Source of the DNA: Kribbella steppae
GTDB taxonomy: Bacteria > Actinomycetota > Actinomycetes > Propionibacteriales > Kribbellaceae
DNA length: 64,000 bases
Assembly: GCF_004342025.1 (NCBI RefSeq)
Contig: NZ_SLWN01000003.1
Location: forward strand, 496,001 to 560,000
Direction of reading: 5' to 3'
This document shows positions 1-64,000 of this stretch, one piece after another; the stretch's first letter is position 1; each line of letters begins with the position of its first letter. The notes under the pieces were generated by a model. The model made no database searches and was not told the origin of the DNA. It worked only from the letters and a program-made list of their open reading frames with translations. A program made the translations under genes and the position numbers.

Positions 1-99
1 ACCGGCGACACCCGTGGCCAGCAGACCAAGCCATACCAGCACCACCAGCCGACGCCGGCGGAACGCGAACCGGCCGAGCCGGTAGAGGAAGGTAGCCAT
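1..99 (-). CDS. MMPL family transporter, N-terminal fragment (cut by window edge)
   Basis: Only the first 33 codons lie in the window; the gene continues beyond the left edge. The ATG is at 97-99 on the complement. The peptide starts MATFLYRLGRF, followed by an Arg-rich stretch and then a hydrophobic segment (VVLVWLGLLATGVAG). This is the typical amino end of actinobacterial MMPL/RND-type transporters: a short cytoplasmic basic leader entering TM1. Such proteins export lipids or hydrophobic compounds. The two-component system genes lie just upstream on the same strand, and the palindrome at 161-176 matches the one in front of the kinase gene, so the transporter is probably a target of that system. 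Family assignment rests on a short peptide. Confidence 0.72.
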   Translation of the reverse strand, partial: MATFLYRLGRFAFRRRRLVVLVWLGLLATGVAG

Positions 100-160
100 G
101 CCGTCGATCGTTCCGGTCGGCCGTTGTAGCCCGCGTCGGTCAGCCGTGGGCTTCTCGACG

Positions 161-176
161 TACCGCGGACGCCGTA
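161..176. promoter_or_regulatory. Putative response-regulator operator upstream of the MMPL gene
   Basis: TACCGCG-GA-CGCCGTA, an inverted repeat with one mismatch, 62 nt upstream of the MMPL start. It matches the perfect palindrome at 2209-2224 upstream of the kinase gene in sequence and in distance to the start codon, suggesting one regulator for both promoters. Confidence 0.5.
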
Positions 177-180
177 CGAG

Positions 181-879
181 CTACTGCGTCTGCGGTACGT
201 CGGCCGGCAGCGTCGTACCGGGACGGACCAAGCCGGTCTGGTAGGCGAGCACGACCAGTTGGGCGCGGTCGCGGCAGTCGAGTTTCACCATCGCGCGATT
301 GACGTGCGTCTTCGCGGTCGAAGGGGACAGCACCAGGCGTACGGCGATCTCGTCGTTGGTCAGCCCGAGAGCGACCAGGCTGACGATCTCCCGCTCCCGG
401 TCGGTGAGGACGTCGAGGGCGGACGGGCCGACGTCCTGGCCGATCCGCGGCTCGGCCAGGAAACGGTTCATCAGACCGCGGACCGCCTTCGGCGAGAGCA
501 GTGCGTCGCCGCGGGCCACCACCCGGATCGCGTTGATCAGCTCGGCCGGCTCGACACTCTTGCCGAGGAACCCGCTGGCTCCGGACCGGATCGCCTCGAA
601 GACGTACTCGTCCACCTCGAACGTGGTCAGGATCAGCACCCTCACCCCGGCCAGCGCCTCGTCCGCGGTGATCAGCCGGGTCGCCGCGAGCCCGTCGACC
701 TCCGGCATCCGGATGTCCATCAGGATCACGTCGGCCCGCTCGCTCCGGGCCCGTTCGACCGCCTCCCGGCCGTTCGACGCCTCAGCAACGACCTCCAAAT
801 CGGGTGCTGAGTTCACCAGCACCCGGAACCCGCTGCGGATCAGCGTCTGATCGTCGGCCAGCAGCACCCGGATCGTCAC
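181..879 (-). CDS. NarL/FixJ-family response regulator
   Basis: 232 residues. The receiver domain (about 1-120) has the acidic pair (ADD, residues 8-10), the phospho-acceptor Asp55 in ILMDIRMP, the conserved Thr in ILTTFE and the Lys in GKSV. A LuxR/GerE helix-turn-helix follows at about 155-215 (LTDREREIV ... NDEIAVRL ... AKTHV). It starts with GTG and lies inside the 3' end of the kinase gene, so the two are co-transcribed. It should be phosphorylated by the adjacent kinase and bind DNA as a dimer; the palindromes at 161-176 and 2209-2224 are candidate sites. The actual signal is unknown. Confidence 0.93.
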   Translation of the reverse strand: MTIRVLLADDQTLIRSGFRVLVNSAPDLEVVAEASNGREAVERARSERADVILMDIRMPEVDGLAATRLITADEALAGVRVLILTTFEVDEYVFEAIRSGASGFLGKSVEPAELINAIRVVARGDALLSPKAVRGLMNRFLAEPRIGQDVGPSALDVLTDREREIVSLVALGLTNDEIAVRLVLSPSTAKTHVNRAMVKLDCRDRAQLVVLAYQTGLVRPGTTLPADVPQTQ

Positions 880-2149
880 CTACGACTCCCGTCTCGAGAG
901 GAAGAACAGCATGGACACCGAACCCGCCACCGGGCTCGGGGCCCGTCCGCAACTCCCCACCGACCGCTTCCACGCGCTCCCGCATTCCCAGCAAACCGTG
1001 GCCGGCGCCGAGTGGGGTTGAGGAGAGCGCTACGCCAGAGGGGCTGGCCCCGGAGAGTGCAGGCCCGGAGGGTGCGGCGCCGGCGCCGGGCGGCGTGGTC
1101 GACGTTGCCGTCCGGACGGCCGCCGGGCCCGGGGTCGAGGCGGTGTTGGTGATGTCGATGGTCAGGGCGCCCGCTCGGCGGCTCAGGCGGATCTTCGCGG
1201 CCGCGCCCGGAGCGTGTTTGAGGACGTTGGTGAGGGACTCCTGCACGATGCGGTACGCCGTCAGTTCGATCACGTCGGGGAGTGGGCCGAGCGAGTCCGG
1301 CAGTTGCCAGTCGACCTTGACCCCGGCGGCGGCGAACGAGTCGACCAGCGCACCCACTTCGTGCAATGACGGAGTAGGGGCGGTCGGCAACGACGTACCG
1401 GAGCGTCGGAGGACGCCGAGCAGAACGGTGAGTTCCTGCAGGACCGTCCGGCCGCCTTCGCGGACCAGGCTGAGCGCGCGCTCGGCCTCCTCCGGCTGGG
1501 TGCGCAGGACATGCGCGGCGACCCCGGACTGCACGTTCATCAGCGCGATGTGGTGAGCGATCACGTCGTGCAGCTCGTGGGCGATCCGCAACCGCTCCTC
1601 GATCACCCGCCGCTGTGCCTCCTCGTCGCGGGACTGCTCAGCGCGCATCGCGCGTTCCTCCAGCTCCTGCAGGTAGGCCCGCCGATACCGGGTCGCCTCG
1701 CCGATCGCGGCCCCGAACAGCACCACCAGGCCGTTCACCAGGTTCGCGAACAGTTCACCGTCGGTGTAGACCGCTGCCGCGACCACGGTGGCCGCGACCA
1801 CGGACACGATCGCCGACGCCCGGGTACGCCGGTCCGTCTGCAGCACCACCATGTACGCCGAGCACGCCATGAACAGCCCGATCGGGCTCTTCGCCTGCTG
1901 GGTGATGGTGAACGTGACCCCGAGGGCCGTGGTCAGCCCGAGGACGACGACCGGAGCCCGTCGCCGGAACACCATCGCCACCGCGGCGGCGATGACCAGC
2001 GACGCGCCCGACACGGTCAACCCGACCTGTCCATGCTGTCGCTGGCCGAGCACGATCATGTTGAGCACGAGGATGACGAGCGCGAGGCCGCAGTCCTGCA
2101 GTACCGGGGGTACCCGCAGGTCCCGGCACCATCGCGAGAACGCGCCCAT
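782..2149 (-). CDS. Sensor histidine kinase (HisKA_3 type)
   Basis: 455 residues. The amino half has several hydrophobic segments (about 20-155), then a short coiled coil, then the HisKA_3 motif HELHDVIAHH with the phospho-acceptor His at about 194. The HATPase_c domain has an N-box-like segment (IVQESLTNVLKHAPG) and a G-box (GHGLLGMRERV). Two oddities stand out. A roughly 50-residue Ala/Ser/Thr/Pro-rich insert (about 335-385) separates the two ATP-binding motifs. The reading frame also runs 98 nt into the response-regulator gene, ending with a tail unlike the family. A TAG sits in the adjacent frame directly before the regulator's GTG, so a single-base indel near 890 could have displaced the natural stop. 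It partners with the regulator at 181-879. Confidence 0.92.
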   Translation of the reverse strand: MGAFSRWCRDLRVPPVLQDCGLALVILVLNMIVLGQRQHGQVGLTVSGASLVIAAAVAMVFRRRAPVVVLGLTTALGVTFTITQQAKSPIGLFMACSAYMVVLQTDRRTRASAIVSVVAATVVAAAVYTDGELFANLVNGLVVLFGAAIGEATRYRRAYLQELEERAMRAEQSRDEEAQRRVIEERLRIAHELHDVIAHHIALMNVQSGVAAHVLRTQPEEAERALSLVREGGRTVLQELTVLLGVLRRSGTSLPTAPTPSLHEVGALVDSFAAAGVKVDWQLPDSLGPLPDVIELTAYRIVQESLTNVLKHAPGAAAKIRLSRRAGALTIDITNTASTPGPAAVRTATSTTPPGAGAAPSGPALSGASPSGVALSSTPLGAGHGLLGMRERVEAVGGELRTGPEPGGGFGVHAVLPLETGVVGDDPGAAGRRSDADPQRVPGAGELSTRFGGRC

Positions 2150-2208
2150 GACCTCACAGTACGTGTCCGGCCAGGGAACCGCGTCGTCCTTCAGCCGTAT
2201 CCCCGGCG

Positions 2209-2224
2209 TACCGCGAACGCGGTA
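2209..2224. promoter_or_regulatory. Putative autoregulatory operator of the two-component system
   Basis: Perfect palindrome with arms TACCGCG and CGCGGTA and an AA centre, 60 nt upstream of the kinase start. A near copy sits 62 nt upstream of the MMPL gene (161-176). Position and symmetry fit a NarL-type dimer site. Confidence 0.5.
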
Positions 2225-3652
2225 TCAGAGCGCCGAAGCTTGGACAGCCAGCTCTCGAAGGGCCGCGTAGCGGGGCCGCAAGGCTGCGACCCGCTCCACC
2301 TCGGCCTCGACCGGCTTCAGGTGCTCGCCACCCGGCTCGGGCCACAAACCGAGCGCCACGGCGGCGGCACCGCGCGCACCGACCTCGGCCTCCGCGCAGA
2401 CCGTCGTCGGCCGGGCGAAGGTCGCGGTGAGGCAGCGGCGCCACCAGGCGGATGCGTCGATTCCGCCACCGCCCAGGACCACCGAGAGCTCACGCCCGAA
2501 GAGCGAATCCAGCATCCGCAGCCCACGATCGATCTCGAGCGATGCGCCCTGCAGGGAGGCAGCCAGCAGGTCCTCACCGGTGTCGTCGAACGACAGCCCG
2601 AAGTACACCCCCGACCCGCTCGGTACCGTTGCCGGCGGTCGTGTCCCGGCGTGGAACGGGATCGCGATCACCCGCGACGCCCCGATCTCGACACCGGTCG
2701 GCTCGTGGTGCTCCTCGTCCAACTGCAGTACGCCGGTCAGCCACGCATGCAGATTGCCCGCGGCCGAGAACGCCATCCCGGTCACCGCACTCTCGTCGTC
2801 GACCCGGTAACGCCACAGTTCCCACGGCAACTCAGGGGCGTCGGCGATCGGATGCACCACCCGTACGGCGGCTGACGTCCCCACGGTCACCGCTGCCGTC
2901 GTGTCGTCGTACCCGCCGGAACCGACGTTCGACGCGGCGCCGTCACCGGTCGGCGGATGCACCGGTACGCCGACCAGCCCGGGCCAGCGGCGTCCGAACT
3001 CCGACGACAACAAGCCGGTCCACCCGGTCGGAACGATCGGCGGCAACAACTCGGCCTTGGCGCCGGCGATCTCCAGCGCTTCCTCGTCGTACTCACCGCG
3101 GGCGAGGTCGAGCGTGCCGGTCCCGGACGCGATCGACACCGACGTGACCCGCTCGCCGGTGAGCCGCTCCAGCACCAGGTCCGGCAGACCCGCGAAGCCG
3201 GCCGGCGACCCTTCGGACAGCAACCAGGGGATCCGCCGCGTCCAGTAGAGCCGATGCAGCCAGGACCCCGTGCGGGCATGGAACGCGTGCTCGTCGAACG
3301 ACGGCCCGAGGTCCAGCTCGACCGACCGGGTGTCCGCCCAGGTGATCACCGGCGTCAGCGCCGTGCCCCTGTTGTCCAGGGCAACGATCGAGTGCCACTG
3401 TGAGGAGATCACGATCGCGCCGATGTCGTTCAGGTGCCCGTTCTGCTGCAGCTCGTCCACGCAGCCGAGCAGCCCCTCGACGTACTCGTGCAGGTCCAGC
3501 GTCGCCGAGCCTCCGGTCGCGTAGGTCGGCGAGATCTTGTATCGCGCCAACGCTCCCGGGACGGGCGTGGCGTCGGCGGCCGACAGCACCAGTGCGCGGG
3601 CAGACGACGTACCGAGATCGAGTGCGAGCACCGGGCCGTCAGTCTTCGTCAT
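2225..3652 (-). CDS. FGGY-family carbohydrate kinase (gluconokinase-like)
   Basis: 475 residues, the usual FGGY length. The amino end has the phosphate-1 motif [19 protein letters not shown] resembles the substrate-side Trp-Ala-Asp motif of gluconate/xylulose kinases. [14 protein letters not shown] near residue 405 is the second ATP-binding glycine motif. The enzyme should phosphorylate a sugar or sugar acid with ATP; gluconate is the best guess from overall resemblance, not proven. The start overlaps the 3' end of otsA by 14 nt, making it the last gene of a four-gene operon (amidase, oxidoreductase, otsA, kinase). Confidence 0.85.
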
Positions 3653-5036
3653 GCAGTGCCTTCAGGAAGCTCGCGGCCCAGACGTTCACGTCGTGCTGGG
3701 CGAGGTGCTTGCGCATCGCCTTCATCCGGCGGCCGAGCTGGCGGTCGTCGGTGTTCATCGCGTCGACGATGGTGTCCTTCATCCCGTTGATGTCGTGCGG
3801 GTTCACCAGGAACGCCTGACGGAACTCGTCCGCGGCGCCGGCGAACTCGCTCAGCACCAGTGCGCCGGTGTCGTCGTACCGGCAGGCGACGTACTCCTTG
3901 GCGACCAGGTTCATGCCGTCACGCAGCGGCGTCACCACGGCCACGTCGGCGGCCCGGAACAGGGCGGCCATCTCGGTCCGCGAATACGACGTGTGCAGGT
4001 AGTTGATGGCCGGCGTACCGATCCGGCCGTGCTCACCGTTGATCCGGCCGACCAGCAGCTCGATCTCGTCCCGCAGCACGCGGTACTGCTCGACCCGCTC
4101 GCGCGACGGTGTCGCCACCTGGACGAACACCGCGTCGTCGACCGAGACACGCTTCTCGTCCAGCAGTTCGCCGAACGCGCGCATCCGCTGCCGGATGCCC
4201 TTGGTGTAGTCGAGTCGGTCGACGCCGAGCAGGATGTGGGCGGGGTCGCCGACCTCCCGGCGGATCTCCGCGGCGCGGACCTCGGTCTCAGGCTGGCGGG
4301 CCAGGCTCTCCAGCTCGCCGACGTCGATCGAGATCGGGAACGCCTTGGCCCGGACGATCCGGTCGTCGGGCAGGTGGATCCGGTCGCCGCGGGTGCGCAG
4401 GCCCATCCGGTTGCGGGCCAGCCGGGCGAAGTTCGAGGCGGCACCGGGTCGCTGGAAGCCGACCAGGTCCGCACCCATCAGCCCGTCCAGGATCTGCCGC
4501 CGCCACGGCATCTGCGCGAACAGCTCGGTCGGCGGGAACGGGATGTGCAGGAAGAACCCGATCCGTACGTCGGGACGCAGCCGGCGCAGCATCGCCGGGA
4601 CCAGCTGCAGCTGGTAGTCGTGCACCCACACGTCGGCGTTGTCCTCGGCGGCGTCCGCGGCGGCCTCGGCGAACCGCCGGTTCACCGCGACGTAGGACTC
4701 CCACCACTCCCGGTGGAACTCCGGTGCCACGATCACGTCGTGGTACAGCGGCCAGAGCGTCGCGTTCGAGAAGCCCTCGTAGTACAGCTGGACGTCCTCG
4801 GCCGTCAGCATCACCGGGACCAGGTGCATGCCGTCGTTGTCAAAGGGATCGACCTTCTCGTCGGCGCTGCCGGTCCAGCCGATCCAGGCACCGTGGTGAC
4901 CCTGCATCACCGGTGCCAGCGCGGTCACGAGCCCGCCGGGGCTCCGCCGCCACGCAGTACTGCCGTCGGGCATCTCGATCCGGTCGACGGGAAGGCGATT
5001 GGCCACCACTACGAAGGAACTACGTCCGTTCGGCAT
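3639..5036 (-). CDS. otsA: Alpha,alpha-trehalose-phosphate synthase (UDP/GDP-glucose dependent)
   Basis: 465 residues, glycosyltransferase family 20. It makes trehalose 6-phosphate from a nucleotide-glucose and glucose 6-phosphate in the cytosol. Diagnostic pieces: VANRLPVDR at the amino end, [12 protein letters not shown] and GAWIGWTG (donor/acceptor loop), [15 protein letters not shown] (residues about 135-150), [20 protein letters not shown], and the late [10 protein letters not shown] sugar-nucleotide motif. The phosphatase needed for the next step is encoded 3.5 kb away on the other strand (8542-9375). It overlaps the kinase gene by 14 nt and follows the oxidoreductase gene after 6 nt. 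Confidence 0.96.
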
Positions 5037-5042
5037 CTGCTG

Positions 5043-6044
5043 TTATCCACCCAGGTCTTCGTTGTCACCGGGGTACCTGACCCCGATCTGTCTACGGGTC
5101 TCGTCGAGCAGCTCGAGGATCTCGATCGTCGCGGCATGCGGCAGTGTCGGAACCTCGACGAGTCCGTCGCGCAGCGCACGCATCACGTCCCCCGCCTCAT
5201 AGTGGTACCCAAGCCCATGCGTCGGTACGTCGATCCGCTCCTGACCGGACGCCGTACTGCGCACGTAGTACTCAGGATGGTGGAAGCGGTGCGGAAGCAA
5301 CAGGCTGCCGTCCGGACCGCTCACCGCGGCTGTCCACGGATTCTGCGAGCGCAGGCCGCTGGTCAGGGCGGCGACCGCGCCGGAGTCGTACCGCCAGGCC
5401 ATCGCCACGTTGAGGTCGACGCCGTCCTCGTTGAGCGAGCCGACCGCCTTCACCTCGGCCGGTCGACCGAGCGCCATGTAGGTGAACGTCATCGGGTAGA
5501 TGCCGCCGTCCATCAGCGAGCCGCCGCCCAGCGCGGGGTCGAGCAGGCGGGCGGGCAGCGACGGCTTGTGGAAGGCGAAGTCCGCGACGACCTGCTGCGG
5601 CTCGCCGATCACACCGCCGGCCAGATCGGCGAAGTACGCCTGGATGACGGGGTTGGTCCGCATCCACATCGCCTCGGCGAACAGCGTCTTGTGCTCGGCC
5701 GCGACCGCGATCAGGTCCCGCGCCTGCTGTGCGGTCAGCGTGACCGGCTTCTCGCACAGGACCGCGATCCCGGCCTGCAGGGCGGCCCGGGCGACCGCGT
5801 AGTGCTGTGGGTGTGGTGTACCGATGTAGATCACGTCGACCGTGCCGGAATCGAGCAGCCGGCGATAGTCGTCGTACGCGTGCTCGATGCCGAACTCGGC
5901 GGCGAATCGGTCGGCGTTGCCCTGGGAACGGGACGCGACGGCGGTCACCACGGCGTCGTCGGGTAGTAGCTTCAGATCCCTCGTGAACGACGTGGAGATG
6001 TTGCCAGTAGCAACTATGCCCCACCTGACGCGATCTACACCCAC
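5043..6044 (-). CDS. Gfo/Idh/MocA family NAD(P)-dependent oxidoreductase
   Basis: 333 residues from a GTG start ([16 protein letters not shown]). The Rossmann glycine motif is slightly divergent (GIVATGNIS). The family signature CEKPVTL holds the conserved Lys, and a carboxy-terminal alpha/beta dimer domain follows. Such enzymes oxidise sugars or related polyols; the substrate cannot be named from sequence. The start lies 10 nt inside the amidase 3' end and otsA follows after 6 nt, so all are co-translated. Confidence 0.88.
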   Translation of the reverse strand: MGVDRVRWGIVATGNISTSFTRDLKLLPDDAVVTAVASRSQGNADRFAAEFGIEHAYDDYRRLLDSGTVDVIYIGTPHPQHYAVARAALQAGIAVLCEKPVTLTAQQARDLIAVAAEHKTLFAEAMWMRTNPVIQAYFADLAGGVIGEPQQVVADFAFHKPSLPARLLDPALGGGSLMDGGIYPMTFTYMALGRPAEVKAVGSLNEDGVDLNVAMAWRYDSGAVAALTSGLRSQNPWTAAVSGPDGSLLLPHRFHHPEYYVRSTASGQERIDVPTHGLGYHYEAGDVMRALRDGLVEVPTLPHAATIEILELLDETRRQIGVRYPGDNEDLGG

Positions 6045-7438
6045 TGTGTGAACTCCGGGGTCGGGAACGGTCCGTCTGCTGTGATTCTCGCGGTTTCGAA
6101 GGCGTGAGCCAAGCGAATGAGCGTGGCATCACTCCGGCCGGTACCGCTGAAGGTGATCCCGACCGGCAGTCCGGCGACCAGTCCGGAGGGCAGCGAGAGC
6201 AGCGGATAGCCCGCCAGGGCGGCGTGGGAGGACGAGCTGCCGAGTACGTGGTCGCCGTTGACCAGGTCGATGGTCCAGGCCGGCGAGTACGACGGGGTAA
6301 CCAGAGCGTCCAGTTGGTTGTCCCGGAGCAAATTGTCGATGCCGTCCCGGCCGGCCCGGAGTGCGGTCAGCCGGGAAGCCACATAGATCGGGGCGTCGAG
6401 GCCCTCGGTGGCCGCGGCCCTCTCGAACAGCTCCTGGCCGAACCACTCGAGCTCGACGTCCGCATGCTCTTTGTTGAAAGCGATCAGATCGTCCAGCGTG
6501 CGCGGGCCGCCCGGAGCGCGGGTAGCCAGGTACGCCGCCAGATCGACCTTCAGCTCATGCGCGAGCACCTGCAACTGGTCCTCTTCGCCACCAGGTGTCG
6601 GTAGCGACAGGTGGTCGACCAACGTGGCCCCGCACTGGCTGAGGATCCCCAGCGCGTGCTCGGTGGCCTGATCGAGCCCAGGGGAGTACCCCCACAGCGG
6701 TCCCCTCGGCACGCCGATGCGCACGTTGCTGAGGTCCGTACCACGGCAGTGCTCGGTGTAGTCGGTGCCGCCGCCTGTCAGCACGGTCAGCAGAGCTGCA
6801 GCCTGGGTGACCGTCCTGGTCATCGGCCCAGCGGTGTCCTGCGAGTGAGAGATCGGCACGATGCCCCGCTGCGGGATCAGCCCGACTGTGGGCTTCAGGC
6901 CGACGATGCCGTTCAGTGCGGCGGGGCAGACGATCGATCCGTTGGTCTCGGTCCCGATGGCATAGTCCGCCAGGCCTGCGGCGACCGCTGCGCCCGATCC
7001 ACTCGAGGAGCCGCCGGCAGAGCGGTTCAACGCGTACGGGTTGCGTGTCAGGCCGCCGTACGCGCTCCAACCGGAGGAGGACGCCGAGCCGCGGAAGTTG
7101 GCCCACTCACTCAGGTTGGACTTCCCCAGGACGACGCAGCCGGCCTCACGCAGCCGCCGTACGAGCGGAGCGTCCTCCGGTGGTGGCGGCTGGTCGGCCA
7201 GGATCAGCGAGCCGGCTGTGGTCGGCAGGTCGGCGGTGTCGATGTTGTCCTTGACCAGGACGGGGACGCCGTGCAGCGGGCCACGGACTCGACCTTCGTC
7301 ACGCTCGGTGTCGAGTTGGGCGGCATGGGTGAGAGCGGCGGGATTGGGAGTGCAGATGGCGTTGACCAGCGGGTCCACCTCACGGCTCCTGGCCTGCAGC
7401 TCTTCTACCAGCGCCACGCTGGAGAGAGTTGAGCTCAC
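6035..7438 (-). CDS. Amidase (amidase signature family)
   Basis: About 467 residues from a GTG at 7436-7438, which is preceded by an AGGATCGAGGGG stretch that can serve as ribosome site. A longer frame opens at 7534, but its first 32 residues are Arg/Ser-rich, unlike the family, and would cover the divergent promoter region. The Ser-cisSer-Lys triad is visible: Lys in VLVKDNIDT, the Gly/Ser-rich block [14 protein letters not shown], and the nucleophile region [10 protein letters not shown]. It hydrolyses an amide or acts as an amidotransferase-like enzyme; the substrate is unknown. First gene of the operon with the oxidoreductase, otsA and the kinase. Confidence 0.88.
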
Positions 7439-7482
7439 CCCCTCGATCCTGCCAGAGTGGGCGCGTCCGGGAGTCCGCCTGA

Positions 7483-7499
7483 CGACACGTTCCGTGTCG
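7483..7499. promoter_or_regulatory. Palindrome between divergent amidase and DUF3263 genes
   Basis: Perfect inverted repeat with arms CGACACG and CGTGTCG and a TTC centre, in the 148-bp divergent intergenic region. Its location suits a site controlling either or both promoters. The regulator is unknown and no second copy was seen. Confidence 0.35.
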
Positions 7500-7586
7500 C
7501 CTGACCGGTGAATGACATCGCTGTTGTTCAGCACGTACAGTGGAGCGCGGACGGACGATCACCGACCGCACAGGAGTCATCAGCAG

Positions 7587-7928
7587 ATGGACAGCGCCAA
7601 CGCCAGCTCCCCCGGCCCCGCCGAAGCTGCGTCGCCAACTGCCGACCGGGGCGGTGGGGCGGGGGAGCTGGGCATGGCCGGACTCTCCGAGCGTGACGGC
7701 GCGATCCTCGCCTTCGAGCGGCACTGGTGGAAGTACGCCGGCGCCAAGGAGCAGGCGGTCCGGGATCAGTTCCAGATGTCCGCGACCCGGTACTACCAGG
7801 TGCTGAACGCGCTGATCGACCGGCCCGAGGCGCTTGCTCACGACCCGCTGCTGGTGAAACGGCTGCGCCGATTGCGCGCCGCCCGGCAGCGAGCCCGCTC
7901 CGCACGCCGCTTGGGTATCGAGGTCTGA
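7587..7928 (+). CDS. DUF3263 family protein
   Basis: 113 residues from the ATG at 7587, preceded by GGAG at suitable distance. An upstream in-frame ATG at 7512 would enter the divergent control region. After a low-complexity Ala/Ser/Pro/Gly leader comes the conserved actinobacterial block LSERDGAILAFERHWW ... FQMSATRYYQVLNALID, a small helical fold resembling a degenerate sigma-70 region or HTH, ending in an Arg-rich tail. Function is unknown; nucleic-acid binding is plausible from the basic tail (inference). The LytR_C protein gene follows 2 nt later and is linked in turn to otsB. Confidence 0.82.
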   Translation: MDSANASSPGPAEAASPTADRGGGAGELGMAGLSERDGAILAFERHWWKYAGAKEQAVRDQFQMSATRYYQVLNALIDRPEALAHDPLLVKRLRRLRAARQRARSARRLGIEV

Positions 7929-7930
7929 AG

Positions 7931-8545
7931 ATGCCCCGCCCGACGGACGACAGGGGCCAGGTCCTCTCGTCCCTCGTCGCAGTGCTCGCCGTCGTCGCGA
8001 TCGTCGCCGGACTGCTGGTGCTGTTCGGCACCCGTGGCGACGACAGCACCGCGGACGAGGGGGCCGGGACGAGTACCCCGTCGCCGAAGCCGACCGATGC
8101 GCCGTCGACGGTCGGCGCCAGCGTGCCCAGGCCGACCGCTGCGAGCACCACACCGACACCGACTGCGCAGCCGACGAGTGAGCCGACCGCAGAGCCGACG
8201 ACCGCGACTCCTGCCACGCAGCCCCCGGCTACTCAGCCGCCGGCGACGCAGCCGACCACGATCCCGCCGGCGCAGCGTCCGGCGGTCGAGATCTACAACA
8301 ACACTGTGCGCAAGGGCCTGGCCGACTCGGTCGCCGGCCGCGCGCGGCAGGCCGGCTGGACCGTCGCCGGTGCCGACAACTGGCGCGGCAAGATCGCCGG
8401 CAGCACCGTCTACTACCCGCCGGGCATGCTCGCCGCCGCCAACCAGCTCGCCCGGGACCTCGGCATCGGCCGGACCAAGGGCGCGCTGGACAACATGAAG
8501 AAGGACCGCCTCACCGTGATCCTCACCTCGGACTACGCCGGATGA
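7931..8545 (+). CDS. Membrane-anchored LytR C-terminal-domain protein
   Basis: 204 residues. A short cytoplasmic start (MPRPTDDRGQ) leads into one transmembrane helix (about 11-36). A long Thr/Pro/Ala-rich extracellular linker (about 45-115) follows, then a LytR_C domain beginning VEIYNNTVRKGLADSVAGR and ending in LTVILTSDYAG. LytR_C domains accompany enzymes that attach polymers to peptidoglycan. This protein has only the anchor and accessory domain, so a cell-wall role is inferred. The stop overlaps the start of otsB in an ATGA, implying coupling. Confidence 0.85.
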   Translation: MPRPTDDRGQVLSSLVAVLAVVAIVAGLLVLFGTRGDDSTADEGAGTSTPSPKPTDAPSTVGASVPRPTAASTTPTPTAQPTSEPTAEPTTATPATQPPATQPPATQPTTIPPAQRPAVEIYNNTVRKGLADSVAGRARQAGWTVAGADNWRGKIAGSTVYYPPGMLAAANQLARDLGIGRTKGALDNMKKDRLTVILTSDYAG

Positions 8546-9375
8546 GTACTCCGACCATCCAGACCGAAGCCGGTCGTGAGGGCTGGGAGGCGATCGTCGC
8601 CGACCCGGCCACCGCGGTGATCTCGACGGACTTCGACGGCGTCCTGTCCCCACTGGTCGAGGACCCGGCCCGGGCTCGCCCGGAGGAGGGCGCTCTCGAC
8701 GCACTGGCCCGGCTGGCCGCCTCGGTGCAACAGGTCGCGATCGTCACCGGTCGCCCGGCCCTGGTCGCTACCGAGCTCACCGGTGTCACTGGCCACCCTG
8801 GTCTCGGGCGTCTCGTCGTACTGGGGCACTACGGGCTGGAGCGGTGGGAGGCGGCGACCGGGAAGGTGACGAGCGACCCGGTGCCGGCCGGCGTCGCCGA
8901 AGCGCGCTCCAGGCTTCCCGAGTTGCTGCAGGAGCTCGGGGTCCCTGATGCCTTCGTGGAGGACAAGGAGAGCTCGCTGGCGGTCCACACCCGTCGGCTG
9001 CCCGATCCGGTCGGTGCGTTCGAGAGACTGCGTACGCCGCTGACGGAGCTGGCCGAGTCGACAGAGCTGCGGCTGGAGCCGGGCAACCTGGTGCTGGAGC
9101 TGCGGCCGCCGGGTATCGACAAGGGAGTCGCTCTGCGCCGCCTGCTCGAGTCCACCGGTGCCCAGTCGATCCTGTACGCCGGTGATGACCTTGGCGACCT
9201 GGCGGCGTACCGGGCGATCGAGGAGCAGCGCAAGGCCGGTCTGCGCGCCGTACTGCTGGCCACCCGCTCCTCGAACGCGACCGAGCTGATCGAGGCCGCG
9301 GACATCGTGGTGGACGACCCGACCGGTGTGGTGACCGTGCTCACTGCGCTTTCGGACGCGATCGCCGCCCGCTGA
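8542..9375 (+). CDS. otsB: Trehalose-6-phosphate phosphatase
   Basis: 277 residues, HAD superfamily. It removes phosphate from trehalose 6-phosphate, the product of OtsA. HAD motif I is STDFDGVLSPLV (the nucleophile Asp and its +2 Asp), motif II VAIVTGRP, and the late acidic motif YAGDDLGDLAAYRAI coordinates Mg2+. GIDKGVALRRLL supplies the conserved Lys. The gene overlaps the LytR_C gene by 4 nt and its 3' end overlaps the convergent gene at 9341-9808 by 35 bp. Having otsA and otsB on opposite strands 3.5 kb apart means the two steps are not in one transcript. Confidence 0.95.
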   Translation: MSTPTIQTEAGREGWEAIVADPATAVISTDFDGVLSPLVEDPARARPEEGALDALARLAASVQQVAIVTGRPALVATELTGVTGHPGLGRLVVLGHYGLERWEAATGKVTSDPVPAGVAEARSRLPELLQELGVPDAFVEDKESSLAVHTRRLPDPVGAFERLRTPLTELAESTELRLEPGNLVLELRPPGIDKGVALRRLLESTGAQSILYAGDDLGDLAAYRAIEEQRKAGLRAVLLATRSSNATELIEAADIVVDDPTGVVTVLTALSDAIAAR

Positions 9376-9808
9376 ACGTCTGCGTCAGCGTCTGACCGAA
9401 CGACTGGATCGGCCGCTCGGCGTACCCGCCGTCCTTGAGGTTCGCGAGCCGCTCGAACGGGTTCCGCGACGCCGGGTCCCCGGTGAGCAACCACGAGACG
9501 ACGACCCCTACGACGTACATCGGCCACAACAGCAACCCGATCAGGCAGAAGTACTGCCACGAGTGCCGCTCCTCGTGCCGCACCAGCGCCTCGTCGTCGA
9601 AGTACGCGCGCTCATGCTTGCTGAGCACCACATTCCCGACCGTGAACGCCCCCGCGACCGGGAACGGGATCTTGTACCCGTTCGCGAACACCAACCCCCG
9701 AGGCCCCCAACTGAACCGAGCCCGCCCGATCACCCCCACCAGCAACCCGACGAGCGTCGACAGATTCAGGCAGTTCCCCACCACCTTCACCCACTGCCAC
9801 CCAGTCAT
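9341..9808 (-). CDS. Membrane protein of unknown function with HExxH motif
   Basis: 155 residues with at least two hydrophobic stretches (about 10-26 and 88-105). Between them lies EALVRHEERHSWQYF, an exact HExxH pattern. It could be a small metallopeptidase-like membrane protein, but the third zinc ligand cannot be assigned and the motif may be accidental. A polar tail (SGRRSRPKAQ) ends inside the 3' end of otsB. I do not recognise a named family. The divergent gene encodes Fic, 98 bp away. Confidence 0.72.
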   Translation of the reverse strand: MTGWQWVKVVGNCLNLSTLVGLLVGVIGRARFSWGPRGLVFANGYKIPFPVAGAFTVGNVVLSKHERAYFDDEALVRHEERHSWQYFCLIGLLLWPMYVVGVVVSWLLTGDPASRNPFERLANLKDGGYAERPIQSFGQTLTQTFSGRRSRPKAQ

Positions 9809-9858
9809 GCCTCAGTATCAGCCTGTCATGCGCCCGCTGTCTCGATGTCGCAATCAAG

Positions 9859-9903
9859 AGGACATCGGCAGTATCATGTCCTAAGAATTGAGACATTAGG
9901 ACA
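9859..9903. promoter_or_regulatory. Triple half-site operator in front of the Fic gene
   Basis: Three copies of one half-site in alternating orientation: AGGACAT (9859-9865), ATGTCCTAA (9876-9884) and TTAGGACA (9896-9903). They form two overlapping palindromes (AGGACAT-N10-ATGTCCT and TGTCCTAA-N11-TTAGGACA). The last half-site contains the AGGA of the ribosome site and ends 3 nt before the start codon. The arrangement fits autorepression by the wHTH of the Fic protein (inference). Confidence 0.6.
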
Positions 9904-9906
9904 CGA

Positions 9907-11070
9907 ATGACGATCTTCAGCACGCCGCAACCCGATCTCGAGGATCAGGAGGTCCTGGAGCAGATTCACGCGTTCCGGTCCGAGCTGGCCGACGTCCTAC
10001 GGATGCCACGGCGCTGGGTCGGCGGTCTGCGCCGAAGCATGCTGGCCCGGGCCATCCAGGGCTCGAACAGCATCGAGGGGTACGACGTCGAGCTGGACGA
10101 TGCTGCGGCCGCGCTCGACGACGAGGAAGCGTTGAGTGCCGACCAGCGGACCTTCGCCGAGATCCGGGGCTACCGGCAAGCGCTCGGGTATGTCCTGGCG
10201 ATGGCGAAGGACGACGACTTCCGGCTGGACGTGTCCGCCGTCCGCGGCATGCATTTCATGATGTTGAGTCACGACCTGGCCAAGAGTCCGGGCAGCTACC
10301 GGCAGGGCACTGTCTACGTCCATGACGAGACGACGGGGGAGAACGTCTACGAAGGTCCGCCGGCGGAGGAAGTGCCAGGTCTGGTTGCGGAACTCATGGA
10401 GGCGCTGGCCACTGACGGAGTGGTCGACCCTCTGGTCCATGCGGCGATGGCACATCTCAACCTGGTGATGATCCATCCGTTCCGCGACGGCAACGGGCGG
10501 ATGGCGAGGGCCCTGCAGACGTTGGTGCTTTCGCGAGGCGGCATCGGTGAGCCGGCATTCTCGAGTATCGAGGAGTGGCTGGGCAGCAACACCGAGGACT
10601 ACTACCGCGTGCTGGCCGCGACCGGTGCCGGAGCCTGGCATCCAGAGCGGTCGTCCGCGTTGTGGATCAAGTTCAACCTGCGCGCCCACCACATCCAGGC
10701 CCAGACCGTCCGGCGGCGCTATCGCGAGGCGGGCAAGTTGTGGTTGGCCTTCGACCAACTGATCGAGCAGTTCGGCTTGCCGGAACGGGTCGCCGACGAG
10801 CTGTTCGACGCCTCGCTCGGTTTCCGGATCCGCCGGTCGACCTATGTTCGCCGGGCCGAGATCGAGCAGCGGACGGCGACTCGGGACCTGGCCAGGTTGA
10901 CGGAGTTGGGACTGCTTCGGCCTGTTGGTGAGACCAAGGGCCGTCACTATGTGATGGGCGACCGACTCGTCGAGCTCGTGCAGAAGGCCCTGTCCAGCAG
11001 AGAACGGCTGGTCGATCCGTACCCCTGGATGCGCGAGCGCCTGGCGGGGGTGTCGACACCCGTGCGCTAG
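9907..11070 (+). CDS. Fic family protein with N-terminal inhibitory motif and C-terminal winged helix
   Basis: 387 residues. The Fic core motif HPFRDGNGRMAR (about 191-202) is complete, so AMP or another nucleotide transfer to a protein target is possible. Near residue 50, GSNSIEG matches the [ST]xxxE[GN] inhibitory-helix signature that keeps such enzymes auto-inhibited. The carboxy third (about 300-370) looks like a winged helix (IRRSTYVRRAEIEQR ... LARLTELGLL). The palindromic half-sites immediately upstream suggest the protein controls its own gene. No antitoxin gene is adjacent, consistent with intramolecular inhibition. The start is ATG with AGGA 5 nt upstream. Confidence 0.92.
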   Translation: MTIFSTPQPDLEDQEVLEQIHAFRSELADVLRMPRRWVGGLRRSMLARAIQGSNSIEGYDVELDDAAAALDDEEALSADQRTFAEIRGYRQALGYVLAMAKDDDFRLDVSAVRGMHFMMLSHDLAKSPGSYRQGTVYVHDETTGENVYEGPPAEEVPGLVAELMEALATDGVVDPLVHAAMAHLNLVMIHPFRDGNGRMARALQTLVLSRGGIGEPAFSSIEEWLGSNTEDYYRVLAATGAGAWHPERSSALWIKFNLRAHHIQAQTVRRRYREAGKLWLAFDQLIEQFGLPERVADELFDASLGFRIRRSTYVRRAEIEQRTATRDLARLTELGLLRPVGETKGRHYVMGDRLVELVQKALSSRERLVDPYPWMRERLAGVSTPVR

Positions 11071-11099
11071 TTGTCCGTGGGGTGGGTAAGACTTGGTGG

Positions 11100-12053
11100 G
11101 TGAGTTCGGGAGTGCGGGTTTGGCGGGCTGGGCGGGTGGTGGATCCGCATTCGGTGATTGGGGGGTTGCGGAAGGGGCCGGGGGATCCGGCGTATGTGTT
11201 CGATCCGGTACGGCGGACTGTGTGGCGGGCTACGCGGACGCCGGAGGGGCCGGTGCTGTTGCGGCTGACGCCGTACGCCTCGAATGGGGAGGTGGAGGCG
11301 GAGGCGTGGGGGCCTGGAGCTGGGTGGGCGCTGGATGGGGTGCCGGAGTTGCTGGGGGAGGCGGACAGCTGGGACGGGTTCGAGCCGTTGCCGGAGCACA
11401 AGGTGCTGGTGGATGCGGCGCGGCGGTTCCCGCATGTGCGGGTGCCGCGGACGCGGGCTGTGTTCGAGGCGATGGCCGCCGCGGGGATCGAGCAGGTTGT
11501 CACCGGCAAGGAAGCGTTCCGGGCGTGGCGGGTGATTCTCCGCGAGTACGGCGAGCCGGCGCCAGGACCGCAGCCGCCGGACGGACGCATCATGATGGTC
11601 CCGCCATCGCCGGAGGAGTGGCGGGTGATCCCCTCCTGGCAGTGGTTGCGGGCCGGCGTGGAGGGCCGCCGGTCGAGGGTCGTGATCACGGCCGCGACGC
11701 GGGCCAAGGCGTTGGAGCGGACGCTGGAGCTGACCGACTCGGCGGAGATCGAGCGGCGGCTGCGGTCGTTGCCCGGCGTCGGGGTGTGGACGGCCGCCGA
11801 GGTGCGGCAGCGGGCGCATGGTGACGCGGACGCCTTCTCGTTCGCGGACTATCACGTGTCGCGGGATGTCTCGTACGCCCTGATCGGCGAGGAACTCGAC
11901 GACGACGGCTGCGCCGAACTCATCGAGCCCTACCGCGGTCACCGCTTCCGCGTCCAGCGCCTCCTCGAGCTGACCGGCATCGGCCACCCGCGCTACGGTC
12001 CCCGCAAGTCCCTCCCGACCCACACCCCCGGCGCAACCCACCGTCTCCGGTAG
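11100..12053 (+). CDS. HhH-GPD family DNA glycosylase (AlkA-like)
   Basis: About 317 residues. Base excision: removes alkylated or otherwise damaged bases. The helix-hairpin-helix is LRSLPGVGVWTAAEV (about 230-245), followed by DADAFSFADYH, whose second Asp is in the position of the catalytic Asp of this superfamily. The amino domain (about 1-80) resembles the AlkA N-terminal beta fold. A frame opening at the GTG at 11082 exists; I prefer the GTG at 11100 because the family-like sequence (SSGVRVWRAG) begins there. The first 400 bases are unusually rich in G runs on the coding strand compared with the rest of the gene. Confidence 0.82.
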   Translation: MSSGVRVWRAGRVVDPHSVIGGLRKGPGDPAYVFDPVRRTVWRATRTPEGPVLLRLTPYASNGEVEAEAWGPGAGWALDGVPELLGEADSWDGFEPLPEHKVLVDAARRFPHVRVPRTRAVFEAMAAAGIEQVVTGKEAFRAWRVILREYGEPAPGPQPPDGRIMMVPPSPEEWRVIPSWQWLRAGVEGRRSRVVITAATRAKALERTLELTDSAEIERRLRSLPGVGVWTAAEVRQRAHGDADAFSFADYHVSRDVSYALIGEELDDDGCAELIEPYRGHRFRVQRLLELTGIGHPRYGPRKSLPTHTPGATHRLR

Positions 12054-12085
12054 ATGCGGCCGGATCTGGGCACTAGGGCGTCACC

Positions 12086-13333
12086 ATGAACATCGACGGG
12101 GACGGCCTGTACCTGGTGGCGGGGCTGGCGCTGTTGCTGGGTGCCGTCCTGCCACGCCTGCTCCGCCGGTACGCCATCTCCGCGCCGATCGCGTTCGTCG
12201 GCGCCGGCCTGTTGCTCGGCCTGGCCGTGGACCGCACCCGGCTCAGCCCGATCGCCGAACCCGAGCTCGCCGAGCACTTCGCCGAGCTGACGATCCTGGT
12301 CGCCTTGATGGGCGTCGGCCTGGCGATCGACCGGCCGATCGGATGGCGCCGCTGGAACGTGACCTGGCGTCTGCTGCTGGTTGCCATGCCCGCCTGTATC
12401 GCCGCCGTCGCCGGCGCCGGGTGGCTGCTCGGGCTGGCGCCGGCGACCGCCCTGCTGCTCGGTGCCGTCCTCGCTCCGACCGACCCGGTGCTGGCCTCGG
12501 ACGTCCAGGTGCAAGGGCCGACGACCGGTGCGGGCGCCGAGCCGGAAGAAGACGACGAGGTCCGCTTCGCGCTCACCTCGGAGGCGGGCCTGAACGACGG
12601 ACTGGCCTTTCCCTTCGTGTACGCCGCGGTGTTCGCGGTGACCAAGGGCGCTGTCGGCGACTGGGCGCTCGAGTGGTTCGCCTGGGACCTGATCGGCCGG
12701 ACCGTGATCGGAGTCGCGGTCGGCGTAGGCGTGGGCTGGTTGCTCGGCAAGATGGCCTTCTCCGCGCCCTCGCGCACCTTTCGCCTGGCGGATTCTCGCG
12801 AACCCGTGCTGGCCTTGGCGATGACGCTGGGTGTCTACGGTCTCGCCCAGGTGCTGCACGGCTACGGCTTCGTCGCGGTGTTCGTCGCCGCGCTGGTGTT
12901 GCGTGCGGCCGAACGGAACCACGACTTCCACGAGGAACTGCACGGGTTCATCGAGCAGCTCGAACACATCCTCACGTGGGGGATCCTGCTGCTGCTCGGG
13001 GTGGCGATCACGGGCGGGCTGCTCGCGCCGCTGACCCTCGCCGGTGCCGCGATCGGGCTCTTGCTGGTGCTGGTGATCCGGCCCTTGACCGCCTGGGTGG
13101 CCCTGGCCGGGACACCGATGCGGCACTCCGAGCGGTGGGTGACCGCGGCGTTCGGGGTCAGGGGCGTCGGATCGGTGTTCTATCTGGCGTACGCCGGCGC
13201 CGACTTCCGCACCGACCTGCCGTGGTTATGGGCGACCGTCGGCTTCACCGTCGTCCTGAGCGTGGTTGTTCACGGCGTTGCTGCGACGCCTTTGATGCGG
13301 ATGCTCGAGCTCCGCCGCGACGACCGTTCGTGA
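12086..13333 (+). CDS. Monovalent cation:proton antiporter, CPA1 family
   Basis: 415 residues with about 12 hydrophobic segments spread over the whole length. Key membrane motifs include GAVLAPTDPVLASDVQV (TM helix with the paired Thr-Asp-Pro found in NhaP/CPA1 antiporters) and EAGLNDGLAFPFVY (the Asn-Asp ion-binding motif). It exchanges Na+ or K+ for protons across the cytoplasmic membrane, serving pH or salt balance. The carboxy tail after the last helix is short (about 15 residues), lacking a cytoplasmic regulatory domain. It stands alone between the glycosylase and the GlxA regulator. Confidence 0.9.
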   Translation: MNIDGDGLYLVAGLALLLGAVLPRLLRRYAISAPIAFVGAGLLLGLAVDRTRLSPIAEPELAEHFAELTILVALMGVGLAIDRPIGWRRWNVTWRLLLVAMPACIAAVAGAGWLLGLAPATALLLGAVLAPTDPVLASDVQVQGPTTGAGAEPEEDDEVRFALTSEAGLNDGLAFPFVYAAVFAVTKGAVGDWALEWFAWDLIGRTVIGVAVGVGVGWLLGKMAFSAPSRTFRLADSREPVLALAMTLGVYGLAQVLHGYGFVAVFVAALVLRAAERNHDFHEELHGFIEQLEHILTWGILLLLGVAITGGLLAPLTLAGAAIGLLLVLVIRPLTAWVALAGTPMRHSERWVTAAFGVRGVGSVFYLAYAGADFRTDLPWLWATVGFTVVLSVVVHGVAATPLMRMLELRRDDRS

Positions 13334-13468
13334 GTGCCTCGGCCGGCGGCTCGACGCCGTGACGGACGGCCGCGGCGGCGTGGATTCCTGCTGCGAAGTC
13401 CTTCAATCCCTGGAACATGACTCCATCGTCCGAGGATCTTCCCCACCGCAGAAGTGGCGCGTACGACG

Positions 13469-13485
13469 ACTATCGCTAAGATAGT
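13469..13485. promoter_or_regulatory. Palindrome overlapping the -10 of the GlxA-type regulator gene
   Basis: Inverted repeat with perfect arms ACTATC and GATAGT and a 5-nt centre. TAAGAT (13477-13482) inside it is a good -10 and lies 8 nt before the ATG at 13491, predicting a leaderless or nearly leaderless mRNA repressed by a protein bound here, perhaps the regulator itself. Confidence 0.45.
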
Positions 13486-13490
13486 GACAC

Positions 13491-14453
13491 ATGGGTCAAC
13501 GCAGCGTTTCAGTGCTCGGGTACGACGGGATGACGGCCTTCGAAGCCGGCATCGTGATCGAGGTGTTCGGGCTGGCCTGGCCGGATATCGACGAGCCCTG
13601 GTACGAGCTGAAGGTCTGCACCGAGACACCGGACCCGATCCGCGTGCTCGGCGGCGCCACGATGAGCAGCCCGTACGGACTGGAAGAGTTCGCCGCGGCG
13701 GACACGGTCGTCATCCCGAGCGTCGTGGACCCGCGCGGCGAGACCTCCCCTGAACTGATCGCCGCGCTGCAGAAGGCGCACCGCCGCGGCGCCCGGATCG
13801 TCTCGATCTGCTCGGGCGCGTTCGCACTCGCCGCCGCCGGCGTGCTCGACGGCCGCCGTGCCACGACCCATTGGAGGTACGCCGACCTCCTACGTGAGCG
13901 CTACCCCAAGATCGTCGTGGATCCAGAGCCGCTCTACACCGACGAAGGCGACGTACTCACCAGTGCGGGTTGTGCCGCCGGGCTGGACCTGGCCGTGCAC
14001 CTGGTCCGCAAGGACTACGGTGCGGCCGTGGCGAACGCGATCGCCCGGCGACTGGTGATCCAGCCGTATCGGTCCGGCGGCCAGGCGCAGTACATCGAAT
14101 CCCCGGTGCCGCCCGACCCCGACGACGCCTCAGTCGCCCAGAGCCTCGGCTGGGCGCTCGAACATCTCGCCGAGCCGATCGGCGTACCCGATCTGGCCAA
14201 GCAGGCGGGCCTGTCGCCGCGGACGTACTTGCGCCACTTCGCGAAGGCGACCGGGACGACGCCGGGCAAGTGGCTGATCGCCCAGCGGATCCAGGCGGCG
14301 CTGACCATGTTGGAGACTGGGGATGCGCCGGTGGAGGAGATCGCGCTGGCCGCCGGGTTCGCCACCCCGGTCACGCTGAGGCACCACTTCGCCAAGCAGT
14401 TGCACACCTCGCCCTCGGCGTACCGACGGACCTTCCGGGCCCGGCACAGCTGA
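13491..14453 (+). CDS. GlxA family transcriptional regulator (DJ-1/PfpI domain plus AraC HTH)
   Basis: 320 residues. Residues about 1-180 form a DJ-1/PfpI-like glutamine amidotransferase fold, with the nucleophile-elbow Cys in IVSICSGAFALA and the partner segment THWRYADLL. Residues about 215-318 form an AraC/XylS helix-turn-helix pair (IGVPDLAKQAGLSPRTYLRHF and PVEEIALAAGFA). Such proteins sense small metabolites through the amino domain and activate nearby or distant genes. The inducer is unknown. There is no ribosome site before the ATG and the predicted -10 is 8 nt upstream, so translation is probably leaderless. Confidence 0.93.
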   Translation: MGQRSVSVLGYDGMTAFEAGIVIEVFGLAWPDIDEPWYELKVCTETPDPIRVLGGATMSSPYGLEEFAAADTVVIPSVVDPRGETSPELIAALQKAHRRGARIVSICSGAFALAAAGVLDGRRATTHWRYADLLRERYPKIVVDPEPLYTDEGDVLTSAGCAAGLDLAVHLVRKDYGAAVANAIARRLVIQPYRSGGQAQYIESPVPPDPDDASVAQSLGWALEHLAEPIGVPDLAKQAGLSPRTYLRHFAKATGTTPGKWLIAQRIQAALTMLETGDAPVEEIALAAGFATPVTLRHHFAKQLHTSPSAYRRTFRARHS

Positions 14454-14516
14454 GATCGGCTGTCTCGGATAGTGGGAACCGAAGACACAATATGGACCCG
14501 ATTGGGTAACCTCGGG

Positions 14517-14668
14517 GGAGCTCATCCAGAGGGACTGAGGGAAACGGCCCGTTGAAGTCCCGGCAACCCTCCCCGTTGAGGTCCCGTCCGGGACCCTCGC
14601 GGCGGAACGGTGCCAAATCCGTCCCGCGCCGAGATCCGGTGTGCGGGGAAGATGAGGAGGGAACCTCC
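14517..14668 (+). ncRNA. SAM-I (S-box) riboswitch with ribosome-site sequestration
   Basis: The conserved S-box core is readable: CATCCAGAGGGACTGAGGG near 14523-14541, GGCCCGTTGAAGTCCCGGCA near 14546-14565 and GGTGCCAAATCCGTCCC near 14609-14625. A P3 hairpin lies between the last two. P1 is formed by CTCATC (14521-14526) with GATGAG (14651-14656). The 3' strand of P1 runs directly into the ribosome site GGAGG (14656-14660), which can also pair with CCTCC (14664-14668) directly before the ATG. No terminator is visible, so control of translation is more likely than control of termination. SAM should repress the downstream genes. Confidence 0.93.
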
Positions 14669-15937
14669 ATGAGCCTGACCGCCGACTCGACCACCCACAC
14701 CATCCGTGAAGGTGCCTTCGGCAACGGTACGCACCTGAGCTGTCGCGCCTGTGGTGCGAAGTCGCCACTCGGTCCGTTCTACGCCTGTATGGAGTGCTTC
14801 GGTCCGCTCGAGGTCGGGTACGACTACCCGGCGATCACGCGGGAGCAGATCGAGGCCGGACCCAAGAACATCTGGCGCTACCAGCCGCTGCTGCCCGTCC
14901 CCGTCGACGTGGCCAGCTTCCCGAACACCGAACCCGGCTACACCCGGCTGATCGACGCCGGCAACCTGGCCCGCGAGCTGGGCTTGAGGAAACTCTGGGT
15001 GAAGGACGACTCCGGCAACCCGACGCACTCCTTCAAGGACCGTGTCGTCGCGAGCGCCCTGAGCGCCACCCGCGAGCTCGGCATGAAGGTCTTCGCCTGC
15101 CCCTCCACCGGCAATCTGGCCAACGCCGTGGCCGCTGCCGCCGCCCGGGCCGGCATCCGCTCGGTCGTGTTCATCCCGCACGACCTCGAGCGCCCCAAGG
15201 TGATCACCACCGCCGTGTACGGCGGCACGCTGGTCGCCGTCGAGGGCAACTACGACGACGTGAACAAGCTGGCCTCCGAGATCGCCGGCGAGGAGGAGGG
15301 CTGGGCGTTCGTCAACGTCAACGTCCGGCCGTACTACTCCGAGGGCTCCAAGACGCTCGCCTTCGAGATCGCCGAGCAGCTCGGCTGGCGGCTGCCGCAG
15401 CAGGTCGTCATCCCGGTCGCCTCCGGTTCGCAGCTGACCAAGATCGACAAGGGTTTCACCGAACTCGGCAAGCTCGGCCTGGTCGACGCGACCGACTACA
15501 AGGTGTACGGCGCCCAGGCCACCGGCTGCTCGCCGGTCGCCCAGGCGTTCCGGGACGGGTACGACGTGGTGAAGCCGGTGAAGCCGGACACCATCGCGAA
15601 GTCGCTGGCGATCGGCAACCCGGCGGACGGACCGTACGTCCTGGACGTGGCCCGTCGTACCGGCGGCGCGATCGAGGACGTCTCCGACGAGGAAGTGGTG
15701 GAGGGCATTCAGCTGCTGGCCCGGACCGAGGGCATCTTCACCGAGACCGCGGGCGGGGTGACGGTCGCGACGCTGAAGAAGCTGATCGAGTCCGGTCAGC
15801 TCGACCCCGAGGCCGAGACGGTGATCATCAACTCCGGCGACGGGCTGAAGACGCTCGACGCCGTGGCCGACCGGGTCGGCCCCAAGGTGACCATTCCCGC
15901 GTCGTACGACGCCTTCGTGAAGGCAGGCCTGCAGTGA
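14669..15937 (+). CDS. thrC: Threonine-synthase-family PLP enzyme (ThrC/MetM-like), SAM-riboswitch controlled
   Basis: 422 residues from the ATG at 14669, directly behind the riboswitch; an open frame further upstream belongs to the riboswitch itself. Fold type II PLP enzyme: the amino end has a CxxC...CxxC-like zinc ribbon (CRACGAK ... YACMECF), the PLP Lys lies in THSFKDRVV, and the phosphate-binding region is CPSTGNLANAVAA. Threonine synthases convert O-phosphohomoserine to threonine. A SAM riboswitch in front and a translationally coupled sulfur-carrier gene behind argue that this paralogue instead makes homocysteine from O-phosphohomoserine, as I recall reported for the Streptomyces MetM/MetO pair. 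Sequence alone cannot separate the two activities. Confidence 0.88.
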   Translation: MSLTADSTTHTIREGAFGNGTHLSCRACGAKSPLGPFYACMECFGPLEVGYDYPAITREQIEAGPKNIWRYQPLLPVPVDVASFPNTEPGYTRLIDAGNLARELGLRKLWVKDDSGNPTHSFKDRVVASALSATRELGMKVFACPSTGNLANAVAAAAARAGIRSVVFIPHDLERPKVITTAVYGGTLVAVEGNYDDVNKLASEIAGEEEGWAFVNVNVRPYYSEGSKTLAFEIAEQLGWRLPQQVVIPVASGSQLTKIDKGFTELGKLGLVDATDYKVYGAQATGCSPVAQAFRDGYDVVKPVKPDTIAKSLAIGNPADGPYVLDVARRTGGAIEDVSDEEVVEGIQLLARTEGIFTETAGGVTVATLKKLIESGQLDPEAETVIINSGDGLKTLDAVADRVGPKVTIPASYDAFVKAGLQ

Positions 15938-16209
15938 GCGTGAGTGTCCGGGTCCCGACCATCCTGCGCCCCTACACCCAGGGCGCCTCCGCGGTCAGCG
16001 CCGAGGGGGCGACGCTGAGCGAGGTGCTCGAGTCGCTGGACAGCTCGTACCCGGGGATCAAGTCCCGCGTGCTGGACGAGTCCGGCGAGCTGCGCCGATT
16101 CGTGAACGTGTACGTCGACAACGATGACGTACGGTTCGCCGAAGGTCTGCAGACGTCGATCAAGGACGGCGGCGAGGTCTCGATCATCCCGGCGGTCGCG
16201 GGCGGCTGA
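15934..16209 (+). CDS. CysO/MetO-like sulfur carrier protein (MoaD/ThiS ubiquitin fold)
   Basis: 91 residues from a GTG whose last two bases are part of the upstream stop (GTGA overlap), so translation is coupled to the ThrC-like enzyme. The sequence closely resembles mycobacterial CysO: it begins SVRVPTILRPYTQG, contains RRFVNVYVDNDDVRF and ends in IIPAVAGG. The terminal Gly-Gly is the site at which such carriers are adenylated and converted to a thiocarboxylate, without need of processing. Neither the CysM/Mec partners seen with CysO nor molybdopterin genes are nearby. With the upstream riboswitch this points to sulfur delivery for homocysteine formation. Confidence 0.9.
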   Translation: MSVSVRVPTILRPYTQGASAVSAEGATLSEVLESLDSSYPGIKSRVLDESGELRRFVNVYVDNDDVRFAEGLQTSIKDGGEVSIIPAVAGG

Positions 16210-16239
16210 TTGTCCGGTGCGGGCGCTAGCGTGGCCCGC

Positions 16240-16620
16240 ATGGCGACCAAGTGGACCATTGGTGGAGACGCGGCCGATCCACAGCGGCTCGCGGAATTCT
16301 GGGCGGCCGCGCTCGGCTACATCCTCGAACCCGGGTACGACGACCCGGACGGAGCCTCGATCGTCGATCCCGATGACGTGGGACCGGCGATCGGGTTCCT
16401 CCGGGTGCCGGAACCCAAGACGTCGAAGAACCGCCTGCACATCGACATCCGGGTAGCCGGCCCCGGTGAGCGGTCGGCCGCCTCCGCGGAACGGATGCGC
16501 TCGAAGGCGGCCTCGCTGGTGGACCTCGGGGCGACACAGGTCCGCGAGGACTTCTACGGTCCGGAACTCGGCCACATCGTGATGCTCGACCCGGAAGGCA
16601 ACGAGTTCTGCGTCGGCTGA
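16240..16620 (+). CDS. VOC/glyoxalase-like domain protein
   Basis: 126 residues from the ATG at 16240. It has a single glyoxalase-like (Glyoxalase_6 type) module: the amino part WTIGGDAADPQRLAEFWAAALGY is the typical start, the centre has RLHIDIRV (a possible metal-ligand His) and the end LDPEGNEFCVG is the usual closing strand with an acidic ligand. Function unspecified: possibly a small-molecule binding or resistance protein. TAGCGT lies 6 nt upstream of the ATG, so a leaderless transcript is possible, separate from the riboswitch operon. Confidence 0.82.
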   Translation: MATKWTIGGDAADPQRLAEFWAAALGYILEPGYDDPDGASIVDPDDVGPAIGFLRVPEPKTSKNRLHIDIRVAGPGERSAASAERMRSKAASLVDLGATQVREDFYGPELGHIVMLDPEGNEFCVG

Positions 16621-16633
16621 CTACGATGCCGGA

Positions 16634-17662
16634 ATGCGCGCTGTCGTGATCTCGCAGTACGGCGTTCCGCCTGTCGTCACGGACGTCCCGCGACCTGAAC
16701 CGGCCGACGGCGCGGTCGTCCTGAAGGTCGAGGCGACCGGTCTGTGCCGCAGCGACTGGCACGGCTGGATGGGCCACGACCCGGACATCGTCCTGCCCCA
16801 CGTCCCCGGCCACGAACTGGCCGGCACGATCGCAGCCGTCGGCGCCGGGGTCTCCGGTTGGCAGGTGGGCGATCGGGTCACCACGCCGTTCATCTGCGCG
16901 TGCGGGTCGTGCGAACAATGCAGCGAGGGCAACCAGCAGGTCTGTCCGCGTCAGGAGCAGCCTGGCTTCACCTACTGGGGTTCCTTCGCCGAGTACGTCG
17001 CTGTGCCGTACGCGTCGGTGAACTTGGTCCGACTCCCGGACGACCTCTCCTTCGACACCGCAGCCGGCCTCGGCTGCCGCTTCGCCACCTCCTTCCGCGC
17101 CATCCGCCAGGTCGGGCGGGTCGCTGCTGGCGAGCGCGTGGTGATCTTCGGCTGTGGTGGCGTCGGCCTGTCGGCGGTGATGATCGCGGCCGCACTCGGG
17201 GCACGCGTGATCGCGGTCGACACGAATCCCGCCGCGCTGAAGCTGGCCCGCGAGTACGGCGCCGCGGACACACTGCAGGCGTCGCCGGACACCGTTCAGG
17301 AGATCCGCGACCTCACCGGCGGCGGTGCGCACGTGACGATGGACGCCCTCGGCTCGAACGACATCGTCCAGCAGTCGCTGCTCGCCCTCCGCCCGCGAGG
17401 CCGCCACCTACAGGTCGGCCTACTCCCATCGGGCGTCCAACTGGATGTCGGCCGCCTGATCGGCCAGGAACTGGAATGGCTAGGCAGCCACGGCATGCCC
17501 GCCCACGCCTACCCCGAAATGCTCCATCTCGTTGCCCAAGGCAATCTAAACCCATCCGTCCTGATCACCCGAACCATCCCCCTCGACGAAACCCCCGCCG
17601 CCCTGGCCGCCCTCTCCCACGGCACCCCCGCCGGCCTCACCATCATCCACCCGCCCGCCTAG
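16634..17662 (+). CDS. Zinc-dependent alcohol dehydrogenase (MDR family)
   Basis: 342 residues. GroES-like domain at the amino end: CRSDWHGWMG holds the catalytic-zinc Cys, and GHELAGTIAAVG its His-Glu pair. The structural zinc site is visible as CACGSCEQCSEGNQQVC. The Rossmann domain carries FGCGGVGLSAVMIAAALGA. It should oxidise a primary or secondary alcohol with NAD(P)+; the substrate is unknown. It starts 13 nt after the VOC gene and may be co-transcribed or use its own -10 (TACGAT) just upstream. Codon choice is more C-rich at the 3' end. Confidence 0.92.
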   Translation: MRAVVISQYGVPPVVTDVPRPEPADGAVVLKVEATGLCRSDWHGWMGHDPDIVLPHVPGHELAGTIAAVGAGVSGWQVGDRVTTPFICACGSCEQCSEGNQQVCPRQEQPGFTYWGSFAEYVAVPYASVNLVRLPDDLSFDTAAGLGCRFATSFRAIRQVGRVAAGERVVIFGCGGVGLSAVMIAAALGARVIAVDTNPAALKLAREYGAADTLQASPDTVQEIRDLTGGGAHVTMDALGSNDIVQQSLLALRPRGRHLQVGLLPSGVQLDVGRLIGQELEWLGSHGMPAHAYPEMLHLVAQGNLNPSVLITRTIPLDETPAALAALSHGTPAGLTIIHPPA

Positions 17663-17812
17663 CCCCACGCGATCTCATCGGGCCACCGACGCCTGTCACC
17701 AGCGCCGCCGCCACGGTTGCTCAGGAGACGGCGCTCACGCATACCTGGTTTCCCTGGCTGGCGCAGTGTGACGTTTCCCCTTGTGGATAAGGGTTTTCGA
17801 CGAACTTCCAAG

Positions 17813-17841
17813 TTGCCCGACTGTCAGCCCGTGCCTAAACT
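17813..17841 (+). promoter_or_regulatory. Sigma-70-type promoter giving a leaderless HNH-protein mRNA
   Basis: TTGCCC (17813-17818), 17-bp spacer, TAAACT (17836-17841). The ATG at 17849 is 7 nt beyond the -10, so transcription should begin at or next to the start codon. No Shine-Dalgarno is present. Confidence 0.65.
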
Positions 17842-17848
17842 AGAGCAC

Positions 17849-19606
17849 ATGTTCGATGGAGATCTGGCTTCGCTCTCGACGACCGACCTGCTGGAGTCGG
17901 CCGCCGAGCACCGTGCCGAGGAGAACCGCTGCGCGGCCCGCCGGCTCGAACATGCGCAGATCTTCGCCGACCGCCACCACCCCGACCTACGTCCCGCCCG
18001 GCCCGCTCGCCGCTCCTGCGACGGCCGCGAACGAGCCATCGTGCTGGGCGGCGACGGTTGCCCGGAGATCGCCGAATTCGCCATCGCCGAGTTCGGTCTC
18101 GTGGTCGGCATCTCCGCTGCGGCCGCCGCGCGCTACATCGGCCAGGCGCTGGCCTTGCGGCACCGGTTTCCGTTCACCTGGGCCAAGGTGCAATCCGGCG
18201 AGGCCACACCGTGGCGGGCCACCAGGATCGCCGACGCCTGCCTGAAGCTGTCCGAAGGGGCCGCCCGGTACGTCGACCAACGCGTCGCCGGCCTGATCGA
18301 CTCGATCACGCCCTACCGGCTCGAGAAGATCGTCAACGCCGCCAAAGCACACACCGATCCCGACCGCGCCCGGGCCGAGGCCGACGCGAAGGCCCGCGAA
18401 CGCGGCGTGTTCGTCGGCCGAACCGACGAACACGGCACCAAAACCGTATATATCCGCGCAGCCTCCGGCGCCGTCATCCGGTACAACGCCAGCATCACCA
18501 GCATCGCCGAGGCGCTGATGACCCTCGGCGACACCCGCACGCTGCAGCACCGCCGCGCCGACGCCATCGAGATCATGGCCGACCCCCACTACATGATCGA
18601 ACTCCTCCTCCAAGCGCACCAACACTCCCTCCGCCACCCCACCCAAGACACCACCCCCACCCCCACCCCCACCCCCGACCACCGCCCAGAGCCACCCACC
18701 CCTCCCGCCGCTGCGGTGGGTCCCAACACCGGGTCGAGTCGGGCAGACGAGGGCCTGTTGAGCGACTGGGTGAACGCATGCGGCGAACCCGGCCCGGATG
18801 ACGAGGCCGATCGCGACGCACCCCACCCGAGCACCAGTGACTTGCCCGACCCACTCGACATCCCCTTCAAGGACGTAGTCGAGCCGTTCGATCCCGGCCT
18901 GCGGGTCGACCGCGGCGACGGCGACGTCAGCGCCATCTTCGACCCGGCGACTGGTGATGCCGCGGCTGCCGATGCCGGGGCTGTCGATGCCGAGGCGCAG
19001 CGTGCGCTGGACGCCCGGCTCGCCCAGATCAAGCACGACGCCCACACCCACCCGGCCACCGGTGCCCGCGCGAACGGTGCGGGCGGCGCGGCTTGGCGGT
19101 TGCGTGCGGGCAAGACCGAGATCTTCGTGCACCTGACCGACCACACCCTGGCCACCGGCACCGGCGTCTTGCGGGTCGAAGACCTTGGCCCGCTACTCGC
19201 CGGCCAACTCAGCGAACTCGTCGGCCATGGCCCGTATGTGGTGAAGCCGGTGATTGACCTCAACGACGCAGTCAGCGTCGACGCCTACGAGATCCCCAAC
19301 CGGATCCGGGAACGGGCCAAGCTGATGTATCCGGTCGAGCTGTTCCCCTACGGCACCCGCGAGACCCACCCCGCCATGGACCTGGACCACATCGAGCCCT
19401 ACGACCCGCTCGGGCCACCCGGCCAGACGAGCACCGGCAATCTTGCACCGTTGGGGCGTTTCCCTCACCGGGTGAAGACGCACGGCCGCGGCTGGAATGT
19501 GCGGCGGCTCGACCGCAAGACGCTGGAGTGGCGAACACCCCACGGGTTCACCTTCCACGTCGACCCCACCGGCACACACCAAGTACCCCGCACGCCGGAC
19601 CCCTGA
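17849..19606 (+). CDS. DUF222/13E12-type HNH endonuclease-signature protein
   Basis: 585 residues from the ATG at 17849, placed by the promoter above; the frame is open further upstream but without family-like sequence. The amino part (DUF222, about 1-240) is the long helical domain of the 13E12 repeat family of actinobacteria. A low-complexity linker rich in Thr/Pro includes four perfect ACCCCC units (18653-18676). The carboxy part has an HNH-like site, MDLDHIEPYDP ... STGNLAPLGRFPHRVKTH. These proteins occur in several copies per actinobacterial genome and are thought to be mobile or phage-associated; their function is unproven. Confidence 0.88.
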   Translation: MFDGDLASLSTTDLLESAAEHRAEENRCAARRLEHAQIFADRHHPDLRPARPARRSCDGRERAIVLGGDGCPEIAEFAIAEFGLVVGISAAAAARYIGQALALRHRFPFTWAKVQSGEATPWRATRIADACLKLSEGAARYVDQRVAGLIDSITPYRLEKIVNAAKAHTDPDRARAEADAKARERGVFVGRTDEHGTKTVYIRAASGAVIRYNASITSIAEALMTLGDTRTLQHRRADAIEIMADPHYMIELLLQAHQHSLRHPTQDTTPTPTPTPDHRPEPPTPPAAAVGPNTGSSRADEGLLSDWVNACGEPGPDDEADRDAPHPSTSDLPDPLDIPFKDVVEPFDPGLRVDRGDGDVSAIFDPATGDAAAADAGAVDAEAQRALDARLAQIKHDAHTHPATGARANGAGGAAWRLRAGKTEIFVHLTDHTLATGTGVLRVEDLGPLLAGQLSELVGHGPYVVKPVIDLNDAVSVDAYEIPNRIRERAKLMYPVELFPYGTRETHPAMDLDHIEPYDPLGPPGQTSTGNLAPLGRFPHRVKTHGRGWNVRRLDRKTLEWRTPHGFTFHVDPTGTHQVPRTPDP

Positions 19607-19683
19607 CATCTTCGCCAACCAGCACGGCAACTGGCACGACGACCACCGCAAGCAGGTTAGTACGCGTGGGTTGGATCAACTAC

Positions 19684-20907
19684 CTACAGCCGGATTAGGT
19701 ACACCGTGGGTGGGCGGCCGGTGCGGCCGTGTTGTTGGCTGCCTATGGGGTCGGCCAGGCCGGCGCGTTCGAGGCGTTTCAGGACTCGGCGGGCGGTGCG
19801 GAGTTGGACGGCCAGGTGGTCGGCGACGTCCTGGGTGGTGAGGCCGTCGGGGAGGGTGGCGACGAGTTCGCGCATTCGGGCGAGGGTTTGGGTGTTCAGG
19901 CCGACCCGGCGGGCCAGCAGTGGCAGGCTTTCCGGGCCGCGTGCGGTCGCCGGCTGATCGCCGGTCGGCTCGATCACGATCTCCACGTCGTCCGACATCG
20001 ACACCACGCCGGCGACCGAACCGATCGAGGCTGCTCGGCTCACGGCGCGACGGGCGAGTGCTTCGGCTTCGGCCGCCGTGCGTCCGACGCCGAAGCCGAC
20101 GTACGCCGTGCTGTGCCTCGACGCGAGGTGGTCGAGCAGGGGCATCCGGGTGAACTGCTCGGTCGCTTGCTCGAGCACGCCGCGCGTGGTGACGACCAGA
20201 TGCCGGCCGTCGGGGAGAGCGGCCAGGCTGCCGCCGAGGGTGATCAGGTCGGCGGCCAGGGCGTCGTCCGGCTCGGGCAGGTCGATCACGCCGAGGGCGA
20301 CCTGGGCGTCGCCGACGTGCTGGCCGGTCGTGGTGAGGACGAGAGCTTGGAGGGTGGAGCGGATCGAGTACCGCGACGGCGCGAGCCGGACCGACGGCAT
20401 CTCGTTCTCGAGCAGGTGGAAGGCCGAGCCGAGGCAGCTGATCGCGACCTTGGTGTCGTGCTTCTCCCGCGCGGTGCGGTGGAACGCGACGATGTCGTCG
20501 GAGGTCAGGCCGGGCCGGTACGGGAGCACGTAGATCTGGTCGGTCGGCATCTTCGCCTCGATCAGCGTCTCCAGCACCTCACTGCGCCGCAGTGTGTCGA
20601 TCGAGAACTGGGTGACGTTGTGGCCGAGCCGGAGCAGTTCGACGAGTGCGCGCAGGAGGGTGGCGCCGTCGTACGAGACGTACATGGCCGGGCGGTCGAT
20701 CACGCCGGCCTCGGTGGCGATCGTGTACGGCACGACGCCGGTGAACAGGATCGCGTCCACCTTCTCGTGGGACCGCTCGACCACCTCGACCGCTTCGGTC
20801 TCGTGGTGATAGGGCAGCGGAACGAGGGTCGTGCCGCTCGGCGGACCGACCGCGATCACCCGCTGGACCAGGTCCTCCGGGCCGATGACACCGACCGTGA
20901 GGGCCAT
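19684..20907 (-). CDS. Putative transcriptional regulator with sensor domain and C-terminal winged helix
   Basis: 407 residues. Residues about 1-330 contain two alpha/beta modules: the first begins ALTVGVIGPEDLVQRVIAVG, and the second has STAYVGFGVGRTAAEAEALA, reminiscent of GTP cyclohydrolase III/GGDEF-type folds. I do not recognise a named family. The tail (about 335-407) is a clear winged helix (TTQDVADHLAVQLRTARRVLKRL, then RTGRPPTVYLI). As last gene of the enolase-DapA operon it is the natural candidate to bind the TTACGGTC palindromes found in front of the units of this locus. The ligand is presumably the locus substrate. Confidence 0.72.
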   Translation of the reverse strand: MALTVGVIGPEDLVQRVIAVGPPSGTTLVPLPYHHETEAVEVVERSHEKVDAILFTGVVPYTIATEAGVIDRPAMYVSYDGATLLRALVELLRLGHNVTQFSIDTLRRSEVLETLIEAKMPTDQIYVLPYRPGLTSDDIVAFHRTAREKHDTKVAISCLGSAFHLLENEMPSVRLAPSRYSIRSTLQALVLTTTGQHVGDAQVALGVIDLPEPDDALAADLITLGGSLAALPDGRHLVVTTRGVLEQATEQFTRMPLLDHLASRHSTAYVGFGVGRTAAEAEALARRAVSRAASIGSVAGVVSMSDDVEIVIEPTGDQPATARGPESLPLLARRVGLNTQTLARMRELVATLPDGLTTQDVADHLAVQLRTARRVLKRLERAGLADPIGSQQHGRTGRPPTVYLIRL

Positions 20908-20964
20908 CAGGCCACCGCTGGATTGATCTGCACGGCACTCCTCCGAAGACTTCTGGTCGGGCCC

Positions 20965-21927
20965 TTAAGTCGCAGGATAGTGGCTGAGCTCCTCGAGGCA
21001 GTGCACGACGAGTTCGCGCTCCTGACCGGGAACGTCCGGGCCGTACGGGTCGTGGGCCGCGTCCTCGGGGATCAGGCCCTCCCACACCGCGGCCCAGAGC
21101 ATCCGCTGCACGTAGCCCTCGATCGGCGCGTAGAAGGTCGCCGCGGCGAAGCGGTCCAGCCGGTCGGAGGCAGTCAGGAACGCACTGTGCTCGCCCGAGG
21201 TCCAGGTCCTCAACACTGCGGCGGAGAGCCCGACCTGAGCCGCAGCGATGCCCACCAGCGCGGTGTCGGCACCCCACATGAACGACGGCCCGAACATCCG
21301 GTCCTCACCGGTGATCAGCAGCTTGCCCGTACCGCGGCCGGCCCAGATGGCGTCCTGGCAGCCGATAGCGCGGTCCAGTGTGGCCGTCTTGACCCCGAGC
21401 ATGGCGTCCAGGCTCAGCAGGTCGCGGATGAGCTCCGGTGGGTACGGGTACCCGCCGGCCTCGCCGTGCAGGTAGAAGCCGACCAGCGGCAGCCCACTCT
21501 CGGCCGCAACCCGCTCATGCAGTGCAACAGCCTGCGCATGGCCGTCTGGCAACCCTCCAAGCGCTGCCAGCGGGTAGACCATCACCGCATCGGCCCCACC
21601 CGCTGCAGCCTGCACAGCCATCGCCACAGTGGCGTCTGCGGCCTCCTGGAGGGTCTGTGCCGGTTCAGACCGAGGTACGCCGACTCCGGCGACGATGGGG
21701 ACGTTAGTCACCTGTCGCCAGGTCTCCAGCACCTTGGAGCGGTCTCCTACGGACAGGTAGAGCCCACGGCCGGTGTGAGCCCAGACAGCGACGCCACCGA
21801 TGGGCTCCGCCGCGATCCGGCGCGCGTACGCGGTCAGAGCGTCGTACGCGATGACACCGTCGGTGTCCATCGGTGTGACGACAGCAGGAAGCAGTGTGCC
21901 GCGGAGTTGCTCAACGAGTGCGTGCAT
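20965..21927 (-). CDS. Dihydrodipicolinate synthase (DapA) family aldolase/dehydratase
   Basis: 320 residues, a TIM-barrel class I aldolase family. The Schiff-base Lys is in MLGVKTATLD, with the partner Tyr in VGFYLHGEAG. PAVVTPMDTDGVI is the standard opening strand. The position between an enolase-superfamily enzyme and an ABC importer makes sugar-acid or amino-acid-derivative catabolism (for example a keto-acid aldolase) more likely than lysine synthesis. The exact reaction is not predictable. It lies 8 nt behind the enolase gene and 57 nt before the regulator gene. Confidence 0.87.
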   Translation of the reverse strand: MHALVEQLRGTLLPAVVTPMDTDGVIAYDALTAYARRIAAEPIGGVAVWAHTGRGLYLSVGDRSKVLETWRQVTNVPIVAGVGVPRSEPAQTLQEAADATVAMAVQAAAGGADAVMVYPLAALGGLPDGHAQAVALHERVAAESGLPLVGFYLHGEAGGYPYPPELIRDLLSLDAMLGVKTATLDRAIGCQDAIWAGRGTGKLLITGEDRMFGPSFMWGADTALVGIAAAQVGLSAAVLRTWTSGEHSAFLTASDRLDRFAAATFYAPIEGYVQRMLWAAVWEGLIPEDAAHDPYGPDVPGQERELVVHCLEELSHYPAT

Positions 21928-21935
21928 CGGACCTC

Positions 21936-23069
21936 TCAGACGTCGTGGCCGAGGCCTGGGCTCGTGGGTACGTCGATCCAGCCGTCGCAGTCGGCGAACA
22001 CGGTCGGGGCCAGCGGGTCCTCGTGCACCATCAGCGGCCCAACCAGGTCGGCTGCCACGGTCGCACCGGGTACAGCGGCGGCCAGGTGGACCGCGGCCAG
22101 TGTGGCCACCCCCAGCTCGGGCATCGAGCCTACCTTCACCGCCAGGCCCGCGGCCTCGGCTACGTTGGCGATTTGCAGGGCTCTGTGCAGCCCACCGACC
22201 TTGAGGATCTTGATGTTCAGTACGTCGGCCGCACCGCGCCGGGCGATCTCCAGAGCGTCCTGCAGCGAGTGCATGCTCTCGTCGACCATCAGGCGGACGT
22301 CGAGCCGCTCACGCAGCCGGACCAGGCCGGCCAGGTCCCAGCGGGGCAGCGGCTGCTCCAGTAGCGTCAGCCCAGCCTCACCCATCTTGGCCAGGTAGGG
22401 GAGCGCTGTGGCTGCGTCGTACCCCTCGTTGGCGTCCAGGCAGAGCTCTGCGTCGGCGGGGATGGCCGCGCGGACCGCTCGGATCAGCTCGAGGTCCTTG
22501 GCCGGGTCGTGGCCGCCCTTGACCTTCAGGTGCCCGAAGCCCTTGTCGGCGTACTCAGCCGCCTCGGCAGCCATCTCGTCCAGGGTGCCGAGCCCGACCA
22601 CCCAGGTGGTCTGCACTCGCTTCCTGATGCTGCCGCCGAGCAGGACATGCACGGGCCAGCCGCTCAGTCGCCCGGCCAGGTCGTACAGAGCGATGTCCAG
22701 GCCGGACTTGGCCACGTGCTGCCCGCGCAGTACGGCGTCCATCACCAGGTGGGCGCCGGCCCGGTCGAGCGGGTCATGTCCGATCAGCGCGGGGGCGAGA
22801 TGCTCCTCGATGGCGGCGGTGACACCGGCCAGCGTCTCCCCGGTGTACGCCGTCATCGGCGAGGTCTCACCGATGCCGATCGCGCCGTCGGCGGTGTGCA
22901 CCTCGACCACCAGGCTGATCAGCTCGGTGCTGATCCCGCTGCTGATCTGGAACGGGCGCCGGTACGTTGCACTGACCACTCGGGTCTTGATCGCGCTGAT
23001 CGGCCCCGAGCCGGTCTGTGCCGGTTCGGTTTGGGCCGGCAACCCGACCGGATGCGGTACGACACTCAA
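21936..23069 (-). CDS. Enolase-superfamily enzyme, muconate-lactonizing/dipeptide-epimerase subgroup
   Basis: About 377 residues from a TTG at 23067-23069 with GAGGAG 6 nt upstream. The longest frame begins at another TTG (23117) inside the operator and is less likely. The KxK pair (HLKVKGGHD), metal ligands Asp/Glu/Asp (LDANEG, EQPL, VDESM) and the second catalytic Lys (NIKILKVGG) are all present, so it should be active. Reactions in this subgroup include cycloisomerisation, epimerisation and dehydration. With the DapA-like aldolase it probably converts the imported compound. First gene of a three-gene operon. Confidence 0.88.
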   Translation of the reverse strand: MSVVPHPVGLPAQTEPAQTGSGPISAIKTRVVSATYRRPFQISSGISTELISLVVEVHTADGAIGIGETSPMTAYTGETLAGVTAAIEEHLAPALIGHDPLDRAGAHLVMDAVLRGQHVAKSGLDIALYDLAGRLSGWPVHVLLGGSIRKRVQTTWVVGLGTLDEMAAEAAEYADKGFGHLKVKGGHDPAKDLELIRAVRAAIPADAELCLDANEGYDAATALPYLAKMGEAGLTLLEQPLPRWDLAGLVRLRERLDVRLMVDESMHSLQDALEIARRGAADVLNIKILKVGGLHRALQIANVAEAAGLAVKVGSMPELGVATLAAVHLAAAVPGATVAADLVGPLMVHEDPLAPTVFADCDGWIDVPTSPGLGHDV

Positions 23070-23107
23070 ATCCGGCTCCTCAGGGTCGCAATCTGGTACG
23101 AAAGGAC

Positions 23108-23125
23108 TTACGGTCAAGACCGTAA
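23108..23125. promoter_or_regulatory. Operator A of the catabolic locus (divergent enolase/LLM promoters)
   Basis: Perfect inverted repeat with arms TTACGGTC and GACCGTAA separated by AA. It lies between the divergent enolase operon and LLM gene; its right arm merges with a TAAATA -10-like element for the plus strand. Sites at 27246-27263 and 29340-29357 share the motif. Confidence 0.7.
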
Positions 23126-23165
23126 ATACCGCGAGCGCTCTCTGTCAACGGAAGGTGGCACCCCG

Positions 23166-24131
23166 ATGCGGTTGGGTCTCTATCTGAACCTCTACGGCAC
23201 GCCGGACGAACGGCCGCGACTGGAGGACGCCGTAGAGCAGGCGCGGCTGGCCGAGCAGGCCGGGTTCGAGTGGATCGTGCTCGGCGAACGGCATCTGCAT
23301 CGGCCCGGATACCACGAGATCCTCACCTCGCTGACGTATCTGGCCGCCAAGACCGACCGGATCGGTCTGGCTACCTCGGGCATCGTGGCGCCGCTCTACG
23401 ACCCCGTCGTACTGGCCGAGACCCTCGCGCACATCGACGTACTGTCTGGCGGCCGGCTCACCGCCGGGTTCGTGCTCGGCTACCGGCCGGAGGAGTTCGC
23501 GCTGTACGGCGTGACGCAGGCCGAGCGGGTCGCGCGGTTCGAGGAGTGCCTGACCATCCTCACCCGGTTGTGGACCGAGGACGAGGTGACGTACGACGGC
23601 AAGTTCACCAGCATCAACGAGGCGTTCCTGTCGCCGCGACCCGTGCAGAGTCCGCGGCCGCGACTGTGGAACGGTGGCCGCGTCTCCGCCGTACTGGAAC
23701 GGACTGCCCGGATGTGCGACGGGTGGACGACGTCGTTCAACGAGCTGGACTCCGATCTGCCTGCGAAGATCGCGGAGTACCTGTCCTACCCGAGCGGCGA
23801 GGGCACGTTGGGTCGCGATGTGATCCTGTGCCGGGAGGGCTTCTGCGCCCCGACGTCGCAAGACGCGCGGCAGGCCCTCGAGGAGCCGCTGCGCGACCTG
23901 TACGACGCCTACACCGGCTGGAAGCGGACGTCGGCAGACGCGAGCCGCTACAGCCAGGGCTGGGACGAGATCGCCGCCCGCAGCGTCATCGGCTCGCCGG
24001 CCGAATGCGCCGAACGCCTCGCCCACTACGAAGAAATGGGTGCCGACGGCATCATCCTCCGCATCCAACCCCCCGGCCTCTCCCAAGCCGACACCCTCCG
24101 CTCCATCGAAGCCTTCGGAAACCTGGGCTAA
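23166..24131 (+). CDS. LLM class flavin-dependent oxidoreductase
   Basis: 321 residues, luciferase-like monooxygenase fold. It begins MRLGLYLNLYGTPDERPRLE, has WIVLGERHLHRPGYHEIL (flavin-side His region) and DVLSGGRLTAGFVLGYRPEEF, a typical LLM core. F420 or FMNH2 could be the cofactor; sequence alone does not decide. It is divergent from the enolase operon and shares operator A, so it is probably induced with the locus and may oxidise the substrate or a side product. The ATG has a GGAAGG ribosome site about 10 nt upstream. Confidence 0.88.
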   Translation: MRLGLYLNLYGTPDERPRLEDAVEQARLAEQAGFEWIVLGERHLHRPGYHEILTSLTYLAAKTDRIGLATSGIVAPLYDPVVLAETLAHIDVLSGGRLTAGFVLGYRPEEFALYGVTQAERVARFEECLTILTRLWTEDEVTYDGKFTSINEAFLSPRPVQSPRPRLWNGGRVSAVLERTARMCDGWTTSFNELDSDLPAKIAEYLSYPSGEGTLGRDVILCREGFCAPTSQDARQALEEPLRDLYDAYTGWKRTSADASRYSQGWDEIAARSVIGSPAECAERLAHYEEMGADGIILRIQPPGLSQADTLRSIEAFGNLG

Positions 24132-24136
24132 CCCGA

Positions 24137-24170
24137 CGCGTGCTACGCAGTCACTCCTGCGTAGCACGCG
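24137..24170. terminator. Bidirectional hairpin terminator between LLM gene and ABC permease gene
   Basis: Perfect 14-bp arms CGCGTGCTACGCAG (24137-24150) and its complement (24157-24170) around a 6-nt loop, filling the gap between two convergent genes. No U tract on either side. Confidence 0.75.
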
Positions 24171-24181
24171 GGGTGGGACTT

Positions 24182-25054
24182 CTAAGCCTTCAGGCCTGAC
24201 ATGGCGATGCTGTCTGTCAGGTACCGCTGCAACAAGCCGAAGACCAGGAGGCTTGGTACGACGGTGATGGTTGCGCCGGCCATGATCTGGTTGATCGGTA
24301 CTGCCTGGGTCTGCAGGGTGGCCAGGCCGACGGTCAGGGTCTGCATCTCGGCGGACTGGCCGATCACCAGCGGCCAGAGGAAGTCGTTCCAGTGCCACAG
24401 GAAGACGAAGATGCCGAGGGTGGCCAGTGCCGGCCGGATCAGCGGTAGCACGATCTGGGTGAAGATCCGCCACTCCGGTGCGCCGTCGATCTCGGCTGCC
24501 TCGAACAACTCGTCCGGCAGTTGGCTGATGAACTGCCGGAGCAGGAACACGGCCTGTGAATTCGCCAGCGTGGGCACGATGAGGCCCCAGTAACTGTCCA
24601 CCCAGTCGAGTCGCGAGACCAGGATGTACGACGGGATCAGTGTCGCCTGGAACGGCACCATCAGGGTGGCCAGGAAGGCCCAGAACATGATCTCCCGGCC
24701 CGGGAACCGCTTCTTCGCGAAGGCGTAGCCGGCCATCGCCGCGAACAGCAGGACGAACACCACCGACACCAGCGAGTAGAGCAGCGAGTTGACCGTCCAG
24801 CGCGGGATGTCAGAGCTGGACAGCACCCGGCTGAAGTTCTCGAAGGTGAAGCGGGTCGGGTCGAGCGCGTCCGGGAACGTCCGGCCGCTCGGCGGGGCGA
24901 ACGCGACCACCACCATCGCCGCGAACGGCAGGATGGTGACGATCGCGGTCAGCGTCAGCAGCGTCGGCAGGGTGAGCCGCGCGACCGGGCGCCGTTCCTT
25001 CTTCGGCGCCGGTGCCGCATCCTGCTGGCGCGGCCGTTCGAGCAGGTTCACCAT
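24182..25054 (-). CDS. ABC sugar transporter permease (CUT1, MalG-like)
   Basis: 290 residues from the ATG at 25052-25054. It has six hydrophobic helices and the cytoplasmic coupling motif ELFEAAEIDGAPEWRIFTQI (the EAA loop that docks the ATPase). The amino tail is basic and ends in the first helix LLTLTAIVTILPFAAMVVVAF. It is the second permease of the importer; its start overlaps the first permease's stop by one base (TGATG). No ATPase gene is present in the locus. Confidence 0.93.
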   Translation of the reverse strand: MVNLLERPRQQDAAPAPKKERRPVARLTLPTLLTLTAIVTILPFAAMVVVAFAPPSGRTFPDALDPTRFTFENFSRVLSSSDIPRWTVNSLLYSLVSVVFVLLFAAMAGYAFAKKRFPGREIMFWAFLATLMVPFQATLIPSYILVSRLDWVDSYWGLIVPTLANSQAVFLLRQFISQLPDELFEAAEIDGAPEWRIFTQIVLPLIRPALATLGIFVFLWHWNDFLWPLVIGQSAEMQTLTVGLATLQTQAVPINQIMAGATITVVPSLLVFGLLQRYLTDSIAMSGLKA

Positions 25055-25944
25055 CAGTCGTCCCTCCCGACCAACCGCCGCTGTACGAGCGAGACGATGA
25101 GCACGATCGCGAACAGCATCAGGCCGATCGCGCTGGCATAGCCGAAGTCGAAGTACTTGAAACCGCTGTCGTACAGGAAGTAGACGAGCGAGTAGCTCGA
25201 CCGGACCGGGCCGCCGCCGGTCATCACGTACATCGCGTCGAAGACCTGGAACGCGCCGATCGTCTCGATCACCAGCACGAAGAACAGCACCGGACGCAGT
25301 TGCGGCAGGGTGATGTAGCGGAACCGCTGCCAGGTGCCGGCGCCGTCGATCATCGCGGCCTCCAGGTACGAGCGCGGCACCGCCTGCAACCCGGCGAGCA
25401 GGATCAGCATCGAGTAGCCGAAGCCCTTCCAGGCCGACGTCACCGCGATCGACGGCAGCACCAGGCTGGACTCGGCGAGGAAGTCGACCGGGCCGATCGA
25501 CACCAGCCCGAGGACGGCGTTGATCAGGCCGTCCTGTGCGTCGTAGATCCACTTCCAGATCACCGCGGCCAGCACGATGCTGGTCACGTACGGCAGGAAG
25601 AACACGCCGCGGAAGAAGCCCCGCCGCCAGACCACCTGGTGCAGCAGTACGGCGGTGCCGAGCGACAGCAGCACGGTCAGCGGCACGAAGATCACCGTGT
25701 AGGTGAGGGTGACGGCGAGCGCCTGGTGGAACAGGTTGTCCTGGACCAGCCGGGTGTAGTTGTCGGCAGCAACGAAGGACCAGCGCCCGCTGAGCCGGTA
25801 GTCGGTGAGCGAGAGCAGCACGGCGCCGACCACCGGAACGAACCGGAACAGCAGGAACAGCGCCAGCATGGGGGCGACGAACAACAGCCCGACCCAGGGC
25901 CGACGGATGCGGTCCCGGGCCGGGCGGACGCTGACCTGGGTCAA
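25054..25944 (-). CDS. ABC sugar transporter permease (CUT1, MalF-like)
   Basis: 296 residues with six predicted transmembrane helices. The EAA coupling loop is SYLEAAMIDGAGTWQRFRYI near residue 190. The first helix is WVGLLFVAPMLALFLLF. It forms the heterodimeric membrane channel with the following gene product and receives substrate from the lipoprotein encoded upstream. It overlaps the binding-protein gene by 4 nt. Confidence 0.93.
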   Translation of the reverse strand: MTQVSVRPARDRIRRPWVGLLFVAPMLALFLLFRFVPVVGAVLLSLTDYRLSGRWSFVAADNYTRLVQDNLFHQALAVTLTYTVIFVPLTVLLSLGTAVLLHQVVWRRGFFRGVFFLPYVTSIVLAAVIWKWIYDAQDGLINAVLGLVSIGPVDFLAESSLVLPSIAVTSAWKGFGYSMLILLAGLQAVPRSYLEAAMIDGAGTWQRFRYITLPQLRPVLFFVLVIETIGAFQVFDAMYVMTGGGPVRSSYSLVYFLYDSGFKYFDFGYASAIGLMLFAIVLIVSLVQRRLVGRDD

Positions 25945-27209
25945 CGCTGTCTCGACAGGAGGTCGTTGCCCTGCTTGGCGGCGTCGTCGAGCGCCTGCTG
26001 CGGCGACTTCTTACCGGTCAGCACGGCCTGGATCTCGACGCTCAGCAGTGACATCACCTGGCGGGCGGACGCGTTCCGCTCACCCGCGTAGGTGTACTGC
26101 AGCGAGTCGGCGAACTTCTGTGCGGTCGGGTCGGTGATCGGCGCCTTCACGTCGGTGCGGGGGGTGAAGAAGCCCGACGCCTTGCTGAGCCCTTCCACCT
26201 GGGCCGGCTGGATCATGAAGGACAGGAACTTCTTCGCCTCGTCGATGTTCTCCGAGGCGGCGTTCACGGCCAGACCGCCGGGGATACCGAAGGCGACCTG
26301 CTTCTGGCCCGTCAGCGGCGTGCCGATCTCGACGTTGGCGGCCCCCCAGGTCGCCGCCACCGTCTTCGCGTCGGCCGGCGTACTGGTGAAGGCCATCGCC
26401 ACCTGCCCCTTGCCGAACGGCTGGTCGGCCACGAGGTTGCCGTTGGTCAGGGCACTCTTCGGGATCGCGCCCTGGTCGTACAGGGTCTTCAGGAAGGTGA
26501 GTGCCTCGAGCCCCGGCGCCTGGTTGAACGCCACCGTCTTGTTGTCGTCGGCGAACACCTTGCCGCCGGCCTGCCAGAGCAGCGGGTAGAAGTTCAGGTT
26601 CAGCGACGCCTCGGGCGACGCGGAGTAGTCCAGGGTCGAGAAGCCGGCCGCCTTGATCTTCGGCGCCGCGGCCTTGATCTCGTCCCAGGTCTCCGGTGGC
26701 TTGGTGATCCCTGCCTTGGTCAGGATCGTCTTGTTGAACATCGTGGTGGTGACGGTGTGGTAGATCGGCGCGGCGTAGACCTTGCCGTCGACGGTCAGGC
26801 CGGGGATCGCGGCCGGCAGGAACTTGTCCTTGTCCGCCTCGACCACGTCGTCGACCGGCTCGAACGAGCCGTTCTTGACGTACTGCGGCAGCTGGTCCGG
26901 GATCTGCAGGACGACGTCCGGGCCCTTCTTGCCGGCGAACGCGGCCGCGATCTTCTCGTCGCGCTTGTCCCACGGCTGCATCTCGAGCTTCAGGTCGATC
27001 CCGGAGTTGGCGGCCTCGAAGTCCTTCTCGACCTTCTGCCAGTACGCGTCACTGGCCGCCTGGTCACCAATCACCGGATACATCCAGAGCGTGATGGCCT
27101 TTTTCTCCGACGAGGCGCCCGAGTCGTCGCCGCCCCCACAGGAACTGAGAGCAGCGGCCAGCACGAGCGCCGTGAGTGGTGCCGCGATGCGGCGGACGGT
27201 GGATTTCAT
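25941..27209 (-). CDS. ABC transporter substrate-binding lipoprotein (carbohydrate type)
   Basis: 422 residues. The lipoprotein signal peptide ends in a lipobox with the modified Cys at SSCGGGDD. The mature part is a type 1 extracellular solute-binding protein (ITLWMYPVIGDQ at the start, DVVLQIPDQLPQYVKNG, AMAFTSTPADAK, and a carboxy helical region rich in aromatic residues). It captures the substrate outside the membrane for the two permeases. The ligand is unknown, most likely a sugar or sugar derivative. It is transcribed from the promoter at 27261-27290 and controlled by operator B. Confidence 0.94.
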   Translation of the reverse strand: MKSTVRRIAAPLTALVLAAALSSCGGGDDSGASSEKKAITLWMYPVIGDQAASDAYWQKVEKDFEAANSGIDLKLEMQPWDKRDEKIAAAFAGKKGPDVVLQIPDQLPQYVKNGSFEPVDDVVEADKDKFLPAAIPGLTVDGKVYAAPIYHTVTTTMFNKTILTKAGITKPPETWDEIKAAAPKIKAAGFSTLDYSASPEASLNLNFYPLLWQAGGKVFADDNKTVAFNQAPGLEALTFLKTLYDQGAIPKSALTNGNLVADQPFGKGQVAMAFTSTPADAKTVAATWGAANVEIGTPLTGQKQVAFGIPGGLAVNAASENIDEAKKFLSFMIQPAQVEGLSKASGFFTPRTDVKAPITDPTAQKFADSLQYTYAGERNASARQVMSLLSVEIQAVLTGKKSPQQALDDAAKQGNDLLSRQR

Positions 27210-27245
27210 CGCACCCCCTGGGTGTCCGGAAGTCAGGGTCCGGAA

Positions 27246-27290
27246 TAACGGTCAGGACCGAAAGTAGCTGGCTCGAATTTCGGCTGTCAA
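27246..27290 (-). promoter_or_regulatory. Promoter and operator B of the ABC importer operon
   Basis: On the minus strand: -35 TTGACA (27285-27290), 18-bp spacer, -10 TACTTT (27261-27266). The operator TAACGGTC-AG-GACCGAAA (27246-27263, plus-strand reading) overlaps the -10 and start point, where a repressor would block transcription. Confidence 0.7.
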
Positions 27291-29314
27291 CGGCTGATAT
27301 CAACTCGGAACAGCTCAGCGCCGTAAGTGAGCAGCAATTGGTGGTCGTTCCGGACGCCGAGCCGGCGGTGCGCCTTCTCGACGAACAGCGCCGGGGCCTT
27401 ACCCGGTGCGATCCGGAAGATCTTGTTCAGGTCGATGCTTACGTACACCGCCTCCCCGGTCGCGACGATGTCCCCGCTGGACGTCGTCGTCCCCAGGACG
27501 TAGGACTTGACCACCTTGCCGGAACGCGGGTCCACTGCGAAGGCGGTCTTGCCGGCGACACCCCAGAGCAGGCCGTCCGGGCCGAAGGCCACCGCGGACA
27601 CCGTGATCGCCCCGGGCACGGGCACGGTCTCCCACAACTTGCGGGAACGCTTGACGTCCCACGCGAAGACGGTGCCGTCGGTGCGGGTCGGTGGCGTGGT
27701 GGCGAGGCCGCCGACGATCGAGGTACCGCCGTAGACGATGCCGGCGCGGGCGGTGAGGCCGAAGACGCTCTCGTCCTGGACCACGTTGCGGATCCCCTGC
27801 GAGGTACCGGTCTTCGGGTCGTAGATGACGAGCGCGCCGCCGAGCCGGTCGCCGTCGGGAACGGTGCCGATCGCGATCTTGCCGTTCACCTCGACCAGCG
27901 CGCGGGCGCGGGTCTGCAGCAGGTCCGGCTTGAGGTTGAGCAGCAGTTTGGGGTTGTCCGGCGTACCGGGTGGTCCGGGGGAGTACTCCGGGCTGCTCCA
28001 CGGCTGGCTCTGGTCGTAGGAGTAGAGCCGGGCCTCCGGGTAGGCGCCGATCCAGAGCTTGCCGTCCGACCCCTCCAGCAGCGCCTCGACCTGCGAGAAC
28101 CGGTTGAAGGTGGCGTCGCCGGTGGCCGGGTCGACGACCGACACGCCGCCGTTCAGGAAGCCGCCGGCGTAGATCTTGTCCTTGCCGCCGGCCACGGACA
28201 GGATCTCGATCGGCTCCCGCCGTACCTGGGTCTGGAAGATCTCCGACTTGCCGGTCTGCGGGTTGTAGCGGAACTCCTCGCCGCGCCACAGGGTGCCGAC
28301 GATGCTCTTGCCCGGGTAGTCGGGCAGGTCGAGCTCGGCCCAGCCGATCGCGCGGGTGTTCTGGATCCGGCCGGTGAAGGTGAGGCCGGTGCCGGTCAGG
28401 GTTTTCGTTGCCGGGTCGTACTTCTTCAGCTCACTGGCCTGGATCAGGTAGATCTCGCCGTTGTCGCCGACCGGGGAGATGTCCAGGCCGTGCGCGTTCG
28501 GGATCTCGTCCACCCAGGTGCGGCTGGCGATGTCCCAGACGTACATCGGGCCGGGGAAGGCGGTGCTGATCCGGGCGTAGACCCGGCCGGCGCGCGTGTT
28601 CAGGTCGTACACGACCTTGTCGGTGGGGTCGCCGAGCCCGGGCGGCGACGGCAGTTCAGTGATCGCGCCGGACGCCACGTCGAGCTCCATGATGTGCGCG
28701 TCGGGCAGCGAACCGGTGTAGATCTTGCCGTTCGCGTAGTCGATGCTCTTGACGTACGGCTGGCCGGCCTTGACCTGGCCGTAGTCGCGGACCGCGCCGG
28801 TGGCGTGGTCGTACCGGAACACCTTGCCGTTCGGGAAGGTGCCGCCGTACACGTTGCCCTGTTCGTCGGTGGTGATCCGCCAGATGAAGCTCTCGGACGC
28901 GATCGGGCGGCCGAGGTCCTCGACCGTGTTCCCCGCACCGGGCTTCCAGCGGTAGAGGTGGCCGTTGTTGTACGTGCCGGCGTAGATGGTGCCGTCGGGT
29001 GTCGCGGCCACGGCGTAGCTGCCGTCGGCACCGGGCAGCGGCGCGGAGAGCAGGCTGGCGCCGGTGGCCGGGTCGATGGCGTTCAGGTACGCCGGTTTGC
29101 CGGTCGAGACGTTCCAGATCGCGGTCTTGCCGTTCGGGCCGGGCGCGACGGTGCCGCCGATCAGGAGTACGTCGGACAGCGGCGCACCGAGCGAGACGAC
29201 TGTCGGCGTCGGCGGGCCACCATCCTGGGCACTCGGCGGCTGGCCGGCGTCGGCGGGAGTGGTCAGGGTGCTGACGAGCAGGGCGGCGAGTGCCACCGCG
29301 ATGAGCGAGCGCAT
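27287..29314 (-). CDS. Secreted beta-propeller repeat protein
   Basis: 675 residues with a Sec signal peptide (LIAVALAALLVSTLTTPADA, cut before GQPPSA). The mature part is built from about ten blade-like repeats with recurring patterns such as IYAGTYNNGHLYRW, VYGGTFPNGKVFRY and IYTGSLPDAHIMEL, of the PQQ/NHL/WD40-like propeller class. No catalytic signature was recognised. It probably binds or processes an extracellular polymer or oligomer whose product is imported by the adjacent ABC system (inference from operator C, the same motif as operators A and B). Confidence 0.82.
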   Translation of the reverse strand: MRSLIAVALAALLVSTLTTPADAGQPPSAQDGGPPTPTVVSLGAPLSDVLLIGGTVAPGPNGKTAIWNVSTGKPAYLNAIDPATGASLLSAPLPGADGSYAVAATPDGTIYAGTYNNGHLYRWKPGAGNTVEDLGRPIASESFIWRITTDEQGNVYGGTFPNGKVFRYDHATGAVRDYGQVKAGQPYVKSIDYANGKIYTGSLPDAHIMELDVASGAITELPSPPGLGDPTDKVVYDLNTRAGRVYARISTAFPGPMYVWDIASRTWVDEIPNAHGLDISPVGDNGEIYLIQASELKKYDPATKTLTGTGLTFTGRIQNTRAIGWAELDLPDYPGKSIVGTLWRGEEFRYNPQTGKSEIFQTQVRREPIEILSVAGGKDKIYAGGFLNGGVSVVDPATGDATFNRFSQVEALLEGSDGKLWIGAYPEARLYSYDQSQPWSSPEYSPGPPGTPDNPKLLLNLKPDLLQTRARALVEVNGKIAIGTVPDGDRLGGALVIYDPKTGTSQGIRNVVQDESVFGLTARAGIVYGGTSIVGGLATTPPTRTDGTVFAWDVKRSRKLWETVPVPGAITVSAVAFGPDGLLWGVAGKTAFAVDPRSGKVVKSYVLGTTTSSGDIVATGEAVYVSIDLNKIFRIAPGKAPALFVEKAHRRLGVRNDHQLLLTYGAELFRVDISR

Positions 29315-29339
29315 GCGATGCCTCCGGTGGACGACCTAT

Positions 29340-29357
29340 TTACGGTCCTGTCCGAAA
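29340..29357. promoter_or_regulatory. Operator C upstream of the propeller gene
   Basis: TTACGGTC-CT-GTCCGAAA, 26 nt upstream of the ATG on the minus strand and next to a CACTTT element in the same relation as the -10 of operator B. Six of eight arm positions are symmetrical. Confidence 0.6.
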
Positions 29358-29442
29358 GTGAAGCGTTGGGTGCGTGGGGAAGTCAACCGCTCGGCCACAA
29401 TTGCCGGTTATGGCAGTCGCACTCGGTTTTCGGCCTCGGCCG

Positions 29443-30141
29443 TTAGGTCTGTGGCAGCCGGGTGAGCAGGGTCTCGAGCATGTCGCGGGTGGCGGCGAAG
29501 TAGCTGTTCTCACGGTGCAGGGCCCGGTGAAACGCGGCCAGCTCCTCCGACGAGATGGTGCTGGAGAAGGTGCTGATCTCGGTCAGGTCGAGGCGCCGGT
29601 TGAACAGGTGGACGGTGTCGCGCCACCGGTGCAGGAGTCCGACGAGCTCGGCGTCGCGATGCCGGCCCAGGGCTCCGGAGACGAGTGCCAAGTCGACCGC
29701 GGAGACCACCAGCCGCGGGTACACCTGGCGGGTGGTCGGCGTCTTAGGCGAGAACCGCTCGTCGCTCAGCAGCCTGGTGTTCTCGCGGAGCTCGTCGGCG
29801 ACCGCCCGCAGTACCTCGGTACGGCGCTCGGCCTCGGCGGTCAGCCGTTCGACGAAGATTCCGGTCAGCCCGGCGACCAGGGTGAGGGAGTTGACCGCCG
29901 GCTCCCAGCGCGAGTTCTCCGGCCAGAGGAACCAGATCACGCCCAGGACGAACGCCAGCCCGAGCAGGCCGTAGCTGACAGCGGTCACGACGGTACGGCG
30001 GTACGCCGCCCAGCGGCCGTCGACCAGCGGTACCGCCTGCCGGAGTTGCCGCAACCGGGCCAGCACCCGCAGCCTGGCTCGCCGTACACCTGGATCTGGT
30101 GCCGGGTCGGCCGGGTCGGTCGGCGGACCGGAGGACGTCAA
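29443..30141 (-). CDS. Membrane protein of unknown function, coupled to EgtD-like methyltransferase
   Basis: 232 residues from a TTG overlapping the upstream stop (TTGA). A Pro/Asp-rich cytoplasmic start and an Arg-rich stretch lead to two transmembrane helices (about 51-72 and 83-98), followed by a soluble helical region rich in charged residues (about 100-232), possibly coiled coil at 98-120. I do not recognise a family. Tight coupling to the methyltransferase suggests a shared task, such as anchoring it or responding to its product; the task itself is unknown. Confidence 0.75.
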   Translation of the reverse strand: MTSSGPPTDPADPAPDPGVRRARLRVLARLRQLRQAVPLVDGRWAAYRRTVVTAVSYGLLGLAFVLGVIWFLWPENSRWEPAVNSLTLVAGLTGIFVERLTAEAERRTEVLRAVADELRENTRLLSDERFSPKTPTTRQVYPRLVVSAVDLALVSGALGRHRDAELVGLLHRWRDTVHLFNRRLDLTEISTFSSTISSEELAAFHRALHRENSYFAATRDMLETLLTRLPQT

Positions 30142-31292
30142 GTCGACCAGATGTCGTCGGCGAGAGTGGTCGCGGTGGTGTTCTCCGCGGTGCCCGGGGC
30201 GAGCAGGAGCAGGTCCAGGCCGAACGGGCTGGGCTTGCGGGTGTGGCGGAAGCCGGAGTGGGCGTGCTCGATCGGCGTCAGGTCGCAGGCCGTGGTGAGC
30301 TTCTTCAGCCGCTCGGTGGAGAACTTGCGGGTGGTGTAGAGCAGGATCGTGTCCTCCGGCTCGAGCACCACCTCGGTGTGGTCCGGCAGGCCCATCACGA
30401 TCCGGTCGCCGGTATTGTTCTGCCAGACGATCTTCACCAGCAGGGCGTCGTCGGTCTCCACCTCGCCGCGGAAGTCGATCCGGTCGTTGTCGATCTTCAG
30501 GTCCGTGTTGTAGCGCAGTGCACTGGTGACGAACTCGGCGAAGGCCCGGGTCTGGTGGTACTCGTCGGCGGCCGCATTCGCCGCGTCCTGGTCGAGGCTG
30601 CTGGTGGTCGCCACCTCGAGCAGCAGCCGGTCCTGCGGCCGCAGTACGCGCGTGATGGTGCTGAGCAGCTCCTCGTCGCTGTCGAAGTTGGCCAGCGTGT
30701 TGCCGGTCAGCGTGAACAGGATCGGCTCGTCCCCGATCAGCCGGGACAGCATCTGGGCCAGCTCGTCCATGTTGTCCGCGATCGAGAAGTCGAGCTGCAC
30801 CGGCAGCACCTGCGACATCGGGAACTGGACGCCGCGGACGGGCTCGAGGGTGCCCATCCGGAGCATCTCCGAGCTCATGTCGACCGGGATGTAGTACATG
30901 TCCGGGTTGTGGCGGCGCATGTCGCCGAGGATGGTGCGGTCCTTGACGCCGGTGCCGACGCCGAGGCTGACCAGGTGGAAGCCGCCCTTGTCGACGTGCG
31001 GGCGGACCTTGCGCCAGTGCCGCAGGAACGACTCGGCACCGACCTTCATCACCAGGTAGAACGGGTCGTTGGTCGCGTTCGCCCAGGCGATCGTCGGACC
31101 GATCCCCCAGTAGGAGAAACCGGAGGTGATCTGCTTGCCGTCGCCGGTCGTCGAGAACGGGCCGCGCAGGTCACCGGTCAGCGTGGCCAGCTTGTCGGTC
31201 TGGTCCTCGCCGACGAGCAGCAGCGACCAGGCGAAGTTGTCGTCGGCCAGCGCCTGCTCGAGTTTCCGGATCACGGGTACCGGCTCTGTCAC
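30138..31292 (-). CDS. EgtD-like SAM-dependent methyltransferase
   Basis: 384 residues, resembling the L-histidine N-alpha-methyltransferase (EgtD) domain family. SAM-binding motif I is LVSLGVGTGVKDRTIL (about 108-123), with the following acidic position in YIPVDMSSEML. LFTLTGNTLANFDSDEELL is a further family-like segment. No other ergothioneine genes (egtA, B, C, E) lie nearby, so another substrate is quite possible. The start is GTG, embedded in an inverted repeat (31291-31319) that may control it. Confidence 0.78.
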   Translation of the reverse strand: MTEPVPVIRKLEQALADDNFAWSLLLVGEDQTDKLATLTGDLRGPFSTTGDGKQITSGFSYWGIGPTIAWANATNDPFYLVMKVGAESFLRHWRKVRPHVDKGGFHLVSLGVGTGVKDRTILGDMRRHNPDMYYIPVDMSSEMLRMGTLEPVRGVQFPMSQVLPVQLDFSIADNMDELAQMLSRLIGDEPILFTLTGNTLANFDSDEELLSTITRVLRPQDRLLLEVATTSSLDQDAANAAADEYHQTRAFAEFVTSALRYNTDLKIDNDRIDFRGEVETDDALLVKIVWQNNTGDRIVMGLPDHTEVVLEPEDTILLYTTRKFSTERLKKLTTACDLTPIEHAHSGFRHTRKPSPFGLDLLLLAPGTAENTTATTLADDIWST

Positions 31293-31319
31293 GTCTCAAC
31301 CCCTCACACGGTGAGACGT
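31291..31319 (-). promoter_or_regulatory. Inverted repeat spanning the methyltransferase start codon
   Basis: Arms ACGTCTCA and TGAGACGT, 13-nt spacer. In the mRNA the second arm contains the first base of the GTG and the loop contains GAGGGG, the likely ribosome site. An alternative inner hairpin CTCAC-CGT-GTGAG is also possible. Either an operator or a translational switch. Confidence 0.45.
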
Positions 31320-31459
31320 CAGGTTACCGGTTGTGGCCGCCCGGTGCAGTCCGGAAACCGGGTCCACCGCGTGCCGCAGGCAACCGGTTGCCGCGCCGCT
31401 GTGCCGACACCGGAAGTGCCTGGTCCGGCGGGTGCCGGGATGTGCGGCAGGTGCCGGGG

Positions 31460-31660
31460 TCAGACGGGGGTGACGGCGTCCGCCTCGCGGCCCTTGGGTC
31501 CGTCGACGATCTGGAACTCGACCTGCTGGCCGTCCTCGAGGGTCTTGTAACCGTCGGAGACGATCTTGCTCCAGTGGACGAACACGTCGTCCTGGCCCTC
31601 CACGGCCAGGAAGCCGTAGCCCTTGTCGGCGTTGAACCACTTCACGGTGCCGCGCACCAT
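31460..31660 (-). CDS. Cold shock protein, CspA family
   Basis: 66 residues from the ATG at 31658-31660, with AGGAGT upstream; a longer frame adds only six residues without support. It begins [20 protein letters not shown] (RNP1) and has DVFVHWSKI (RNP2), so it is an OB-fold RNA chaperone binding single-stranded nucleic acids. Its central part ([16 protein letters not shown]) is standard for the family. The leader of about 80 nt is typical for cold-shock genes and may fold. Confidence 0.95.
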
Positions 31661-31745
31661 CGAAACTCCTGTGACCACGGGACCCGCTTCACCCGGACCC
31701 CTCGGGTACTGACCCGCGGCCGAAGCCGCTTTAGCGTTCCAAAGC

Positions 31746-33122
31746 CTAGCGGAGGTCGTGTGCTGTACGCCGTACAGCCCTGGGCACCGTGAACGCCGCC
31801 ACGGCGCCGGTGAGCGCGACGACGATGCCGATGAGGAAGCCGAACCGGTATCCCGTCATCGGGTCTTCGGCAGCCGTGACGGGGGCACACAGGGCCAGGC
31901 CGAGGGTGGTGCCGAGCTGCGCCGACGAGGTCAGTACGCCGGCCGCGACGCCACGCTCGCCTTCGACGACTTCCGCCGTACCGGCTGTGGTCGAGGACAC
32001 CGAGGCGAGGCCGAGGCTGAGGCCCATCACGGTGAAGGCGGCGAGGAGCAGTGGGAGGGGTACGTCGTCCTCGGGGAGGAGCAGCAGGAGTGCTACGCCG
32101 AGGGCGATGCCGGTGAAGCCGGTGAGGAGCATCCGGCGCGTGCCGTTACGCAGGGCGGCGCGCGGGCCTGCCAGCGAGCCGCCGATGACGGCCAGGTTGA
32201 ACGCCGGGAAGATCAGCCCGGCCTGTGAGGGTGGCAACTGGTCCTGGACGTAGAGGGCGGCGCTGAGCATTGGTGGGGCCGTGGACGCGGTCACTGCGGC
32301 TGCAGTGAGGTTGCCGCCGAGTACGCCTGGAGTCCGCGCGAGGGTGGCGGGCAGAAGCGGCTGTAATGAGCGCCGTTCGATCCTGGCGAACAGGGCGAGC
32401 AGTGGTGCGGCTCCTGCGAGGGCTGCCCAGCCGCGAGGGCCGGTTGGGTCGTGAGCGACTTCAGACAAGCCGAGAGCGGTCAGGGCGATGCCTGCGGTGA
32501 CAAGGCAAGCGCCAGGGAGGTCAAGGGTGCGGACGGGCGTCGTCCGGCCGCGGCCGGGGAGAGCTCGCAGGCTCACGAGGAGTGCGACCAACCCGATGGG
32601 GACGTTGACCGCGAAGACCCAGCGCCAGCCGCCGAGTTGGGTGAGTACGCCGCCCAACACCCATCCGCTCGCGCCGCCGCCCGCACCGGCTGCCGTCCAC
32701 CAGCCGAGAGCGCGTCTGGCGGCGTCCGGTGGCAGTGAGTCGGACAGTGCGGCCAGGGCGGCCGGCGCGAGTAGGGCAGCGCCGAAGCCTTGCACCAAGC
32801 GGGAAATGATCAGCGTGGCCGGCGACCAAGCCAGCGCGCAGGCGAGTGAGGCGACGGTGAACGCGATGAGGCCGGTGCGGAACATCCGCCGTGGACCGGC
32901 CAGATCCGCCGCCCGGCCGCCGAGGATGAGCAGCCCCGCCAGCGCGACCGTGTACGCGGTGAAGACCCACAGCAGTCCCACCGGCCCGAACCCGAGGTCG
33001 GCGTCGATCGCAGGCAGCGCCATGGTGACGATCGTGGCGTCGAGCACCACCACGAACTGGGCCACACAGACGATCGTCCACCCGCCACCCCGCACCGGGG
33101 TGTTTCCAGTCAAACTGCTCAT
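31746..33122 (-). CDS. MFS transporter, DHA2-like drug efflux
   Basis: 458 residues from the ATG at 33120-33122. It has at least 12, probably 14, transmembrane helices. [16 protein letters not shown] is the motif typical of DHA2 exporters, followed by [14 protein letters not shown] (MFS motif A) and [17 protein letters not shown] (motif B). It should export drugs or metabolites using the proton gradient. The divergent gene 53 bp away encodes a CGNR-type protein, the likely local regulator. Confidence 0.92.
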
Positions 33123-33175
33123 GCCAGAAACAGTGCCCGAGTCCGCCGACAAGCAAACTGGTAAAGTGCGTTTTG

Positions 33176-33811
33176 ATGGAAACAGTCCAGCTACCGGACG
33201 GCATCCGCGACCTCCCAGTGGTCGCGGGTGACCTCGCCCTGGATTTCGCCAACACCGTCGACGACCCCCTCGGCCCGGCCCGCCACGACCACATCGCCGA
33301 CTACCACGCACTGTTGTCGTGGTCGCTGCGACTGTCCCTCCTCACCGAACCCGAGGCGAATCGTCTACTCCACACCGCCGCCCCACGCCGAGCGGCCGCA
33401 GTGGTCCGCCGAGCCCACTCGTTGCGCGAAGCAATCAACCTCACAGCCGGCGCCGTCGCCGACACACACCGGGCCTCTACCTCCCCGCGGCCCGCAGGGT
33501 CGCTCGAGGGTTGGGAGCAGTTGCGGCCGTTCGTGCTGGCGGCAGTCGACCAAGCGGATCTGGTGGAGTTGAAGCCGACATGGCGGTTCGAGTTGATCGA
33601 CTCGCCGCTCTGGCCGGTGGCGCATGCTGCTTATGAGTTGCTGACCGGGCCGCGGGCGGGCCGGATCAAGCGGTGCGCCGGCTGCCCGTGGCTGTTCGTC
33701 GACCAGTCGAAGAACGGCAGCCGGCGCTGGTGCTCGATGGAGTTCTGCGGTACGTCGGAGAAGGTCCGGCTCTACGTTTCGCGCCGAGCGGCCCGACGCG
33801 CCCGGAGTTGA
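33176..33811 (+). CDS. CGNR-type zinc finger (ABATE domain) regulator
   Basis: 211 residues from the ATG at 33176 (a TTG directly before it is also possible). The amino part has GDLALDFANTVDD, the stress-induced ABATE fold opening. The carboxy zinc finger is CAGCPWLFVDQSKN, then RRWCSMEFCG; the usual CGNR tetrad reads CGTS here, so its second half is changed. Such proteins act as DNA-binding regulators. It lies divergently next to the MFS exporter gene. A TAAAGT -10 at 33162-33167 predicts a leaderless mRNA. Confidence 0.87.
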   Translation: METVQLPDGIRDLPVVAGDLALDFANTVDDPLGPARHDHIADYHALLSWSLRLSLLTEPEANRLLHTAAPRRAAAVVRRAHSLREAINLTAGAVADTHRASTSPRPAGSLEGWEQLRPFVLAAVDQADLVELKPTWRFELIDSPLWPVAHAAYELLTGPRAGRIKRCAGCPWLFVDQSKNGSRRWCSMEFCGTSEKVRLYVSRRAARRARS

Positions 33812-34182
33812 ACCGTGCCGGCCAGGCAGAGCGCCGTACCGACTAACAGGGCACTGACCCAGAGTGGGGCGTGGAAGTCGGTCGAGCTGATGGCGAGGCC
33901 GCCCAGGAGTGGGCCGAGGGCGGCGCCGATGTTGAGGGAGGCGGTGGCGAGACCGCCGGCCAGGACGGGCGATTCCGAGGCGGCGTAGAGGGCGTAGGCG
34001 ATGAGCGTCGAGCCAACGGCGAACGACAACAACCCTTGTGTGAACACCAGTACGACGGCCGCGGCCGGGACCGATGCGGTCAGGGCGAACGCGCACCAGC
34101 CGAGCAACAAGGTGCTGCCGGCAACGAAGACCAGACGGGTCTCGCGCCGGTCGGCGTATCTGCTGGCCTCCGGGCTGGACAT
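33772..34182 (-). pseudogene. MFS transporter remnant (C-terminal third)
   Basis: 136 codons encoding about four helices, including SPVLAGGLATASLNIGAALG, which is typical of the last helices of DHA1 drug exporters. The first residues (SRYADRRETRLVFVAG) look like the loop after an inner helix, so roughly the first two thirds of the transporter are missing. The sequence upstream is 19-bp tandem repeats and no coding remnant of the amino part is found. It overlaps the CGNR gene by 40 bp, tail to tail. Probably not functional. Confidence 0.7.
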
Positions 34183-34212
34183 GCGGGCGAGCCTAGAGAA
34201 CGTCGTGCAGTC

Positions 34213-34300
34213 GGTCCACCGAGTTAGCTGCGGTGAACCGAGTCAACTGCGGTGGACCGAGTCAGCTGCGGTGGACCGAGCGGTGGATCGAGTCAGCTGC
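34213..34300. repeat. 19-bp direct tandem repeat, about 4.5 units
   Basis: Units of the form GGTGGACCGAGTCAGCTGC at 34213-34231, 34232-34250, 34251-34269, a truncated unit 34270-34280, and 34282-34300. Each contains the CAGCTG-type palindrome or a one-base variant. The last unit supplies the 3' end of the small gene at 34293-34472. Confidence 0.85.
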
Positions 34301-34472
34301 GGTGTGAAGCAGCCAGGCCGACGATGCCGGCCGCGACCAGGAGGAGGGCGCTGCTGACGCCAAGGTCGTCTGTCTGGAGCACACCGTTGTCGGTGAGCAT
34401 CCAGATCGTGGCGGCACCGGAGAGGACGGTGCCGGCGATGATGCCGGGAACGTCCGGTTTCGCCTTCTTCAT
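34293..34472 (-). CDS. Small two-helix membrane protein downstream of the PspC gene
   Basis: 59 residues. The ATG (34470-34472) overlaps the stop of the PspC gene in an ATGA, which is strong support for translation. The peptide begins MKKAKPDVPG, has two hydrophobic segments (IIAGTVLSGAATIWML and SSALLLVAAGIVGLAA) joined by a short acidic turn (QTDDLG), and ends SHRS. The final codons lie in the tandem repeat. A transmembrane accessory of the PspC protein is the simplest reading. Confidence 0.72.
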   Translation of the reverse strand: MKKAKPDVPGIIAGTVLSGAATIWMLTDNGVLQTDDLGVSSALLLVAAGIVGLAASHRS

Positions 34473-35869
34473 CCGCGCTCCACTCTGATACTGCCCAGCT
34501 TGACGTCCAGGTCCAGTGTGACCTTCTGCGGTCCTGGCGTCTGGTCGGCGCCCAGGTCCTTCAGGGGCAGCTCAGCATTATGGCCGCCCTTGTTCTCGTT
34601 CTGCCAGGTCACTTCGCCCATCTCGGCGGACAGTTGCCCTTCGACGTCCACGTTCTGCGGCACCTTGACCACGACCTCACCGACGCCGAGGTGTACCTCG
34701 ACCCTGGCACCGGGTGCGAACGTCGCCTTGGTCAGATCCAGATGCACCGCCCCGCCGTCGAGGTCGTACTTCGTGCTCGTCGCGGTGATCGGCTGAGCGG
34801 CCGTCGCGGTGTAGTTCAGGTCCGTGAAGTTGCGCGGCACGGTCGGGAACACCGTGCTCGCCACGGCACCGGCGGCGAGCAGGATGCCGAGCGGCAGCAG
34901 CGCCATCGTCCGGCCGACGAAGCCGCCGAGCAGCATGCCGGCGCCGAGTGTGGCCAGGCCGATGATCAGCGTGGTCGAGGTGGCCGCGCCGGCCGCCCAG
35001 GCGATCGCGATCGCGAGACCGGTCAGGACGACGACGATCGACTTCACGCCGCGCATGCCCTTGGCCGGCGGTTCCGCGGCCTTCGCGGTCGCGGGCGGTG
35101 GTGCGGTCCGCGGCTCGTCGACGTACAGGCCGAGGGGGTCGTCCTCGGTCCACACAGGCTGGACCGGTTCGACGGTGCGGTCCTGAGGTCGCTGTGGGGC
35201 CGAGGACGACGGACCCGCCGGGGGAGCTGACGGGCCGGTCTGAGGAGGCATAGAGGCCGAGGTGGTCGGCTGATCCATCGGCGCGGCGGCCTGACCCGGC
35301 TGCCACTGACCAGGCGGACCTGCCGGACCCTGCTGACCCGGCTGCCACTGACCCGGTTGACCGGGCTGACCGGCGGGGCCGGTGTCCTGCGGGCCGGACC
35401 AGCCGCGGGTGGCCGCCCAGTCCTGCTGCTGGCCGCGGCGGAGCTTCCTCCGGTGGCGGGCGACGATCCAGATCACCGCGAGCACGATCAGCGGTCCGGG
35501 CACGACCCGGCCGAAGTCGAACGACGACATCATGGCGATCCCGACGAACACACAGACGCCGATCACGATCGGCCAGAGCCACGGGTGGTCCGGGCGGACC
35601 CGGTCGCCGAGCAGACCCTGCGCCGCCGAGCGGTCCTTGCCCTCGTCGGGCATCAGCACCCAGGCGGCGATGTAGAAGATGATCCCGGGACCGCTGATGA
35701 CGAGGACCGCCATCACGACGCGGATCAGCACCGGATCGATGTTCAGTGCCCGGCCGATACCGCCGCAGACACCGGCCACCATCCGGTCCGACCGGCTGCG
35801 CTGCCAGCTCTGCACGTTCTGCAGGCCGTTGCGGTCGAACCCACCGGGTCCGCTCGAGTTCTGGTCCAT
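34469..35869 (-). CDS. PspC-domain membrane protein (LiaF/PspC-like)
   Basis: 466 residues from the ATG at 35867-35869; the frame is open for 51 more codons upstream without family-like sequence. The PspC domain is at about 25-85 (RMVAGVCGGIGRALNIDPVLIRVVM then a helix). A second membrane helix pair follows, then a Gln/Pro/Gly-rich linker (about 145-245), three more hydrophobic segments, and an extracellular or lumenal beta-rich LiaF-like tail (GAVHLDLTKATFAPGARVEV ... VVVKVPQNVDVEG). It probably senses envelope stress together with the divergent kinase. Confidence 0.88.
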   Translation of the reverse strand: MDQNSSGPGGFDRNGLQNVQSWQRSRSDRMVAGVCGGIGRALNIDPVLIRVVMAVLVISGPGIIFYIAAWVLMPDEGKDRSAAQGLLGDRVRPDHPWLWPIVIGVCVFVGIAMMSSFDFGRVVPGPLIVLAVIWIVARHRRKLRRGQQQDWAATRGWSGPQDTGPAGQPGQPGQWQPGQQGPAGPPGQWQPGQAAAPMDQPTTSASMPPQTGPSAPPAGPSSSAPQRPQDRTVEPVQPVWTEDDPLGLYVDEPRTAPPPATAKAAEPPAKGMRGVKSIVVVLTGLAIAIAWAAGAATSTTLIIGLATLGAGMLLGGFVGRTMALLPLGILLAAGAVASTVFPTVPRNFTDLNYTATAAQPITATSTKYDLDGGAVHLDLTKATFAPGARVEVHLGVGEVVVKVPQNVDVEGQLSAEMGEVTWQNENKGGHNAELPLKDLGADQTPGPQKVTLDLDVKLGSIRVERG

Positions 35870-36064
35870 GTCATCGATACTGGCCCCGTACCCGGCCGAA
35901 CAACATCGGGGATCCCCCTCTCGCGACCCCGGGCTGCCCTCCCGGGGAGCCGGCCGCTCGGGGTTCTCCCCGGTACGACCCTGACCTCGCCGGTCGGCCG
36001 CTGAGGAGACGGCTAGGGACAAGCCTGCTGGTGTCGGCCCGGTCCACGTGTGACGATCATATGG

Positions 36065-37573
36065 ATGAATCAGCCAGCCTCAGCCGCGCCCACGGGCGGG
36101 TCCGCGACGCCAGGGACCCCACCCGGGCCGCCGCATGGCCGAGGTAACCAAGGCAAAGGCCCGTGGCAGTACCAAGGCTGGGGACCGCAGGGACCTAAGC
36201 AGTACCAGGGCCCCTATGCCGCGTACGGCGCTCAGCAGCCTCCGCACGGCGCTCAGACCGGCCAGCCTCCGTTCGGCGCCCAGACCGGGCAGGGCCAGGA
36301 GCAGCCACCGGTACGCCGGGCATACCGCCGTACCGAGGGACGAGTGGTCGCAGGGGTCGCGGGGGGTGTGGCGGACCACCTCGGAGTGTCCGACACCGTC
36401 GTGCGGCTCGTCTTGATCGCGACCACGGTGTTCGGCGGATTCGGCGTACTGATCTATGCGGCGCTCTGGTTCCTGATGCCGCTGGGCACTCCGGCAGTGC
36501 CGGCCGCGCCCGGCCTGGCCGCGCACACCCGAGGTGGTCTGCGCACCGACCAGCCGCCGCCGCAGCCGGTGACCGAGGCCAAGGAGCGGAAGAAGGAGAA
36601 GAGTCGCGGCCAGGTGATGGCCCTCGTGGTCGTCGGCATCGGTCTGCTGCTCCTGCTGCAGGTCGCCGGGCTCGGGATCGCCGGGAAGATGTTCTGGCCG
36701 CTGGTGTTCGCCGGCACCGGTCTGGCGCTGATCTGGCGGCAGGCGGACGAGAGCCAGAAAGCACAGTGGGCCCGCGACGTTCGCGTCCCGATCCTCGGCA
36801 TCGTGCTCGGCAAGGGCGGCTGGAAGTCGCTGATCCGGATCGCCGTCGGCCTGATCCTGATCGGGACCGCGATCACGGTGTTCCTGGTCCAGAACGGCCG
36901 GCTCTCGATGGTCGGCGACGTACTCGTCGCCCTGCTGCTCGCCGTGATCGGTATTGGCGTGATCGCCGGACCGTGGGTGCACCGCCTGACCCGCGACCTG
37001 AACGCGGAGCGGGCCGAGCGCGTCCGGTCGCAGGAGCGCGCCGACATGGCCGCGCACCTGCACGACTCGGTGCTGCAGACGCTGGCCCTGATCCAGAAGC
37101 AGGCCAACGACCCGAAGGCCGTCGCCCGGCTGGCGCGCTCGCAGGAGCGGGAACTGCGGACCTGGCTGTACGACGAGGACGACAAGACCGACCAGACGCT
37201 GTCCGGTGCCGCCAAGCGGGCCGCGGCCGAGGTCGAGGACTCACACGGCGTACCGGTCGAGGTGGTGACGGTGGGGGACTGCGAGCTGTCGGAACCGCTG
37301 TCCTCGATGGTCCGGGCCGCGCGCGAGTCGATGGTGAACGCGGCCAAGCACTCCGGTGCGGACAAGATCGACGTGTTCGTCGAGGTGGACGGGGACCGGG
37401 CGGAGATCTTCGTCCGGGACCGGGGCAAGGGATTCGATGTCGACGGCGTGCCGGACGATCGGCTCGGGCTGCGGCACAGTGTGATGGGCAGAATGGAACG
37501 GCACGGCGGCCGCGCAACGGTGCGGTCCGATCCGGAGACGGGAACCGAAGTGCGACTGGAGATGGACAGATGA
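36065..37573 (+). CDS. PspC-domain sensor histidine kinase (LiaS-like)
   Basis: 502 residues from the ATG at 36065; a GTG at 36050 in the same frame is an alternative. A Gln/Gly/Pro-rich cytoplasmic leader (about 1-80) precedes a PspC domain (GRVVAGVAGGVADHLGVSD), four to five transmembrane helices, then a HisKA_3 motif AAHLHDSVLQTLALI and a HATPase domain (ARESMVNAAKHSG; VRDRGKGFD; LGLRHSVMGRMERHGG). It autophosphorylates and passes phosphate to the regulator whose gene overlaps by 4 nt. It is divergent from another PspC-domain gene, a pairing common in actinobacterial envelope-stress modules. Confidence 0.93.
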   Translation: MNQPASAAPTGGSATPGTPPGPPHGRGNQGKGPWQYQGWGPQGPKQYQGPYAAYGAQQPPHGAQTGQPPFGAQTGQGQEQPPVRRAYRRTEGRVVAGVAGGVADHLGVSDTVVRLVLIATTVFGGFGVLIYAALWFLMPLGTPAVPAAPGLAAHTRGGLRTDQPPPQPVTEAKERKKEKSRGQVMALVVVGIGLLLLLQVAGLGIAGKMFWPLVFAGTGLALIWRQADESQKAQWARDVRVPILGIVLGKGGWKSLIRIAVGLILIGTAITVFLVQNGRLSMVGDVLVALLLAVIGIGVIAGPWVHRLTRDLNAERAERVRSQERADMAAHLHDSVLQTLALIQKQANDPKAVARLARSQERELRTWLYDEDDKTDQTLSGAAKRAAAEVEDSHGVPVEVVTVGDCELSEPLSSMVRAARESMVNAAKHSGADKIDVFVEVDGDRAEIFVRDRGKGFDVDGVPDDRLGLRHSVMGRMERHGGRATVRSDPETGTEVRLEMDR

Positions 37574-38211
37574 GCCAGAGGCGCGTTGTCGTCATCGACG
37601 ACCACGACATGTTCCGGGCCGGAGTGCGCAGCGAGATCGGCACCGCGGTCGAGATCGTCGGGGAGGGCTCCGACGTCGACTCCGCGGTGAAGGCGATCGT
37701 CGGAACCGAACCGGATGTCGTACTGCTCGACGTCCACCTGCCCGGTGGCGGTGGTACCGAGGTGATGAAGCAGGTGCACCAGCGGCACCCGGAGGTCAAG
37801 TTCCTGGCGCTGTCGGTGTCGGACGCGGCCGAGGACGTGATCGGCGTGATCCGGGCCGGTGCGCGCGGCTACGTCACCAAGAACATCAGCGGGGCCGAGC
37901 TGGTCGACGCAATCGGCCGGGTCGCGGACGGGGACGCGGTGTTCTCGCCGCGGCTGGCCGGGTTCGTCCTGGACGCGTTCTCCGGTGCGATCGACATCGC
38001 CTCGGTGGACGAGGACCTGGACCGGCTGTCGCAGCGGGAGCGTGAGGTACTGCGCTTGATCGCCCGCGGCTACGCCTATAAGGAAGTCGCCCGCGAGCTC
38101 TTCATCTCGGTGAAGACGGTGGAGACCCACGTCTCCTCAGTGCTCCGCAAACTCCAACTCTCCAACCGCCACGAACTGACCCGCTGGGCCACCGACCGCC
38201 GCCTCGTCTGA
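37570..38211 (+). CDS. NarL/LiaR-like response regulator
   Basis: 213 residues; ATGA overlap with the kinase gene. The receiver has DDHD (acidic pocket), the phospho-acceptor Asp in VVLLDVHLPGGGG and the Lys in VTKNISG. The LuxR HTH is at about 148-205 (LSQREREVLRLIARGYAYKEVAREL ... KTVETHVSSVLRKL). It should control the PspC genes and other envelope-stress genes; the target sequence was not identified in the divergent region. Confidence 0.95.
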   Translation: MSQRRVVVIDDHDMFRAGVRSEIGTAVEIVGEGSDVDSAVKAIVGTEPDVVLLDVHLPGGGGTEVMKQVHQRHPEVKFLALSVSDAAEDVIGVIRAGARGYVTKNISGAELVDAIGRVADGDAVFSPRLAGFVLDAFSGAIDIASVDEDLDRLSQREREVLRLIARGYAYKEVARELFISVKTVETHVSSVLRKLQLSNRHELTRWATDRRLV

Positions 38212-38257
38212 GCCTGCGCCGCTCGCCGTACCGGACAGTCCACTGAGCCCGGTGGTC

Positions 38258-38272
38258 TTCCGGTGGTTGGAA
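38258..38272. promoter_or_regulatory. IclR-type operator upstream of the AAHS transporter
   Basis: TTCCGGTGGTTGGAA, 85 nt before the transporter ATG. It matches the two sites in front of the iclR gene at 12-13 of 15 positions, so the transporter is probably controlled by the IclR protein encoded downstream. Confidence 0.5.
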
Positions 38273-38356
38273 GGCGGGGTGGTCGGGTCGAGGGCTGTGC
38301 TGGACCTTCGGGGGATGGGTGGGATCTGCCCCGTCCATCCCCGAGCGGAGGTCCGC

Positions 38357-39616
38357 ATGCAGGAGTTCGCTGTGCCGGAGGCGCGCCGATGGGTGCGCCC
38401 GCTGTGCTGGAGTGCCGTCCTGCTGGACGGTTTCGACCTGGTCGTGCTCGGCACGATCACCCCAGTCCTGCTGAGTGGGAAGGTCTTCGGCTACACCCCG
38501 GAGACCGCTGCGGCGGTGGCGACTGTCGGTCTGGTCGGGATGATGCTGGGCGCCCTGCTGATCGGGACCGTGACGGATCTGATCGGCCGGCGGCGCGCGT
38601 TACTCGTCGTGGTCGCGTCGTTCTCGATGTTCACTCTGCTGTGTGCGTTCGCCCCTTCGGCCGGAGCGCTGGGGTTGTTGAGGTTCCTGGCCGGTCTCGG
38701 CCTCGGCGGATGTTTGCCCACGGCAATCACGTTGGTGACCGAGTACTCGACCCGCGGCCGTAACGGCGCGCCGACCACGCTCATCATGACCGGCTATCAC
38801 GTCGGCGCCGTACTCACCGCTCTGCTCGGGATCCTGGTGATCCCGACGCTCGGGTGGCGAGCGATGTTCGTGATCGGCGCCGCGCCCGCTCTGGTGCTGC
38901 TCCCGCTGATGTTCCGCTATCTACCGGAATCCCCTGTTTTCAAGGCGGATCGGCCCGGGCTGGAGCCGGTCAAGTCGTTGCTGCGGTCCGGATACCGCCG
39001 GCCGACGATCGCCTTCTGGATCACGTCGTTCATGGGACTCCTGCTCGTCTACGGCCTCAATACCTGGCTGCCACAGATCATGCGTGAGGCCGGCTACCCG
39101 CTGGGTGCCGCGCTGAGTCTCCTGCTCGTCCTGAACGCCGGCGCCATCGTCGGCCTGCTCGTCGCCGGCCGGATCGCCGACAAGCTCCCGATGCGTCCGG
39201 TGACCCGCGCGTGGTTCGCCGGTGCCACGATCACGCTCGCGCTGCTCAGCGTCCGTCTTCCCGGTCCGCTCCTGTACGTCGTCGTACTGCTCGCGGGCTG
39301 TTTCGTCTTCGCGGCCCAGGTCCTCGTCTACGCGTACGTCGGCCGCATCTACGCCGCCGAGAACCGTGCGACCGGCCTCGGTTGGACGGCCGGTGTCGGC
39401 AGGCTTGGTGCGATCGCGGGGCCGGCCGTCGGCGGTGCGTTGCTGTCCGCCGGGCTGGCGTTCCCGTGGGGCTTCTACGTCTTCGCCCTGGTCGGTCTGT
39501 TCGGTGCGATCGCGGTCAGCCTGGTCGAGGGCACGTCAGTCCGGTTGCCAGGCGATCGACGTACGGCGGACCGACTTGGGGAGACCGGTAGCGCTCGGCG
39601 CGCCGAGCGCGCGTGA
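38357..39616 (+). CDS. MFS transporter, aromatic acid:H+ symporter (AAHS) family
   Basis: 419 residues from the ATG at 38357, chosen for its GGAGG ribosome site; the frame is open for 35 more codons without transporter features. It has 12 transmembrane helices. LLDGFDLVVLGTITPVL in TM1 carries the Asp motif typical of aromatic-acid symporters (PcaK, BenK), and IGTVTDLIGRRRALLVV is MFS motif A. It likely imports a benzoate- or protocatechuate-like acid. The neighbouring IclR regulator fits this role, but no aromatic degradation enzymes are nearby. Confidence 0.88.
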   Translation: MQEFAVPEARRWVRPLCWSAVLLDGFDLVVLGTITPVLLSGKVFGYTPETAAAVATVGLVGMMLGALLIGTVTDLIGRRRALLVVVASFSMFTLLCAFAPSAGALGLLRFLAGLGLGGCLPTAITLVTEYSTRGRNGAPTTLIMTGYHVGAVLTALLGILVIPTLGWRAMFVIGAAPALVLLPLMFRYLPESPVFKADRPGLEPVKSLLRSGYRRPTIAFWITSFMGLLLVYGLNTWLPQIMREAGYPLGAALSLLLVLNAGAIVGLLVAGRIADKLPMRPVTRAWFAGATITLALLSVRLPGPLLYVVVLLAGCFVFAAQVLVYAYVGRIYAAENRATGLGWTAGVGRLGAIAGPAVGGALLSAGLAFPWGFYVFALVGLFGAIAVSLVEGTSVRLPGDRRTADRLGETGSARRAERA

Positions 39617-40330
39617 GATCCCGCGGGCGGACGCCTTGATCAGCGGGACCAGAGTCATCGGATCGTGTTGCCCGTACGGGACGACTGTCGACACGGCGGC
39701 CACGACGCGGTCATCGGCGTCGTACACGGGAGCCGCCACCGACAGGCTGATCTCCTCGATCGCGCGACTGCTGATCACGTACCCGTCCCGCCGGACGTCG
39801 GCGAGCCGGCGCCGCAACTGCTCGCCGTCCGCGACGGTGTGGCTGGTGTAGCGCCGCAGCGGACGGGTGATGACCCGCTCCTGCAGTTCCCGGTCGGCGT
39901 GGGCCAGCAAGGCCAGGCCCACGCCGGTCGCGTGCAACGGCAACCGGCCGCCGACCCGGGTGAACACATGCACGGCGCCGCGACCCGAGATCCGTTCCAG
40001 GAACACAGCGTCGCATCCGTCCAGTACGGCGAGCTGCGCGTGCTGCCGGGTCGCCTCGTACACGTCCTCGAGGAACGGCATCGCGATCTCACGCAACCCG
40101 AGCCCGCGGGGTGCGAGGGCCGCGATCTCCCACAACCACAGGCCGATCCGGTACCGGCCGTCGTCGTCGCGCTCGAGTGCACCGCCCTGCAGAAGCTCAC
40201 GGACGAGCCGGTGCGTGGTGGTCAGCGGCAGGTCGGACCGGCGGCTGATCTCGGACAGGGTCTGCAGCGGCGTGCGATGACTGAAGGTGCGCAACACCGC
40301 CAGCAGCCTCGAACTCACACTCGCCGTCAT
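39536..40330 (-). CDS. IclR family transcriptional regulator
   Basis: 264 residues from the ATG at 40328-40330. A GTG at 40372 would place operator 1 inside the coding region and is less likely. A winged helix at about 1-70 (LQTLSEISRRSDLPLTTTHRLVREL) and an IclR effector-binding domain (about 75-245; GLALLAHADRELQERVI, DGYVISSRAIEEISLSVAAPV). It probably binds the 15-bp sites at 40350-40388 and 38258-38272, with an aromatic acid as inducer (inference). The gene overlaps the transporter gene by 81 bp tail to tail. Confidence 0.93.
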   Translation of the reverse strand: MTASVSSRLLAVLRTFSHRTPLQTLSEISRRSDLPLTTTHRLVRELLQGGALERDDDGRYRIGLWLWEIAALAPRGLGLREIAMPFLEDVYEATRQHAQLAVLDGCDAVFLERISGRGAVHVFTRVGGRLPLHATGVGLALLAHADRELQERVITRPLRRYTSHTVADGEQLRRRLADVRRDGYVISSRAIEEISLSVAAPVYDADDRVVAAVSTVVPYGQHDPMTLVPLIKASARGISRALGAPSATGLPKSVRRTSIAWQPD

Positions 40331-40349
40331 CTCGGGAGTATGGCTCGCC

Positions 40350-40388
40350 TTCCGCTGAGCGGAAACCGCCACCTTCCGGTGAGTGGAA
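40350..40388. promoter_or_regulatory. Two tandem IclR-type operators upstream of iclR
   Basis: TTCCGCTGAGCGGAA (40350-40364, perfect) and TTCCGGTGAGTGGAA (40374-40388), the same 15-bp motif with centres exactly 24 bp apart, immediately upstream of the regulator gene. Autoregulation is the simplest reading. Confidence 0.65.
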
Positions 40389-40412
40389 GGGTGGCCGCGC
40401 CTGGTACGACGG

Positions 40413-40658
40413 TCAGCGGCTGGCCGAGGTGTAGGGCAGGAGCGCCATCTCGCGAGCGTTCTTGATCGCGCGGGCGACCTGCTTCTGCTGCTGGACGCTC
40501 AGCCCGGTGACCCGGCGGGAGCGGATCTTGCCCCGGTCGGAGATGAACTTCCGCAGCAGCGCGGTGTCCTTGTAGTCGATGTAGGTGATGCCGTCGCGGT
40601 CGAGCGGGTTCTGCTTCGGCTTGCGCTTGCCGGTCGGCGGCGCCGGGCGTCGGGGCAT
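40413..40658 (-). CDS. rpsR: 30S ribosomal protein S18, cysteine-free paralogue
   Basis: 81 residues. Recognisable S18: [25 protein letters not shown] is present in pieces over about 28-52, followed by [20 protein letters not shown]. The protein has no cysteine, in contrast to zinc-binding S18 forms, and the gene is alone rather than in the usual rpsF-ssb-rpsR-rplI cluster. Such C-minus paralogues replace the zinc-binding version during zinc starvation. The Zur-box-like palindrome upstream supports that. It binds 16S rRNA in the small subunit with S6. Confidence 0.95.
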
Positions 40659-40677
40659 ATCGGGCGTCCTTAGTTGT

Positions 40678-40692
40678 TGAATGCCATTTTCA
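40678..40692. promoter_or_regulatory. Putative Zur box upstream of rpsR2
   Basis: On the minus strand TGAAAATGGCATTCA, close to the actinobacterial Zur consensus TGAAAATGATTTTCA as I know it. It is 20 nt upstream of the S18 start codon, over the expected transcription start. Zinc-bound Zur would repress the gene. Confidence 0.75.
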
Positions 40693-40857
40693 ATAACGAT
40701 AGCTGCTGCCCCTCTGGCATACCACCACCGGGGGCCCGGGTGAAGCGCCGTACCGACGGCACGGCAAGAAGTGGGGTGGCGAGTTGTGGACGGGGCGTGT
40801 TGTCGCCACCCCGGCGGAGGCGGTACGGGCTTGGCGGCTGTTATACCGTCGACTCTT

Positions 40858-42180
40858 ATGGAGCGGAATCTCACTGCCGAACAACTCGCGCTCTTCGAGA
40901 AGGAGTTCGTGTCGAACCCGCAGTATCGGGTGATGCAGAACGCCGTCACGCAGACGCCGGTCAACGCCATCGCCCTCGACCGTCAGGTCGTCACCTCGAT
41001 CGACCATTCGGTGTCGCATCTGCTGGACGACTGGAAGGTGACGAACCAGAAGAAGAGCGGCCGCTGCTGGCTGTTCGCCGGGCTGAACCTGCTTCGCGCC
41101 GGTGCGGCCGACAAGCTCGGCGTGAAGGACTTCGAGTTCTCCCAGAACTACACGTTGTTCTGGGACAAGTTCGAGCGGTCCAACTTCTTCCTCGAGGCGA
41201 TCATCGAGACCGCCGGCCGGGATGTCGACGACCGGACCGTGGCACACCTGCTGTCCGACCCGATCGGTGACGGCGGCCAGTGGAACATGTTCGTCGCGCT
41301 GGTCCGCAAGCACGGTCTGGTGCCGAAGTCGGCGATGCCGGAGACCGAGAGCTCGTCGGCGACCGCGCAGATGAACGACACCCTGCGCAAGCTGCTCCGC
41401 CAAGGTGCCCGCGACCTGCGGGCGCTGGACGGTGTCGAGGCGCAGCGTGACCGCAAGCAGGAGATCCTGACCACCGTGCACCGGGTGCTGAGCATCCACC
41501 TCGGTACGCCGCCGCAGAAGTTCCTCTGGCAGTGGAAGGACAGCGACAAGGGGTTCCACCGGGACGGGTGGACGACGCCGGCCGAGTTCGCGGCGGCGTA
41601 CGTGCAGCTGCCGGTGGAGGAGTACGTCTGCCTGGTGCACGACCCGCGGGAGACCAGCCCGGTCGGCAAGACGTTCACCGTCGACTACCTCGGCAACGTC
41701 ATCGACGCGCCGCCGGTGGTGTACCTGAATGTCGAGGTCGAGCTGATGAAGCAGCTCACCCAGGATGCGATCGTCGGCGGTGAGCCGGTCTGGTTCGGCT
41801 GCGACGTCGGCAAGCAGATGAACGCCGACCTCGGCTACTGGGACGCCAAGCTGTACGACTACGGCTCTGTCTACGACACCGAGTTCAGCCTGGACAAGGC
41901 CGACCGGCTGGTGCACCACGAGACGCTGATGACGCACGCGATGCTGTTCACCGGTGTCGACGTGGTGGACGGCAAGCCGCGGCGCTGGCGGGTCGAGAAC
42001 AGCTGGGGCGACGAGAAGGCGGACGGCGGCTTCTGGACCATGAACGACTCATGGTTCGGCGAGCACGTCTTCGAGATCGCCGTCCGGCGCTCCGCCCTGC
42101 CGGCCGAGCTGCAGGAGCGCCTCGACGACGCGCCGATCGTGCTGCCCGCCTGGGACCCGATGGGCGCACTCGCCGACTGA
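40858..42180 (+). CDS. pepC: C1-family aminopeptidase (PepC / bleomycin hydrolase)
   Basis: 440 residues from the ATG at 40858; the longer open frame lacks support. Papain-fold catalytic residues: Gln and Cys in [15 protein letters not shown], His in [10 protein letters not shown], Asn in VENSWGDEK. It cleaves amino-terminal residues from peptides in the cytosol and belongs to the hexameric bleomycin-hydrolase family. The extreme carboxy end ([10 protein letters not shown]) matches the self-compartmentalising arm of the family. A TATACC -10 lies 10 nt before the ATG, so the mRNA has at most a few leader bases. Confidence 0.94.
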
Positions 42181-42183
42181 CGC

Positions 42184-42915
42184 CTAGCGGATCAGGCCCA
42201 TCGCTTCGGTGGGTCGCTCGAGGGTCGGCAGGTGGCCGGCCCACGGGAGGTCGACGCGCTCGACGTTCGGGAGCCGCTCGGCCAGGTACGACGCACAGTT
42301 GCTGAACCATTCGAAGTCATGCGCGCCCGTGATCAATCGCACGGGCGCGCTGATCTTCTCCGGCTCGAGCTCGTACTCCTCGTTGTCGACCTCACCCGCG
42401 GGCACCTGAAGCTCGAACGCCCGCTTCTGCATGGTGTGCAGGAGCTGCTTGGCCTCGTCGTCGGCTTCTGGACCGAGCCAGCTCCGCACCATCAGATCGG
42501 TGGCGCCGTCGATGTCGCCGGCGTCCATCAGCCGCCCCTCCTCGGCCCACACGGCCCGGATGTCCGCGGTCGGCTCCACCCCGTCCGTCGGCGCGCAGAT
42601 CAGGACCAAGCGTTGGAATCGCTCCGGCTGACGGCTGGCGATCTGCTGGACGACGTACCCGCCGTACGACGCGCCGACGGCCTCGACCGAGTCGATCCCC
42701 AACTCGTCGAGCACCGCGAGCACATCGCCGGCGTCGGAGTACTTCGCCGCCGGCTCCAGCGGCGTCTCGCCGTACCCCCGGAGATCCACCGTGATCACCC
42801 GGTGGTCCTGCGCGAGCTCGTCAACCTGCCGCCGCCACATCCGCGCATCCGCCACTCCGGCGTGCACGAGCAGCAACGCCGGCCCTTCCCCAACCACCCA
42901 ATGAGCAATAGTCAT
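42184..42915 (-). CDS. Alpha/beta hydrolase
   Basis: 243 residues from the ATG at 42913-42915. It has an oxyanion-hole motif LLVHAGVADARMW, a nucleophile elbow VGASYGGYV and the catalytic His in LPWAGHLPTLE. It is a small esterase/haloperoxidase-like enzyme; the substrate is unknown. It converges with pepC, leaving a 3-bp gap. Sequence upstream to the next gene is about 100 bp without notable motifs. Confidence 0.88.
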   Translation of the reverse strand: MTIAHWVVGEGPALLLVHAGVADARMWRRQVDELAQDHRVITVDLRGYGETPLEPAAKYSDAGDVLAVLDELGIDSVEAVGASYGGYVVQQIASRQPERFQRLVLICAPTDGVEPTADIRAVWAEEGRLMDAGDIDGATDLMVRSWLGPEADDEAKQLLHTMQKRAFELQVPAGEVDNEEYELEPEKISAPVRLITGAHDFEWFSNCASYLAERLPNVERVDLPWAGHLPTLERPTEAMGLIR

Positions 42916-43019
42916 GCCCGCACCCTCGCCGCTCGCGCTCCAACCCGCAAATCGATTAGTTGCTGACGCGCGCATCTTGGTCCGACCCCCCATGCTGGAG
43001 GTGATGGGGAGGAGGATCG

Positions 43020-44099
43020 ATGGAGTTGGGTGGGGAGTGCGAGCCGCGGGACGTCCGGATGGACGCGGGCCGGCTGGGGGCGGCCGTCGACCTGGTTCGC
43101 TCCCGTAAGGCTGTGGCGCAGCTGTGCGTGATCCGGGACGGCCGGGTGGTGGTCGACCAGGCGCTCGGGTGCGCGCCGGACACGTTGTTCTGGTTGTTCT
43201 CGGCGAGCAAGCCGTACGTCGCGATCGTGATCCACCAACTGGTGGAGGCCGGGCGGCTCCACCTGGACGACGCGGTGGCGGCGTACTGGCACGAGTTCGG
43301 CGAGAGCGGTAAGCGGGCCATCACCGTCCGCCAGGTGCTGCAGCACCGGTCCGGGCTGACCACGATCGGTTCCTACATCGGCGACGCCCGCGCGATGGCG
43401 GACTGGGACCTGTCGCTGCGGCGGATCGAGGAGGCCCGGCTCCGCTGGCCGATCGACACGGTCGCCTACAGCCCGCTCGCGTACGGGTTCGTCCTCGGCG
43501 AGGTCGCACATCGATGCGGTGGGCAACCGATCGAGCAGCTGGTACAGCGCCTCGTCCTCGAACCACTCGGTCTCATGGACACCTTCCTCGGACTGCCCGC
43601 CGACGAGTGGGACCGCAGTGTCCCGATCCGGGTGTCCGGAGCGGCCGGCCCGTTCGTCCAGTCGGTGGTGAACCGCCGCAGTACGCGGGAGGCCGTCATA
43701 CCGGCGGCCGGAATCTCCACCACCGCACGGGATCTGGCCGCGCTGTACCAGGCCCTGCTGGCGGGTGGCTCCGGAATCCTGCGACCGCAGTCGGTCGTGG
43801 CCGCGACCGCGCCGACCAGCGAGGGCGAGGTGGACCGGACCGTCGGCGTGCCGATCCGGTGGTCGCAGGGCTTCCAGCTCGGCGGGCCGCGGTTCCTGCC
43901 GGAGGCGATCACGCCGCTCGGGACCACGAGCAGTCCGCGGACGTTCGGGCACAACGGCAGCAACTGCTGTATCGGCTGGGCCGATCCCGACCGGCGGATC
44001 GCCTACGCGTACCTGACGAACCGGATCGGCCGCCGGGACGCCGACGTGGCCCACCACGCCGCCGTCGCCGACAAGATCCTCGACGCCGCGTTCGACTAG
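43020..44099 (+). CDS. Serine hydrolase, beta-lactamase/EstB family
   Basis: 359 residues. The ATG is preceded by GGGAGGAGG. The SxxK motif is FSASKPYV (nucleophile Ser, general base Lys), with the partner Tyr probably in AYSPLAYGFVLGEV and the third motif near FGHNGSNCCIGW. It belongs to the class C beta-lactamase-like group (esterases, D-aminopeptidases). No signal peptide is seen, so it is likely cytosolic. The stop overlaps the first base of the long inverted repeat at 44099-44190. Confidence 0.87.
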   Translation: MELGGECEPRDVRMDAGRLGAAVDLVRSRKAVAQLCVIRDGRVVVDQALGCAPDTLFWLFSASKPYVAIVIHQLVEAGRLHLDDAVAAYWHEFGESGKRAITVRQVLQHRSGLTTIGSYIGDARAMADWDLSLRRIEEARLRWPIDTVAYSPLAYGFVLGEVAHRCGGQPIEQLVQRLVLEPLGLMDTFLGLPADEWDRSVPIRVSGAAGPFVQSVVNRRSTREAVIPAAGISTTARDLAALYQALLAGGSGILRPQSVVAATAPTSEGEVDRTVGVPIRWSQGFQLGGPRFLPEAITPLGTTSSPRTFGHNGSNCCIGWADPDRRIAYAYLTNRIGRRDADVAHHAAVADKILDAAFD

Positions 44100-44190
44100 G
44101 TACCGAAGGACAGGAGGTACTGCCTCCGTAGGTCACCTCGCACGCTTCCCATCCGCTTGGCCGCCCTACTACCTCCTGTCCTTCGGTACC
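44099..44190. terminator. 21-bp perfect inverted repeat between convergent genes
   Basis: Arms of 21 bp (left 44099-44119, beginning GGTACCGAAGG; right 44170-44190) match exactly around a 50-nt loop. They fill the gap between the serine hydrolase and the clpP gene. A bidirectional terminator is the simplest function, although the loop is long and no U tract follows. A small mobile-element remnant is an alternative. Confidence 0.65.
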
Positions 44191-44194
44191 CCCA

Positions 44195-44803
44195 TCAGGC
44201 GAAGGCCGGGACCGGGACCCGATGGTTGACGACCACGTCGACGATCCCGTACTCGCGGGCACCCTCGGCCGTCAGCACGTGGTCGCGATCGGTGTCGTGC
44301 CGCAGCCGCTCGATGCTCTGCCCGGTGTGTGCGGCGAGGATCGACTCGACCTGTCCGCGGACCCGGACCACCTCGTCGGCCTGCAGGATCAGGTCCGGGA
44401 TGGTGCCCTGACCGCGCGCGGCCGGCTGGTGCAGAACGACGCGCGCGTGCGGCAGTACGGCGCGACGCCCGGGCGCACCGGAGGCGAGCAGCACCGCGCC
44501 GGCCGAGATCGCCTGGCCCACGCAGAAGGTCGCGATCGGCGCCTGGATGAACTGGATGGTGTCGTAGATCGCGAGCATCGCGGTCATGTCGCCGCCCTCG
44601 CAGTTGATGTAGAGGTTGATCTCCTGGTCCGGCTTGTCCGCCTCCAGGTGCAGCAGTTGCGCGATCAGCGCGTTCGCGACACCGGCGTCGATCGCCGTCC
44701 CGAGGTAGATGATCCGCTCGCTGAGCAGATGCGAGTAGACATCCATGATGCGTTCGCCCCGCGGGTGCTGGGCGATGACGTTGGGAATCGTGTAGGAGCT
44801 CAT
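44195..44803 (-). CDS. clpP: ATP-dependent Clp protease proteolytic subunit (second gene of pair)
   Basis: 202 residues from the ATG at 44801-44803. Catalytic triad: Ser in [15 protein letters not shown], His in [10 protein letters not shown], Asp in YGIVDVVV. It assembles with the other ClpP into a mixed barrel fed by a Clp ATPase. The propeptide is short. The upstream clpP stop is 79 bp away, with two copies of the CTCGCTTCGCTC element between. The gene lies far from any tig or clpX gene, suggesting the secondary clpP3-clpP4-type pair rather than the housekeeping one. Confidence 0.93.
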
Positions 44804-44810
44804 CCACGTC

Positions 44811-44883
44811 CTCGCTTCGCTCCGGGAGCGGATGGGACTCGACACGCACTGTGCTTGATGATGAACTCGCTTCGCTCGTTCAT
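44811..44883. repeat. Two CTCGCTTCGCTC elements between the clpP genes
   Basis: Exact copies at 44811-44822 and 44866-44877. The second is embedded in a hairpin with ATGAAC and GTTCAT arms (44861-44866 and 44878-44883) abutting the stop of the upstream clpP. The elements look like a dispersed extragenic repeat. Confidence 0.55.
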
Positions 44884-45479
44884 TAGGCGGCCTTTCGCTG
44901 CTGCGGCATGACTTGGTCGAAGGACTCCACGATGTGGTCGATGAAGCCGTACTGGCGGGCCTGTTCGGCGGTGTACCAGTGGTCGTGCAGCGAGTCCTCG
45001 TGCACAGTGTCGAACGGCTGCCCGGTGTCCTCGGCGATCAGGGCGAGCACGGTGTCGCGGATGTGCCGCAGGTCGTTGGCCTGGATCTCGATCTCCACCG
45101 CGGAACCGCCGATCCCGGCCGAACCCTGGTGCATCAGGACCCGCGCGTGCCGCAGTGCGTATCGCTTCCCCGGCGCACCGGCAGACAGCAGGAACTGCCC
45201 GGCACTGCAGGCCAGCCCGATCGCCAGCGTCGACACGTCACACGGGACCAGCCGCATCACGTCCCGGATCGCCAGCATCGACGGCACCGACCCACCGAGT
45301 GAGTGGATCCACAACGCGATGTCGCGATCCGGGTCCTCGGCCGCCAGGGTGAGGATCTGCGTCGCCAGCAAGGTGCCGTTGTCGTCGTCGAGTGTTCCGT
45401 CCAGTACGACGATGCGCTGCCCGAGCAACCGCTGGCGCGCGGACTCGTTGAACAGCGGTGGTTTGTTGTCATCAGCCAT
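44883..45479 (-). CDS. clpP: ATP-dependent Clp protease proteolytic subunit (first gene of pair)
   Basis: 198 residues from the ATG at 45477-45479. Catalytic triad: Ser in [13 protein letters not shown], His in [10 protein letters not shown], Asp in YGFIDHIVE. It is clearly different from the neighbouring subunit, so the two probably form a heteromeric barrel, as in other actinobacteria. First gene of the operon, with a strong 11-bp-arm palindrome at 45523-45548 in its promoter region. Confidence 0.94.
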
Positions 45480-45522
45480 GTCCTCAACCCTGACCGGCGG
45501 ATCGGGCCCACCCCAGCTTTTC

Positions 45523-45548
45523 TGCTGTCGGCAACTCTGCCGACAGCA
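45523..45548. promoter_or_regulatory. PopR-like operator of the clpP operon
   Basis: Perfect arms TGCTGTCGGCA (45523-45533) and TGCCGACAGCA (45538-45548), spacer ACTC. It is 44 nt upstream of the first clpP. As I recall, PopR of Streptomyces controls clpP3-clpP4 through a TGTCTGCC-N3-GGCAGACA palindrome; this site has the same plan with changed bases. Confidence 0.6.
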
Positions 45549-45627
45549 AACGTGATCGCCGGTGGCGGCGTGTCGGGTCGCCTGGACGGCCGTGGATCCG
45601 GACAGTAACGACGTGCATGGCGGAGAC

Positions 45628-46005
45628 GTGAACCTGAGCGACCACGCGATCCTGGTGGCGGACGACCTGTCCGACCAGGAGCGCACCCTGCTGGAACTGA
45701 CGGCCACCCCGGCGGCGACGCTGCTTGGAGCGGTGTCGATGATCCTGCGTACGACGCTCTTCGGCGAGGACCCGGCGGTCTGGGTCGACATGTGGCAGGC
45801 CCGCCCCGACCTGGCCCGGGTCGAGTGGATGGACGGGCCCGAACTCCCCTCCGTCGTCGCCCACTTGGCCGCGAAGGACTACGACGGCACCATCGAGGGC
45901 GTCCCAGGTCTCCGCGTCACCAGTTGCGACGACACCTCAGCCAAGATGCACTGGCTCGGCTCACCGACACCAGTAGAACTCCACCTCACCCGCCAGCTGT
46001 CCTAG
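45628..46005 (+). CDS. Conserved protein of unknown function
   Basis: About 125 residues from a GTG at 45628 (GGAG in front); the frame is open to 45562. It begins NLSDHAILVADDLSDQERTLLEL, is acidic, and contains WQARPDLARVEWMDG. The end PVELHLTRQLS is beta-like. No family is recognised. It diverges from the clpP operon and converges with the methyltransferase gene, overlapping it by 4 bp. Confidence 0.7.
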   Translation: MNLSDHAILVADDLSDQERTLLELTATPAATLLGAVSMILRTTLFGEDPAVWVDMWQARPDLARVEWMDGPELPSVVAHLAAKDYDGTIEGVPGLRVTSCDDTSAKMHWLGSPTPVELHLTRQLS

Positions 46006-46628
46006 CTGGGACGGACCGCGCGGCCGAGGATGTGGGGCTTGGCGGGGACGGGGCCGAAGTTGAAGCGGTCGATGGTGGTGATGGTGAAGCCAGCCGTGGT
46101 GATGGCGGTGGCCGTGTCGCGGTGGACGTGGCAGCCGCCGCTGAACCAGGACCAGATGGTTGCGTCCGCGATCCGTTGGACGCGGTCCAGCCCACTGTCC
46201 GGCTCGGCTGCGACGTGTTCGTAGAACCTGAGCTCGCCGCCTGGTCGTAGTACCCGGAACGCCTCGGCCAACGCGACGGCCTGGTCCGGGACCGAGCACA
46301 ACACCAGTGACGCGACCACGGCGTCGATCGAGCCGTCCGTGAGTGGCAGGCGGTCCGCTGTCCCGCTGACGACCTCGACCGGGACGGCAGCCGCGAACGC
46401 CCGGGATTCGGCCTTGGCGCGCAGATAGGACTCCGGTTCGACGGCCACCACACCGGTCACCTCGGCTGGATAGTGCGCGAAGTTCCCGCCGTCGCCCGCG
46501 CCGACCTCGACCACTCGGCCGGCCAGCCCGTCCAGGAGCGTCCGCCGATGGTCCGCCGCGCCTTGCTCGTCCATCGCCGGCCGCGCCCGCGCGTACAAAC
46601 GTGCGAACACCGGATGTGACTGCGCCAT
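46002..46628 (-). CDS. Class I SAM-dependent methyltransferase
   Basis: 208 residues. Motif I is VVEVGAGDGGNFAHY (about 36-50), motif II VAVEPESYLRA and the post-II region DAVVASLVLCSV. It belongs to the UbiE/methyltransferase-11-like group; the acceptor is unknown. The ATG at 46626-46628 lies 6 nt beyond a TAAGGT -10 on the minus strand, so it is probably leaderless. It diverges from pcrA. Confidence 0.9.
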   Translation of the reverse strand: MAQSHPVFARLYARARPAMDEQGAADHRRTLLDGLAGRVVEVGAGDGGNFAHYPAEVTGVVAVEPESYLRAKAESRAFAAAVPVEVVSGTADRLPLTDGSIDAVVASLVLCSVPDQAVALAEAFRVLRPGGELRFYEHVAAEPDSGLDRVQRIADATIWSWFSGGCHVHRDTATAITTAGFTITTIDRFNFGPVPAKPHILGRAVRPS

Positions 46629-46633
46629 GGAGC

Positions 46634-46681
46634 CACCTTAGGTGCGTGTTTCGAGAACTGTCCGGGGGACCGCCTAAGGTG
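46634..46681. promoter_or_regulatory. Symmetrical divergent promoter pair (methyltransferase / pcrA)
   Basis: Perfect inverted repeat CACCTTAGG (46634-46642) and CCTAAGGTG (46673-46681). Each arm contains TAAGGT in the right orientation to act as a -10 for the gene it faces: 6 nt before the methyltransferase ATG and 8 nt before the pcrA ATG. Both mRNAs would be leaderless. Confidence 0.55.
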
Positions 46682-46688
46682 AGTGGTG

Positions 46689-49007
46689 ATGACTACGCTG
46701 TTCTCGCCTGATGAGCTCCCGGTGCCGCTGGAGGAGCCCAAGAAGCATCGGACCGATCCGGACTCGCTGCTCGAAGGGCTGAACCCGCAGCAGCGGGCCG
46801 CCGTCGTGCATGCGGGTAAACCGCTGCTGGTGGTGGCCGGTGCGGGATCGGGGAAGACCCGGGTGCTGACCCGGCGGATCGCCTATCTGCTGGCGGCCCG
46901 CGACGCGCATCCCGGATCGATCCTCGCGATCACGTTCACCAACAAGGCCGCCGCGGAGATGCGCGAGCGGGTGGTGGACCTGGTCGGGCCGCGGGCGAAG
47001 CTGATGTGGGTCTCGACGTTCCACTCCTCCTGTGTGCGGATCCTGCGCCGCGACATCAAGCGGTTCGGGATCAACTCGACGTTCTCGATCTACGACGACA
47101 CCGACTCGCGCCGCCTGATGACGCTGGTCTGCCGCGAGCTCGACCTGGACGTCAAGCGGTACAACCCGCGCGCCGTGCTGAACTGGATCAGCACCCAGAA
47201 GAACGAGTTGATCGACCACGAGACGGCCGCGGCGAAGACGTCGAACCATCTCGAGGAGACGTACGCCGAGTGCTACCGGATCTACCAGGAGCGGCTGGCC
47301 CAGGCGAACGCGCTGGACTTCGACGACCTGCTGATGACCACGGTCAACCTGTTGCAGGCGTTCCCGGAGGTGCGTGAGTACTACCGGCGCCGCTTCCGCC
47401 ACGTGCTGGTCGACGAGTACCAGGACACCAACCACGCGCAGTACACGCTGATCCGCGAGCTCTGCGGCGAGGACGACCCGAACTACAACGGCCCGGCCGC
47501 GCCGGCGGCCGAGCTGATGGTGGTCGGCGACTCCGACCAGTCGATCTACGCGTTCCGCGGCGCGACGATCCGCAACATCCTCGCCTTCGAGGAGGACTTC
47601 GCCGGCGCCGAGACGATCCTGCTGGAGCAGAACTACCGCTCCACCCAGACGATCCTGACCGCGGCCAATGCGGTGATCAGCCGGAACGAGGGCCGCAAGG
47701 CGAAGAACCTCTGGTCCGACCAGGGCGAGGGCGAGCAGATCGCGGTGTACGTCGCCGACAACGAGCACGACGAGGCGCAGTTCGTCGCCGACGAGATCGA
47801 CCGGCTCACCGACGCCGACGGGGTGAAGCCGTCCGACGTGGCGGTGTTCTACCGGACCAACGCGCAGTCGCGTGTCTTCGAAGAGGTCTTCATCCGGACG
47901 GGCCATCCGTACAAGGTGGTCGGCGGCGTCCGGTTCTACGAGCGCAAGGAGGTCCGCGACGCGCTCGCGTACCTACGCGTGCTGGTGAACCCCGAGGACA
48001 CGGTGTCATTGCGCCGGATCATGAACGTGCCGAAGCGCGGGATCGGCGACCGGGCCGAGGCCGCGATCGAGGCGCTGGCGGCCCGGGACCGGATCTCGTT
48101 CGCCCGGGCGCTCCGGAGGGCCCAGGACGCGCCGGCGATGGCGAGTCGCTCGGTGAACGCCGTACAGGCCTTCGTGGACATCCTCGACGAGTTGACCGCG
48201 ATGGTGGACTCGGGTGCACCGCCGGACGACATCCTGGACGTCGCGCTGCACCGGTCCGGGTACTACGAGGAGCTGCAGAAGTCACCGGATCCGCAGGACG
48301 AGACCCGGCTGGAGAACCTGGACGAGTTCATCTCGGTCGCCCGGGAGTTCGTCGAGGAGCGGACGGCCGCCGGTGAAGCGGCCGATCTGCAGGCGTTCCT
48401 CGAGCGGGTCGCGCTGGTGGCCGACGCGGACCAGATCCCGGACGCGGCCGACGACGGCGGTGTGGTCACGTTGATGACCCTGCACACCGCGAAGGGCCTG
48501 GAGTTCCCGGTGGTGTTCCTGACCGGGATGGAGGACGGCGTCTTCCCGCACTCGCGGTCGCTCACCGACCTGAAGGAGCTCGAGGAGGAGCGGCGGCTCG
48601 CGTACGTCGGGATCACCCGGGCGCGGCAGCGGCTGGCGATCTCCCGGGCCGCGGTCCGGTCGGCGTACGGCGCTCCGCAGCACAACCCGCCGTCCCGGTT
48701 CCTGGAGGAGATCCCGGCCGAGCTGCTCGACTGGCGGCGCGACGAGTCCGCGATCACCCGCTGGTCCGGCACCGGTACGTCGAGGGGCAGCGGCATCTCC
48801 AGTCGCTACGAGCCTCCCCGCCGTACCGCCTCCGACAAGCCGGTGATCAGCCTCAACCCGGGCGACCGGGTCGTCCACGACAGCTTCGGGATGGGCACCG
48901 TGGTGGTCGTCCGCGGCGAGGGCCAACAGGCTCAGGCCGACATCGATTTCGGCTCAGAAGGTGTGAAGCGGCTGCTGTTGCGGTATGCACCGGTGGAGAA
49001 GATCTGA
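46689..49007 (+). CDS. pcrA: ATP-dependent DNA helicase PcrA/UvrD
   Basis: 772 residues, superfamily 1A 3'-5' helicase. Walker A GAGSGKTRVL at 51-60, motif Ia AITFTNKAAAEMRERV, Walker B VDEYQD, motif III GDSDQSIYAFRGA, motif IV LEQNYRS, motif V TLHTAKGLEFPVVFLTG, motif VI YVGITRARQRL. The carboxy end has a Tudor-like domain (GDRVVHDSFGMGTVV ... VEKI), which contacts RNA polymerase in PcrA homologues. It acts in nucleotide excision repair and removal of stalled complexes. Two GTG codons just before the ATG are also possible starts. Confidence 0.97.
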   Translation: MTTLFSPDELPVPLEEPKKHRTDPDSLLEGLNPQQRAAVVHAGKPLLVVAGAGSGKTRVLTRRIAYLLAARDAHPGSILAITFTNKAAAEMRERVVDLVGPRAKLMWVSTFHSSCVRILRRDIKRFGINSTFSIYDDTDSRRLMTLVCRELDLDVKRYNPRAVLNWISTQKNELIDHETAAAKTSNHLEETYAECYRIYQERLAQANALDFDDLLMTTVNLLQAFPEVREYYRRRFRHVLVDEYQDTNHAQYTLIRELCGEDDPNYNGPAAPAAELMVVGDSDQSIYAFRGATIRNILAFEEDFAGAETILLEQNYRSTQTILTAANAVISRNEGRKAKNLWSDQGEGEQIAVYVADNEHDEAQFVADEIDRLTDADGVKPSDVAVFYRTNAQSRVFEEVFIRTGHPYKVVGGVRFYERKEVRDALAYLRVLVNPEDTVSLRRIMNVPKRGIGDRAEAAIEALAARDRISFARALRRAQDAPAMASRSVNAVQAFVDILDELTAMVDSGAPPDDILDVALHRSGYYEELQKSPDPQDETRLENLDEFISVAREFVEERTAAGEAADLQAFLERVALVADADQIPDAADDGGVVTLMTLHTAKGLEFPVVFLTGMEDGVFPHSRSLTDLKELEEERRLAYVGITRARQRLAISRAAVRSAYGAPQHNPPSRFLEEIPAELLDWRRDESAITRWSGTGTSRGSGISSRYEPPRRTASDKPVISLNPGDRVVHDSFGMGTVVVVRGEGQQAQADIDFGSEGVKRLLLRYAPVEKI

Positions 49008-49094
49008 ATCAAGATTCTGGGACGCTGCGTTGCATCTGGCCCCGGGATTGAGACAATCGAGGATCTTCGGCCCTCCCCCGGAAGCTGTCCCCCC

Positions 49095-49658
49095 ATGTCC
49101 AAGTCGGTAGCAGGCAGTAACCGCCGGATCATCCTGGCGGGAGCCAACCCTGGGCTGCGGCTGTTCGACGAGTCCGGCAAGGTGACGGCGTACGCGTCGA
49201 TCTGGATGGTCGACTGGTCGATCCGCGGCGCCGGTACGGCGGTCGTCCTCTGGTTCGACGGGATCGTCCGGGTGGTGTCCGAGGACGTCGACCTGGCGGC
49301 CTGGCTGGAGCGCTACTTCGTCCGCTCGTTCCTCGAGGTGCAGGGCCTGCCCTGGCACGAGCCGGCGATCGAGCGCGACCTGGTCCAGGTCTCGATGAAC
49401 CTGGCCGACGGCCTCAGCGCCAAGGCGGCCGACATCCAGATCGAGATGGGCGGCGTTCTCGACCGCCGGCTGTTCGCGACCGACAACTTCCAGCTCGGCG
49501 AGGGCAACCACAGCCTCAGCCTGGTGATCGCCCCGGTCCGGTCCGCGACCGTCTCGATCGGCGGCGCCTCGGTCCCCGGCTTCGTCCAGGTCGACGGCTC
49601 ACCCGACAAGCCCGGCTCGTCCGCCTTCCTCACCACCGCCGAGGTCTGGCGCCGCTAA
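49095..49658 (+). CDS. Conserved protein of unknown function
   Basis: 187 residues, beginning MSKSVAGSNRRIILAG. Predicted mostly beta strands (VLWFDGIVRVVSEDVDLAAWL; LSLVIAPVRSATVSIGG). There is no signal peptide or membrane segment. I do not recognise a family. It lies 87 bp downstream of pcrA on the same strand and converges with the LanC-like gene, overlapping it by 4 bp. Confidence 0.75.
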   Translation: MSKSVAGSNRRIILAGANPGLRLFDESGKVTAYASIWMVDWSIRGAGTAVVLWFDGIVRVVSEDVDLAAWLERYFVRSFLEVQGLPWHEPAIERDLVQVSMNLADGLSAKAADIQIEMGGVLDRRLFATDNFQLGEGNHSLSLVIAPVRSATVSIGGASVPGFVQVDGSPDKPGSSAFLTTAEVWRR

Positions 49659-50953
49659 AGCCGCAGCGCCCACCAGTTGTCCATCCGCTCGACCGCGTCA
49701 GTGCCGCCGTCGAGCACGCGCTGCAGCCGGAACAAGTACGCCGCGATCCCCGCCGCACCCTGCATCCAGCCGACGCCCGGCGGCAGCAGCGGCTCCTCGT
49801 TGCGGTGTTCAACGAAACGCCAGTACGCCGTGCCATCTTCCTGAAACGCCCGCTGCACAAGGGCATCCGCGAGCCGTACGGCGAACTCGAGGTCCTGCTC
49901 GTCGCCGTCGCGGTGCCACGCGTCCAGGAATGCGTCGCCGGCTCCCGCCGTACCGCAGCAGCGTCCGTCGTTGTCCCAGAAGCCCGGGTAGAGCCGCTCG
50001 GGCACACCGGAGTAGCGCACGCTGTCCAGACACCGCCGATGCCAACCGGCCGGCGTCTCACCGGCCACCTTGTCCACTCCGGCGTACTCGAGTGCGCGGA
50101 ACAGGAGCGACGTACCAGGGCCGCCGTGGCACCAGTTGTAGGTGTACTCGTCGCCGTGGCGCTCCTCCCACGGGATGATGCGCGGCACCCGGAAACCCTT
50201 GTCGTCGTTGATCCCGAGCGTGACCAGGTGCTCGGCACCGCCACGGGCCGCGTCGATCAGGTCCGGGCGGTCGAGCTCGACGCCCGCGACCGCGAGCACA
50301 GCCGCGATCCCGGCCAGACCGTGCGAGAAGTTCGGCATCTCGCCCTTCTGCTCGGGTCCGGGCCAGAAGCGGCGTGGGATGAACTGCCAGTTCGCCGGCT
50401 CCTCCTTCTCGCCCAGGAGCAGGTCGGCGGCTCGCTCAGCCAGCGGGCGCGCGTCGTCGCCGTGTCGACCGGCCCAGAGAGCGCCCATCAGGACGGCGCC
50501 GGTGCCGAGTGTCGCGTCGCTCGCAACGGCGTCGGGGAGGTAGTTCGGCGGGTCGAGGAAGCTCTCGTGCCAGCCGTTGTCCATCGTGAGCTCGGTGATC
50601 CGGTCCAGAGCCGACGGCGTGCCCTGTTCACCGAGGGCGGTGAGGACGCCGATCGCGCTGACCAGACCGTCGAAGTAGGTGATCGAGGTTTCGGTCGGGA
50701 TCGCGGTGCGGATCTGGTCGGCGATCGCACCGGCCAATGCGGTTTCCTCGGCTGACCACACGCGGGTGAGCTTGATCTCGGCCAGTGCGTGCGCGAGTCC
50801 GCCGATTCCGCTGTGCATGCCCTCGCGGTACTCCTCCGGCTTGTCACCGCCGGCCGCCTCGGGGATCCACGGGCCGGCGTCGTCCCACTGCACCTGCTGG
50901 AGGACCCAACCCCAGGCGGCTTCGCCGAGTTCGCCGTACTGCGTCGTGGTCAT
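49655..50953 (-). CDS. LanC-like protein (stand-alone lanthionine-synthetase fold)
   Basis: 432 residues from the ATG at 50951-50953. Alpha-toroid with repeated GxxxG/HG elements: MHSGIGGLAHAL, FSHGLAGIAAVLA, NWCHGGPGTSLLF (first zinc Cys), GRCCGTAGAGDAFLD, MQGAAGIAAYLF. In LanC enzymes the second zinc pair is Cys-His; here it is Cys-Cys. No lantibiotic precursor, LanB or LanM gene is close, so a peptide-cyclase function is not supported. The gene overlaps the preceding gene by 4 nt, forming a two-gene unit. Confidence 0.85.
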   Translation of the reverse strand: MTTTQYGELGEAAWGWVLQQVQWDDAGPWIPEAAGGDKPEEYREGMHSGIGGLAHALAEIKLTRVWSAEETALAGAIADQIRTAIPTETSITYFDGLVSAIGVLTALGEQGTPSALDRITELTMDNGWHESFLDPPNYLPDAVASDATLGTGAVLMGALWAGRHGDDARPLAERAADLLLGEKEEPANWQFIPRRFWPGPEQKGEMPNFSHGLAGIAAVLAVAGVELDRPDLIDAARGGAEHLVTLGINDDKGFRVPRIIPWEERHGDEYTYNWCHGGPGTSLLFRALEYAGVDKVAGETPAGWHRRCLDSVRYSGVPERLYPGFWDNDGRCCGTAGAGDAFLDAWHRDGDEQDLEFAVRLADALVQRAFQEDGTAYWRFVEHRNEEPLLPPGVGWMQGAAGIAAYLFRLQRVLDGGTDAVERMDNWWALRL

Positions 50954-51468
50954 GGCCGGGCGTTCCGGAGCCGGATGCCGCTCCACTCCAGGGTGCTGGT
51001 GATGACCTCGGACCAGAAGTCGTGCAGCCGGGACAGCACACGCAACTGGATGCCGGCTTCGTCGTGCAGTTCGAAGAGGTCGCCGACGCGCTCGGGTGGA
51101 CCCAGCGGCCGGACCTCAGCGGTTGCGACGACGGCGGCGTCGTACTCGGTGAACGCGTCGGCGGACAGCCGGTAGGCATAGAGCTTGACCGAGCGCATCG
51201 CGTCCAGCCAGGAGTACTCGACGGCGTGCACACGGGTGCCGGAGCCGGCGCCGATGATGCGGTCGCGGTCGTTGGAAGTGGTCGAGGGGCCCACCCACGC
51301 CATCGCGCGGGGGCACTGCCTCGGGAACCAGTAGTCGGGAGCTCGGTCGTGGCCGACGGCCCAGACGTACGGAGTGGCCTGCTGCGCCGTCCTGGCGACG
51401 TGCGGCCGGAAGACCTCGATGGTCGGATCTTCGGAGAAGTGCAGTACCTCACCAGGCGCCGGACGCAT
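50950..51468 (-). CDS. DUF6886-like conserved protein
   Basis: 172 residues beginning MRPAPGEVLHFSEDPTIEVF, with YVWAVGHDRAPDYWFPRQCPRAM and VHAVEYSWLDAM. This looks like a small actinobacterial/firmicute family of unknown function (DUF6886, name from memory). It is cytosolic, with many aromatic residues suggesting a binding cavity. ATGA overlap with the LanC-like gene indicates coupling. The function is unknown. Confidence 0.75.
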   Translation of the reverse strand: MRPAPGEVLHFSEDPTIEVFRPHVARTAQQATPYVWAVGHDRAPDYWFPRQCPRAMAWVGPSTTSNDRDRIIGAGSGTRVHAVEYSWLDAMRSVKLYAYRLSADAFTEYDAAVVATAEVRPLGPPERVGDLFELHDEAGIQLRVLSRLHDFWSEVITSTLEWSGIRLRNARP

Positions 51469-51513
51469 GCCCGGCAGCTTAGTCAGGTTCCAGGGCGGAG
51501 CGCCCGGGGATTT

Positions 51514-52404
51514 CTACGGGTTGAGGCCGCAGTGGTCGCGCAGCCAGGGCATCGGGTCGGTCGCGTCGCCGCCGTCCGGGTGGACCTCGAAGTGCAGGTG
51601 CGGGCCGGTGGTGTTACCGGTCATCCCGACCGCGCCGACCTGGTCACCGGCGTACACGGTCTCGCCGACCGACACGCTGAACTTCGACATGTGGTTGTAC
51701 CAGGTGACGGTGCCGTCCTCATGCCGGACCTGGACCTGGCGGCCGTACGCGCCGGCCCAGTCGGCGAAGACCACCACACCCTTCATCACGGACCGGATCG
51801 AGGTGCCGACCGGGGCGGCGAAGTCGGTGCCGGTGTGGTTGCGAGCCCAGCGGCTGCCGCCCTGACCGAAGGTCGCGGTGATGTGGTAGCCGGAGATCAT
51901 CATCTCGCAGCGGCTGGCCGACTCGCGGAGCTTCTTCTCGGCCGCATCGGCCGCGGCCTTGGCCTTGGCGAGGGCGGAGGCGCGCTTGGCCGTGAGGGCC
52001 TGGGTGGCGGTGAGCTTGGCGGCCCGGGCCTTGGCCAGCTGGGCGGCGGCGGCCTGCTTCTTGTTCGTCTCGTTGCCGGCGAGCTGGACCCGGGAGGAGT
52101 CACGGGTGGCGAGCTGGCGGGCCTGGATACGTGCCGTGGTGATGCCGGACAGTTGCCCGTTGTCGATGCTGAGGGCGGCGAGGTTGACCGCGGAGTTCGC
52201 CTGGGTCGGCGAGGCGAGGGTGCTGTGGCTGAATCCCACAGCTCCTGCCGCCGCAGCGAGCGCTGCGGTCAAACCGACGATCTGAGTACTACTGGGGGTG
52301 TTACGCCTGGCAACACGATGCTTGGCACTGTGACGTCCTGCGCCGGTTTTGCGCGCAGCGTTGCCTGGCGTGACGCGGTCGCCCGCGACACGGTGCTGGG
52401 ACAC
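51514..52404 (-). CDS. M23 family metallopeptidase (cell-wall hydrolase), secreted
   Basis: 296 residues from a GTG. A long basic leader, then a hydrophobic segment TQIVGLTAALAAAAGAVGF serves as signal or anchor; a helical coiled-coil region rich in Lys/Ala (about 95-160) follows. The M23 lytic domain is at about 165-296 with zinc ligands in RWARNHTGTDF (His, Asp) and GPHLHFEVH (HxH). It cleaves peptidoglycan cross-bridges. A 252-nt leader precedes it. Confidence 0.92.
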   Translation of the reverse strand: MSQHRVAGDRVTPGNAARKTGAGRHSAKHRVARRNTPSSTQIVGLTAALAAAAGAVGFSHSTLASPTQANSAVNLAALSIDNGQLSGITTARIQARQLATRDSSRVQLAGNETNKKQAAAAQLAKARAAKLTATQALTAKRASALAKAKAAADAAEKKLRESASRCEMMISGYHITATFGQGGSRWARNHTGTDFAAPVGTSIRSVMKGVVVFADWAGAYGRQVQVRHEDGTVTWYNHMSKFSVSVGETVYAGDQVGAVGMTGNTTGPHLHFEVHPDGGDATDPMPWLRDHCGLNP

Positions 52405-52656
52405 AACGTGGCCTTTCGGTCACAGGGGAGGGGCTAGGGGAGGGGCCAAGGCCTTCTCCGACCCCGGGGAGGTTTTATTCCCCCTGGGGACTCACGCACG
52501 ATAACGGATGAGTCACGAGGCGACAAACCCTGCCACCCACTTTTTGCCGTCTCCTTCACGAAACCTTTGCATGCGCGCCTGCACGTGCATCCGCCGCAAC
52601 CGCCCAGAAAGCTGCCTTGTCAGGCAAATCTGCGCATGTCAGGACAACTGAGGCTG
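52405..52656 (-). other. Long structured leader of the M23 peptidase gene
   Basis: 252 bp without an ORF of note. On the minus strand it contains paired stretches ACTCA/TGAGT, two G/C-rich stems around the CCCCGGGG at about 52463-52470, and a GAAA-tetraloop hairpin directly before the GTG (GTGACC-GAAA-GGCCAC with one mismatch). It has none of the conserved c-di-AMP riboswitch blocks I know, so no class is assigned. Confidence 0.45.
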
Positions 52657-53565
52657 TCAGGCGACGGTGTTCTCGTCGTTTTGCTCGTCGAGCTGGGCCA
52701 GCATCCCGGTGATCTGGTGCACGACCTCGCCATGGAACGGCAGGGACAGGTGGCCCACGCCGCGAACCCGCACGTTACTCGCCAGCAGATCGGGATGCCG
52801 AATCCGGGCCCGCCGCTGCGGCACGATCAGTTGGTCGACGTCGCTGTAGAACGCGACGAACCTGGTCCGGCAGTCAGGTGCCGGCTCGGCCAGCTCGGCC
52901 ATCAGGTCGCTGTCCGGGCGGACCTGCTTGACCAGCGGCCACGGCAGCAGCCGCGCGGCAACGGTGCCCTCGTGCGGGGTGCCGAGGGTGACGCAGGTGT
53001 GTACCCGCTCATGACCGCCGAGCCGCTGGATGTAGTACCTCGCGATCAGTCCGCCCAGGCTGTGCCCGACCAGATGGATCTGGTCCGACCCGGACTCCTC
53101 GCAGATCCGCTCGATCTCGTCGCCCATCCGTTCCGCGGTACGGCGTACGTCCAAGGTCAACGGTGAGTACGAGAAGGTGTGGATGCTGCTGAAGCCGCGA
53201 CGCAGCAGTTGCCGGCGCATCAGGGCGAAAACGGTGTGATTGTCGATGATCCCGTGGGCCAGCAGGATCGGCGTACCGGCGGCCCGGACGTCATGGACCA
53301 GCAGGCCGCGCTGGGCAGGGGTCAGGCCGGTCAGGTTGAGTCTCTCGGTACGAGAGCCCGATCCGCTGACCAGGCCGAGCGGATACATCGCCAGATGGGT
53401 GGTCAGCCACCCGATCTCTACGGCCGCGCCCTGCAGGACGCGAGGTGACAGCGCGGACCGCGCGCCGTACATGAGTCCGTCCAGTGCACCGCGGACGCCG
53501 TCCTGCCAGGAACCGCCGGCCGCCGCAACTGCTTGGCCCGGCTCGTCCACCGCCTCGCTGCTCAT
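52657..53565 (-). CDS. Alpha/beta hydrolase, lipase-like
   Basis: 302 residues from the ATG at 53563-53565 with GAGGAG 6 nt upstream. The lipase nucleophile elbow is LVGHSLGGLIARYY, the oxyanion region ILLAHGIIDN, the acid is probably in FYSDVDQLIVP and the catalytic His in VRGVGHLSLP. It has no clear signal peptide; the amino 70 residues contain an amphipathic stretch. It probably hydrolyses lipid esters. The neighbourhood (M23 gene downstream, B12-binding gene divergent) resembles a conserved actinobacterial order. Confidence 0.9.
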   Translation of the reverse strand: MSSEAVDEPGQAVAAAGGSWQDGVRGALDGLMYGARSALSPRVLQGAAVEIGWLTTHLAMYPLGLVSGSGSRTERLNLTGLTPAQRGLLVHDVRAAGTPILLAHGIIDNHTVFALMRRQLLRRGFSSIHTFSYSPLTLDVRRTAERMGDEIERICEESGSDQIHLVGHSLGGLIARYYIQRLGGHERVHTCVTLGTPHEGTVAARLLPWPLVKQVRPDSDLMAELAEPAPDCRTRFVAFYSDVDQLIVPQRRARIRHPDLLASNVRVRGVGHLSLPFHGEVVHQITGMLAQLDEQNDENTVA

Positions 53566-53741
53566 GGGCGACTCCTCACGCAACCAGACCCCCCGAATTG
53601 GTCCGATCTCTTCCAAGGTAACCGGTTCACTCCCGGCGTGTCGGGGAACACACACCTCCGTGTCTTATCCGTGAGGTTCGGCTCGGATAGCCTGCGAATC
53701 TGGACGCAACGCGGCGCTCCAGTACGGAAAGGCCACCGGAC

Positions 53742-54161
53742 ATGCCCCCCACCAGCCCTCTGCGGGTCGTCGTCGCCAAGCCGGGCCTGGACGGCCACGA
53801 CCGCGGCGCGAAGGTCGTTGCCCGGGCGCTGCGGGATGCCGGTATGGAGGTCATCTACACCGGTCTGCACCAGACACCGGAGCAGATCGTCGAGACCGCG
53901 ATCGCGGAGGACGCCGACGCGATCGGCCTGTCGGTGCTGTCCGGTGCGCATATGACCCTGTTCAAGCGAGTCCGTGAGTTGCTCACCGAGCGGGACGCCG
54001 ACGACATCGTGGTGTTCGGCGGCGGCATCATCCCGGACGCCGATCTGCAGCCGCTGGCCGAGCTCGGCGTCCACAAGATCTTCACTCCCGGCGCCACCAC
54101 CACCGAGATCGTCGAGTGGGTCCGCGCCCACGTCGGCGACGCCTCCGCCTCGCCTGCCTGA
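53742..54161 (+). CDS. icmB: Stand-alone cobalamin-binding subunit of an acyl-CoA mutase (IcmB-like)
   Basis: 139 residues. B12-binding signature LDGHDRGAK (DxHxxG, lower-axial His ligand), GLSVLSGAH and FGGGIIPD complete the nucleotide-tail pocket. Stand-alone subunits of this length pair with a separate catalytic large subunit, as in isobutyryl-CoA mutase of Streptomyces. The large subunit is not in the window. It is transcribed divergently from the lipase gene and followed by a long non-coding region. Confidence 0.87.
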
Positions 54162-54244
54162 GGCGCTCGGAGAGATCCGTTCCGCTCCGGAGCGTGATGA
54201 CGACTGCGTGGAGTCGTTCTGAACGAATACCGTCCGTTCAGCTA

Positions 54245-54265
54245 GGTTACTAACCGGTAATACCG
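54245..54265. promoter_or_regulatory. Two abutting short palindromes in the ABC-operon leader
   Basis: GGTTACTAACC (54245-54255) and CGGTAATACCG (54255-54265) share one base and both have perfect 5-bp arms. They are the only clear symmetry in the 327-bp gap 54162-54488 apart from a CTGTCCGGACAT-like palindrome near 54400. Possible sites of the sugar-importer regulator. Confidence 0.35.
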
Positions 54266-54488
54266 AATCGTTAAGGAAGACCCGGTTGTGCGGACTGTCG
54301 AATCGCGGTCGCATACAGCCATGCGGCTGTCCGTTGCAGAGGCTGTCGAGCGGCAAGGTGTGTGGCTCAGGACACATCACCCCCGTCGTCGGTTACTGTC
54401 CGGACATGCGGGATCGCAGCGCGGTGGGGGACTGTGAACCACTGACGCAGGACAAAGTGATGTCCCATCGGGAGAGGGCAGGTAAACG

Positions 54489-55805
54489 ATGAGGTTTGAA
54501 CGATCACACACACGCAAGGCGGTCGCTCTGGCCGTCGCCGGCAGCTTGGTGCTGCTCGCATCCGCGTGTGGCGGTGACGACGGGAGCGGTGACGACAGCG
54601 GCTCGACCGGGGGAGCACTGGAGGGTCGCGGCCCGATCAACTTTGCCACCGGCAAGGACACCTCCGGGAACCTGACGAACCAGGTCGCGGCGTGGAACTC
54701 CCAGCACCCGGACGAGAAGGTCACGGTGACCGAGCTGCCCGAGTCTGCGGACCAGCAGCGGGCCCAGATGATCTCGAACGCCCAGATCAAGTCCGACGCG
54801 TTCAGCGTGCTGAACCTGGACGTGGTCTGGACCGCCGAGTTCGCCGCGAACCGCTGGATCACCGAACTGCCGGAGGACCAGTTCCCGGATCTCGGCAAGT
54901 TGCTGCCGTCGACGCTCGACACGGCCAAGTACAAAGAAAAGCTGTACGCCGTCCCGGTCACGTCCGACGGTGGTCTGCTGTACTACCGCAAGGACCTGCT
55001 GGACAAGGCAGGCGTGCAGCCGCCGAAGACCTGGACGGAGATGCAGGAGGCCTGCACGAAGGTCAAGGCGCTGCCCGAGGCCAAGTCGGCCAGCTGCTAC
55101 GCGGGTCAGTTCGAGAAGTACGAGGGCCTGACGGTGAACTTCTCCGAGGCCGTCAACGGTGCGGGCGGTGTCGTCGTCGGTGACGACGGCAAGCCGAACG
55201 TGGACACCCCGGAGGCGCTGGCCGGGCTGACCTTCCTGGTGGACGGCTTCAAGTCCGGGATGATTCCGAAGGCTGCCATCACCTACCAGGAGGAGCCGGG
55301 CCGCCGGGCGTTCCAGGAAGGCAACCTGATCTTCCACCGGAACTGGCCGTACGTGTACGCGCTGGCGGGCAAGACCGACGGTTCGTCGAAGATCGCCGGC
55401 AAGTTCGCGGTCGCGGCGCTGCCGGGCAAGGACGGCGCGGGTGTGTCCACGCTGGGTGGCCACAACTACGCGATCTCCGAGTTCACCAAGAACAAGGCGA
55501 CCGCGGCGGACTTCATCAAGTTCATGTCCAGCGAGGAGCGGCAGAAGGCGAACATCGAGAAGACCTCGCAGGCGCCGACCTGGGCTTCGCTGTACGACGA
55601 CCCCGCGCTGAACAAGCAGTTCCCGTACCTGGCTCCGCTGAAGGCCTCCATCGAGACCGCGAAGTCGCGGCCCAAGGTGGTCAAGTACGGCGATGTCACC
55701 ACGGCCATCCAGGAAGCGGCGTACGGCGCTCTGACCGGTACGACGCCACCGAAGGATGCGCTGGCCGACCTGCAGACCAAGTTGAGCACGCTCATCACGC
55801 AATGA
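54489..55805 (+). CDS. ABC transporter substrate-binding lipoprotein (alpha-glucoside/trehalose type)
   Basis: 438 residues. Signal peptide AVALAVAGSLVLLASACGG with the lipobox Cys. The mature protein starts with a Gly/Asp/Ser-rich linker, then a type 1 solute-binding fold (INFATGKDTSGNLTNQVAAW; VNFSEAVNGAGGVVVG; FIKFMSSEERQKANIEKTS). Family resemblance and the GH13 alpha-glucosidase nearby suggest trehalose, maltose or another alpha-glucoside as ligand. First gene of the operon. Confidence 0.94.
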   Translation: MRFERSHTRKAVALAVAGSLVLLASACGGDDGSGDDSGSTGGALEGRGPINFATGKDTSGNLTNQVAAWNSQHPDEKVTVTELPESADQQRAQMISNAQIKSDAFSVLNLDVVWTAEFAANRWITELPEDQFPDLGKLLPSTLDTAKYKEKLYAVPVTSDGGLLYYRKDLLDKAGVQPPKTWTEMQEACTKVKALPEAKSASCYAGQFEKYEGLTVNFSEAVNGAGGVVVGDDGKPNVDTPEALAGLTFLVDGFKSGMIPKAAITYQEEPGRRAFQEGNLIFHRNWPYVYALAGKTDGSSKIAGKFAVAALPGKDGAGVSTLGGHNYAISEFTKNKATAADFIKFMSSEERQKANIEKTSQAPTWASLYDDPALNKQFPYLAPLKASIETAKSRPKVVKYGDVTTAIQEAAYGALTGTTPPKDALADLQTKLSTLITQ

Positions 55806-55899
55806 CCGAAGCGGCGGGGCCGGCGCGGAGCTTCACCGCTGCGTGCCGGCCCCGGCCTGTCGCTGCCCGCCGGAAGCGGGCGGAAAGAAGGAGGCAGAG

Positions 55900-56964
55900 G
55901 TGAGTACATCCGCACCGGTCGCCCAGCGGCCGACGCCGGAAACAACCAAGAAGCCCAAGCGGAGCTCGTTCAACGAGGGCACCGGCCGGCTGGCCGCGCT
56001 GCTGTTGTCGCCGACCATGATCGTGCTGATCCTCGTCGTGGGACTGCCGATCCTGGCGGCGTTGCGCGAGTCGCTGTACCAGAGTGGTCAACGGATCGAC
56101 GAGTCGGGCTTCGTCGTCCAGGGCTCCGAATTCGTGGGTCTCGAGAACTACACGGCGATCTTCTCCGGCGAGACCGGCGAACGATTCTGGAACGCTTTCT
56201 ACAACACCACGTTCTTCACCGTCACTTGTGTGCTCCTGGAGACCACGTTGGGTGTCGCGATGGCCCTGGTGATGCACAAGGCGTTCAAGGGCCGCGGCAT
56301 CGTGCGGGCCAGCATCCTGGTCCCGTGGGCGATCCCGACCGTCGTCTCCGCGCTGCTGTGGAAGTGGATCTTCCAGGCCGACGGCATCGCCAACTCGATG
56401 CTCGGCACGCAGATCCTGTGGTCCACCGAGGGCTGGCAGTCGGTGCTGTCGGTCATCATCGCCGACACCTGGAAGACCGCGCCGTTCATCGGGCTGCTGG
56501 TACTCGCGGGCCTGCAGACGATCCCGGACGAGGTCTACGAGGCCGCCAAGGTCGACGGCGCCAAGGTGTGGTCGACGTTCATCCACATCACCATGCCGTT
56601 GGTGAAGCCGGCGCTGCTGGTGGCAGTGCTGTTCCGCATCCTCGACACACTGCGGATCTTCGACCTGCCGTTCGTGCTGGTCGGCCCGAACAAGGAGTCG
56701 GTCGAGACGCTGTCGATCCTGGCGTACCTCGAAGCCAACCAGACGCGGTACGGGCCGGCGGCGGCGTACGCGACCTTGCTGTTCATCTACGTCGCTGTGG
56801 TCGCCTACGTGTTCGTCAAGCTGCTGGGTGCCGACGTGTTCGGTGACGCCATCCAGCGGAAGGCGAAGAAGAAGGGCAGCAACGGGCGAGGCCGGGGCAA
56901 GCAGCAGGACCCGGGCGCCCCAGTGGCCGGACTGACCGCCGGTGGCGGCTTAGGAGGTGAATGA
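55900..56964 (+). CDS. ABC sugar transporter permease (MalF-like)
   Basis: 354 residues from a GTG at 55900 with AAGGAGG upstream; a frame opens earlier at 55843 but lacks support. It has a Pro/Lys-rich cytoplasmic start, six helices and the EAA coupling loop EVYEAAKVDGAKVWSTFIHI. The tail is unusually long and polar (Lys/Gly/Gln-rich, about 35 residues). It pairs with the next permease. Confidence 0.94.
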   Translation: MSTSAPVAQRPTPETTKKPKRSSFNEGTGRLAALLLSPTMIVLILVVGLPILAALRESLYQSGQRIDESGFVVQGSEFVGLENYTAIFSGETGERFWNAFYNTTFFTVTCVLLETTLGVAMALVMHKAFKGRGIVRASILVPWAIPTVVSALLWKWIFQADGIANSMLGTQILWSTEGWQSVLSVIIADTWKTAPFIGLLVLAGLQTIPDEVYEAAKVDGAKVWSTFIHITMPLVKPALLVAVLFRILDTLRIFDLPFVLVGPNKESVETLSILAYLEANQTRYGPAAAYATLLFIYVAVVAYVFVKLLGADVFGDAIQRKAKKKGSNGRGRGKQQDPGAPVAGLTAGGGLGGE

Positions 56965-57839
56965 TGTCTGTTGCTGAGAAGGCCCCGAAGATGATCGACG
57001 TCAAGGCTGCCGAGGCGCCGTGGTACCGGCGTTGGCTGCCGCTGATCGGTGTCGCGCTGATCGTGCTCTACTGCCTGGTGCCGTTCTTCTGGATGGTGGT
57101 GTCGTCGCTGCGCCGGCCGACCGACCAGTTCGAGAACTCGATCATTCCGTCGCCGATTTCCTTCACCAACTTCGCCGACGTGTTCAAGCCCGGTACCGGG
57201 TTCCAGCGCGCTCTGCTGAACAGCCTGATCGTGGCCGGCACGGTGACGATCCTGACGCTGATCATCGGGATGGTGGCGGCCTACACCCTGGCCCGGCTGG
57301 AGTTCCGGGGCAAGAACTTCGTGCTGGCGATCATCATCGTCACCTCGATGTTCCCGGGGATCTCGCTGGTGATCCCGCTGAAGAAACTGTTCAGCGACAT
57401 CGAGTGGATCAACACCTACCAGGCGATGATCGTGCCCAGCCTGTCGTTCGCACTACCACTGGCGGTGTGGCTCCTGACAGCGTTCTTCCGGCAGATGCCG
57501 CGAGAGCTCGAGCAGGCCGCGATGGTCGACGGCTGTACGCCGGCCCAGGCGTTCCGCAAGGTGATCCTCCCGCTGGCAGCACCGGGTGTGTTCACCACCG
57601 CGATCATCACCTTCATCGCGGCCTGGAACGAGTTCCTGATCGCGCTGAGCATGGTGAACAAGAAGGAGTACCAGACCGCCAACGTGGTGATCTCGCAGTT
57701 CACCGGTACGTCGGGACGTGACCAACCGTTCGGCAGCCAGATGGCCGCCGGCGTGGTCGTCACCATCCCACTGGTGATCGCGGTGCTCCTGTTCCAGCGC
57801 CGTATCGTCGCCGGCCTCACGGCAGGTGGCGTGAAGTGA
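56964..57839 (+). CDS. ABC sugar transporter permease (MalG-like)
   Basis: 291 residues from the ATG at 56964 (an ATG at 56961 is 3 nt from the GGAGG, too close). Six helices, coupling loop ELEQAAMVDGCTPAQAFRKV. It overlaps the upstream stop by one base. No ATP-binding subunit is encoded in the operon, which implies a shared ATPase (MsiK-like) encoded elsewhere. Confidence 0.94.
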   Translation: MSVAEKAPKMIDVKAAEAPWYRRWLPLIGVALIVLYCLVPFFWMVVSSLRRPTDQFENSIIPSPISFTNFADVFKPGTGFQRALLNSLIVAGTVTILTLIIGMVAAYTLARLEFRGKNFVLAIIIVTSMFPGISLVIPLKKLFSDIEWINTYQAMIVPSLSFALPLAVWLLTAFFRQMPRELEQAAMVDGCTPAQAFRKVILPLAAPGVFTTAIITFIAAWNEFLIALSMVNKKEYQTANVVISQFTGTSGRDQPFGSQMAAGVVVTIPLVIAVLLFQRRIVAGLTAGGVK

Positions 57840-58023
57840 GTTTGTTCCGCAACCGGGCGGATCGGACCGCCGCGACCGGGATGACCGGGCGCGGCGGGAC
57901 CGCGAAGACCGGGAGCGGAGGGACCGGGAGGAACGCGATCGACGCGATCGTGAGGACCGGGACCGATGGGAACGAGAGGAACGGGACCGCCGCGACCGAG
58001 AAGCCCGCGCCCGCTTCCGCTAA
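57836..58023 (+). pseudogene. Small Arg/Asp/Glu-rich ORF with an apparent one-base deletion
   Basis: A GTG at 57836 overlaps the permease stop (GTGA), giving MSLFRNRADR. Then the frame with sense turns by one base near CGGACC (57863-57868) and reads DRRDRDDRARRDRED..., ending ARARFR at TAA 58021-58023. One inserted G (CGGGACC) would join the parts into a 62-residue protein made almost only of Arg, Asp and Glu. In the uncorrected frame the composition changes abruptly to Thr/Ala/Gly. Either a sequencing error or a true frameshift. The function of such charged tails is unknown. Confidence 0.6.
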
Positions 58024-58029
58024 CAGTAG

Positions 58030-58061
58030 AAGGCCGGAGCCGCCCACGCGGCTCCGGCCTT
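58030..58061 (+). terminator. Rho-independent terminator of the alpha-glucoside importer operon
   Basis: Perfect 13-bp stem AAGGCCGGAGCCG / CGGCTCCGGCCTT with a 6-nt loop (58043-58048), followed by TTGCTTTG on the plus strand. It is the clearest intrinsic terminator in the window. Confidence 0.93.
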
Positions 58062-58135
58062 TTGCTTTGTGCGCAGGCCTTTGGTGGTGGCGGTCGAGAC
58101 GGTTTGAGGGTTGTCCGAGGGCACATCTAAAGTGA

Positions 58136-58510
58136 CCCCGCCGCCGCGAGATCCTCAGCACGCTGACTGGCCTCGGGCTGCAGGTCTATCTCTATCGAGC
58201 ACAGGTCGCCGGCCGTCCGATCCGTGCCGGGCGGGACGAGTGCCTGCGCGCGCTGATTCCCGCTCTGCTGGAACTCGACGTCACCAGGTTGGTGATCGAG
58301 TCGTGCAGTCAGGACCGGCGAGACAACCAGGTCATCCAGCCGATCGCGCAGAAGTTCGTCGCCGACGGCCGGTTCGCGTGGCTTCACTCGGCTCCGGCGG
58401 CCGATCCACTGCTGTGGGCTGCGGATGCCACCGCCTGGGCGTTCGGCAAGGGTGGCGATTGGCGGCGCCGGGTGAAGGATCTCGTTGCGTGCGTCGTAGA
58501 TCTGACCTAG
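58136..58510 (+). pseudogene. 5'-truncated gene remnant (DUF3800-like fragment)
   Basis: An open frame of 124 codons from a stop at 58133-58135 to TAG at 58508-58510, without a suitable start codon until a TTG in its middle (58289). The translation reads REILSTLTGLGLQVYLYRAQ ... ARLVIESC-like helices and strands and ends DLVACVVDLT. It resembles the carboxy half of actinobacterial RNase H-like DUF3800 proteins (from memory). The missing amino part indicates a deletion. Confidence 0.5.
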
Positions 58511-58524
58511 AACCTGGCCCAGAC

Positions 58525-58704
58525 GCGCGAAACCCGGGCGACCAGTCGTCCGGCTGGCTCCCGGGTCCACTTCCTCAGGCTATTGCCCTGGCGTAGTCAG
58601 TATATCCACACATTCTGTGACCACACGATTGTGAATGCTGCGCGAACCGGGAGCCAATCGGCCTGCTGGCTCCCGGGTTCACTTCTGCGGCTATGGCCTT
58701 GGCC
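58525..58704. repeat. Duplicated hairpin element, about 66 bp per copy
   Basis: Copy 1 (58525-58592) and copy 2 (58640-58704) both start GCGCGAA, contain CTGGCTCCCGGGT near the middle and end in a GGCTAT...GGC block. Each can fold through a CCGGG-type stem. They lie between the gene remnant and the convergent alpha-glucosidase gene and could act as terminators as well as repeats. Confidence 0.6.
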
Positions 58705-58713
58705 TGTTCGGTT

Positions 58714-60354
58714 CTAGAGCTCGAGCCAGGCGGTGGTGTCGGTGGGGAGTTGGCCGTCTGTGAGGGGCTGGCTGGTGAGGAGGACTTGGTTGTGGGTGGG
58801 GAGGGGGATGGGGGTGTCGCTGAGGTTGGTGAGGCAGCGGAAGTTGGGGGAGCGGGTGAAGGAGAGGACGCTGGCGGGGGTGTCTTCGTCCCAGATGAGG
58901 CGGCCTTCGCCCAGGGCCTCGGTGGAGCGGCGGATGCGGAGGGCGGCCTTGTAGAGGTTTAGGTGGCTGTCCGGGACGGATGCCTGGGCCTCGGCGGTCA
59001 GCGAGGACCAGTTGGCCGGTTGAGGTAGCCACGGCTGGCCGGCGCCAGTGCCGAAGCCGAAGGGCGGCTCGGTGCCGGACCACGGGATGGGTACTCGGCA
59101 GCCGTCGCGGCCGCGGGCAGTGTGGCCGGAGCGCTCCCAAACAGGGTCGTCCAGGACTTCCTCCGGCAGGTCCTCGACCTCGGGCAGGCCGAGCTCGTCA
59201 CCTTGGTAGATGTACGCCCCACCAGGTAGCGCGAGCTCGAGCAACGCCGCCGCGCGGGCCCGGCGCCGGCCGAGCTCCAGGTCGGTCGGTACGACGCCCG
59301 CACCTTCCAACGCATCCCGCTGATCCCGGCCGTACCGCGTCCGGTGCCGGATGGTGTCGTGGTTGCTCAGCACCCACGTCGCCGGCGCACCCACGGCCCA
59401 CAGGTTGTCCGTGGTGTGGTCGATGACCTCGCGCAACTCCTTCGCGTCCCAGGCACACTGCAGTACGTCGAAGTTGAACGCGGAGTGCAGTTCGTTCGGA
59501 CGCACATACTGCGCCAGTCGCTCGGCCGGTGACAGCCACGCCTCGGCCACGAACACCCGCGGCCCAAGTGGGGTATCGGCGTACTCGTCGGCGATCGTCC
59601 GCCACCGCTGGTGGATGGTGTGGACTCCGGGCTGGTCGTACGTCGGGTTGCCGACGTACTTCTCCCGCGTCGGCTGCCCGTTGTGCAGCGGTACGTCGGG
59701 CAGCGCCGGATCCTTGGCCATCGAGTCGGCCACGTCGATCCGGAACCCGTCGATACCGCGGTCGAACCAGAAGCGCAGGATCGCGTCGAACTCCTCGATC
59801 ACCTTCGGGTGGTCCCAGTTCCAGTCCGGCTGGGAGATGTCGAACAGGTGCAGGTACCACTGCCCGTCCTCGATCTGCTGCCAGGCGCCGCCGCCGAACG
59901 CGGCCGGCCAGTTGGTCGGCGGCAGACCGCCCGGCTTGCCGTCGCGGAACCAGAACAGGTCCCGTTCCGGAGAGCCCTTACCCGCCGCCAGGGCGGCCTT
60001 GAACCACGGGTGCTCCCAGGAGCAGTGGTTCGGGACCAGGTCGATCAGGATCCGGATCCCGAGCGTGTGCGCCTCGGCGATCAGCGCGTCGGCGTCCGCC
60101 AGGGTGCCGAAATCGGGGTTGATGCCCCGGTAGTCGGACACGTCGTACCCGCCGTCGAGGAGCGGGGACGGGTACCAGGGGCTGATCCAGATGGCGTCGA
60201 TGCCGAGATCGGCGAGGTAGGGCAGCCGGGCCCGGATGCCGTTCACGTCGCCGGTGCCGTCACCATTGGCGTCGGCGAAGGAACGGGGGTACACCTGGTA
60301 GACGACGGCGCTACGCCACCAGTCGTCAGCTGGTCTGGTCGCTGCAGAGGTCAT
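58714..60354 (-). CDS. GH13 alpha-glucosidase
   Basis: 546 residues. It starts with WWRSAVVYQVYPRSF. The catalytic residues are Asp in DGFRIDVADSM, Glu in VFVAEAWL and Asp in LSNHDTIRH; DLVPNHCS is conserved region I. The TIM barrel is followed by a carboxy beta domain (about 455-546). It hydrolyses alpha-1,4 or alpha-1,6 glucosides such as maltose in the cytosol. The upstream sugar importer on the opposite strand is the likely supplier of substrate. Codon use near the 3' end is G-rich on the plus strand. Confidence 0.93.
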   Translation of the reverse strand: MTSAATRPADDWWRSAVVYQVYPRSFADANGDGTGDVNGIRARLPYLADLGIDAIWISPWYPSPLLDGGYDVSDYRGINPDFGTLADADALIAEAHTLGIRILIDLVPNHCSWEHPWFKAALAAGKGSPERDLFWFRDGKPGGLPPTNWPAAFGGGAWQQIEDGQWYLHLFDISQPDWNWDHPKVIEEFDAILRFWFDRGIDGFRIDVADSMAKDPALPDVPLHNGQPTREKYVGNPTYDQPGVHTIHQRWRTIADEYADTPLGPRVFVAEAWLSPAERLAQYVRPNELHSAFNFDVLQCAWDAKELREVIDHTTDNLWAVGAPATWVLSNHDTIRHRTRYGRDQRDALEGAGVVPTDLELGRRRARAAALLELALPGGAYIYQGDELGLPEVEDLPEEVLDDPVWERSGHTARGRDGCRVPIPWSGTEPPFGFGTGAGQPWLPQPANWSSLTAEAQASVPDSHLNLYKAALRIRRSTEALGEGRLIWDEDTPASVLSFTRSPNFRCLTNLSDTPIPLPTHNQVLLTSQPLTDGQLPTDTTAWLEL

Positions 60355-60418
60355 ACGTCAAGCCTTTCACGGACAGGCAAGACGGCTGTGACGGTCGTCT
60401 CAGCGTGCACCCCGGCTG

Positions 60419-60446
60419 TTGCTGAGGACGCCGGGGTGGCTAGTCT
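60419..60446 (+). promoter_or_regulatory. Candidate sucCD promoter
   Basis: TTGCTG (60419-60424), 16-bp spacer, TAGTCT (60441-60446), about 90 nt upstream of the sucC start. A reasonable housekeeping-sigma match; not tested. Confidence 0.45.
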
Positions 60447-60541
60447 CAGGCCGACGGAACGCGCCGGCGACCGTGCCCTCCATCGGGAACTGCCCGCCTG
60501 CCGCGGCCTACTCGAACAGGTGCGAGAGAGGGACCACAGTC

Positions 60542-61714
60542 GTGGACTTGATGGAATACCAGGCGAAGACTGTCTTCGCCAAGCATGGAGTGCGGACGAC
60601 CGTGGGTGAGGTCGTCACCACTGCAGAAGAAGCCCGCGCGGCGGCCGAGAAGATCGGCGGCCGGGTCGTGGTGAAGGCCCAGGTGAAGACCGGCGGCCGC
60701 GGTAAGGCCGGTGGCGTGAAGCTGGCCTCCTCGCCGGACGAGGCGGAGGAGAAGGCCCGCGAGATCCTCGGTCTGGACATCAAGGGCCACATCGTCAAGA
60801 CGCTGAACATCGTCCCGGCCGCGGCGATCGCGGAGGAGTACTACTTCTCCTTCCTGATCGACCGGGCGAACCGGAACTACCTGTGCATCGCGTCGGCGGC
60901 CGGCGGTATGGAGATCGAGGAGGTCGCGCACACCAACCCTGAGGCGGTGGCGAAGATCTCGATCGACCCGGCCGTCGGGGTGGACGAGGCCAAGGCCCGG
61001 GAGATCGCGCAGGCGGCGAAGTACCCGGACGAGATCCTCGACGCAGTCGCGCCTGAGATCGTCAAGCTGTACGAGGTGTTCATCAGCGAGGACGCGTCGC
61101 TGGTCGAGGTGAACCCGCTGGTCAAGCTCGAGGACGGCAACGTCGAGGCGCTGGACGGCAAGGTCACGCTGGACGAGAACGCGGACTTCCGGCACCCCGA
61201 GCACGCCGAGTTCGAGGACGCGTCCGCGGACGACCCGCTGGAGGCGGCGGCCAAGGCCAAGGGCCTGAACTACGTGAAGCTGGACGGCTCTGTCGGCATC
61301 ATCGGCAACGGCGCCGGCCTGGTCATGTCCACGCTCGACGTCGTCGCGTACGCCGGTGAGGAGTTCGGCGGCGTGAAGCCGGCGAACTTCCTCGACATCG
61401 GTGGTGGCGCATCGGCGGAGGTGATGGCGAACGGCCTGGAGATCATCATCTCCGACGCCCAGGTGGAGAGCGTTTTCGTCAACGTCTTCGGCGGCATCAC
61501 GGCCTGTGACGCGGTCGCGAACGGCATCGTGCAGGCGTTCGAGCTGCTGGCGAGCCGCGACGAGCACGTCACCAAGCCGCTGGTCGTCCGGCTGGACGGC
61601 AACAACGCCGAGGAGGGCCGCCGCATCCTCGACGAGGCCGGGCTGGCCGGTCTGGAGCGGGTCGACACGATGGACGGCGCCGCCAAGCGGGCCGCCGAGC
61701 TGGCTGCGAAGTAA
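60542..61714 (+). CDS. sucC: Succinyl-CoA synthetase (ADP-forming) beta subunit
   Basis: 390 residues from a GTG at 60542 ([17 protein letters not shown]), the length and start expected for SucC; an ATG 9 nt later and an upstream open frame are less likely. ATP-grasp domain: [19 protein letters not shown] near 46-64, VEVNPLVKL, and the carboxy domain [20 protein letters not shown] ... [20 protein letters not shown]. With SucD it makes ATP and succinate from succinyl-CoA in the citric acid cycle. Confidence 0.97.
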
Positions 61715-61728
61715 GGGATCGCTGAACA

Positions 61729-62619
61729 ATGTCTATCTTCCTGACCAAGGACAGCAAGGTCATCGTCCAGGGCATGACCGGCTCGGAAGGCACCAAGCAC
61801 ACCACCCGGATGCTTGCCTCCGGCACCAACATCGTCGGCGGCGTGAACCCGCGCAAGGCCGGCCAGAGCCAGGACTTCGACGGCAAAGCGGTACCGGTCT
61901 TCGGCACCGTGGCGGACGCGGTGAAGGAGACCGGGGCGAACGTCTCGGTCATCTTCGTGCCGCCGAAGTTCACCAAGGACGCCGTCATCGAGGCGATCGA
62001 GGCGGCGGTGCCGCTGGTCGTGGTGATCACCGAGGGCGTGCCGGTACACGACACGGCCGCGTTCTTCGCCGCCGCGCAGGCGTCCGGCATCACCCGGATC
62101 ATCGGCCCGAACTGCCCCGGCATCATCACGCCGGGTGAGTCGAACGCCGGCATCATCCCGGCCGACATCGCCGGCCAGGGCCGGATCGGGCTGGTGTCGA
62201 AGTCGGGCACGCTGACGTACCAGATGATGTACGAACTGCGTGACTTCGGGTTCTCCACCGCGATCGGTATCGGTGGCGACCCGATCATCGGGACGACGCA
62301 CATCGACGCGCTGCGGGCGTTCCAGGACGACCCGGACACCGACGCGATCGTGATGATCGGTGAGATCGGTGGTGACGCCGAGGAGCGGGCGGCCGCGTTC
62401 ATCAAGGAGAACGTGACCAAGCCGGTCGTCGGCTATGTGGCCGGGTTCACCGCGCCGGAGGGCAAGACGATGGGTCACGCGGGTGCGATCGTGTCCGGTT
62501 CGTCCGGTACGGCGGCCGCGAAGCAGGAGGCCCTCGAGGCCGTCGGCGTGAAGGTCGGCAAGACGCCGTCCGAGACCGCCAACCTGATGCGCGAGATCAT
62601 GCAGGGTCTGACCAAGTAA
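61729..62619 (+). CDS. sucD: Succinyl-CoA synthetase alpha subunit
   Basis: 296 residues. The amino CoA-binding domain has [19 protein letters not shown] and GGVNPRKAG; the carboxy domain has the phosphorylated-His region [15 protein letters not shown] (His in GHAGA). [12 protein letters not shown] is the conserved loop. It starts 14 nt after sucC and is followed by a terminator, so sucC-sucD form a two-gene operon. Confidence 0.97.
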
Positions 62620-62635
62620 GCAGCAGGACGACGAG

Positions 62636-62667
62636 CGGCCCCGGGACATCCCCGGGGCCGTTTCGTT
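62636..62667 (+). terminator. Intrinsic terminator of sucCD
   Basis: Perfect 10-bp arms CGGCCCCGGG (62636-62645) and CCCGGGGCCG (62651-62660), loop ACATC, followed by TTTCGTT. It also lies at the end of the convergent gene and may serve both. Confidence 0.88.
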
Positions 62668-62675
62668 CGGTGAAG

Positions 62676-64000
62676 CTACTTGTACGTCGCCGAGCGTTCG
62701 GCGGCCCGGGTCACGGTGTCGTTGAAGGCGGTGTCGGAGATGTCCAGGCCCTTCAGCACCGGGAACAGGACGTAGACGGCCTGGGCCCCGGACGAGGCGA
62801 TGCCGATCCGGTAGGTGAAGGTCTTCCCGCCACCGGTGTCGTACGACGCCCGCCAGCTCTCGCCCTTGATCAGGCGCGTCGACACCGTGCCGGTCGACTC
62901 CACCTTCGCGTTCGAGACGCTCTTCTCACAACCGTCGACGTTCTTGCGGACCTGGTCGGCGAAGGCCTTCGCGGCGGCCGGGGTGGCGAACTTCGCCACC
63001 ATGTCGTCCAGGCCGAACTCGGTCGGTACCTTCGCCTCCGGTGTCACGTAGGTCAGCGTGGTGGACTTCGTCGCCTTGGCCTTCTTCAGGTCGATCTTCT
63101 CGCAGCCCGTGCCGGCGCCGGTCTTGGTGCCCCCGCTGCTCACCCACGGCTTGTCGATACCGCTCAGCACCGGCAGGTCGACCGGCGCCATGAACCCGGG
63201 CGCCTCGGTGGTCGGCAGCAGAGCGGGTTTGGCCAGCGGAGCTCCGGTGCCGCAACCGCCGGTCTGGGCGCAGATCCGCTTCAGTCCGGCCGTCGCCGCG
63301 GCCAGCACCGGCTCGGGCTTGGGCGGCGTACCGGCGATGGAGTCGTGCTCGAGCACCATGGTGGCCTGGCCGGCGACCGCGACGGCGACGGTCTTGTACT
63401 TCGTCTTGGCGCCGTACGGCTGGCCGAAGACCGCGAGTATGCCGCGCTCGCCGACGCCGGTGGTGACGTAGCTGGAGGTCAGCCGGATCTGTGGGGTGGA
63501 GCAGGCGCTCAGCCAGCCGACTATCGAGGTGTAGGCCTTGGCCGCGGCGGACTTGTCGTTCGACACCTCGACGTACTGGACCGCGGTGTCCTTGGTGGCC
63601 GAGTTCTGGAAGGTGCGGACCCAGGTGCGCTGGCCGGCCGGGTCGGCGAACCGCTGGGACTGGCAGACGAACGAGCGCTCCGGGGCGCTGCTGCCGTCGA
63701 GGGTCTTGGTGATCGCCCAGGCGCCGGTCGCGCCGAGCGGCTTGGCCGTGGTGGCGTCGAGCAGGACCTTGGCATCGGTCAGCACGTTCGTGTCGGCCGA
63801 CTTGTCGTCGGCGGAGCCGGAGTTCGGACCGGACGTGTCGTCGCCGCCGAAAGCGTTCAGGGCAGCGACACCGCCGCCGCCGACCAGCACGACGACCGCG
63901 ATACCTGCGGCGATCGTCTGGTTCCGTTTGCGCGCCTTCTGCCGGCGTGCCTCCCGTGCAGCGGCGCGACCGCCGCCGCGGGGTGCGCGGTGGGAACCGG
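62676..64000 (-). CDS. Membrane-anchored extracellular sensor-like protein (5' end beyond window)
   Basis: The open frame reaches the right window edge, so the start is missing. The visible amino part is Arg/Ala-rich and cytoplasmic, then one helix (QTIAAGIAVVVLVGGGGVAA) anchors a long extracellular region. That region appears to be two related domains of about 170 residues, each with conserved Cys pairs (for example SFVCQSQRF ... SACSTPQ; GCEKIDLKK ... DGCEKSV), resembling PknH_C-type sensor domains of actinobacteria (tentative). No kinase domain is visible in the part present. Function unknown. Confidence 0.78.
   Translation of the reverse strand, partial: GSHRAPRGGGRAAAREARRQKARKRNQTIAAGIAVVVLVGGGGVAALNAFGGDDTSGPNSGSADDKSADTNVLTDAKVLLDATTAKPLGATGAWAITKTLDGSSAPERSFVCQSQRFADPAGQRTWVRTFQNSATKDTAVQYVEVSNDKSAAAKAYTSIVGWLSACSTPQIRLTSSYVTTGVGERGILAVFGQPYGAKTKYKTVAVAVAGQATMVLEHDSIAGTPPKPEPVLAAATAGLKRICAQTGGCGTGAPLAKPALLPTTEAPGFMAPVDLPVLSGIDKPWVSSGGTKTGAGTGCEKIDLKKAKATKSTTLTYVTPEAKVPTEFGLDDMVAKFATPAAAKAFADQVRKNVDGCEKSVSNAKVESTGTVSTRLIKGESWRASYDTGGGKTFTYRIGIASSGAQAVYVLFPVLKGLDISDTAFNDTVTRAAERSATYK

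Follow-up and report, generated by a model that had tools for sequence, protein, structure and literature searches.

The 64-kb stretch of DNA analyzed in this work (referred to below as the window) contains an island of genes, most of whose assignments were obtained from Pfam, NCBIfam and structure models. The minus strand encodes a regulator protein of 407 aa (19684–20907), which we will refer to as R1, an aldolase of the DHDPS/N-acetylneuraminate-lyase superfamily (20965–21927; Pfam, NCBIfam) and an enolase-superfamily protein of the muconate-cycloisomerase/dipeptide-epimerase subgroup (21936–23069). Divergent from the last of these, on the plus strand, is the gene for a luciferase-like (LLM; F420/FMN) oxidoreductase (23166–24131; Pfam, NCBIfam). 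It is followed, again on the minus strand, by the genes for an ABC importer, viz. permease 2 (24182–25054; Pfam, NCBIfam), permease 1 (25054–25869; start uncertain), which is homologous to the permF genes of other islands, and a solute-binding lipoprotein of the carbohydrate (CUT1) type (25941–27209; Pfam, NCBIfam), and then by the gene for a secreted protein (27287–29314, minus strand), for which the structure model (pLDDT 90) predicts a double seven-bladed beta-propeller. This fold resembles those of numerous unrelated double propellers and hence does not point to a function for the protein, and a PDB sequence search returned no relative of either the propeller or the regulator. The enolase-superfamily gene likely starts with the TTG codon at 23069, which is preceded by GGAG, and the families closest to its product are the muconate cycloisomerases and dipeptide epimerases. 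The sequences LKVKGG, LDAN, LEQP, MVDES, and NIKILKVGG are seen in this protein, and we take the KxK, DAN, EQP, VDES, and IKILK motifs within them to be the usual catalytic motifs. The enzymes of these islands (Gfo/Idh, amidohydrolase/lactonase, enolase-superfamily dehydratase and aldolase) would fit a sugar-acid route of the non-phosphorylative type, which stays a guess because the enolase-superfamily protein is nearest to the cycloisomerases and epimerases. Elsewhere in the window (54549–60294), a second, unrelated-looking sugar ABC importer is followed by an alpha-glucosidase-like gene, and the palindrome described below is absent from this region.

In the structure model of R1 (pLDDT 87), residues 1–198 have the fold of the PrpR_N sensor domain (PDB 2pju, Z 17.4, rmsd 2.6 Å over 181 residues, Foldseek E 1.6e-6; 2q5c, Z 17.8), residues 199–315 resemble the palm domains of cyclases, Cas10 and GGDEF proteins (Z 9–10), and residues 325–406 form a winged helix, with the helix-turn-helix (HTH) at residues 344–386. 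The identity of R1 to PrpR (2pju) is 13%, and a Pfam sequence search of R1 gave no PrpR_N match, the sensor being assigned by its predicted fold. Above the cut-off, Pfam finds only an HTH family in the 407 aa of R1, GTP cyclohydrolase III (GCH_III) matches are present in 7 of 33 R1 homologs, and the full arrangement was not named by any Pfam or NCBIfam model. From the modeled fold we infer that the N-terminal domain may sense a small molecule. A placement of R1 in the GntR/HutC family was rejected because its winged helix is C-terminal and the GntR family scored 12 bits with a cut-off of 27; no UTRA match was found either. R1 was likewise rejected as a sigma-54 activator because the AAA+ sigma-54 interaction domain was not found in it by Pfam.

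The window was searched with an 18-bp pattern, TTACGGTCNNGACCGTAA, consisting of two half-sites arranged as TTACGGTC-NN-GACCGTAA, and up to three mismatches were allowed. Exactly three matches were found, where 0.11 are expected by chance, and none of 100 shuffles reached this number. The first of them (23108–23125; TTACGGTCAAGACCGTAA) is a perfect palindrome with no mismatches, which is located between the divergent enolase (minus) and LLM (plus) genes. The second (27246–27263; TTTCGGTCCTGACCGTTA, read on the minus strand) and the third (29340–29357; TTTCGGACAGGACCGTAA, also read on the minus strand) contain two mismatches each, and they lie 5′ of the importer operon and of the propeller gene, respectively. 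Three palindromes sharing a consensus at these positions, and no such site elsewhere in the window, is also what the initial annotation had reported, and both statements are borne out, the second of them at up to three mismatches; a possible weak operator with four mismatches (20951–20968, minus strand; TTCTGGTCGGGCCCTTAA on the plus strand), which lies directly 5′ of the R1 gene, was not in its list. The position of this degenerate version is kept in the relatives of the window.

The whole genome of this Kribbella, a soil bacterium (9.15 Mb), in which the window is a part of contig C3, was scanned both with patterns and with sequence models. At up to three mismatches, the pattern matched 24 places and a reversed control pattern matched eight. 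A model built from 40 sites recognized exactly seven places at 17.6–23.2 bits, of which three belong to the window and four lie outside it, with the next score at no more than 12.3 bits; the training sites of this model included Kribbella sites, these seven among them. When the model was built from non-Kribbella sites only, six of the seven ranked first, the place on C2 scoring just 13.9 bits; the site at the R2 propellers (see below) was not recovered by this model, which placed an additional weak site 5′ of R2. The four places outside the window are located 5′ of the gene for a second solute-binding protein, which has amidohydrolase- and DegT-like neighbors (C4:69602), before propeller genes (C2:329041 and C6:554630), and between the gene for R2, a paralog of R1, and two tandem propeller genes (C4:96982). 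Of the five propeller paralogs in this genome, four have the site in front of them and the fifth stands in tandem after one of these, and each strong site in this genome precedes a gene of a few recurring families. One further place with two mismatches (C7:419294) was taken as a chance match because it is intragenic and scores with neither model. Hence the scan with the consensus, which had been proposed along with the initial annotation, yielded seven strong places followed by a gap in the scores, and the motif is not randomly placed. The reading of the locus as a regulon, in which each transcription unit of the island has an operator in front and R1 is the likely binder, is supported, the latter by the comparative evidence given below, but the regulon is dispersed and not self-contained as had been supposed, because four strong sites are distant from the island (three at propeller loci and one at a solute-binding-protein operon) and R2 is found at one of them.

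The gene content of other loci was also examined. A larger version of the island in other species (L132:2820–5468 and 8625–10923; also L133 and L157) contains two DegT/DnrJ/EryC1 aminotransferases and several amidohydrolases; in the genome of the window such aminotransferase and amidohydrolase genes are present at separate operator-bearing loci on C4 (L012, L136), as if the island had been split. In one Kribbella species, LacI-, NagB-, NagA-, and Gfo/Idh-like genes, named by the appearance of their sequences, are found in the neighborhood of the regulon (L134:6662–9658 and 10096–11295), hinting at a possible amino-sugar connection. A GntR-like gene is present at another locus (L167), at a distance of several genes from the site-bearing units.

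The search for related loci gave 62 of them, and the 25 from outside Kribbella (from Streptomyces, Actinomadura, Murinocardiopsis, Nocardia, Prescottella, and Tamaricihabitans) were used for a palindrome scan; these 25 were picked for carrying the regulator, and therefore the counts that follow show association and not independence. In an unbiased scan of every 6-mer palindrome with spacers of 0–8, TTACGG-N6-CCGTAA ranked first, being present at 17 loci with 0.01 expected. At up to two mismatches the site is found at 24 of the 25 loci, and shuffled palindromes gave a mean of 0.03 sites. It is located directly 5′ of the regulator gene in Actinomadura, Murinocardiopsis, and several Streptomyces, between the LLM and enolase genes in Actinomadura (TTACGGTCTAGACCGTAA), between the LLM and aldolase genes in Streptomyces (TTACGGTCCGGACCGTAA), beside the serine-dehydratase and aldolase-type genes adjoining the regulator in Nocardia and Prescottella (TTTCGGTCAGGACCGTAA), and 5′ of both the importer and the propeller in Tamaricihabitans. 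Across these genera the half-sites are constant, and the center of the site and the gene order vary. Palindromes can form hairpins and are numerous in G+C-rich genomes, and the three sites of the window might accordingly be a product of chance or a repeat at the DNA level (e.g., a terminator or a mobile palindrome) with no regulatory role. We regard this as extremely improbable in view of the small number of matches expected in the window, the genome-wide excess over the control pattern with its clear gap in scores, the conservation of the sites across genera at equivalent promoter positions with variable centers, and their placement relative to –35 boxes (see below). The palindrome is a real, specific and conserved predicted operator.

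Relatives of the regulator are also found in Firmicutes, where they adjoin enolase- and aldolase-like genes. As this proximity extends even to the Firmicutes, it suggests that the regulator has long been associated with pathways of this type. When the surroundings of the Firmicute homologs were searched for palindromes, no clear candidate emerged, and the operator was not traced there. At two Firmicute loci (L202:8835–16717 and L198:9983–13892), the regulator relatives are found beside genes for an M20 hydrolase and an enolase-superfamily protein, and the former locus also contains an aldolase and an ABC importer. No relative of the regulator was found in viral contigs.

The genome of the window contains, besides R1, two homologs of this regulator, R2 (47%; on contig C4) and R3 (32%). 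Among 38 Kribbella genomes, R1 is present in 30, R2 in 25, and at least one of the two in 31. Strong sites, defined in this survey by E ≤ 0.1, were found in each of the 31 genomes with R1 and/or R2, and the seven genomes lacking both regulators contain none (1/C(38,7) = 8e-8, a figure in which phylogeny is ignored). When the plain pattern was used and two mismatches were allowed, genomes with the regulator contain a mean of 6.1 sites vs. 0.86 in those without it (Mann–Whitney p = 4e-5, ancestry being ignored), and the reversed control pattern does not track the presence of the regulator. For most of the Kribbella R1 orthologs, a TTTCGGTCAAGACCACAA-type site is present immediately 5′ of the regulator gene; in the window and its nearest relatives this is absent and the degenerate version at 20951–20968 is found instead. 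In the Kribbella islands examined, the palindrome with no mismatches recurs between the enolase and LLM genes. Two genomes are informative in this regard: G005 has lost the propellers and retained both R1 and the sites, whereas G010 has R2-type propellers, neither R1 nor R2, and only a remnant of the site with four mismatches. Further, R1 and R2 have in common a nearly identical recognition-helix region (RTARRVLxRLERAGLAD), and in R3 (C1:875437) this region differs (RTGRRMLKELVEAGLAW) and no palindrome is present within its 12-kb region. The exact partition of the genomes, the frequent presence of the site before the regulator gene, the contents of G005 and G010, and the divergence of R3, which lacks the site, from the helix region of R1 and R2 together make a strong comparative case for R1 and R2 as the predicted binders of the palindrome. 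R3 may have a separate operator of its own; its gene adjoins amidohydrolase- and glutamate-1-semialdehyde-aminotransferase-like genes (L140:5438–6751).

The placement of the sites bears upon the mode of control. On the minus strand, the importer promoter reads TTGACA (27285–27290), 18 bp, and TACTTT (27261–27266), as had been noted initially, and operator 2 overlaps this –10 element, the palindrome beginning inside it. A TTGACA box (23143–23148, minus strand) is likewise present in the promoter of the enolase–aldolase–regulator unit, and a –35-like TTGACT (29381–29386, minus strand) in that of the propeller gene; in the LLM direction, a TTGAC –35 was not seen at the site. Among 147 oriented upstream regions of 80 nt each, 58 of the 67 TTGAC boxes start 22–29 nt 5′ of the site and the remaining nine lie elsewhere in the 80 nt. 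Because of this spacing the site is placed on the –10 region and the start point, and the likeliest mode of control is therefore repression by occlusion of the –10 region. PrpR, the best-known protein with the sensor fold of R1, is an activator, and it is conceivable, also in view of the LLM side, that R1 binds the palindrome as an activator position rather than as an occluding operator. We consider such activation unlikely, since the spacing puts the site on the –10 and start point and not upstream of the –35 box, and since the –35 boxes of these promoters are near consensus.

Based upon these observations, the palindrome is very probably the operator of R1, a one-component repressor, and of its paralog R2, joining the island with the four distant loci. 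According to this model, a dimer of R1 would grip the two CGGTC half-sites by means of its C-terminal winged helices and cover the –10 region, thus keeping off the enolase–aldolase–regulator operon (which includes R1 itself and is preceded by the operator in the window), the LLM gene, the importer operon, and the propeller gene. R1 would be released when its PrpR_N-fold domain senses a small molecule that originates from the substrate as imported or as processed. The same operator would tie in the three distant propeller loci, one of which is the R2 locus, and the second solute-binding-protein operon. We have counted against the model that the regulator gene of the window is itself preceded by just a four-mismatch site and that a TTGAC –35 is missing at the site on the LLM side. 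It also seems rather likely, with less assurance than for the operator, that R1 belongs to an unnamed family of one-component repressors, built from a PrpR_N-fold sensor, a cyclase/GGDEF-like palm, and a C-terminal winged helix, which extends from actinobacteria to Firmicutes and in the latter adjoins homologous enolase and aldolase genes, and that the multi-locus regulon under the control of R1 in Kribbella deploys secreted double propellers together with a dedicated importer. The motif, the regulator and the regulon were not found described in the open-access literature that was searched. An uncharacterized regulator family thereby gains a concrete and testable candidate operator, and orphan families, viz. 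the secreted double propellers, enolase-superfamily enzyme, aldolase, LLM oxidoreductase, DegT aminotransferases and amidohydrolases, are joined in one predicted regulon that is conserved across actinobacterial families and could be used for finding the substrate.

In comparison with known systems, residues 1–198 of R1 have the sensor fold of PrpR, the regulator of propionate catabolism, but R1 is without the sigma-54 AAA+ domain of that protein and its sites lie on sigma-70-like –35/–10 promoters. The middle palm of R1 is similar in kind to the GGDEF-like domain which CdaR/PucR-type regulators combine with a C-terminal HTH_30; R1 was rejected as a regulator of this type, Pfam HTH_30 being found neither in its full list of families nor among the 25 highest-ranking families for 33 homologs. 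The LacI-family local repressors of actinobacterial sugar importers, such as CebR, are one-component regulators with a palindrome over the promoter and autoregulation, and CebR-type regulons bring together secreted proteins and a CUT1 importer. The system predicted here would be alike in all of these respects, although R1 belongs to another protein family with another domain order, having its winged helix at the C-terminus and a palm domain between this and the sensor.

At the DNA level there is a resemblance to the dre sites of DasR/NagR (GntR-HutC) in Streptomyces, which have a GGTC-NN-GACC core palindrome like that of the sites here and whose multi-locus regulons include importers of sugars and genes for extracellular degradation (PMC4398421), as is also predicted here. 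The DasR consensus is A(G/C)TGGTCTAGACCA(G/C)T (PMC4398421), and because of the similarity of the CGGTC-NN-GACCG core to the DasR element TGGTCTAGACCA, with agreement in the GGTC half-site and the 2-nt center, we have retained as a rival the proposal that a GntR/HutC-type factor encoded elsewhere binds the palindrome, with R1 as a bystander; the importer, which is of the sugar type, would also agree with this. Such a binder is nonetheless very unlikely, since the sites in Kribbella follow the presence of R1/R2 exactly and also precede the R1 gene, no GntR-type gene is present among the site-bearing units of the islands examined, and the conserved outer half-site here is TTAC/GTAA and not the A(G/C)T of DasR. 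R1 itself differs from DasR/NagR in that it has no N-terminal GntR domain above the Pfam cut-off and its HTH is C-terminal. By analogy, the predicted system, with R1 and R2 as its repressors, may work in the manner of a local LacI- or GntR-type repressor.
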